A stretch of DNA of 29,441 nt from a virus: the IMG/VR virus record IMGVR_UViG_3300003873_000045, positions 1 to 29,441 of that record; one strand, written 5' to 3'. Shown here one piece after another: positions 1-29,441 of this stretch. The notes beneath the pieces are model-generated. The model was given only the letters and a program-made list of their open reading frames with translations, was not told the origin of the DNA and did not search any database. Made by a program: the position numbers and the translations under genes. Within the stretch, counting starts at the first letter, position 1; each line of letters starts with the position of its first letter.

Positions 1-399
1 GATGAAACAATATGCAAGCTTGAAGACGACACAAAAAGAAAGCCTTTTGTATATGCTGAAATACGAAAAATACGAAAAAAGCACTATACAATAGCAAGGA
101 ATGACGCTTTTTTGTTTGATAAGGCATATCATCTTGCTTCAAGTTCGTGGTATAACACACAAAAGAAGTTTATAGGTAGAGGATTTGAGTTCTCAAAAGT
201 TATAAAGTTGCAAATGCTAATAAAAAAAGAGCCGTGGCTTGTAAAGTATTTTAAGCTTAATATGAAACATTTTGAGCAATTAGAAAAAAGCTACTCACTT
301 GATAAGCATATTTTTAGAACTGCAAAAGTTACAAATGCTCTTTTAAAAGAGATTGATATAACGCTTGCAAGATACAACTATAACAAAAGAAAACTATGA
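1..399 (+). CDS. hypothetical phage protein, 5' end cut by the window edge
   Basis: The reading frame is open from the first base of the window, so the gene starts upstream and only its last 132 codons are seen. A TTG at 112 could be read as a start, but nothing favours it over continuation from the left. The visible part is rich in Lys, Tyr and Phe and looks soluble, with no membrane segment and no motif I recognise. Its stop overlaps the next start as ATGA at 396-399, so it belongs to the rightward early operon. Function unknown. Confidence 0.6.
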   Translation, partial: DETICKLEDDTKRKPFVYAEIRKIRKKHYTIARNDAFLFDKAYHLASSSWYNTQKKFIGRGFEFSKVIKLQMLIKKEPWLVKYFKLNMKHFEQLEKSYSLDKHIFRTAKVTNALLKEIDITLARYNYNKRKL

Positions 400-533
400 A
401 AATAAGAATAAACGAGCATAAAGTAGTGCTAAATGTGGAGCATTACGACGCTAAGACGAAGGTGGCAACTGTTAAAATTGTTGGTACTATGTGCAAGTTT
501 CAAGAACACGAATATAGCGTTGTGGAGGATTAG
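396..533 (+). CDS. hypothetical 45-residue protein
   Basis: This short ORF starts at the ATG inside an ATGA overlap with the upstream gene and ends two bases before the next start, so translational coupling is likely. The product begins MKIRINEHKVVLNVEHYDAK and looks like a small beta-rich soluble protein. No family is recognised. The tight packing between two plausible genes is the main reason to call it; there is no separate strong ribosome site. Confidence 0.5.
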   Translation: MKIRINEHKVVLNVEHYDAKTKVATVKIVGTMCKFQEHEYSVVED

Positions 534-535
534 GA

Positions 536-697
536 ATGAATTATACTGTATATGTAGGTATGCCAAGCGTCAGAGGAAGCACACAAGCGATTGAAATTGA
601 GATTGATGACAATGCAACGGAAGAGGAAATTGAGGAGATATGCAGAGAGACTGCGTTTAATGAAGTGGAATGGTACTTTGAAAAAGGAAGAAGATGA
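536..697 (+). CDS. small acidic phage protein, DUF7167-like
   Basis: The 53-residue product has a short N-terminal beta-strand part (TVYVGMP) followed by an acidic helix (NATEEEIEEICRETAFNEVEW) broken only by the short linker before it. That pattern resembles the small DUF7167-type phage proteins, which have no known function. It starts two bases after the previous stop, and its TGA overlaps the next ATG at 694. It is part of the tightly packed accessory gene string. The family match is from memory and tentative. Confidence 0.5.
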   Translation: MNYTVYVGMPSVRGSTQAIEIEIDDNATEEEIEEICRETAFNEVEWYFEKGRR

Positions 698-1110
698 GAG
701 AGAATAAATTTAGGGCGTGGGATACAAAAGAGAATAAGATGTTAGAGGTTGTAACACTTGAACAACTTGTTACAGGTGGCAGTCTTTGTAGCAAAGAAGA
801 CTATAAAAATAAGATTTCTCTGCAATATACAGGCTTAAAAGACAAAAACGGCGTTGAGATTTATGAGGGGGATATTGTAAGATGGGGAATGGGTGGTTTA
901 GAGCGTTCTGGAGTAAGATATGCTTCAATTGAGCTTTTTCCATCTTTAAAATTTAGACTATTGTTTTATGAGAATGAAGAAACAGGCGAAAGAAAACCAC
1001 CAGTAAGGACTTATTCTTTTGACTTCTCAAATTTCATTTATACAGACACAGAGAAGTACCTTGAAGTCGTCGGTAATATCTACGAAGACAAGGAGTTATT
1101 AGATGTTTAA
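694..1110 (+). CDS. YopX family phage protein
   Basis: The N-terminus (KFRAWDTKENKML), a central QYTGLKDKNGVEIYEGDIV block (residues about 45-63) and a C-terminal VVGNIYED are the conserved elements of the YopX family (PF09643). These are small proteins common in phages of many bacteria; their role is not established. The start has a good ribosome site (AAGGAAG) and overlaps the previous stop by ATGA. The C-terminus overlaps the next gene by 8 bases. Confidence 0.85.
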   Translation: MRENKFRAWDTKENKMLEVVTLEQLVTGGSLCSKEDYKNKISLQYTGLKDKNGVEIYEGDIVRWGMGGLERSGVRYASIELFPSLKFRLLFYENEETGERKPPVRTYSFDFSNFIYTDTEKYLEVVGNIYEDKELLDV

Positions 1111-1324
1111 AGTAGGCGATAAAGTCTGGTGCTATTCAATGCAAAAAAAAGGTAAAGTAAAAAGTGTAACAAAAAGGAGAAACGGTTTTAGTTCCTCTTA
1201 TCCAATTAGAGTTAAATTCAAAAATGGCATATTCGAAAACTTTACAAAAGATGGGAGATTTGCAACAGAGGATAAAGCCCCTGATTTGTTTAAAAAAGAG
1301 ATGACTATGGTGGAGAAGAAATGA
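1103..1324 (+). CDS. small SH3-like phage protein
   Basis: The 73-residue product begins MFKVGDKVW and has short beta-strands with turns (GKVKSV, YPIRVKF) and an FTKDGR motif. Proteins with this layout are frequent in phage accessory regions and probably adopt a KOW/SH3-like barrel; their role is unknown. AAGGAG sits 8 bases before the ATG at 1103. The gene ends in an ATGA overlap with the next one. Confidence 0.6.
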   Translation: MFKVGDKVWCYSMQKKGKVKSVTKRRNGFSSSYPIRVKFKNGIFENFTKDGRFATEDKAPDLFKKEMTMVEKK

Positions 1325-1572
1325 ACAAAGATTTAAGAACAAAGATAAATGAATCTGAATTTTATGCAATACAAACGGCTTGCTTTGATAAAAATATAGG
1401 ATGGGATAATTCAGGTCTTGTTGCAAGAAACTATTTTGATGATTGTAACTTTATGTATTATAGGAGCAAATCGAACTCTATTCAGTATGGCATTCACGAG
1501 TGTAATTTTGAGATAGATATAGCAGAGGAAGTTACTGCGTTGGAATTTATAAAAAGGATAAATAAATGTTAA
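1321..1572 (+). CDS. hypothetical 83-residue phage protein
   Basis: A soluble protein rich in Asn, Tyr and Cys (four Cys residues), with no recognised domain. It starts in an ATGA overlap behind a GGAGAAG ribosome site and ends overlapping the dUTPase start by 7 bases. Its position between the SH3-like gene and dUTPase suggests an accessory early function, but nothing in the sequence tells which. Confidence 0.6.
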   Translation: MNKDLRTKINESEFYAIQTACFDKNIGWDNSGLVARNYFDDCNFMYYRSKSNSIQYGIHECNFEIDIAEEVTALEFIKRINKC

Positions 1573-2099
1573 AAGTATTATGTGAGGGATGTACTCCCAC
1601 AAAAGGCTCTGAATATAGTGCAGGGATTGACTTATATGCCTCTGAAGATGTTGTTATAATGGCTGGAGAGACTGCTGTTGTTGGTCTGGGGGTTTGTATT
1701 GATTTGGAAAAATCTTTTATAAAGTTACAAAAAATCGTTAATAAAACATTTTTTAATGAAAGGACACAAAGATTTAAAGAAACTCACTATTTAGAACTAC
1801 ATCCAAGAAGTAGCCTAAGAGCAAAAGGGTTTATCTCAAATACAGGCATAATCGACATTGATTATAAAGATGAAATTAAAATTATTATACATAATCCAAT
1901 TATTAGGGTGCTAGATAGCTTTGATTTAGTTGGTGTAGAGTGCGATAAAGAGAATAGTTTTATTGACGGTTCTTATGAATATACAATCAATAAAGGGGAT
2001 AAAATAGCACAAATACTTTTAAAAGAACACCAAGGCTTTTTAATGGGCGTTAAAAGCAATGAAGAGCGTGTCGGTGGATTTGGTAGCACTGGAGAGTAG
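1566..2099 (+). CDS. dut: dUTPase (deoxyuridine triphosphatase)
   Basis: Hydrolyses dUTP to dUMP and pyrophosphate, keeping uracil out of phage DNA and supplying dUMP for dTTP synthesis. The five motifs of trimeric dUTPases are visible: motif 1 AGIDLYA (residues 19-25), motif 2 PRSSLRAKG (about 79-87), motif 3 NTGIIDIDYKDEI with the catalytic Asp, motif 4 GDKIAQILL, and motif 5 RVGGFGSTG at the C-terminus. At 177 residues it is longer than the usual 140-155, with extra segments at about residues 50-72 (between motifs 1 and 2) and 115-140 (between motifs 3 and 4). AAGGA precedes the ATG. It is the only clear nucleotide-metabolism gene in the window. Confidence 0.93.
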   Translation: MLKVLCEGCTPTKGSEYSAGIDLYASEDVVIMAGETAVVGLGVCIDLEKSFIKLQKIVNKTFFNERTQRFKETHYLELHPRSSLRAKGFISNTGIIDIDYKDEIKIIIHNPIIRVLDSFDLVGVECDKENSFIDGSYEYTINKGDKIAQILLKEHQGFLMGVKSNEERVGGFGSTGE

Positions 2100-2108
2100 A
2101 TATTTCGC

Positions 2109-2114
2109 TATAAT
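2109..2114 (+). promoter_or_regulatory. candidate -10 box upstream of the first micro membrane-protein pair
   Basis: TATAAT lies 27 bases before the ATG at 2141, in the short gap after dUTPase. No good -35 box is present, which is normal for Campylobacterota sigma70 promoters. A GAGAGG ribosome site follows. It would let the genes at 2141-2687 be expressed separately from the early operon. Confidence 0.4.
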
Positions 2115-2140
2115 CACACTATAAAAAAAGAGAGGAAAAT

Positions 2141-2169
2141 ATGGCAGAAGATGAAAACATAGTCAAAAA
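2141..2169 (+). repeat. 29-bp direct repeat, copy 1 (5' end of membrane-protein gene)
   Basis: These 29 bases, starting with the ATG, are identical to 2451-2479. They encode MAEDENIVK plus one base pair into the next codon region. The match begins at the start codon, and the two genes are unrelated beyond it. Confidence 0.9.
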
Positions 2170-2359
2170 TGAGGGCTTAAAAGAAGTTGGCAAAGGCTTT
2201 ATAGCATTGGCAAATCTTGTTTTTGTTATTTTCTTACTCAATAATTACCTACAAAAAGATAATTTTAGTATGCTAGGTGTGCTTTTATCTATCTATGGTA
2301 TCATAATGCTATATGTTACAGGCTATACAGCCATCAACAAAGGAGATGCGAAATGCTAG
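2141..2359 (+). CDS. small protein with two membrane segments (first copy of micro-gene pair)
   Basis: The 72-residue product has a charged N-terminus, a first hydrophobic stretch at about 19-37 (ALANLVFVIFLLNNYL), a short loop and a second at about 43-65 (MLGVLLSIYGIIMLYVTGY), ending in NKGDAKC. It probably sits in the inner membrane. GAGAGGAAAAT precedes the start. It overlaps a 28-codon gene for a one-span peptide. A similar two-gene arrangement occurs at 2871-3128. Its first 29 bases (MAEDENIVK) are identical to the start of the HTH gene at 2451. Role unknown: superinfection exclusion, a toxin-like function or a small holin-like protein are possible. Confidence 0.65.
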   Translation: MAEDENIVKNEGLKEVGKGFIALANLVFVIFLLNNYLQKDNFSMLGVLLSIYGIIMLYVTGYTAINKGDAKC

Positions 2360-2439
2360 AATTTGGAATAATCGTTGCAGTAGTAGCAACAATAGCTTAT
2401 TTTGTAGTGAAAAAAATACCTAATGTAAAGACTCATTAA
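2353..2439 (+). CDS. 28-residue single-span membrane peptide
   Basis: The product is a hydrophobic helix (FGIIVAVVATIAYFVV, residues 4-19) followed by a basic tail ending VKTH. It overlaps the end of the 72-residue gene by 7 bases and has its own AAGGAG ribosome site 7 bases upstream, good evidence that it is translated. The layout (two-span protein followed by a tiny one-span peptide ending in -TH) is matched by the genes at 2871 and 3030. Function unknown. Small hydrophobic peptides like this can act as type I toxins or as partners of larger membrane proteins. Confidence 0.6.
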   Translation: MLEFGIIVAVVATIAYFVVKKIPNVKTH

Positions 2440-2450
2440 AAGGAAAGAGT

Positions 2451-2479
2451 ATGGCAGAAGATGAAAACATAGTCAAAAA
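2451..2479 (+). repeat. 29-bp direct repeat, copy 2 (5' end of HTH gene)
   Basis: Identical to 2141-2169, again starting at the ATG. The upstream ribosome-site regions are similar but not identical (AGAGGAAAAT versus AGGAAAGAGT). Confidence 0.9.
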
Positions 2480-2687
2480 GACTTGTAAAGAGTTGGGGAT
2501 TACGCAGAAGGAGTTGGCTGAGAGGTTGGGGGTTAATGATGGGACTGTTAGACAATGGTCATCTCAAACTAAACCACCAGAATGGGCTATAAAATTTATG
2601 AATGTTCTTATTGAAAATAAATTGCTAAATGAACGAGTAACTAAATTCTCAACAGCTCTTAATATGCTTGATGAAGCAAGGGTGTGA
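2451..2687 (+). CDS. Cro/C1-type HTH DNA-binding protein
   Basis: A 78-residue transcription regulator with a helix-turn-helix at about residues 12-40 (LGITQKELAERLGVNDGTVRQW), typical of XRE/Cro-type proteins. The helix after it may support dimerisation. The first nine residues (MAEDENIVK) are copied from, or shared with, the membrane-protein gene at 2141 and look like an addition to a normal HTH start. The operator-like dyads at 2705-2817 lie directly downstream, and the protein is a natural candidate to bind them. A hairpin overlaps its stop codon. Whether it acts as repressor or Cro cannot be told from sequence. Confidence 0.75.
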   Translation: MAEDENIVKKTCKELGITQKELAERLGVNDGTVRQWSSQTKPPEWAIKFMNVLIENKLLNERVTKFSTALNMLDEARV

Positions 2688-2704
2688 CATTTTGTCATAC
2701 CCTT
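2678..2704 (+). terminator. hairpin overlapping the HTH gene stop, possible terminator
   Basis: A 12-bp stem (AAGGGTGTGACA paired with TGTCATACCCTT, one G-T pair) closes on a three-base TTT loop, with the TGA stop inside the left arm. Only about three T follow, so it would be a weak intrinsic terminator. It could also serve as a 3' stabiliser. It separates the HTH gene from the promoter region. Confidence 0.5.
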
Positions 2705-2721
2705 TGTTAATAAGATTAACA
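2705..2721. promoter_or_regulatory. operator-like dyad O1
   Basis: A perfect inverted repeat TGTTAAT-AAG-ATTAACA (7-3-7). The same 7-3-7 geometry recurs at 2801-2817 and imperfectly at 2769-2785, as expected for a dimeric HTH repressor binding several sites. Confidence 0.6.
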
Positions 2722-2760
2722 CTTATAACTTGAAAATGTAAATAAAATTAACTTTTACTA

Positions 2761-2789
2761 TTGACTTGTGTTAATTTAATTGATATAAT
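2761..2789 (+). promoter_or_regulatory. strong sigma70-type promoter
   Basis: TTGACT (-35, 2761-2766), a 17-base spacer and TATAAT (-10, 2784-2789), the closest match to the consensus seen in the window. Transcription would start near 2796 and read into 2871-3816. An operator-like dyad overlaps the spacer and -10 box, with others on each side, so it is probably repressed by the Cro-like protein at 2451 or a repressor outside the window. Confidence 0.75.
2769..2785. promoter_or_regulatory. operator-like dyad O2 inside the promoter
   Basis: TGTTAAT-TTA-ATTGATA. The left half is identical to O1 and the right half matches 5 of 7 positions. It covers the spacer and the start of the -10 box, so occupancy would block RNA polymerase. 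Confidence 0.45.
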
Positions 2790-2800
2790 TCTCTCACATT

Positions 2801-2817
2801 TGTTATTAACAATAACA
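2801..2817. promoter_or_regulatory. operator-like dyad O3
   Basis: A perfect inverted repeat TGTTATT-AAC-AATAACA with the same 7-3-7 spacing as O1, just downstream of the expected transcription start. Confidence 0.55.
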
Positions 2818-2829
2818 TTGTTCTTTAAA

Positions 2830-2849
2830 ACAGAGAGATTTAAAAGTTA
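2830..2849. repeat. left arm of a long-range inverted repeat
   Basis: ACAGAGAGATTTAAAAGTTA is the reverse complement of 3126-3146 except for one extra A in the right arm. It lies in the expected 5' untranslated region of the transcript from the 2761-2789 promoter. Similarity continues outward for a few more bases (TCTTT). Confidence 0.85.
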
Positions 2850-2870
2850 AAAGTGTGCTATACTTTGATT

Positions 2871-3029
2871 ATGAAAAAAACCAGAAAGATTGTAGAGAAT
2901 GTCGCATTAGGACTTTTTGTAAATGGTAGTTTTGCAATAAGCCAAGATGGGCTTACAACAAAATCTTTGATTATCACCAGCGTTTCTTTATATGCTATGA
3001 TAATTACTGTAATTTATGAGGAGGATTAA
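2871..3029 (+). CDS. 52-residue protein with two hydrophobic segments (second copy of micro-gene pair)
   Basis: The product has a basic N-terminus (MKKTRK), a first weakly hydrophobic segment (VALGLFVNGSFAI, about 11-23) and a second clear membrane segment (about 32-49), ending in YEED. It resembles the 72-residue gene at 2141 in layout though not closely in sequence. There is no Shine-Dalgarno sequence before its ATG, unlike nearly all other genes here, so its own translation may be weak or conditional. Its last codons form the GAGGAGG ribosome site of the next gene, which is two-fold evidence for coupling. It is enclosed by the inverted repeat 2830-2849/3126-3146. Function unknown. Confidence 0.5.
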   Translation: MKKTRKIVENVALGLFVNGSFAISQDGLTTKSLIITSVSLYAMIITVIYEED

Positions 3030-3128
3030 ATGGATGGTCAAGACATCATACTAGCACTAACTATTTTAGTAGCCATTGTAGCAACTGCACTTGCATTTGT
3101 AAAACCAAAAGAGAAACACACTCACTAA
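3030..3128 (+). CDS. 32-residue single-span membrane peptide
   Basis: The ATG directly follows the stop of the 52-residue gene and has a strong GAGGAGG ribosome site 5 bases upstream. The product is one hydrophobic helix (residues 6-24, ILALTILVAIVATALAFV) and a basic tail PKEKHTH, parallel to the 28-residue peptide at 2353. The right arm of the inverted repeat begins at its stop codon. Size and hydrophobicity fit type I toxin-like or accessory membrane peptides, but no named family is recognised. Confidence 0.6.
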   Translation: MDGQDIILALTILVAIVATALAFVKPKEKHTH

Positions 3129-3146
3129 CTTTTAATATCTCTCTGT
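3126..3146. repeat. right arm of the long-range inverted repeat
   Basis: The reverse complement reads ACAGAGAGAT-A-TTAAAAGTTA, matching 2830-2849 with one inserted base. It starts at the stop codon of the 32-residue gene and ends 28 bases before the antirepressor start. Confidence 0.85.
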
Positions 3147-3174
3147 AAAAGATTATTATTTTATGGAGAGAATT

Positions 3175-3816
3175 ATGCAACTTATCACATTCAACGATGT
3201 AGAGCTTCATCTACAAGAACATTCACAATATGAGTTTTTATTATCAAACAAAGAGGTCGCTTTAGGGTATGGTATAACTGAAAATGCAATCATTAAACAT
3301 TTAAAAAGACGCTCCGACGAACTCATAGAAGGCAAACACTGGCTACGCTTAGAAGTCCAAACAAAAGGTGGCAAACAAAAAGTTATCCACTGGACCAAAA
3401 AAGGAATAGTGCGTTTAGGCTTCTTCATCAAAAGTGAAAATGCTAAAAAGTTTCGTGATTGGGCTGAGGACTACATAGTAAATAAAAAAGCAACCCAAAC
3501 GCAACACAACCCATACATCTACCAACTAGAACGAGAGAACACAGAACTACGCCGTGCTATAAATCGCCTATCTCTCAAACCAACATACAATGAAGAGCTT
3601 AAAAAGCTACAAGACGACAACAAAGCCCTAAAACGCACCCTCATAGACTTCTCAAATAGATACCACACTATCGTGCTAGAAGCTGAGGACAAAGTACAAG
3701 CCATAAAAAGCGAACTCACAAAAATGACGAACTGTTTCCAACTATTGCCAAACTTAGCAAATGATGGAAAGAACCTAAATACAGATACAATGGCTAAACA
3801 TAGTCATTGGAATTAA
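3175..3816 (+). CDS. phage antirepressor-like / Bro-N-like regulator
   Basis: A 213-residue protein. The N-terminal part (about 15-105) has an HTH-like segment (LSNKEVALGYGITENAIIKH) followed by a WTKKGIVRLGFFIKS...AKKFRDWAEDY block, as in the N-terminal DNA-binding domains of phage antirepressors and Rha/Bro-N-type regulators. Residues about 115-185 are a Glu/Lys/Leu coiled coil. The start is placed at 3175 because GGAGAG lies 4 bases upstream; an ATG at 3163 lacks a ribosome site. Its last 30 codons are duplicated at 4253-4342. It follows the operator/promoter region and probably acts in the lysis-lysogeny decision. Confidence 0.7.
   Translation: MQLITFNDVELHLQEHSQYEFLLSNKEVALGYGITENAIIKHLKRRSDELIEGKHWLRLEVQTKGGKQKVIHWTKKGIVRLGFFIKSENAKKFRDWAEDYIVNKKATQTQHNPYIYQLERENTELRRAINRLSLKPTYNEELKKLQDDNKALKRTLIDFSNRYHTIVLEAEDKVQAIKSELTKMTNCFQLLPNLANDGKNLNTDTMAKHSHWN
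3721..3810 (+). repeat. 90-bp direct repeat, copy 1 (3' end of antirepressor gene)
   Basis: It matches 4253-4342 at 85 of 90 positions. In the reading frame, four of the five differences are synonymous and one changes Asp to Glu, so both copies appear to have been kept as coding sequence. Confidence 0.9.
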
Positions 3817-3830
3817 AAAGGAAATAAGAA

Positions 3831-4259
3831 ATGATTTTACCAGTAAAAGTAGGATTATTAGAAGGTATGGAGATAGCTCCCGTTGGAAATGATAAGAAAA
3901 AATATACATTAATAAAATCAAATAAAGACGGAAAAATGTATGCTCTTCATAAAACACATATTATCAAACTTGATGATTTGGGTGTAGATACATTAGATAA
4001 TGAATGGATATGTGTTAATTTATCACATTTACAAAGCATATTAAAATGTATAGAATTTGAAAATGGAAAAATTGTTTCATTTGATGAATTCGATATTTAT
4101 AAATTATCTGAAAGTTTAGATGATGAATTTACTGAAATTGCTATGAAAATAATAGAGATGTCGAGGGAAGACTACAAAATTAAAAACGGTTTTACTTACG
4201 AGATTAATTGTAGAGATATTATTGCTCAAGAGTATGAAAAACAAGAGAAACAAAAATGA
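3831..4259 (+). CDS. hypothetical protein nested between duplicated ends
   Basis: A 142-residue soluble protein with a beta-rich N-terminal half (about 1-75, GNDKKKYTLIKSNKDGKMYALH) and an acidic helical C-terminal half ending EKQEKQK. AAGGA precedes the ATG at 3831. It sits exactly between the two copies of the 90-bp repeat, so it looks like a moron-type insertion, or the survivor of a recombination event that removed most of a second antirepressor gene. No family recognised. Confidence 0.6.
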   Translation: MILPVKVGLLEGMEIAPVGNDKKKYTLIKSNKDGKMYALHKTHIIKLDDLGVDTLDNEWICVNLSHLQSILKCIEFENGKIVSFDEFDIYKLSESLDDEFTEIAMKIIEMSREDYKIKNGFTYEINCRDIIAQEYEKQEKQK

Positions 4260-4342
4260 CAAACTGTTTCCAACTCTTGCCAAACTTAGCAAATGATGGA
4301 AAGAACTTAAACACAGAGACAATGGCTAAACATAGTCATTGG
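4253..4342 (+). repeat. 90-bp direct repeat, copy 2
   Basis: Second copy of the antirepressor tail, here detached from any antirepressor body. It begins at the end of the nested gene, so the repeat ATG overlaps that gene's stop. Confidence 0.9.
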
Positions 4343-4345
4343 TAA
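4256..4345 (+). CDS. 29-residue peptide equal to the antirepressor C-terminus
   Basis: The ORF starts at an ATG overlapping the previous stop (ATGA) and encodes MTNCFQLLPNLANDGKNLNT followed by ETMAKHSHW, identical to the antirepressor tail except for one Asp-to-Glu change. It may be a free-standing peptide, for example a competitor of the tail's binding partner, or a non-functional remnant. The mostly synonymous divergence favours expression, weakly, because only five sites differ. Confidence 0.4.
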   Translation: MTNCFQLLPNLANDGKNLNTETMAKHSHW

Positions 4346-4367
4346 AAATCACATAAAAGGAAAAAAG

Positions 4368-4646
4368 ATGCAATTAGAAGCTTTCAATAATTTAGAACTC
4401 ATTCCTAAGCTTATGCAACATATAGAAAGTCTTGAAAATAAACTCATGAGGATAGAGCAAGTAATAGCCCCTCCCCTCACCACAAAAAAAGGAGTTGCAA
4501 GCTATTTTGATGTAGGACCAAGAACCATAAATAACTACATAACAAAAGGATATTTAATAGAGGGTACACATTTCCATAGAAAAAATGGTAAACTTTTGTT
4601 TGTGGAAGATGCTATTTTGAATTTTGATAAAAGGATAATAGCGTGA
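4368..4646 (+). CDS. excisionase-like / HTH_17-type DNA-binding protein
   Basis: A 92-residue protein with an N-terminal helix (about 5-35) and a winged-helix segment (about 38-85: TTKKGVASYFDVGPRTINNY, then a strand-rich GKLLFVEDAI) like the MerR-type HTH_17 domain of excisionases. AAGGA precedes the start. It overlaps the integrase start by 4 bases, the usual xis-int arrangement, so it probably directs prophage excision. A plain transcription factor is the alternative. Confidence 0.65.
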   Translation: MQLEAFNNLELIPKLMQHIESLENKLMRIEQVIAPPLTTKKGVASYFDVGPRTINNYITKGYLIEGTHFHRKNGKLLFVEDAILNFDKRIIA

Positions 4647-5707
4647 AAAAGTTGCGTTTTAAAAATAGAAATGGTGTTCTATATTATGGATTTGGAGATA
4701 GTTTAAAATCTTCTCGAATGAAAGATACTAAAATAAATAGAAATATTTTGATAGGAAAATTCAATCGAGGAGAGCTATTTGAAGATAAAATGACATCAAG
4801 TAAAACAATTATCGAACTTGTAGAAGATGTGATAAGTGATAAAAGTAAGCACTTGAAGCATAAAAGTATGATAGCCTATAAATCATCTTTTAATAACCAT
4901 ATTATACCATTTTTCAAAGACAAATATGTATCTTTGATTAAGCCAATGGATATAAAGATATTTCAAGATGAGATGGTAGCAAAAGGTTTAAAAAAACAGA
5001 GCATTAATTTTGCAAGGATACTGCTAAAAGAAGCATTTGAAATGGCTGTTTTGAATGAGATTATAAATCATAATCCAGTAGAAGCTGTAAGTATGCCAAA
5101 GATAAACTATACAAAAAAGAAACCGAAACCTTTTACACTTGATGAGATTGATAAGATTTTAGAGTGTGCAGAGGGTGAATATAAAAACTTTTTAGGTATA
5201 TCTTTTTTTACTGGTATGAGAAGTGGTGAGCTACTTGCTTTAAGATGGGATGATGTAAATTTTGAGACAAGTACAATCACTATCAATAAAACAGTAGCTC
5301 AAGGTGTAATCAATTCAGCCAAAACAAAATCAAGCGAAAGAGACATCGAAATGATAGACAAAGCAAAAGAGTTCTTTCAAAATCAAAGATTTTTAACTGG
5401 ATTAAACAATACCTATATTTTTTTAAATGCAAAAGGAACTCACTACAGTTCCAATGATACTTTCTTTAGAAAATATCAAGCCGTTCTAAAAAAATTAGGA
5501 ATTGAAAAACGAGCCTTGCATAACACAAGACATACATTTGCAAGTATGATGCTAAATAATGGAATTAAACCTCTCTGGGTATCACATACTTTAGGTCATA
5601 ATAATTTGCAAATAACGCTAAGTGTATATACTCATTTTATGCCTAAAAAAGAAAAAATTGAAATAGAATTTTTAGATAATAGGTACAAAAATGGTACACA
5701 CAGCTAA
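4643..5707 (+). CDS. int: tyrosine recombinase, phage integrase
   Basis: Catalyses site-specific integration and excision. The 354-residue protein has the usual order: N-terminal arm-binding part (about 1-50), SAM-like core-binding domain (about 55-145) and catalytic domain (about 165-345). The catalytic set is complete: Arg193 (TGMRSGE), Lys229 (AKTKSS), His293 and Arg296 (HNTRH), His319 (LGH) and the nucleophile Tyr329 (SVYTHF). It starts at GTG 4643, overlapping the excisionase stop. The 3' end faces the likely attP region at 5708-5875, as in lambda. Confidence 0.95.
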   Translation: MKKLRFKNRNGVLYYGFGDSLKSSRMKDTKINRNILIGKFNRGELFEDKMTSSKTIIELVEDVISDKSKHLKHKSMIAYKSSFNNHIIPFFKDKYVSLIKPMDIKIFQDEMVAKGLKKQSINFARILLKEAFEMAVLNEIINHNPVEAVSMPKINYTKKKPKPFTLDEIDKILECAEGEYKNFLGISFFTGMRSGELLALRWDDVNFETSTITINKTVAQGVINSAKTKSSERDIEMIDKAKEFFQNQRFLTGLNNTYIFLNAKGTHYSSNDTFFRKYQAVLKKLGIEKRALHNTRHTFASMMLNNGIKPLWVSHTLGHNNLQITLSVYTHFMPKKEKIEIEFLDNRYKNGTHS

Positions 5708-5875
5708 CAAATACCGATAAATAAGGCTTAGAGCTTTAATTTATGTTTAAGTACAAGTAAAGTTTTGCAATTTATTTGCAAGAAATATATATTAAATAGC
5801 ACTTCCACACACTACCTTTCAACCTATACATTGAAAAACCATTGAAAAAAAACGGGTCAAAAACGGTACAAAATT
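5708..5875. other. convergent intergenic region, candidate attP with phased repeats
   Basis: This 168-bp gap lies between the 3' ends of the integrase and the endolysin and has no ORF. It contains paired repeats spaced 11 bp apart: TTTGCAA at 5764-5770 and 5775-5781; CATTGAAAAA at 5829-5838 and 5840-5849; and AAACGGGTCA/AAACGGTACA-like units at 5850-5859 and 5861-5870. Repeats phased to one helical turn next to the int 3' end are what arm-type integrase sites look like. The core cannot be placed without an attL or attR. Confidence 0.5.
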
Positions 5876-6283
5876 TTAAACCCTAAACAAAACCATCTCA
5901 TCCTCATTTCTACAATCTAAATGCACCCAACTCACACCAAGCTCCATTCCTTTCACATATTTAAACACATTTTTATTTTCTGTAATAAAATTTCTAACCT
6001 CTTCTGCATTATAATCACTAAATACAATATCAAACGCATTAGCGTATGAGTGCTGTGAACCATAACTGTAATTCGGGCTATCAGGTGTCCTTATTCCACT
6101 CCACTCTCTATTTCCACCCCAAAAATAATTATTAATTGTCATAGTTCCAAGATTGAAATGCTCTTTGAGTATATCAATAGTTTCAATCAATCTCACATCA
6201 ACATAACGCCAAGATTTATCTCCATATTTCCTATACATTTTTTTCGGTACTAATTCGTGAATTTTAAAATATTTACTTTGCAT
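5876..6283 (-). CDS. M15-type peptidase, probable endolysin
   Basis: A 135-residue single-domain zinc peptidase of the M15 type, which cleaves peptide cross-links in peptidoglycan. The zinc ligands are visible as His78 and Asp85 (SQHSYANAFDI) and His121 (WVHLDCRN); a Glu at 114 may be catalytic. There is no signal peptide, so release through a holin fits. AAGGA precedes the ATG. It is the last gene of the leftward late operon, in the same cluster as holin-like and spanin genes. Confidence 0.8.
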   Translation of the reverse strand: MQSKYFKIHELVPKKMYRKYGDKSWRYVDVRLIETIDILKEHFNLGTMTINNYFWGGNREWSGIRTPDSPNYSYGSQHSYANAFDIVFSDYNAEEVRNFITENKNVFKYVKGMELGVSWVHLDCRNEDEMVLFRV

Positions 6284-6311
6284 TTGTTTTATTCCTTTGT
6301 CTTATTTTTAT

Positions 6312-6884
6312 TTATTTAGTAATCTTAGGTTTATATTCTAAGTTCATAAGTTTATTAGTGTCTTTCATATCTCTACCAAGCATTGACAGAGTTTTAATAT
6401 CTGTTGCATTAAGCTTACTTATAGAATCAACTATATAAGTCCCGAATGTAACACTATAGCCTATCATTACAACTACAACCCCCTTAATAAGAGTAGGAGA
6501 CATATCTTTAGCTCTGCTCGAGTCTATATTTTCAATCTTAATTCTATGCTCTTCAGTAACTCCAACAAGTCTTAGTGTATCTTTAGTAAGAGCTTGAACA
6601 TCTTTAGTGAGCAATCTAACACTATTACATCCACTGTCACTTGCTTGTATAGCTTCTACTGAATTAATACGATTATGTACTCTTTTATTGTTTTCACTGA
6701 AAGTCTCGTCTCTGCGTTTAAAACTTTCAGTGAGTTCTTTATCAAGTAAGTCAATTCTATTATTTACTAAATCTTGACTGCTAAGTTTTTGTGCTACATT
6801 ACCAAGTTCTTTTGTTAGTTCGTGTTGTGAAGTAACTAAACTATTTATACTCATAATTATATTTTCAATAGGTACATTATCCAT
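6312..6884 (-). CDS. coiled-coil protein with one membrane segment, lysis cluster
   Basis: A 190-residue protein. Residues about 1-125 are predicted long helices with coiled-coil character. A hydrophobic segment (LIKGVVVVMIGYSVTFGTYI, about 131-152) is followed by a short polar tail ending in KPKITK. The ATG at 6884 has GAGGGG 7 bases upstream and is preferred over a TTG two codons earlier. It overlaps the upstream 59-codon gene. Tail-anchored coiled-coil proteins of this kind occur beside holins and spanins; it could be a holin partner, but no family is certain. Confidence 0.6.
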   Translation of the reverse strand: MDNVPIENIIMSINSLVTSQHELTKELGNVAQKLSSQDLVNNRIDLLDKELTESFKRRDETFSENNKRVHNRINSVEAIQASDSGCNSVRLLTKDVQALTKDTLRLVGVTEEHRIKIENIDSSRAKDMSPTLIKGVVVVMIGYSVTFGTYIVDSISKLNATDIKTLSMLGRDMKDTNKLMNLEYKPKITK

Positions 6885-7056
6885 TTGCAAACCCCTCGTT
6901 GTATTGTTTTATTTCCTCATTTAGATATGCAATAGCTTTGTCTTTTTCCTTACAAGCTTCTTTGAGTTCTGTATAGTTCTTAATTAGCTTATTAAACTGT
7001 TTTAAAGGCAATATAACATTATCCCCTTGAGCTTGTACCTTTAATTTATTTTGCAC
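6877..7056 (-). CDS. 59-residue helical protein in the lysis cluster
   Basis: The GTG start at 7056 overlaps the o-spanin end by 11 bases, with AAGGTGG 6 bases upstream; the stop overlaps the next ATG by 8 bases. This chained overlap fills what would otherwise be a 160-bp gap. The product has a short N-terminal segment (MQNKLKVQAQGDNVILPLKQ) and an amphipathic helix (YTELKEACKEKDKAIAYLNE). No membrane segment and no family recognised. Confidence 0.6.
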   Translation of the reverse strand: MQNKLKVQAQGDNVILPLKQFNKLIKNYTELKEACKEKDKAIAYLNEEIKQYNEGFANG

Positions 7057-7255
7057 CTTTAACCACCTTGTATTGAATTTGTAATGGGGTCATAATAGTT
7101 TTATTAACATCATAAGTTTGTAATCTAGGACATTTAGCTTTTACATACTCTGTTCTAACTATAATCTTAGGTTTATCACAACACGCATTAAATAGTGAGC
7201 TTATAAACACCAGCACTATTACGAATGTCATCTTTTTTATACTGTTTGACTTCAC
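7046..7255 (-). CDS. Rz1-like outer-membrane spanin subunit (lipoprotein)
   Basis: A 69-residue protein with a basic start, a hydrophobic signal (MTFVIVLVFISSLF) and a Cys at the cleavage point (FNAC), followed by a short tail with RTEYVKAKCPRL. The lipobox is imperfect, with Phe instead of Leu at -3. Its 5' part overlaps the i-spanin 3' end in another frame by 68 bases, the classic Rz/Rz1 arrangement. As an outer-membrane lipoprotein it would bind the i-spanin across the periplasm and fuse the membranes in the last lysis step. The GTG at 7255 is the chosen start; an ATG at 7231 is the alternative. Confidence 0.75.
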   Translation of the reverse strand: MKSNSIKKMTFVIVLVFISSLFNACCDKPKIIVRTEYVKAKCPRLQTYDVNKTIMTPLQIQYKVVKGAK

Positions 7256-7493
7256 CCTTTAAATCCTTTTTCTTTTGTTTCTGAACTTCTTCAAATAACT
7301 TATTTTTATTTGTCGTGTTCATATCTTGAATTACTGTTCGTAAGTTATTTGATTTAACTTTTTGAACTACTAATTTATCTTTTAGTTTATTGACTTTTTG
7401 ATGTTGCTCATACATAGTGTATTTGAAATATCCATATCCACTTACTATCAATGTAGCTAACACACCAAAAAATAATAATCTTATACTAAACAT
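7188..7493 (-). CDS. Rz-like inner-membrane spanin subunit
   Basis: A 101-residue protein with an N-terminal membrane anchor (LLFFGVLATLIVSGYGYF, about 6-23) and a charged periplasmic coiled coil (about 30-85), the standard i-spanin layout. AGGA precedes the ATG. The gene follows the holin directly and its 3' end contains the start of the o-spanin gene. The identification rests on topology, the overlap and the lysis context, since spanins are too diverse for sequence motifs. Confidence 0.75.
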   Translation of the reverse strand: MFSIRLLFFGVLATLIVSGYGYFKYTMYEQHQKVNKLKDKLVVQKVKSNNLRTVIQDMNTTNKNKLFEEVQKQKKKDLKGEVKQYKKDDIRNSAGVYKLTI

Positions 7494-7494
7494 A

Positions 7495-7701
7495 TCAATC
7501 CTTTGTAGGAGCTGTACTCCAATTTGTCTTAGCCATATAAGCTAACGCACCTAATATAGATGTATAGATAGCACCTATTCCTATATCACCCATTCCTTTT
7601 ACCTCTGCTATAAACTGAGGCTGTAGGATAAACCAAGCAAGATAGCCTAAATATCCAATAACTAAGTATCTTGCTATTAACTTTATATCAGCTCTATTCA
7701 C
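7495..7701 (-). CDS. probable holin, two membrane segments
   Basis: With the GTG start at 7701 the product is 68 residues: a short N-terminus, a first membrane segment (YLVIGYLGYLAWFIL, about 12-26), a loop with VKGMGDIG and a second segment (AIYTSILGALAYMA, about 44-57). AGGAG lies 5 bases before this GTG, whereas the upstream TTG at 7731 has no ribosome site and would overlap the previous gene by 38 bases. Small size, two spans and its place before the spanins argue for the pore-forming holin that releases the endolysin. Confidence 0.65.
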   Translation of the reverse strand: MNRADIKLIARYLVIGYLGYLAWFILQPQFIAEVKGMGDIGIGAIYTSILGALAYMAKTNWSTAPTKD

Positions 7702-7948
7702 CCCTACTCCTGTAACAGTGGTTATGTTCAAACTTTCTAAGTATCTTACATAGCCAAGGTAATTTACCTGTTCTACCTATATAGCTACTTATAGTTTCAT
7801 CTTGCGAGCCATTAAGAAACAATACATTACCCATTTGGTCTAATACAAGTAACAATCTATACCATCTTCTACGCTTTTTCATATCCCTATCAAACTTAGC
7901 ATATAAGTTTGATAGTTCTTTCTTTTCTACTGTTCTAGGCATACTCAT
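7694..7948 (-). CDS. conserved small protein of phage lysis clusters
   Basis: An 84-residue basic protein with the block WYRLLLVLDQMGNVLFLNGS followed by DETISSYIGRTGK and a C-terminal HC pair. Proteins with a LDQ..N..F..G..DETISS core are frequent beside holin genes in phages of Gram-negative bacteria, and I recall no proven function. GAAGGAG lies just before the start; the second ATG at 7942 would also fit. The gene overlaps the holin start by 8 bases. Confidence 0.6.
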   Translation of the reverse strand: MSMPRTVEKKELSNLYAKFDRDMKKRRRWYRLLLVLDQMGNVLFLNGSQDETISSYIGRTGKLPWLCKILRKFEHNHCYRSRGE

Positions 7949-7971
7949 CTACTCCTTCGATATTTGCTATA

Positions 7972-8511
7972 CTATAATCCAATCTCACTAAGCATCTCTT
8001 TCTCAAATGCTCGTTTTTTAGCAAGTGCTTCAGCAGCAAATGCAATAAACGCATCTTTTTTTGCAATGACTGCATTTGCAAAGTCATCAAGAGAACTTCC
8101 ATCTGCATCTGCTAACACTTTCAAAAATGGTGCATCGTCTGCATCTGAGCTATCAAGATACTTTAATGCCTCGTTATATTGAATGGTCCATGTCTCACGC
8201 TCTACGAGTGGATAAGCTTCAATAACAGTTCGCATATCTTTCTCAAGAGACTCTTTTACGACCTCTCTAATTCTGTTAAGTTGTGCTGTATCCTGCACCA
8301 ATGCTTTAAACTCATCTTGTTCTATAGCAGTACAGTTAATAACATCTTCTTGACTTGCAATAAGTGCATCAATGTCATCTTCTACATCAGCCCCAACACT
8401 TACAACATTAACCCCAGTAAAATTATTTACTTTTACTTTATCATCACCCCCACGAAACTCATGAGTTGTGAACTTATCTTCTACTTTGTTAAATTTTACA
8501 TACTTGAACAT
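7972..8511 (-). CDS. tail-fibre-assembly-like protein
   Basis: A 179-residue acidic protein. The C-terminal half (about 100-175) has the pattern ERETWTIQYNEALKYL, APFLKVLADA, then an Ala-rich helix with repeated Lys, as in DUF4376-type and tail-fibre assembly proteins found next to receptor-binding genes. It probably helps fold or attach the tail fibre. AGGA precedes the ATG. It lies two genes downstream of the receptor-binding protein. Confidence 0.6.
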   Translation of the reverse strand: MFKYVKFNKVEDKFTTHEFRGGDDKVKVNNFTGVNVVSVGADVEDDIDALIASQEDVINCTAIEQDEFKALVQDTAQLNRIREVVKESLEKDMRTVIEAYPLVERETWTIQYNEALKYLDSSDADDAPFLKVLADADGSSLDDFANAVIAKKDAFIAFAAEALAKKRAFEKEMLSEIGL

Positions 8512-8609
8512 TTATTATCCTTTTCTATGCTGTTGAGAAGTTTCATCATCTCAACAAACTTTCTATTTAAACTTATTTCGCCACCACTAACTTTTTCGTG
8601 TGTACTCAT
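8496..8609 (-). CDS. 37-residue protein between receptor-binding and fibre-assembly genes
   Basis: The ORF begins at the ATG at 8609, 22 bases after the receptor-binding gene stop, and overlaps the next gene start by 16 bases. The product is MSTHEKVSGGEISLNRKFVE continuing as an amphipathic helix (MMKLLNSIEKDNK). The ribosome site (GTGAGCGG) is only fair. It sits just where a DGR would place its homing signal and accessory sequences, but the protein itself does not look like Avd. No family recognised. Confidence 0.4.
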   Translation of the reverse strand: MSTHEKVSGGEISLNRKFVEMMKLLNSIEKDNKCSSM

Positions 8610-8630
8610 ACCGCTCACTATCGTTCACTC

Positions 8631-8762
8631 TTACAGAGTAACAGAGGCAAAACCCGCCACATCGTCGCCCGAGTGAGACGAATCATTGTAGAGACTGGAG
8701 CAGAAAACACCAGCATAACCAGAGCTGCCCCAACTCCCACCGACAATCACGACCGCACCGTG
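8631..8762 (-). other. candidate DGR variable region at the 3' end of the receptor-binding gene
   Basis: The last 43 codons differ from the rest of the gene. In 8641-8760 I count 68 G+C of 120 bases (57 percent), against 21 of 60 (35 percent) in 8761-8820. Many codons end in C (GGC, AGC, TTC, TGC, TCC, CTC, TAC, CAC, GAC), unlike the A/T-ending codons elsewhere. Replacement of the A residues in AAC codons of a template produces exactly NNC codons. The conserved frame GGSW...AGVF...GF is kept. Confidence 0.55.
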
Positions 8763-10154
8763 TCTTAAATATCTATAAACACCATCATTACCAAAGCTAG
8801 TAGTTCCTGAGCCACTTACACCAGCACTAGTTGGAATACCTACACTTGCTTTTTTGTAATCAAGTGAGTTTGTATCTGTTGAAAAGTTTAGTACAGTTTC
8901 AGAGCCATTTCCTAAATAAGTCCATCCTGCATTACTTCCAACAATTCCAGTTAGATTTAACATATCGTAGAGACTTGCATCTAAAAGATTATCGCTTGTT
9001 AAGTCATTTGGATTTACACCTGCTTTTAGGATTCTAAAATATCTTGCAGAGTAAACCCCATCTGTATCAGCTATATCTCTCTCCAAATCATTATCTACTG
9101 TTACAGTATTGCCATCTTTTACATCTGTTACAGTGTAAGCTGCTGTATTGTAAGTAGAACCGCTATGAGGAGACCCACCAAAATAAATAACATCATCAAC
9201 TGCTAATCCGTGACTTGTAATCGTTACATCTTTTTGTCCACTGCTAGATGCCGTTCCAGTTACTTTTGCTAGGTATGTAAGCCCTGTAACAATCTTCCAC
9301 ATATTACCGTTCATATCTGCAACACCTGAGTTTTGTCCATTATGTGTAGTCTTTGCAAAGTTTGAACCACTTCCTGTTAATGCACAGTTTGAGTATCCAC
9401 TACCTGTAAAAGTTACACTTGTATCATTCACATCGTGAAGGGCACTTACTAGACAACCTTTTGGAAAGTAAGGTGCTACATCATTAAACGCACATAAAGC
9501 AGTTGAAGCACCACTTTGACTTTGAGCAAGTGCTATAAGTTGCAGTGCATTCCACTCAAATATTGTCGTTGTTTTATATCCCGCTGCATGACAAGCATCA
9601 ACAAAGCCTGCATAGTTATTCGCTGGAGCAGATACAAGACTTCCAATAGGATTATGAGAGCTACTTGTACTTACTGGGTCAAGATACTGCTGAGAAGTAA
9701 GCTTACCCCCTACATTTCCTGCCAAATACTTGAAGTGCAAAAAACCATTTGGTGCATCATAAAACGCACGAGGCTTTGCAAAACCACTTGTTGAAGTTGA
9801 AGATATTGAGATAACATTCCCAACCATCTTATAGTAAAAAGGTGCTATATACTCAAACACACTCCCAACTACATCAACAACACATCCGTAGTTTGGGTTC
9901 ATAACATCATCATGACCACTCATTTTTGTGTAACCTGCTGGCAACAACTCATCTTTTAATGCTGCAACACCAAAACCTGCTGTTCCAGGTACTCCAATGT
10001 TGTATGCTGTATCTTCAGGAAGAATATCAAAACTCATTGTGTATAGCTTCTCTAAAGATGAACCTGCATACGCTACCTTTTCTAAATCTGTCTCAGTTTT
10101 AGATACTTCTTCTAATCTCTGGATTATTGTATCTCTTGCACTCTTCATTCCCAT
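8631..10154 (-). CDS. receptor-binding tail protein with C-type-lectin fold (DGR-target-like)
   Basis: A 507-residue tail-tip protein. Residues about 1-120 are a tail-attachment part. A C-type-lectin fold of the formylglycine-generating-enzyme type follows, with the EW motif (FEWNALQLI, 199-207) and DMNGNMW (280-286). Residues about 297-360 form an FCCH-like beta insertion (SHGLAVDDVIYFGG, YTVTDVKDGNTV). The C-terminus (465-507) has VGGSWGSSGYAGVF and a closing GF, like the variable end of diversity-generating-retroelement target proteins. AGGAG precedes the ATG. The protein most likely contacts the host receptor. No reverse transcriptase or template repeat is in the window. Confidence 0.75.
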   Translation of the reverse strand: MGMKSARDTIIQRLEEVSKTETDLEKVAYAGSSLEKLYTMSFDILPEDTAYNIGVPGTAGFGVAALKDELLPAGYTKMSGHDDVMNPNYGCVVDVVGSVFEYIAPFYYKMVGNVISISSTSTSGFAKPRAFYDAPNGFLHFKYLAGNVGGKLTSQQYLDPVSTSSSHNPIGSLVSAPANNYAGFVDACHAAGYKTTTIFEWNALQLIALAQSQSGASTALCAFNDVAPYFPKGCLVSALHDVNDTSVTFTGSGYSNCALTGSGSNFAKTTHNGQNSGVADMNGNMWKIVTGLTYLAKVTGTASSSGQKDVTITSHGLAVDDVIYFGGSPHSGSTYNTAAYTVTDVKDGNTVTVDNDLERDIADTDGVYSARYFRILKAGVNPNDLTSDNLLDASLYDMLNLTGIVGSNAGWTYLGNGSETVLNFSTDTNSLDYKKASVGIPTSAGVSGSGTTSFGNDGVYRYLRHGAVVIVGGSWGSSGYAGVFCSSLYNDSSHSGDDVAGFASVTL

Positions 10155-10200
10155 TACTTACTCCTATTTAATTTAGTTTGTAGTTTAATGACATCGCTAG

Positions 10201-10617
10201 TCATAGACTTATTCCAAAATCTTTTGCTTTTAACACTCTTGCATTTTTGTCAATTTTTGCTGTATATTCGCCTATTTGTGACTCTATCGCTGTTGCTATT
10301 GCACCACTAATATTATTGTTAATCCCCTCTACAGTATTTTTATAATCTTCTGTAGTATCTCTAAAAGCCTTTGCCTCATTAGCACTTGTAAAAGCATTTG
10401 TAGCACTATTACTTGCATTTTTTTCTGCTGTTTGTGTAGCTGTTTTACTTGTTTCTACATCATTCGCAGTGCTATTTATCCCTGCAATACTCGCATTTAT
10501 TGATTTTATTACATCAACAATCTTCCCCCACACATAAGAAGCATTAGCTCTAAAATCAGCACTACCCTCTACTGGTATCTTTGCCTCATCAAAATTCGTT
10601 ACTGTTGGTATTGACAT
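10201..10617 (-). CDS. tail fibre / coiled-coil tail protein
   Basis: A 138-residue protein with an N-terminal part (about 1-40, PVEGSADFRANASYVWGKIV) and a long Ala/Ser/Thr/Asn-rich coiled coil (about 40-110), as in short phage tail fibres that trimerise. It lies between the receptor-binding gene and the distal tail gene and probably links the receptor-binding protein to the tail tip. AGGAG precedes the start. Exact role not shown by motifs. Confidence 0.6.
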   Translation of the reverse strand: MSIPTVTNFDEAKIPVEGSADFRANASYVWGKIVDVIKSINASIAGINSTANDVETSKTATQTAEKNASNSATNAFTSANEAKAFRDTTEDYKNTVEGINNNISGAIATAIESQIGEYTAKIDKNARVLKAKDFGISL

Positions 10618-10636
10618 TATCTCTCTCCTTTTCTCA

Positions 10637-11581
10637 TTATAAATACCCCTCTACTTGGAGTTGGTATGTAGTCTTAGCTACACTTATCGGCATATCATGG
10701 TCTTTCAACTCTCCATAAATGAGCAACGCTTTATATCCACCATCTCTCTCATCTCCAACAAATATTGCAGGAGTATCTGCTAAGTCGTTTAGTCTGTTTT
10801 GGATGATGTCAATAGCAAAACTATCTATAATACATGAGATAGACATTCTTTTATATCTTGCCTTTCTTCTTGTGATTATATTTCCAAATCTATCTCGTGA
10901 CTTTGATGTAACACCTCTCATACTTGAAGTAGGGTTTGGTTCAATCAGTGTCAATCCAAAGTTTTTACTTCTACCATACGCTATATGCCCTACTGCTACG
11001 ACATTATCAGGATTGTTAATATAAACTTCAAGTGTTGCATCATAAACAAGAGGTAAAAGCACAAAGAAACTTCGTCTATACTCAGTAGGTGCATAAGTCC
11101 AATCTTGCCAATCATAAACATCCCTAAAAGCAATATCAAAAGTCTTATCAAATACAACAGTAGAGTCATCATCATTCTTTGTAACAATTACTCGTATTGT
11201 CTTTACATTTTCTATAGCGTCTATCATCAAAACATCACTGTCGGAAATACCAAATTTGTAGTAAATCTCGTCACTATTAGAACATTTGCTACTCCCAAGC
11301 TCATCAAAAGCTCTCATGTAGTTTGTAGCCCCTCTATCAAACCAATATGTACCTATACCTGTTACAGGATTCACATCATTCTCTGGTTTAGCTAATGCAT
11401 TATCATCCCCTTTTGGAACTGCTTGAATTGCCTCGTATTTTCTATAATAAGGGGCTTTTACTTGCACCAAATCCCCTGTTGTATAATCATCTTTAGAACT
11501 ATCATAGACAGCTATCCCAGCCTCTTCCTCATCTATGTTAGAATCTAATATGTTTGCTTTAGTTCGTGGAGCTATTATCAT
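10637..11581 (-). CDS. distal tail / tail-tip protein
   Basis: A 314-residue beta-rich protein encoded directly after the tape measure gene, overlapping it by 4 bases. The N-terminus (IAPRTKANILDSNIDEEEAG) and a C-terminal ALLIYGELKDHDMPISVAKT block fit tail-tip structural proteins. Its middle (about 160-230) looks like a beta sandwich. Position after the tape measure is where distal tail and hub proteins are found in siphoviruses. The family assignment is by context. Confidence 0.6.
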   Translation of the reverse strand: MIIAPRTKANILDSNIDEEEAGIAVYDSSKDDYTTGDLVQVKAPYYRKYEAIQAVPKGDDNALAKPENDVNPVTGIGTYWFDRGATNYMRAFDELGSSKCSNSDEIYYKFGISDSDVLMIDAIENVKTIRVIVTKNDDDSTVVFDKTFDIAFRDVYDWQDWTYAPTEYRRSFFVLLPLVYDATLEVYINNPDNVVAVGHIAYGRSKNFGLTLIEPNPTSSMRGVTSKSRDRFGNIITRRKARYKRMSISCIIDSFAIDIIQNRLNDLADTPAIFVGDERDGGYKALLIYGELKDHDMPISVAKTTYQLQVEGYL

Positions 11582-14500
11582 ACTATTCTCCTTGTCGTAT
11601 TCACTGCTATTTCATCGAGCAATGCACTCTGTTCAAGAGATTCTTTCTTAAGCTCTCGTATCTCATTTGCTTGTTTCTCTGTTAATATAATAAGTTTCTT
11701 AAGCTCAACAACTACATCATCTTGGTTATTGCTAACACTAATTCTAGTAGCGTTAGAAGTAAATCCACCAGTAGCAAATGTTTTACTATTTCTAGCTTCT
11801 TCAAGAGCGTTAAAGAGTTCAGGGCGTTTGTGTAGCATCCATCTAGGGGTTACACACTCATCTTCATGTACTATCCCTGCTCTTTTAAAGCCTGTAGAGT
11901 CTGATTTTGTATCTGTTAATTTTGGCGATAATATGCTTGCATTTATAGCATCTAGTTTTACGCCTAGTGAACCTAATAATAAGTTACTTGTGTCTAACTT
12001 AGTAGTAAGGCTGTTTTCAATTTTCTTTAAGTAATCTACCTTGGTGATTGCAGAGTCTTTCATAGCTTTAAATTGTCTAGCAGCTACAATCTGTGCATAC
12101 TTTTGGTCTTTAGAAGTTTTAAAATTACTAGAATCAAAAAGTGTACTAGAATAAGAAATAGTTTTTTTCAAACTATCTTGATAAGCTTTATAATCTTTTG
12201 TTTTTGAAAGATTTAATGTACTGCTCATTGAATCATAATAATTTTGTAAAGCGAACTTTGAACCGTTTGCTGATACTTCTAGCTTTAGTATATTACTTGT
12301 TAAAGAGTCAATAATAGAGTTTAGGATTGATGTATTTGCTTTTGCTTGTTTTATAACATCATCATTGGCTTTCTTTGTGTCCTCTAATAAGTTTATATAC
12401 CTCTGTCTAGCTTTATCTTCTCGCCCCATCTTATCTAAAACTTTTTGCCTCTGATAAATCTCATAGTCTCTAGCATTATGAGTAAGCTTATATATTTTAT
12501 CTAACTGTTTTACTTTATTGGTGTTATCGACTGTTACATGGATAAGTTCTTTATTTGCTAGTAGGAAGCTTTTCTCAGCATCCGTTAAACCACCAACACC
12601 ACCTTTGAGATTATCAAATAGAGCCATAAGCTGTGTTTGAGTTGTTGCAACATTTACACCTAACTTATTAGCTTGGTCTTGTACTAATTGGTCTTGTGTT
12701 TTGAATGAGTCTTTGAACTCTTTCATATTTGCATTTGACTTAGATGTTGCTTCTGCTACTGCTAAAATTGCATCTTTATTATCCATAATAGTAACAGCAC
12801 TAACACCATAAGCATTTGACAAGTCATTTTCAAGCTTAACTTTTTCAGCAAGCTTTGTAGGGTCTTCTGAATTAAGTAAAGCTATATTATCTTTAGTAAG
12901 ATTGTTCGTAATCTTATCTAATACATCTATAGATGACTTTAAATATTCATGTAGGCTTTGAGAGCCTTTTAAGTCATTAACAGTATTTGTATCTTTGCTT
13001 AGCTGTTTCTTCTGATAAAAGTTATTATAAAGAGCATCATACTTCTCTTTAAAATCTTTACCTGCATCTAGCACAGTCTTGTAAGAGTCTATAATAGACA
13101 TTGCAAAATCATGAGAAGTCTTTTCAGCTTTGTTTATGATGTTTTTGTACTCTCGATCTGTTACGCCAAAATTACCTAGGTCTCCATTTGCTTTAAGCTT
13201 ATTAAGGAAATCTATCTGATTTGATTGATTACTTAAGTATTTCTCATTTAAAGTTGCTTGCCAAGAGTCATTTCTGACATCACCATCAGAAGAACCATAA
13301 GAAGATGTAGGGGTGCTTAATGTAACATGCTCGGCATTTATTGCATTACCATAAAGTTTTTTTAGTCTTTCAAGTTTAGCATTGTTGCCGTCTATAGAAT
13401 AACCACCATTTTTAGCAAAATGTACTTTATTATTTGAGTCTGTAAAGTATTCTGCCATATCGTCTGTATCGCTTTGGTATGAGCCTATATGATACCCATT
13501 CATTTTTTTAGGGTATGCACCTAACCCATCATCAGTTCCTGGTGTAAGTGCATAAAAATCCTTACCAATCTTACCAAGACTATCAATAGCATCAGCCTTA
13601 GATTGAATAGAGTAAGTTTTACTTGCAGACTCCAACTGTTTAGCAACAGCACTACCACCATAACCACTAATCGCTTGGAGTAACTCTATCTGCCTATCAA
13701 GTCTATCTGTGATTGGCTTAGTGTTATCTAGGTAAGTTTCTGACTTTTGTTTATATACATCTGAACGAGACGGAGCAGATGCTCCACCAGAAGCTCCACC
13801 TGAGCCACCTAATTGAGACAACATTGCTATATTTGGAAGCATTGCTGCTGTTGTGGCAACCACGGCAGGAATATTAGCAGGGAATGGTGCAGAAGCCCAA
13901 GCACCTTGTATTGCTGTAATACCATTCACAATACCGAGTGTAGCTTGTATTGCTTGGAAAGCTTTTGCTTGTGCTGAACCTGCTTCATAAAAGCCAGACA
14001 TACTACCTGCTAAATCAGCATAACCTTTTATTTCTGCACTGGTTTTGCTTTCATTAAGAGCCTTCTGTTCTTTAGTGAATTTTGTAGACAAGGCTTTTTG
14101 CTTTATTAGCTTTTCACTAGCTGGTAATCTCTGTTTTTCTAATTTTAACCATGATTTTGCATAATCATTTTGTAATTTAATATCAGCCTTATTGTATTTT
14201 AACTTTCCTACATCAAGGTTTGTGAGTGATTTTGATATGTTTGCTATGTCTTTAGCTGTACCAGTTAAGCTGTTTCCCCAGTTCATTCCGCTTTGTGCTA
14301 ATGCTATTTGAGAATCAAGCATAGACTGCATTTGAGAATTAGCATCATCAAGCCCTTTTACAGTTAGGTCAATACTATAGTCTTGTTGCATTGTATCCAA
14401 TAAACCACGCAACTGTTTGTTTGTAAAAGCCCCACTCCCTGCAAGTTCTGCCATTTTATCGCTTGTATCTTTTAGCCACTTATCGTAGTCTGTTCCCATT

Positions 14501-15777
14501 ATTGATAGATAAAGGTCTTTGGCTTTTTGCTGGTAATTTAATAATGCTTTAGCTCTCCATACATCTAACTTATGAATTTGAACAATCTTACTTGATTCAT
14601 ATTTATAAGTTGTATTTACTAAATCTTTATATTTGCTATATTTTGCATTTATTTTGTCTTTTGCTGATGATTGTATGTTTAAAAGAGAATTTATCTGTTT
14701 TGCTAATGCACTCTCTTTTTTTAAGTCTTCTTCAACTTTATTTTTTTGTTTAAGCAGTTTATCTTGATGTTTAAGTGTTTCTTTTTTTAAATTTAGTACA
14801 TCAATTTCATACTGTATATATTTCTTTGCTTTTTTATTAGCTAATAGTGTATTTCCTAAAAGTCCTTTTGTTAAGATATTATCTCGTTCTCTAATTAATT
14901 GAATTAATTTCAAATTTAAATCATTGATATTATTAATATCCCCAACTTCTTTAAATTGCATTAGATAAGAGTGCCATTCATCTTTTAATGTCACTACATC
15001 TTTTGTAAAACTTTTTATATTATTCTTTGAAATATCAAAAATATCTTGAGTTAATAACCCTGCTAATTGAGTCCATGCAGTATCAAAATTCGATACTGCT
15101 ACAGTCATAGTATCAAGAACTTTTAATTGACCTAGTTTACTTTTTACCAAACCTACTACATCTTTAGTATTTTTCAAAGCTTTATTTGTCAAACCTAAAG
15201 AGTTTAAAAATCTACCTAAATCACTATTTGCCAACACTGTACCAGTTGCAAGTCCATCGACACCTGCTAAAAGTTGGTTAAACTCGACATTACCTGCGTT
15301 TGCAGCAACACTCAAAAGCTTTGTCATGTCTATCATGTCTTTTTCTGATGCACCTGCCTTTTTCATTGAGACATACATAGTTTTATAGATTTCTGTTGTT
15401 TGCTCTAATGAGTGTGGTGTTTGTGAGTTTATAGCAAGAAGGTCTTGTGCAGTCTTCACTGCCTCTTTTTGTGCTAAATTATACTTCTCTGCAATAGTTA
15501 AATGTTTACCCATTGCAGAAGTGTTTGATGATGTAGCTACTGTTAGAGCTGTAAGACCTGCTATTGAGTCTTCCATATTTTTGTTAAATGCCATACCAGT
15601 TCTCAATAGTTTTTCAACACCTGAGAAACCGGCATATGCAGAGGCAAGTGAGATAATAGCATTTTTCATATTATTGACACTTCTAGATACTGTCTTTTCA
15701 GCTTTTTCCATTCCACTGACAAGCTTTGCAGTATCAGCTTTTATATCGATAACAACACTTCCTGCTTTGTAACTCAT
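11578..15777 (-). CDS. tail tape measure protein
   Basis: The largest gene in the window (1399 residues). It sets tail length and is ejected during DNA entry. The N-terminus (VVIDIKADTAKLVSGMEKAE) is typical of tape measure proteins. Long helical, Lys/Asp/Asn-rich stretches follow, with a Gly/Ala-rich hydrophobic stretch at about 610-665 (GIVNGITAIQGAWASAPF, VVATTAAMLPNIAML) that could insert into the membrane. The start overlaps the chaperone extension stop as ATGA. If the usual helical rise of about 1.5 angstrom per residue applies, the tail would be roughly 200 nm, an estimate only. Confidence 0.92.
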   Translation of the reverse strand: MSYKAGSVVIDIKADTAKLVSGMEKAEKTVSRSVNNMKNAIISLASAYAGFSGVEKLLRTGMAFNKNMEDSIAGLTALTVATSSNTSAMGKHLTIAEKYNLAQKEAVKTAQDLLAINSQTPHSLEQTTEIYKTMYVSMKKAGASEKDMIDMTKLLSVAANAGNVEFNQLLAGVDGLATGTVLANSDLGRFLNSLGLTNKALKNTKDVVGLVKSKLGQLKVLDTMTVAVSNFDTAWTQLAGLLTQDIFDISKNNIKSFTKDVVTLKDEWHSYLMQFKEVGDINNINDLNLKLIQLIRERDNILTKGLLGNTLLANKKAKKYIQYEIDVLNLKKETLKHQDKLLKQKNKVEEDLKKESALAKQINSLLNIQSSAKDKINAKYSKYKDLVNTTYKYESSKIVQIHKLDVWRAKALLNYQQKAKDLYLSIMGTDYDKWLKDTSDKMAELAGSGAFTNKQLRGLLDTMQQDYSIDLTVKGLDDANSQMQSMLDSQIALAQSGMNWGNSLTGTAKDIANISKSLTNLDVGKLKYNKADIKLQNDYAKSWLKLEKQRLPASEKLIKQKALSTKFTKEQKALNESKTSAEIKGYADLAGSMSGFYEAGSAQAKAFQAIQATLGIVNGITAIQGAWASAPFPANIPAVVATTAAMLPNIAMLSQLGGSGGASGGASAPSRSDVYKQKSETYLDNTKPITDRLDRQIELLQAISGYGGSAVAKQLESASKTYSIQSKADAIDSLGKIGKDFYALTPGTDDGLGAYPKKMNGYHIGSYQSDTDDMAEYFTDSNNKVHFAKNGGYSIDGNNAKLERLKKLYGNAINAEHVTLSTPTSSYGSSDGDVRNDSWQATLNEKYLSNQSNQIDFLNKLKANGDLGNFGVTDREYKNIINKAEKTSHDFAMSIIDSYKTVLDAGKDFKEKYDALYNNFYQKKQLSKDTNTVNDLKGSQSLHEYLKSSIDVLDKITNNLTKDNIALLNSEDPTKLAEKVKLENDLSNAYGVSAVTIMDNKDAILAVAEATSKSNANMKEFKDSFKTQDQLVQDQANKLGVNVATTQTQLMALFDNLKGGVGGLTDAEKSFLLANKELIHVTVDNTNKVKQLDKIYKLTHNARDYEIYQRQKVLDKMGREDKARQRYINLLEDTKKANDDVIKQAKANTSILNSIIDSLTSNILKLEVSANGSKFALQNYYDSMSSTLNLSKTKDYKAYQDSLKKTISYSSTLFDSSNFKTSKDQKYAQIVAARQFKAMKDSAITKVDYLKKIENSLTTKLDTSNLLLGSLGVKLDAINASILSPKLTDTKSDSTGFKRAGIVHEDECVTPRWMLHKRPELFNALEEARNSKTFATGGFTSNATRISVSNNQDDVVVELKKLIILTEKQANEIRELKKESLEQSALLDEIAVNTTRRIV

Positions 15778-16570
15778 TTACCATCTCCAAACGCACTTTT
15801 AAAAGCTTGAGCTGTTAATTCAGCATTTATTTTCATAACTTTTGCTTTCTCTTTTTTATAATCTTCTTCACTCATTGAAAGAATTTGTCCTATTTGTGAA
15901 ACAAGTTTTATGTAATACTTAACACTCAACTTTCTCCACTTTAGACTATCTTTCATTGAGTCATAAAGAAATCCAGCTTTCCCCATAGCACTATAATTGT
16001 ATTCGCAATCAACAGCAACATTTGCTAGCACTTTTTCAAAATATTGAAGATTTATTTTTGCATTATGTTCTCTTAATGCTCTTGCTATTCTCCAAACTGC
16101 TTTTTTTCCAACTCAACCTTAGCAATATCTAAATCACGCATAAGTGCTGCATAGCCTTTTATCTCTGCGTATGTCTCAAGCTTTTCTTTATCTTTTCCAC
16201 TTATAAGCATATTAAATCTATTTTTTGACAACTCTTCTGCAAAAGCATCCTGGTCCTCTCCACCAATCTCTTCTAAATTTGAAAACAGTGCATCAGCTTC
16301 CTCTTCAAGTTTCTCTTTTTTCTCAAGTACAGATAAAGAGCTTTCATATTTTCCAGCGAGTTCATAGAGCTCAGCTTTTTTACCAAGAGTATTTTGTTTG
16401 TTAATTATTTTCTGTACTTTTTTAAAAATATCTACAAACTGTTTCTCTTTTAATTTTTGCTTTGCTTTCTCATCAAGAGTAAATTCTCTAAAAAATATAG
16501 AGAGTTTCTCTTTTGTTTTGTTTGACTCTTTGACTTCAATGTCAATTTTATAATTAAGTTGAATTTTCAT
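15774..16570 (-). CDS. tail assembly chaperone, -1 frameshift product (GT-like)
   Basis: The predicted 265-residue fusion consists of residues 1-157 of the 161-residue upstream protein, a -1 shift at 16100-16106, then 108 residues read to the stop at 15774. The downstream frame is open from the slippery site on but has no start codon before a GTG at 16031 that lacks a ribosome site, so independent translation is unlikely. This matches lambda gpG/gpGT: the long form recruits tube subunits to the tape measure, the short form coats it. The position between tail tube and tape measure is exactly as expected. The stop overlaps the tape measure start by ATGA. Confidence 0.75.
16085..16570 (-). CDS. 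tail assembly chaperone, short form (G-like)
   Basis: A 161-residue, strongly charged helical protein with an N-terminal strand (KIQLNYKIDIEVKES) and coiled-coil-like stretches (KLKEKQFVDIFKKVQKIINK, then EKKEKLEEEADALF). It is encoded immediately after the tail tube gene and ends four codons after the frameshift site (KKQFGE). It probably wraps the tape measure during tail assembly. The start follows the tube stop by one base, with only a weak GGCGGC ribosome site, so coupling to the upstream gene is likely. Confidence 0.75.
   Translation of the reverse strand: MKIQLNYKIDIEVKESNKTKEKLSIFFREFTLDEKAKQKLKEKQFVDIFKKVQKIINKQNTLGKKAELYELAGKYESSLSVLEKKEKLEEEADALFSNLEEIGGEDQDAFAEELSKNRFNMLISGKDKEKLETYAEIKGYAALMRDLDIAKVELEKKQFGE
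16100..16106 (-). other. programmed -1 frameshift site A_AAA_AAG
   Basis: On the coding strand the 0-frame reads GAA AAA AAG CAG TTT GGA GAA TAG. The heptamer A AAA AAG is in the phase needed for -1 slippage and is the same site used in E. coli dnaX. An AAGG, possibly acting as a stimulatory Shine-Dalgarno-like element, lies 9 bases upstream of the A run. No convincing downstream hairpin was seen. Confidence 0.75.
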
Positions 16571-16571
16571 A

Positions 16572-16985
16572 TTATGAAGCCGCCGTTACAGCTGGAAGAC
16601 CATTTGGATTTACAGTAAAGTTTGCCAAAACAGCACCCTCTGCCTCTTGCGTTTGCTTAAATTCACTAATAACTACCAAATCCCATTTGTATGTTGTTCC
16701 ATTATTGTCTCCCTTGTCTGAAAGTTCTATCTCAAATGGAATAGAAGTGTTATTAATAAATGCACTCTCAAGCTCTCCTGCACCATTTGCATCTGCTGGG
16801 TCATACAAAACACCAATAGATATAGGGTCAACAGTTGCAATGCCATCAACAACAACAATATTTCCAGAGTTTATAGATTTATACTCTTTGACGGCTTTTT
16901 TTCTTGAAATGTCACCAAGAGACTCTATTTCACCAACAACTTTTGAATTTGCACGCACAATGTTCCCAATAGTTTTAATACTCAT
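16572..16985 (-). CDS. major tail tube protein
   Basis: A 137-residue beta-rich protein directly before the chaperone genes and after the tail terminator, the fixed place of the tube subunit in siphoviruses. The C-terminal half (TTYKWDLVVISEFKQTQEAE) and a region with GDISRKKAVKEYKSINSG fit the small lambda-V/HK97-type tube fold. AAGGA precedes the ATG. It should be one of the most abundant virion proteins. The family is inferred mainly from position and size. Confidence 0.7.
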   Translation of the reverse strand: MSIKTIGNIVRANSKVVGEIESLGDISRKKAVKEYKSINSGNIVVVDGIATVDPISIGVLYDPADANGAGELESAFINNTSIPFEIELSDKGDNNGTTYKWDLVVISEFKQTQEAEGAVLANFTVNPNGLPAVTAAS

Positions 16986-16987
16986 AA

Positions 16988-17323
16988 TTAAATCCTTCTA
17001 AATTTTATATCAATTAGCTGTCTATGCAGCTGCAATTCATCTTCATAGAGGTCATAAGAGGAAATAGATCCTCCCCCTAATCCAATCACTTCATTAATCA
17101 CTAAGTCTTTAAGGCGCTTAGATTCTCCATAACTCTTAGAAAATATATCGATTTGAAAACGAACATCTCTACTAAGAACTTCTCCTTCATTAAAAGATTG
17201 ATTTGCACCATCAAAAATAACTTGATAAGTGATAGCAGGAAAATCTGCATCCTCTGGCAAAAACATAGGATAAGCATTTGGTGTAACATTTTTGAGTGCC
17301 GCATACAAATCTTTTTCTATCAT
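16988..17323 (-). CDS. tail terminator protein (DUF3168-like)
   Basis: A 111-residue protein with the pattern MIEKDLYAALKNVTPNAYPM, PAITYQVIFD, VRFQIDIFSKSYGES and a C-terminal RQLIDIKFRR. This is the layout of DUF3168/gp17-type tail terminators, which cap the finished tail and bind the head connector. It overlaps the gp10-like gene by 4 bases and precedes the tube gene, consistent with that role. Confidence 0.7.
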   Translation of the reverse strand: MIEKDLYAALKNVTPNAYPMFLPEDADFPAITYQVIFDGANQSFNEGEVLSRDVRFQIDIFSKSYGESKRLKDLVINEVIGLGGGSISSYDLYEDELQLHRQLIDIKFRRI

Positions 17324-17850
17324 TTTGCAAGCTCCTTATCAAGTCTTTTTGCCATGTATTCTTTCAAAGCGGCAATAGCCTTATCGCCCTCGCGCTCAAA
17401 AGCAGGTCGCATAAAAGGGTGTGGCTTAATCCCACCACCTTTTGCGACAATGGCAGCTCTTCTTTTTGCTCTTTTACCACTTCTTGGTTTAAGGAGAGGA
17501 TGGTCGAGCTTGGCATAAGTTCCAAATTCGACAAAATACCCATAAAATGGACTCTGTTGCATTGTTAGTACAACATTTTTTCCGTTATCCATATCTTGAG
17601 CTTTTAACCTATATTTTTCAACTCTTGGAGACACCTGAAACCACACAAGTGACTTCTTGCGAGTTTCAAACTTGGTTACTCCGATACTTTTTTTAAGCAC
17701 ACCATGCTCAACCGGCACAAGAGCCTTAGCCTCTTTTACAATAGGCTTTGCAGCAGCACGAACAGCACCGACAAGCACTCTTTTTTGTACTTTCTCAGGA
17801 AGTGTTTTTAAGTTTTTTAGCAACTCTTCCATCCCTAAAACTTCACTCAT
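17320..17850 (-). CDS. HK97 gp10-like head-tail / tail completion protein
   Basis: A 176-residue basic protein with an N-terminal GMEELLKNLKTLPEKVQKRV helix, KPIVKEAKALVPVEHGVLKK, a YGYFVEFGT motif (about 120-128) and KPHPFMRPAF. These are the hallmarks of the HK97-gp10_like family, small proteins at the head-tail junction. At 176 residues it is somewhat longer than usual, with a Lys/Arg-rich insertion around 135-155. It overlaps its downstream neighbour by 4 bases. Confidence 0.82.
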   Translation of the reverse strand: MSEVLGMEELLKNLKTLPEKVQKRVLVGAVRAAAKPIVKEAKALVPVEHGVLKKSIGVTKFETRKKSLVWFQVSPRVEKYRLKAQDMDNGKNVVLTMQQSPFYGYFVEFGTYAKLDHPLLKPRSGKRAKRRAAIVAKGGGIKPHPFMRPAFEREGDKAIAALKEYMAKRLDKELAK

Positions 17851-18165
17851 CTAAACAAACTCCGTACAGATTAACTGCAAGCTTCTATTCTCTTCACGAA
17901 TATTTAAAACACTTTCAATGTTAAAAATACGAGTGTCAAATACAATTCTCATCTTAGGGATAATCCCAGGAATAAAACGAATTATTATCTTGTGCGACAC
18001 CTCATTATGTGTACCAGCTTTAAAAAACTCTTTAGCACTAAGTGGAGTTATAGAAGCGTAAGCCATTTCAAAATCACTCCACCCTTTAGTAACCTCTCCA
18101 AAATCATCCTGTGGTCCAGAATAAGTCTGTATTATTATCTTATGCTTTAGATTTCCACTTCTCAT
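17851..18165 (-). CDS. head-tail adaptor, Phage_H_T_join family
   Basis: A 104-residue protein with LKHKIIIQTYSGPQDDFGEV at the N-terminus, WSDFEMAYASITPLSAKEFF in the middle and IRFIPGIIPKMRIVFDTRIF towards the end. This is the conserved pattern of the head closure/adaptor family (PF05521, SPP1 gp16 type). It forms a ring below the connector. It overlaps the upstream connector gene by 4 bases. Confidence 0.85.
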   Translation of the reverse strand: MRSGNLKHKIIIQTYSGPQDDFGEVTKGWSDFEMAYASITPLSAKEFFKAGTHNEVSHKIIIRFIPGIIPKMRIVFDTRIFNIESVLNIREENRSLQLICTEFV

Positions 18166-18707
18166 GGTATAATCCTATATGGTTTAAGAAGATCACTTAT
18201 AAAACCATCTTTAAAATCAGAAGTGATAGTGCCTATTACAAACTCCTCACGGTTTTCATAGTAAGTTGCTATTTTCACTTTCATATAAGATTTTATAGCA
18301 GATGGAACTTCTGCATATCCACAAGAAAAAGTTATCTTAATCGCTTTTTGATGCTCTTTAAATGTTGGAACTTCTGAATAGCTTATGTACCCTATACCAT
18401 CCCTCTCATAAAGATAGTAAGTAGAACTATCAAGCTCAACATAAACACCATCAGCACCCATGTACTCAATTTTTAAAACTTCTATTATGGGATTTTTCGG
18501 TAATTTAGATATAAAATCATCTGTATATAGTTCATAAGTTGCCACCTCTAACTGTCTGTTTAATATATTTTGAGTATGCTCTTCTACTGACTTTATAATG
18601 TCTGTAATAAGAGCATCATCATCGCTGTGCAAAATTCTCAAAAATGCTTTTGCATCTATAAGTGAAACAGATGTTGAAGCTGGTACTACTGTTTGAACTA
18701 TTTGCAT
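18162..18707 (-). CDS. head-tail connector protein, gp6-like
   Basis: A 181-residue protein whose N-terminus (SLIDAKAFLRILHSDDDALI, then an IIKSVEEHTQNILNRQL helix) and C-terminus (FSCGYAEVPSAIKSYMKVKI) match the HK97 gp6/SPP1 gp15 connector family, which sits under the portal ring. It lies between the capsid-region genes and the adaptor gene in the normal order. The call is well supported by both sequence pattern and gene order. Confidence 0.85.
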   Translation of the reverse strand: MQIVQTVVPASTSVSLIDAKAFLRILHSDDDALITDIIKSVEEHTQNILNRQLEVATYELYTDDFISKLPKNPIIEVLKIEYMGADGVYVELDSSTYYLYERDGIGYISYSEVPTFKEHQKAIKITFSCGYAEVPSAIKSYMKVKIATYYENREEFVIGTITSDFKDGFISDLLKPYRIIP

Positions 18708-18711
18708 GATT

Positions 18712-19086
18712 CTACTCCTCTTTTTTCTTTACTCGTAATCCAAGAGTTTCAATCTCTCCCACTATCTCTTCATCGCTCAGAACAACACCAAGAAATTCAG
18801 CTTCTTTGATAACAACCTGAGTATAAAGTGATTTTAACTCCACTTTGAGTTTGTCTGATTCTAAAATAGCCTTAGCCTCAGCCTCTTTTCTTGCAATTTC
18901 ATTTTCAATATCATGCGCCCTTTGCATAAAAGTTTGTAACTCTTTTTCTGTTTTTGGCTTTGCTATACCTTTTTTAATGTAGCGAAGAGCAGTTGCATCA
19001 TCAACTGTAACACTCTCCCCTACTGCAAAACTTCCTTTAGCACCAGAGAGGTGCTGTAATAAAATAAGTTTAATCATCTTATCCAT
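18712..19086 (-). CDS. small capsid-adjacent protein, DUF7210-like N-terminus
   Basis: A 124-residue protein. Residues about 5-45 (GSFAVGESVTVDDATALRYI then KKGIAKPK) resemble a small domain often encoded right after the major capsid gene. The rest is a charged helix (about 48-95) and a short C-terminal part ending in KKKEE. It overlaps the capsid gene by 8 bases. It may be a head decoration or connector-associated protein; nothing decides this. Confidence 0.6.
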   Translation of the reverse strand: MDKMIKLILLQHLSGAKGSFAVGESVTVDDATALRYIKKGIAKPKTEKELQTFMQRAHDIENEIARKEAEAKAILESDKLKVELKSLYTQVVIKEAEFLGVVLSDEEIVGEIETLGLRVKKKEE

Positions 19087-20233
19087 CCGAATTTTTTCCT
19101 ACATTAAATGCTTCACTGAGTGTGATTTTTCCATCAACACGAACAGTTACTTGAAAACCTACCATACCAGTTCCAGCATATAACTCATCAAGTCTTTGAA
19201 TATTCATAGCCCCACGGTCTGCAATTTGGTAGTAAGAAAAGTCACCAAGAACAATAAACTTGTTGCTAGTACCTAAATCTGCCATATGTCTATCAATAAC
19301 TATAGGACAACCTTTGATAGTTGGTTTTGTGCCATCACTAAAACTAGTTACAAGATAATTTCCATCACCATCTTTAAGCTTATCAATCGCTTTCATAGTG
19401 TTATCATTAAGTCTCCAAATAGCATTTTTACGGTACTCTTCAGGTAAATCATAGAAAATGTCAATAATCTCATCTGCTGTCACTGCATCAGTTGCTGCTG
19501 TTGTAGAATTTGCTCCAACTGTTGCACTTGTCACATATCCTGTTGGTTTTTTCGAACCATCACCAACTGCAAATGATGGAGCTTCTGCCGCATCAATACC
19601 TTTTGCAATTTGACCAGCCATGTAAGCTTCAAAGTTGATAGCTGTATCTGCAAGTAATTCACGAGAAACTTTGATAATACCTCCAAGTTTCCAAGCATTT
19701 AACTGTACATTTCCAAAAGTGGACTTTGTTTCACCATAAGTTCCCTCTTCATCAATCCATGCAAAAGTTGGAGCAGTTCCCTCTGTTGGAATATTTGTTG
19801 TAGATGTTGTCCCCATTACCGATGAGATAGAACGAGTTGCACTTAAAGCATTAAGTTTTGCAATTACTGTATTTTGATAAGTTACTGGTACTGTATAACC
19901 ACCATCAGCATCTACACCTTCAGTCATAGAAGCTACTGCTTCAGTAATTTGTGCAGCATTTCTAGCAGAAAGGTAACTATCAAAAGCACCTCTATACTCT
20001 GCTTGTGTATCATCTATACCAAAAGAAGCTTGTGGGATAACTTCATCTGTTTGACTCTCAAGTCTTGCAACATTTCTAGCAATCTCCACATCACGATTGA
20101 GTTTTGTAAACTCTGCATGAAGTGTGTTATACTGTGCTTGAACTGTATCGTCCATAGTTGCGTTTGCATCATTGAGAGTTTGCATCTCTTTTAGTTTTTC
20201 AGCTCTTGCTGCTATTAATTGTTCTAAATCCAT
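19079..20233 (-). CDS. major capsid protein, HK97 fold
   Basis: A 384-residue protein. Residues about 1-65 form a charged coiled coil, the scaffolding delta domain normally removed by the prohead protease. The mature part follows, with conserved HK97-family stretches such as GGYTVPVTYQNTVIAKL, SVMGTTSTTNIPTEG, AWKLGGIIKVSRELLADTAI, PTIKGCPIVIDRHM and VTVRVDGKITLSEAF. Order portal-protease-capsid is standard. Its start codon overlaps the protease stop region by one base at 20233. Confidence 0.93.
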   Translation of the reverse strand: MDLEQLIAARAEKLKEMQTLNDANATMDDTVQAQYNTLHAEFTKLNRDVEIARNVARLESQTDEVIPQASFGIDDTQAEYRGAFDSYLSARNAAQITEAVASMTEGVDADGGYTVPVTYQNTVIAKLNALSATRSISSVMGTTSTTNIPTEGTAPTFAWIDEEGTYGETKSTFGNVQLNAWKLGGIIKVSRELLADTAINFEAYMAGQIAKGIDAAEAPSFAVGDGSKKPTGYVTSATVGANSTTAATDAVTADEIIDIFYDLPEEYRKNAIWRLNDNTMKAIDKLKDGDGNYLVTSFSDGTKPTIKGCPIVIDRHMADLGTSNKFIVLGDFSYYQIADRGAMNIQRLDELYAGTGMVGFQVTVRVDGKITLSEAFNVGKNSDG

Positions 20234-20949
20234 TATTTCATTCCTTGTTCTAAAATAAAAAGCTCTCTTGCTTTTTTTTGTTGAGCGGAAACATCCACCA
20301 CCTTATTTTCAACTTCAAGCACTTCCTCTTCCTTTTCAGGTAGCAATTTTGCAACTGCTTCAAGAGATAAGTTACTTTCATTTTCTACTATTGCATTGTT
20401 ACAAGCTTTTAAGCTTTCTGTAGCTATTGCAAGTGCCTCTGCTTTGTTTGTTACGGCTGATTCAGTAGCTACAATCTCATCTATAAAACCAGCATCTAGC
20501 ATCTCTTTTCCATAGTAGAAAGTTTCATCATCCATAAGATTACGAACATCCTTATCGCTCATAGATGTTTTTGAAACATATGCTTTAGATATAATTGAAG
20601 ATAATCCCTCTGATATATCAGCGGCTTTTCTAAGTTCTCTAAAATCTCCTAAAGCTGGTAATGATGCATTATGAATCATAAAAGTTGTATTATCATATGC
20701 TGTAACCTTGTCACAAGCCAAAACAATATAAGAAGCAATACTTGCAGCGACACCTGTAATCTGTGCAGTAATAATTCCTTTTTTGTATGCTCTTATTGCG
20801 TTAAAAATAGCAACACCATGCATCACTGAACCACCGACTGAGTTTACTTTTAAAAGCACATCTCCACTTTTGGAATTAAGTTCATCACTAAAAGATTGAG
20901 AATCTATATCCCAACCACCAATAATGCCATCAATAACAATTTCATCCAT
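20233..20949 (-). CDS. ClpP-type prohead maturation protease (S14)
   Basis: A 238-residue serine protease that trims the capsid scaffold during head maturation. The S14 fold is visible: LLKVNSVGGSVMHGVAIFNA (about 32-51), the catalytic Ser70 in GVAASIAS, and the catalytic His93 in FMIHN. The C-terminal 60 residues are an acidic helical tail (KLLPEKEEEVLEVENKVVDV) that may be removed itself. It overlaps the portal gene by 8 bases. Confidence 0.93.
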   Translation of the reverse strand: MDEIVIDGIIGGWDIDSQSFSDELNSKSGDVLLKVNSVGGSVMHGVAIFNAIRAYKKGIITAQITGVAASIASYIVLACDKVTAYDNTTFMIHNASLPALGDFRELRKAADISEGLSSIISKAYVSKTSMSDKDVRNLMDDETFYYGKEMLDAGFIDEIVATESAVTNKAEALAIATESLKACNNAIVENESNLSLEAVAKLLPEKEEEVLEVENKVVDVSAQQKKARELFILEQGMK

Positions 20950-22126
20950 TATTTACCCCTCCCTTTTGTAAATTTTTAAGTGTAGTAAGATTAAGTTGTA
21001 GGTAATGATTATCCCCTCCATCTATTTTATTTTCATCTTCATATTTTCTTATTTCATTTGGAGAAATAGAACCTATATTAAATCGTGTTTGGTAGTATTC
21101 TGCTCTTGTTTTTGCATCTACTCTGAGCATTGCGTTATATTTAAACTTGAAATTTACAAACTTTTTCTGCTCTATTGTAAGCAAAGATTGTCTAAACTGC
21201 TCTTCTAATATGGTTGTAATAGGTAAAATTGTTCCACTATAAAACTCTAAATACTTCTGTTCTAAATTTCCATAGGCTGTATTTGCTGCATCATTAAGCA
21301 TCGCTACAGGTACACCAAAAATAGCTGCTACCTCTTCACGATTAAATCTTCTACTCTCTAGCCACTCGGCATCACTGTTTTTTAAAGAGAGTGGCTTAAA
21401 TGTAAGTCCACCCTCTAAAAGCAGAGGAGTACCTGCATTTTTAAGCCCTGCATACTTCTCGTTTAAATCTTTTTTTAATCTATTATAGGCTTCATCACTT
21501 AACTCTCCACCCATTTCAAAAGCTCCACTCGGTGCTGTTGCATTTTTAAAGATTTCATTTCCATATTTGCCTGAGTTTTTTGCAAACTGTAGAGACTCTT
21601 TTGCATATTCTATACGAGAAAGCCCTTTGAGACCTTGAGCATCTGGTATGTCAAAGATGTGTAATACTTGACGAGGATTGATAAGTTTTCCATTGTAAAT
21701 GTAAGTTTTTTTACCATTTTCATTAAAGCTTACTACCATTTTATCTGCCATAAGTGGATAAAGTCCTGCTACTTCACCTAAATCATTACGAACTATTTGT
21801 GAGTAGTGATTACCTCTTAAATCCAAATCTTGTGAAATCATCTTTTTATAAAGTGAAGCTGTAAGGTTTGGATTTGGTTCATATCTTAGAAGATTGTAAA
21901 GTTTTGAGCTTATATAATCTTCTTTGCCTTTTTTTGTGTAAATATAAGTTTTGAGAGGGATAACGCATAGTGCGTTCGCTTTGATATTTACGCATGAAAA
22001 AACAATTGCTATTTTTTGAGCATTTTGAAGTGTTACTGCTGTATTATCCACGGGATAAAAGAGTCCTTTTTCACTCTCAATAGCACCATCTTCACCTAGA
22101 GCCATCATCTGAGAAAGCATACTCAT
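20942..22126 (-). CDS. portal protein, HK97 family
   Basis: A 394-residue protein forming the dodecameric ring through which DNA is packed and ejected. Characteristic stretches are AIVFSCVNIKANALCVIPLK, LLRYEPNPNLTASLYKKMIS, DLRGNHYSQIVRND, FNREEVAAIFGVPVAMLNDA and YLEFYSGTILPITTILEEQF. Length and order are normal for the family (PF04860). It overlaps both neighbouring genes slightly, so it is part of one morphogenesis operon. Confidence 0.93.
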   Translation of the reverse strand: MSMLSQMMALGEDGAIESEKGLFYPVDNTAVTLQNAQKIAIVFSCVNIKANALCVIPLKTYIYTKKGKEDYISSKLYNLLRYEPNPNLTASLYKKMISQDLDLRGNHYSQIVRNDLGEVAGLYPLMADKMVVSFNENGKKTYIYNGKLINPRQVLHIFDIPDAQGLKGLSRIEYAKESLQFAKNSGKYGNEIFKNATAPSGAFEMGGELSDEAYNRLKKDLNEKYAGLKNAGTPLLLEGGLTFKPLSLKNSDAEWLESRRFNREEVAAIFGVPVAMLNDAANTAYGNLEQKYLEFYSGTILPITTILEEQFRQSLLTIEQKKFVNFKFKYNAMLRVDAKTRAEYYQTRFNIGSISPNEIRKYEDENKIDGGDNHYLQLNLTTLKNLQKGGVNNG

Positions 22127-22323
22127 GACTCTTTACCTTTTTGAGAGAGGATTTTAAGAGTTGTTTTATACTCATAAAACATATAAAATGAGTGAATTAT
22201 AAGTGCAGTAGCATACGCATATTTAGCAAACGGTGCATATACAAGATAGACAGCAGTTGCAAGAGCTGCTAAGAGTAATGCTAAGAAAATGTAAAGTAAA
22301 ATTATTTGCTTAAAAATATTCAT
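22123..22323 (-). CDS. 66-residue membrane protein upstream of the portal gene
   Basis: The product has two hydrophobic segments (IILLYIFLALLLAALATAVY, about 7-26, and YAYATALIIHSFYMFY, about 35-50) and a charged tail. Its ribosome site is weak. It overlaps the portal start by 4 bases and follows a 331-bp non-coding gap. Small membrane proteins are not normal head components, so it may be an accessory gene such as a superinfection-exclusion factor. No family recognised. Confidence 0.6.
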   Translation of the reverse strand: MNIFKQIILLYIFLALLLAALATAVYLVYAPFAKYAYATALIIHSFYMFYEYKTTLKILSQKGKES

Positions 22324-22507
22324 GCAAAAACTTTACTACATTTTTTCAACAAAACTCCAAAATGTCACGAACGGTGACCTTTTTGTTAAATTTAAGCCAT
22401 ATTTAAGTGAAAAAGAGGAAATTTCCCTCAAAAAGAGGGATACATATTTTGAAAGAGTTGGCTAAGAGTGATTAAAAATGCAACAGGATACTGATATTTT
22501 TTATTTG

Positions 22508-22516
22508 TGGTATAAT
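22508..22516 (+). promoter_or_regulatory. extended -10 promoter against the late operon
   Basis: TGGTATAAT is a perfect extended -10 element (TGnTATAAT) on the + strand; upstream is T-rich but lacks a clear -35 box. A transcript would start near 22523 and carry a strong AGGAAGAGGAG ribosome site. It points against the late genes. Confidence 0.5.
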
Positions 22517-22544
22517 AATTTTATACAAGGAAGAGGAGAAAAGT

Positions 22545-22595
22545 ATGAAAATAAAAGATATTAAATGGTACAAAATGGATGAAATCGACGACTAA
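22545..22595 (+). CDS. 16-residue micro-ORF on the opposite strand
   Basis: The ORF MKIKDIKWYKMDEIDD has an excellent ribosome site (AGGAAGAGGAG, 6 bases before the ATG) and an extended -10 promoter upstream. Its stop overlaps another ATG for a seven-residue peptide, MKITDLR, with a similar start. It may be a leader peptide, the start of a decayed accessory gene, or part of an antisense RNA against the TerL 3' end. Too short to judge by sequence alone. Confidence 0.4.
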   Translation: MKIKDIKWYKMDEIDD

Positions 22596-22654
22596 TGAAA
22601 ATCACAGATTTACGCTAATTTTTGGTAACTAAACAAGAAGAATAGTGATACCTT

Positions 22655-24355
22655 TTATACATCCCTAAGCCCTCTACCCTCATAAACACTCTTACTTTCA
22701 GGCTCATACACCAAAACCCTTGCTAGAGTATTGATTATTGCTGCACATCCATCTATTTTACGATTTGGTTTTGATTTGTCAGGTTTTACATTGCCAGCTG
22801 GGTCACTTATTACTGTCATGTTTGAGACCATCCACTTTGTTACTGGGTTTTTGTCATGGAGGAGTGATCCATTTTTTATGTAATCTTTGAAGTTGAAAGT
22901 TGGCTCACTTATTGTCACATAGCCTTGTCGTATCTGCACACATCCATCAAACTCACTCTCTCGCTCTATGTTCGCAATGAGTGTTGATGCACGGTAAGGG
23001 TCATAACAAACCTCCTCTATACCTTGAGAGATTTTTTTGAGTATATCTTTTTGAATATAGGCCAGGTCAATAGTGTTTCCAGGTGTTGCAGTGATAAACC
23101 CCTCTAAAATCCACTTCGTTAGTGGTGCTCTAAGCTCTCTCTCCCTCTCTCTTATGTTCTCTTCTGGTATATAATAGTGCTGAGTCGTGTAATAGCGATT
23201 GTTTGGGAGTATGTATGTTGTTGCAAGTGCTGTAAAGTCATCGGTTCGTGATAAATCAACTCCAAGTAAGACACCAGTTACTTTGCTTAGATCTATTGTC
23301 TCCACTTCACAAGCATCCCAATCATCAAAGCCTATAAAGTTTTCAGCAGCATTTACCCATCTGTTTAAATCTTTTACCAAAAAGTTGTTTAGTGTTTCAG
23401 TTCTGTTTTTTGCCTCTTTTGCTTGTGTTCGCATATAGTCCCAAGATTTTGATACGCCTAAGTTTGGATTTGCTTTGTGCCATACTGACTCATCAAAAGG
23501 GTCATCGTTTTCATCAAGTTCGCAGATAAAAGCAAAGTATCCATCATCTTCTATGTCTCCATTCATAACTTTTTTAGCATAATCATACTCTTGATACCCA
23601 ACTGATGCCGTGTTAAATCCTGCTGTGGTTATGTAAAACATCATAGGTTGCAGTCTTGAACCCTGAGAGGAGCGAATGACCTCTATCATCGTTCTATCTG
23701 GATGAGCGTGTATCTCATCACCTATACCTAAGCCAACATTGAGTCCATCTTCATTCTTTGAGTCTCGACCAAGTGTTTTGATGGTGGTGCTTGTCGGTTT
23801 TATCTCTATAGTTGAGTATGCTACATTTGATTTTTTTTGTAGCTCTTTATGAGAGCGAATCATTTTATCGCACCCATTCCATACAATTTTTGCTTGTTCC
23901 TTTTTTGTAGCAAAACAGACTATTTGGTTTCCCTTCTCTTTTGTAAGTATCGACTCTGCTATACCAACACCAGATGCAAGAAGTGACTTACCATTTTTAC
24001 GACTCAAAAACCAAAAAGCAGTGTTAAATCTTCTTATCCATTGAACTTTTCCATCTTTTAAAAGTGGATTTCCATCCTCATCAAGTCTCTTTTTTTGCCA
24101 ACCAAAGCAAATAGCTAGAGCCTTTTTTTGCCACTCTTCAAGATATACAGGTTTATTTGCAAGCTCACCTTCAAAGTGTTTAAGTTTTTCAATAATAGCT
24201 ACATAAGCAATGCCTAGTTTTTTGTTAAACCGAATATCATTGCGTTTACCTGAGCTAACTAAGGCTAAATCATTCTCATGTCTTATAAAGGTTTTTTCAT
24301 AGTATGGTGTATTTAATTGAAGTATACGATTGTTTGCTTCTGATTTTTTACACAT
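22655..24355 (-). CDS. terL: terminase large subunit
   Basis: The packaging motor and nuclease, 566 residues. The ATPase domain has a Walker A-like SRKNGKS (118-124) and Walker B with catalytic Glu (GIGDEIH, Asp213-Glu214). The RNase H-like nuclease domain begins with GVDLSRTDDFTA (Asp367, Asp372) and ends with DGCAAIINTLAR, which carries a further acidic residue. Other family blocks are FWFLSRKNGKSLLAS and MMFYITTAGF. It belongs to the Terminase_1/HK97-type group. It overlaps TerS by 8 bases. Confidence 0.95.
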   Translation of the reverse strand: MCKKSEANNRILQLNTPYYEKTFIRHENDLALVSSGKRNDIRFNKKLGIAYVAIIEKLKHFEGELANKPVYLEEWQKKALAICFGWQKKRLDEDGNPLLKDGKVQWIRRFNTAFWFLSRKNGKSLLASGVGIAESILTKEKGNQIVCFATKKEQAKIVWNGCDKMIRSHKELQKKSNVAYSTIEIKPTSTTIKTLGRDSKNEDGLNVGLGIGDEIHAHPDRTMIEVIRSSQGSRLQPMMFYITTAGFNTASVGYQEYDYAKKVMNGDIEDDGYFAFICELDENDDPFDESVWHKANPNLGVSKSWDYMRTQAKEAKNRTETLNNFLVKDLNRWVNAAENFIGFDDWDACEVETIDLSKVTGVLLGVDLSRTDDFTALATTYILPNNRYYTTQHYYIPEENIRERERELRAPLTKWILEGFITATPGNTIDLAYIQKDILKKISQGIEEVCYDPYRASTLIANIERESEFDGCVQIRQGYVTISEPTFNFKDYIKNGSLLHDKNPVTKWMVSNMTVISDPAGNVKPDKSKPNRKIDGCAAIINTLARVLVYEPESKSVYEGRGLRDV

Positions 24356-24899
24356 CTAATTCGTAATCCCCTAATTCTACATTTAAATCAAATAACGAAG
24401 ACTCTGACTGGTCGGACTTTATGGACATTCCCATTCTTTTTCGTGAGGAGATAGAGAGTCCAAGCTGATTGGAAATACTAATGATGCTTTTCTGTAATGG
24501 GAGCAAAGCGGTAAAATTTGCAGATAAATATTCACTTCCCTTTGAACTTGTAGCTATAATCCCCTCTTTTTTGACAATAATCATCTGTTCTATCCATAGC
24601 TCATAGTTTGAAGCATACATCGCTATCAAAGCTTCGTCCATAGAGGAATAATTGTCTCCAAGTTCTTCTCTAAGCTCTCGAACCTTTCTGAGTGCAATTT
24701 TTCCAAGTATAGGATTTTTACCGACAAGTGCTTTATCATTCACCACAGCATCTACATCAAACTTTTTCCAAGAGTTCTTTTTTGCCCTCCTCTGAATAGC
24801 ACCATGAGTAATGTCATTTTCACGAGCAATCAAACGCACACTTTTAGTAGTCTCCTCATATTCAGTCCGAATAAACTCCCAATCAATCCCTTTAGCCAT
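24348..24899 (-). CDS. terS: terminase small subunit
   Basis: A 183-residue protein that recognises the packaging site and loads TerL. The N-terminal HTH (about 5-45: DWEFIRTEYEETTKSVRLIA, RENDITHGAIQRRAKKNSW) is the DNA-binding domain typical of small terminases. The middle is helical and probably oligomerises. It lies between the candidate cos site and TerL, the expected place. Confidence 0.85.
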   Translation of the reverse strand: MAKGIDWEFIRTEYEETTKSVRLIARENDITHGAIQRRAKKNSWKKFDVDAVVNDKALVGKNPILGKIALRKVRELREELGDNYSSMDEALIAMYASNYELWIEQMIIVKKEGIIATSSKGSEYLSANFTALLPLQKSIISISNQLGLSISSRKRMGMSIKSDQSESSLFDLNVELGDYELDV

Positions 24900-25007
24900 A
24901 ACTAATTCCCTCGCTTAAGGTTAGCTATAAAATTTTCAAACCTTAAACCAAAAGCCGTTATTCCCACAAAATAGCCACCCCTATCATTTTGGAGTTTGTA
25001 AAGAGAA

Positions 25008-25062
25008 GGGGGGGAGTCGATACTGGGACCAAATGAAACTGTAGAAATCATACCCGCCCCCC
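25008..25062. other. candidate cos (packaging) site
   Basis: In the gap between HNH and TerS, a run of seven G (25008-25014) and the segment CCCGCCCCCC (25053-25062) flank about 38 bp containing TACTGGGACC. Such G/C runs stand out in this AT-rich genome. HNH proteins encoded next to terminase genes are known to be needed for cos cleavage in HK97-like phages, and cos lies close by in them. No overhang can be deduced from sequence alone. Confidence 0.5.
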
Positions 25063-25431
25063 ATATAACTTTAAATCTTCTGCTGTCTTCCTGTTGTGAC
25101 ATGCGTGGCATAATGGTTGAAGATTTTCTATTTTTAATCGTTTAGAGTAGTCGTGTGTCAATGGTATAATATGATCTACTACATCAGCTTTTGTTTGCAT
25201 ATCTAATTTTAAACATATTACACAAAGCCCACCACTACGACTTAGAACCAATTTCCTTAGTTCTTTCCAAGCTTTAGAGTTATGGAACTTTTGATGCTCT
25301 TTATTTCTTCTGTTTTTGTTGTAATCTTTTGCACTTAATGAAGATAGTTCTTTTGAATGTTCTTTGCAGTATCTCTCTTTCATACTCACAAGAGTGTTGC
25401 ATCCTGGTGCATTGCATATCTTCTTAGGCAT
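25048..25431 (-). CDS. HNH endonuclease of the packaging module
   Basis: A 127-residue nuclease. A small N-terminal zinc-binding part is suggested by Cys6, Cys11, Cys22 and His25. The HNH core has CxxC at 70-73, DHIIPL (Asp86-His87), Asn103 in ENLQPLC, CxxC at 108-111 and HN at 112-113. Such proteins act with TerL and TerS in cos cleavage of HK97-type phages. The stop lies within the candidate cos region. It overlaps the upstream HTH gene by 8 bases. Confidence 0.9.
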   Translation of the reverse strand: MPKKICNAPGCNTLVSMKERYCKEHSKELSSLSAKDYNKNRRNKEHQKFHNSKAWKELRKLVLSRSGGLCVICLKLDMQTKADVVDHIIPLTHDYSKRLKIENLQPLCHACHNRKTAEDLKLYGGRV

Positions 25432-25663
25432 AGTTCATCTCCATCGTACCAACACCAAAAAATAGCCAATTAGTATTCACCTTTCTTCTTATGCAGAACA
25501 TTGTCAATTCATCGTATGGAACTATCTTTCGTGACTTCAACGAGGAAAGTCTTGTTGTAGATATATCTAACTCATGCGCCACATTCTTATCAAGGACCTT
25601 AGAATTATACTCATCACGGATAACCTCTTTTATTCTCTCAATAACTTCTTCCATATTTAACAC
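25424..25663 (-). CDS. CI-type repressor N-terminal-domain protein
   Basis: A 79-residue DNA-binding protein with the Bac_CI pattern: EVIERIKEVIRDEYN, KVLDKNVAHELDISTTRLSS as the HTH, KIVPYDELTMFC and NTNWLFFGVGT. Full CI proteins carry a C-terminal peptidase domain that is absent here, so it acts as a lone DNA-binding domain. It lies inside the replication-to-packaging operon, an odd place for a repressor, and may control late genes. The GTG start at 25663 is preferred for its AAGGA spacing; an ATG at 25654 is possible. Confidence 0.75.
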   Translation of the reverse strand: MLNMEEVIERIKEVIRDEYNSKVLDKNVAHELDISTTRLSSLKSRKIVPYDELTMFCIRRKVNTNWLFFGVGTMEMNYA

Positions 25664-25692
25664 GACAATCCTTTTAAATACTCTAATTCTTT

Positions 25693-26205
25693 TTAATTTC
25701 TTAGTTCTATTCTTGCTTTAGGCTCTTCACCAAAAAATGCTGAGTTGTAGCAGCTCAACAATAAATTAGTGTCTATGCTAATCTTTCCATCGTGCAAAAA
25801 GCTACCCAATCCACCTGCAAACTCAATAGCCTTAAATTCTACTGGAGTGAAGTGATTGGAGTGATCAAGTTGAACTATCTTTTGAGGAAGAGTTAGTTTA
25901 TCAGGATGTGGAATATTATTAACAGAGAGCAGATAACTTACAATCTTTTCAGCAAGTTCATTGCTAAGTGCATAGTTATTAAGACTATGTTCTTGCTTGT
26001 AGTGTTTAGTTGCAGCAACTACTCTGTCGAGTGGTACAGTGTAATCAGAGAAGCCATCAAATAAACTCTCATAATATTTTTTATAGTGTTCAGGTCTAAC
26101 GCAAGAGACACTACTCTCAACTAATCCAAAAGCGAATGGGTCTGATTTTATTCTTAATTTTTCCATGATTGACTCAGCGAACTGTTTTGTTATTTGACTA
26201 CTCAT
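25693..26205 (-). CDS. hypothetical protein downstream of the replication initiator
   Basis: A 170-residue helical protein. Its order after an O-like initiator, with a 1-base overlap, is where helicase-loader (lambda P-like) genes often lie, and it begins with a helix (SSQITKQFAESIMEKLRI). It has no Walker motif, so it is not a DnaC-type ATPase. The C-terminus (NSAFFGEEPKARIEL) is not recognised. The loader role is only an inference from position. Confidence 0.6.
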   Translation of the reverse strand: MSSQITKQFAESIMEKLRIKSDPFAFGLVESSVSCVRPEHYKKYYESLFDGFSDYTVPLDRVVAATKHYKQEHSLNNYALSNELAEKIVSYLLSVNNIPHPDKLTLPQKIVQLDHSNHFTPVEFKAIEFAGGLGSFLHDGKISIDTNLLLSCYNSAFFGEEPKARIELRN

Positions 26206-26951
26206 TATATTTTTCCTTCTAGTACATCGTAAATGTTTGTATCGCCATATTGTTCTTTAAAACTCTCGTTAAAAGATTGGCTCTGTGTTTGAACTTTAGG
26301 TTGGTAAAAATCTTTCCAGCCTTTTTGTAATGCCTCAATGATTATGTCATTAGGATTAAATCCTTTGTCTGAGTACTCCTTTAATTTATTTACTAATCTC
26401 TTAACTACTGATGGAGAGTTAGAGAGTTTCTTCTTTTTTCTATCAGCTAGATACTCCTCAAAAAGTTCTTCATCGTAAAAAGTATCTTTAGGGACTATAG
26501 GGTTAGTAGTCTCTGTTGTAGTCTCTGTTGTAGTCTCTGTCAAAGATTTTACTATATCATTGTGCAACTCTTGCCCCTCCGATAGTGCAACATCTGCACT
26601 CTCTGATAGTGCAACATCTGCACTCTCGATAAGACGATTTAGTTCATCGTAATTTAGGGTATACCAATTTGTCTTTTCCCACTTGTTTGTATTATAATTA
26701 TTTATAAAAATAAGACCTTTTTCTTTTAGCTTTTTAGTAATAGTTTTAATCGTTCTTAGTGACCAAAAAGGAAATTGTTGCTGTAACTCATCATAGGTAT
26801 TATATGACCATTTTAGACCATTATGAATCTTCTCTGATGATGTCAACCAGTAGTGTAACTGCTGTATAAATATAGCTTCATTAAGCCCTATTTTAACTGC
26901 TAACTCAGGTAGAATAATTAGTGGATATTCATCTAATAATAATTTTTTCAT
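26205..26951 (-). CDS. replication initiator, winged-helix O/DnaD-like
   Basis: A 248-residue protein. Residues about 10-105 form a winged-helix region (IGLNEAIFIQQLHYWLTSSE, YDELQQQFPFWSLRTIKTIT, KLKEKGLIF) seen in phage replication initiators. A repeat-bearing linker (about 108-150, ESADVALS twice and TETT three times) follows, then a helical C-terminal part (about 160-215) ending in an IIIEALQKGWKDFY motif like DnaD-type domains. The coding repeats may also be the origin, as in lambda O. It overlaps the upstream gene by 4 bases. Confidence 0.75.
   Translation of the reverse strand: MKKLLLDEYPLIILPELAVKIGLNEAIFIQQLHYWLTSSEKIHNGLKWSYNTYDELQQQFPFWSLRTIKTITKKLKEKGLIFINNYNTNKWEKTNWYTLNYDELNRLIESADVALSESADVALSEGQELHNDIVKSLTETTTETTTETTNPIVPKDTFYDEELFEEYLADRKKKKLSNSPSVVKRLVNKLKEYSDKGFNPNDIIIEALQKGWKDFYQPKVQTQSQSFNESFKEQYGDTNIYDVLEGKI
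26506..26541. repeat. three tandem 12-bp repeats in the initiator gene
   Basis: GTAGTCTCTGTT occurs three times head to tail, with one mismatch in the last unit, and encodes the TETT repeats of the initiator linker. Together with 26581-26628 it forms a repeat cluster suited to an origin. Confidence 0.8.
26581..26628. repeat. two tandem 24-bp iterons, candidate replication origin
   Basis: Two units, identical over 23 bases, each contain the inverted repeat GTGCA-acatc-TGCAC. A degenerate third unit (GTGCAACTCTTGC) lies at 26562-26574. Iterons inside the initiator gene are the arrangement of lambda-type origins. Confidence 0.6.
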
Positions 26952-27250
26952 AATCGTATATTCCTTTTAGATCTATTTTCTTTTTCATCTTCCCAAAATA
27001 GGTAGTCTGGTACTGAGGCTAGTTCTAAACTCTCTTGATTTATATACCTCATATCATCTAATATGAGCTCAAAGGCAAATTCTATATCTAGGTTTTCTAT
27101 AGTGGCGTTTGTATAATCCTGAGAGGATATAGCCATCTGTGTAGTTTTAGCTGTAAGCATAACTTTACGAGAGAGTTCGTAAAATCTCTCGAATAGTTTT
27201 GTTAGCTTTTGGCTCTGTTGGTTGGTGAAGTTTTTGGATTGTGTACTCAT
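26948..27250 (-). CDS. hypothetical helical protein in the replication operon
   Basis: The start is set at the ATG at 27250, with AGGAG 6 bases upstream, giving 100 residues. The frame stays open back to 27595, but that extension overlaps the RHH gene in another frame and is low-complexity, so I treat it as chance. The product is helical (QKLTKLFERFYELSRKVMLT) with an acidic middle and a basic C-terminus (ENRSKRNIRL). It is preceded by a 31-bp dyad. No family recognised. Confidence 0.55.
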   Translation of the reverse strand: MSTQSKNFTNQQSQKLTKLFERFYELSRKVMLTAKTTQMAISSQDYTNATIENLDIEFAFELILDDMRYINQESLELASVPDYLFWEDEKENRSKRNIRL

Positions 27251-27292
27251 AACATACTCCTGTAATATAAAAATATATTGAAAGTATGCTAT

Positions 27293-27323
27293 AATATTAC
27301 TTAAGAATATCTTTAGTAATATT
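27293..27323. promoter_or_regulatory. 31-bp near-perfect dyad, candidate RHH operator
   Basis: Outer arms AATATTACT and AGTAATATT (9 bp, perfect), a T-T mismatch, inner arms AAGA and TCTT, and a 3-base centre ATA. It lies between the RHH gene stop and the gene at 27250. No T tract follows, so a terminator is less likely than a protein-binding site. Confidence 0.55.
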
Positions 27324-27351
27324 TTTGAATAGTGTAAGTATTGTGAGAGTA

Positions 27352-27510
27352 TTAATCTCTTTTTGTATTTTTCTCTATCTTTTCGGCTAAAACATGATAG
27401 ATATAAGTTGTTAAATTTAGACCTGTTTTGTCCGCTAAATTTTGTAACTCTTCTTTCATTTTGTTGCTGATTTTTAGCTGTACTAAATTGCTTTTGTTCT
27501 CTTCTGCCAT
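27352..27510 (-). CDS. ribbon-helix-helix DNA-binding protein (Arc/CopG-like)
   Basis: A 52-residue product with a beta-strand (NLVQLKIS, residues 8-15), helix A (NKMKEELQNLADKTGL) and helix B (NLTTYIYHVLAEKIEK), the RHH fold used by small phage and plasmid regulators. AAGGA lies 7 bases before the ATG. Such proteins bind as dimers through the strand and often repress their own operon; the dyad at 27293-27323 downstream is an obvious candidate site. Its frame is shadowed by a longer open frame that lacks any recognisable domain. Confidence 0.75.
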   Translation of the reverse strand: MAEENKSNLVQLKISNKMKEELQNLADKTGLNLTTYIYHVLAEKIEKNTKRD

Positions 27511-27591
27511 AATAATTCCTTAAAAATTGTATTGCTATTTTATCTAAAAAAGCATAGTAAAATCTTTGTCTGTTCAAAAACTTTGCTCTGC

Positions 27592-28842
27592 TCATAGAAA
27601 AAGTCCTGCTTCTACTTTGTTTGATATTGGCTCATCGTATGATTTGTTTTCATAGATTGTCTCATGTGCTACTGATATTTGTCTATCAGGTTTAGGTGTT
27701 ATCTCCCTCTGCACTTTAAATGCTTTTAGATACTTTATAGCTCCATAGTTGTCTTTAGTAAGCACTATCTCTCTCATATTAGAGTCTTTAGTTTCATTGA
27801 CTTTGTTTATCTCATATACAGTTCTTGAAGCATCTACAAACGCACCTGCTCCACGAGCATTGCTTTTTAAAGTGCCATCGTTGTCTTTTTTTGAATGATG
27901 TAAGAAGATGATACATTTGTTGGTATCTTTCGCCCAGTCCATAAATGGTTGCATAAATGTTCTTGCTTGAGAGTTGTCATTCTCTTCTCCTCCATAAAAT
28001 GCTAAAAGAGGGTCAAAGATGATTAAATCATAATCATTAAAATTCTTTTTAAATTTATAAAAGTCTGCATGAGAAAATTGTTTGTTTTTAATAAGCTGAA
28101 TAGGAGGACGAGAAACAAGTCTTATATTTTTAAGACTCTTTGAAGTATGCAAAATATCCTTGCATATTGCCCCTGCTCGTGCTTTAGACTCAAAAAGTGG
28201 GTCTTCACTAAGCCATACAGCACACTTCTTATCTGTTGCATGTGTATGTCTTATACTTAGTTGCATTGCAGTCCAACTCTTACCAGTTCCACCAGGTGCT
28301 GCTATAATTGTCACAGTTCCACGAGGAATTGGCATCCACTCTTCGAGTATAAATTCTGTTTTACCATCTTCTATATCATCTATGCTTATAATGCCAAAAT
28401 CACTAGCTGAAGAGTCCATCTCTACGATTGCATTTAACTCTTCTTCAACTTTAGTAATGATAGTGTCGCTAGACTCATTCTCTTCAAGAGCAGATCTCTT
28501 TATAGTTGTAGTCATACTAATCAACTTTCTCACTCTCGACTTATCAACAATCTCATCAACATAAGCTTTAGTATTTGAAATTGGATTATTCATAAGTATT
28601 TCAAGCATAACATTTTCTTCAAAAGCTTTGTTTTTCTCAAGCTCTTTTTTGATAAACTCTTCATCTATCGGTTTGTCAGCTAGTGTCAAGTTACTCATAG
28701 CATGATAGATGTTCTGATGTGCAGGAAGATAAAAATCATTTATGTTGAGAGTTGCATTTATTTCTTCAAATGTAGCTGGGTCAAAGAGAATAGAAGATAA
28801 TACACTTCTCTCAAAAGCTAAATTATAGAGTGTATCTTGCAT
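27592..28842 (-). CDS. replicative helicase-like ATPase, DnaB-N fused to RepA/AAA_25
   Basis: A 416-residue protein. Residues about 5-105 match the DnaB N-terminal domain (AFERSVLSSILFDPATFEEI, FYLPAHQNIYHAM, LEILMNNPISNTKAYVDEI). From about 165 a RecA-like ATPase of the RepA/AAA_25 type follows: Walker A APGGTGKS (182-189), Walker B LIIFDPLLAFYG (Asp277) and a FLHHSKK motif (about 313-319). It probably unwinds phage DNA at the origin. The combination of a DnaB-type N-terminus with a RepA-type motor is less common than a full DnaB. Confidence 0.85.
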   Translation of the reverse strand: MQDTLYNLAFERSVLSSILFDPATFEEINATLNINDFYLPAHQNIYHAMSNLTLADKPIDEEFIKKELEKNKAFEENVMLEILMNNPISNTKAYVDEIVDKSRVRKLISMTTTIKRSALEENESSDTIITKVEEELNAIVEMDSSASDFGIISIDDIEDGKTEFILEEWMPIPRGTVTIIAAPGGTGKSWTAMQLSIRHTHATDKKCAVWLSEDPLFESKARAGAICKDILHTSKSLKNIRLVSRPPIQLIKNKQFSHADFYKFKKNFNDYDLIIFDPLLAFYGGEENDNSQARTFMQPFMDWAKDTNKCIIFLHHSKKDNDGTLKSNARGAGAFVDASRTVYEINKVNETKDSNMREIVLTKDNYGAIKYLKAFKVQREITPKPDRQISVAHETIYENKSYDEPISNKVEAGLFL

Positions 28843-29121
28843 CTAATACTCTCTCGCTGTTGGTTGAGACTCAAAAGGACATCCTGCACCTTTGTAAAAA
28901 TATCTTGCATGGTAGCCATTTCTATTTTCATTCGCTTCATTATAAACCATTATAGGACAAGCGTTTTTGTACTCTATATATTTCTTTTTTAGGTCTTGCA
29001 TGCGTTGTGCTAGTCTTTTTATTCCCATCTCTACTGCTTCATCATGAGTAAGTGAGCCACCTTGTTTAAAGTAGTTATTTAGTTTGTCAGGCTGGGATCC
29101 TTTTAGAAATGGGCGTGCCAT
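28843..29121 (-). CDS. HTH protein, HTH_63-like
   Basis: A 92-residue protein with KLNNYFKQGGSLTHDEAVEM (about 13-32) and GIKRLAQRMQDLKKKYI (about 33-49), the pattern of small phage HTH proteins that bind DNA through an N-terminal helix-turn-helix. The C-terminal part has two Cys (ACP and GCP) and a YFYKG segment and may add a strand-rich wing. It sits directly after the CII-like gene and before the helicase gene. Confidence 0.65.
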   Translation of the reverse strand: MARPFLKGSQPDKLNNYFKQGGSLTHDEAVEMGIKRLAQRMQDLKKKYIEYKNACPIMVYNEANENRNGYHARYFYKGAGCPFESQPTAREY

Positions 29122-29441
29122 CTACTTCTCCTCTGCATTTTCAAGCATCAACTCAAGCTTACGCTCCAAACTACGCAACCCTTTAAGTGCTTCGCCTATT
29201 GCTTCTGCTTCTCGTGCATCTACTTTTCCATCTTCTAGTGCATCCTTTGTAAGCTTTGCAAGATTACCAGTTGCTGTATCAATGTTTAAGACACCTATAA
29301 CGACCTCATGCATCACATCGCCACCATCTGCCATAGTCTCTATTGGGTCATACACCATAAGCCCACGCTCTGCACACATTGTTTTAAGTATGCTGTCATC
29401 ATCCATCAGCTCACAAAGTTTCAGCACCTCTTCTACTGTAA
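29122..29441 (-). CDS. CII-type phage regulatory protein, 5' end cut by the window edge
   Basis: The frame is open to the right edge (TVEEVLKLCELMDDDSILKT...), so the N-terminal HTH part lies outside the window; a GTG at 29427 is an unlikely start. The visible 106 residues, with a DDDSILKTMCAERGL block and a C-terminal helix pair (DALEDGKVDAREAEAIGEAL), match the C-terminal half of P2/186-type CII regulators (CP76 family). It probably controls the early operon that it heads. Identification is by pattern from memory. Confidence 0.6.
   Translation of the reverse strand, partial: TVEEVLKLCELMDDDSILKTMCAERGLMVYDPIETMADGGDVMHEVVIGVLNIDTATGNLAKLTKDALEDGKVDAREAEAIGEALKGLRSLERKLELMLENAEEK

Follow-up and report, generated by a model that had tools for sequence, protein, structure and literature searches.

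A phage DGR target gene that retains its variable end and has very probably lost its mutagenic cassette in a single deletion

In a diversity-generating retroelement (DGR), the RNA of a template repeat (TR) is copied with randomisation at adenines and the product replaces the variable region (VR) of a target gene, a mechanism that is well established. Target genes that seem to have outlived such a system have also been described. In isolates of Treponema denticola, DGR target genes occur without a reverse transcriptase (RT) or a TR, which their authors read as leftovers of DGR loss (PMC4891356). Likewise, the VP paralog all3226 of Anabaena retains remnant TR-VR homology with no RT nearby, and its authors suggest that the diversifying parts were removed after selection of a good variant (PMC7517822).

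Here, we analysed a stretch of 29,441 nucleotides of viral DNA (positions 1 to 29,441 of IMG/VR record IMGVR_UViG_3300003873_000045), referred to as the window, and conclude with high confidence that the phage DGR target gene it holds retains its variable end but has lost its mutagenic cassette through one deletion of ~1.6 kb, so that the receptor would now be fixed unless a related DGR acts on it in trans. The target VRs of T. denticola resemble this locus in that most of their differences from the TR of a relative fall on adenines; however, those are bacterial genes, for which the accessible part of that report describes no deletion scar, whereas in the window a tail gene of a phage is accompanied by remnants of avd and RT at the two deletion ends. 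The Anabaena gene all3226 is also an orphan variable gene, but it is a dispersed paralog, while the target in the window remains at its original place, with the cassette excised beside it. With phage and prophage DGRs such as those of Bordetella BPP-1 and Thermus aquaticus TaqVP (order target-avd-TR-RT), the window shares a C-terminal VR, adenine-specific change, a post-VR hairpin with a GRNA loop and, putatively, a TaqVP-like target fold, but it is without TR, RT and most of avd. Since orphan VRs after DGR loss are already known, the new part is the mapped deletion scar in a phage; a literature search that covered few subscription journals found no published phage with both ends of a lost cassette preserved.

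The target gene and its VR are located as follows:
8631 to 10154, minus strand: DGR target gene, an ORF of 507 aa encoding a tail/receptor-type protein; relatives with an intact DGR are 72-82% identical.
8642 to 8761, minus strand: VR, placed by ungapped alignment to the TR of relative L004, with 12 of 25 template adenines changed.

The target gene is found downstream of a tape-measure gene (11578-15777) and ahead of holin/lysis-type genes, a position from which its product would be expected to be a distal tail or receptor-binding protein. Searches of Pfam, PHROGs and NCBIfam returned no function for this protein. An earlier annotation made from the letters of the window alone (the sequence-only reading) had described it as a C-type lectin of the formylglycine-generating-enzyme (FGE) type. 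Pfam gave no C-type-lectin match for the target protein, but the assignment gains ground from a profile of the target family, which matches TaqVP (5VF4; E=1.2e-7), the variable protein of a DGR, whose C-type-lectin fold is of the FGE subtype (PMC6328139). TaqVP was also the sole significant PDB match (Foldseek, E=4.4e-4) of a low-confidence model of the target from relative L032. Given that the two AlphaFold models are of low confidence (pLDDT 50.6 and 44.1; the PDB matches of the first were left unused), the tentative fold assignment is based on profile similarity.

The end of the target gene stands out in composition. G+C content reaches 56.7% (68/120) at 8641-8760, compared with 34.1% for the window overall, and ranks first among all 120-base stretches of the window. 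C-ending codons account for 33% of the last 43 codons of the target and for 9.3% of the remainder of the gene, where the maximum for any 43-codon stretch is 14%. The C-terminus carries the motif GGSWGSSGYAGVFCSSLYNDSSHSGDDVAGFASVTL*. Thus, the sequence-only reading was correct about the G+C jump, in both coordinates and numbers, about the richness in NNC codons, about the GGSW...AGVF...GF-type motif and about the absence of an RT and a template repeat from the window, in which we found neither PF00078 nor a TR-like second copy.

A protein search of viral contigs using the target as query identified five loci. One of them, L002 (contig G001), represents this phage itself, with 99.995% identity over window positions 1-19441 and one difference, at 5135. 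The target proteins of L003, L004, L005 and L006 are 72-82% identical to that of the window; L005 and L006 are nearly identical, so these four loci represent three distinct genomes. In all four, the VR is followed directly downstream by Avd, TR and RT, that is, by a complete DGR cassette, with the TR ~450-470 bases past the target stop and a PF00078 RT after the TR (contigs G002-G005). The order in L004 is VR gene, avd (9067-9489), TR, RT (9729-10781) and then a gene starting MFKYVKY. Its full-length Avd matches bAvd PF22296 (E=3.9e-17) and the PHROG 'Avd protein of DGR' (E=2.3e-21), and its RT corresponds to PHROG 1423 (E=1.4e-100).

Relatives of the target family were also found in Campylobacterales genomes by a genome search; a separate scan of genome contigs gave none. 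Several further family loci were noted. First, a Helicobacter ganmani prophage (L085, BK070120.1 9702-13308) has a complete DGR, comprising target, Avd, TR and RT, which is annotated as hypothetical proteins only. Second, L080 (minus strand, 8429-10623, genome G136) has target, VR, avd and TR, and its VR is changed at 13/23 adenines and 0/89 other bases with respect to its own TR; there is no PF00078 RT in genome G136, which may reflect another route of DGR loss or an incomplete genome. Third, the target ORFs of L081 (7325-9712) and L082 (6731-9355) in genome G316, of 795 and 874 aa, continue in frame through a template-like repeat into the RT. This repeat is un-mutated or half-mutated, and no avd or second repeat was found at either locus, making them candidates for recombination between VR and TR or for repeat collapse by the assembler. 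Finally, the target ORF of L037 (2063-4035) breaks within the VR and runs on into the RT, through either a deletion or an assembly join.

The TRs of the viral relatives were compared with the VR of the window. In the ungapped comparison with L004, 12/25 template adenines are changed versus 5/95 other bases (Fisher p=1.7e-6), and when the fixed difference at the 3' end described below is set aside, 11/24 adenines remain changed. The same bias is found against the TRs of L003 (adenines 12/24, others 8/95; p=1.5e-5) and L005 (adenines 14/26, others 18/83; p=0.0024). Indeed, changes cluster at template adenines in each of the 14 VR/TR pairs that could be measured, from 14 family loci in viral contigs and in Campylobacterales or related genomes. 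The five non-adenine positions that differ from L004 are explained by ordinary divergence of the TR, this lineage having lost its own exact template. Judged by its substitutions, the C-terminal region of the target is a true DGR variable region, once diversified at template adenines. The proposal of the sequence-only reading that this tail protein is or was diversified is borne out, as regards past diversification, by the L004 comparison and the family pairs.

Immediately downstream of the target, where the relatives carry the cassette, the window retains the following:
8532 to 8618, minus strand: avd remnant, first 29 codons (MSGMSTHEKVSGGEISLNRKFVEMMKLLN), from alignment with the avd of L004.
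8514 to 8532, minus strand: deletion junction, from alignments with L003 and L004; identical in G001.
8496 to 8513, minus strand: what is left of the RT 3' end, reading KCSSM* where relatives read QKCLSM*; it overlaps the beginning of the following gene.
7972 to 8511, minus strand: gene located after the RT in relatives whose DGR is intact, with the N-terminus MFKYVKF shared with L003 and L004.

Relative to L004, ~1.6 kb is absent (9154-10763 of that locus), and 18 bases at the junction could be assigned to neither side. Of the 140 codons of avd, 29 are left. Five of these carry differences from L004: four are silent and one alters the amino acid. The 5' end of avd is joined in frame to the 3' end of the RT, in an ORF of 40 codons (8499-8618, minus strand; stop at 8496-8498). 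The start codon of the following gene and its upstream AGGA survive the deletion, and this gene overlaps the RT tail as it does in relatives. According to these alignments, the missing RT and TR are deleted in place, with a deletion that ends within two DGR genes, and their absence is thereby explained without a host DGR. The scar at the cassette site does not support the explanation offered by the sequence-only reading, namely, that RT and TR lie in the few kb outside the window or that a host DGR acts in trans; the latter may still occur, but is not needed to account for the missing parts. Since the stub shows hardly any decay, the loss probably happened recently in relation to the divergence from L004.

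These data point with high confidence to the following course of events. The ancestor would have had the order VR, avd, TR and RT, as in the nearest relatives. While the cassette was present, RT together with Avd would have turned the TR RNA into cDNA randomised at the adenine positions, and this cDNA would have replaced the VR, altering up to about a dozen residues of the receptor surface. Later, as the scar shows, a single deletion of ~1.6 kb removed everything from avd codon 30 up to a point in the final codons of the RT, whereas the target gene was spared, as was the beginning of the gene that follows. From then on, the last VR variant would persist, and only ordinary mutation or recombination would alter the receptor, barring a DGR in trans. 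The apparent fixation of the receptor is inferred solely from the lack of the enzymes and the identity of the VR in two copies. A target tree constructed after removal of the VR places the window, L003 and L004 in a group with 100/100 support, enclosed by a larger group (100/98) in which all other loci carry a DGR; a single loss in the lineage of the window would be the simplest history.

Two sites that may relate to homing are retained in the window:
8640 to 8660 (approximate), minus strand: VR 3' end resembling an initiation-of-mutagenic-homing (IMH) site, with the VR-type GCC where family TRs have GAC.
8613 to 8628, minus strand: post-VR hairpin GTGAAC-GATA-GTGAGC (GTGAACGATAGTGAGC, coding sense) with a GRNA-type tetraloop, just past the target stop.

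The difference at the 3' end, GAC in the TR and GCC in the VR, is fixed in 14/14 measurable family pairs, with the window showing the VR form, and it looks like the IMH/IMH* of known DGRs. GC-rich hairpins with GRNA loops occur downstream of phage VRs and are required for homing, as reported by Guo et al. (PMC3240598). In this family, the hairpin, of the form GNGARC-GRYA-GYGANN, consists of a GRYA tetraloop, a closing C-G, a co-varying A-T or G-C, two G.A mismatches and an outer pair. It is present at the equivalent place in 12/16 family loci, the window included, a count that leans towards the element because the pattern fixes several of the scored letters. Across nine distinct sequences, the three pairs that were tested are retained throughout, with a covariation of 0.63 versus 0.29 after shuffling (1/500). 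A Watson-Crick stem occupies the same site in four further loci; it is long in L080, L083 and L084 and short in L025. The two adjacent G.A mismatches that the hairpin seems to have below the GRYA loop, in the window and 11 other family loci, are unlike the plain Watson-Crick stems described for other phage DGRs. With its hairpin intact, the VR of the window could still serve as an acceptor.

Because these cis sites survive, continued diversification of the VR in trans, with the DGR supplied either by a co-infecting relative or by the host, retains some probability, albeit a small one. Apart from the intact hairpin and IMH-like end, the VR has long exact stretches in common with the TRs of L003 and L004, among them a 22-base exact match to both at its 5' end, and the viral contigs include relatives with an active-looking DGR. 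However, the two copies compared, those of the window and G001, show no difference in the VR, and L003 and L004, which alone among the viral contigs carry the 22-base stretch, differ from the VR at 5-8 non-adenine sites, so neither of their TRs is the exact template. A related scenario would be that the loss of the cassette was selected after a good receptor variant had arisen, the VR being kept as an acceptor for the DGR of a related phage during co-infection. We consider this doubtful, but if true, diversification would be borrowed by the phage rather than carried.

It is even less probable that an RT and a TR are encoded in a part of this phage beyond the available sequence. The record is fragmentary, with neither end closed, and our coverage comprises the window plus the extension provided by G001, which reaches 6,693 bases past the left end of the window; the stretch leading from the window's right end to G001's left end lies outside it. 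No RT (PF00078) was detected in the window (G000) or in G001, including this left extension. The best score for a TR-like copy in the window and the 6.7-kb extension was 15.8, within the range of shuffled VRs (14.0-18.4), while true TRs used as controls scored 95.6, 87.6 and 47.2. Hence, the near-copy of the VR and the RT with an Avd neighbour that the sequence-only reading expected elsewhere in the phage or host were not found over this part of the phage. Moreover, the cassette directly follows the VR in every intact relative, and in the window this site is occupied by the avd and RT remnants.

An assembly artefact is equally improbable: these are metagenomic contigs, and DGR repeats can collapse during assembly, as may have happened in L081 and L082, but the junction, at which avd codon 29 meets the RT tail, is not placed between the VR and TR repeats, where a collapse would be expected, no repeat is seen at this site in relatives, the frame is maintained and the following gene keeps its start, and the same junction recurs in G001, a separate assembly record, possibly from shared reads. 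An ancestral DGR-free state, with later insertion in the relatives, is ruled out by the avd and RT remnants and the mutated VR, and a loss through VR-TR recombination is rejected given that both the VR and the beginning of avd are undamaged.

Deletion of the cassette would provide a dated and mapped case of a phage that drops targeted hypermutation and keeps the last receptor variant it produced. The near-identical cis sites and the intact sister phages raise the questions of whether DGR loss is selected once a receptor works, and whether an orphan receptor can be diversified across phages.

Elsewhere in the window, upstream of the integrase gene, a direct repeat of 114 bases (3718-3831 and 4250-4363, 87% identical) flanks the ORF at 3831-4259.
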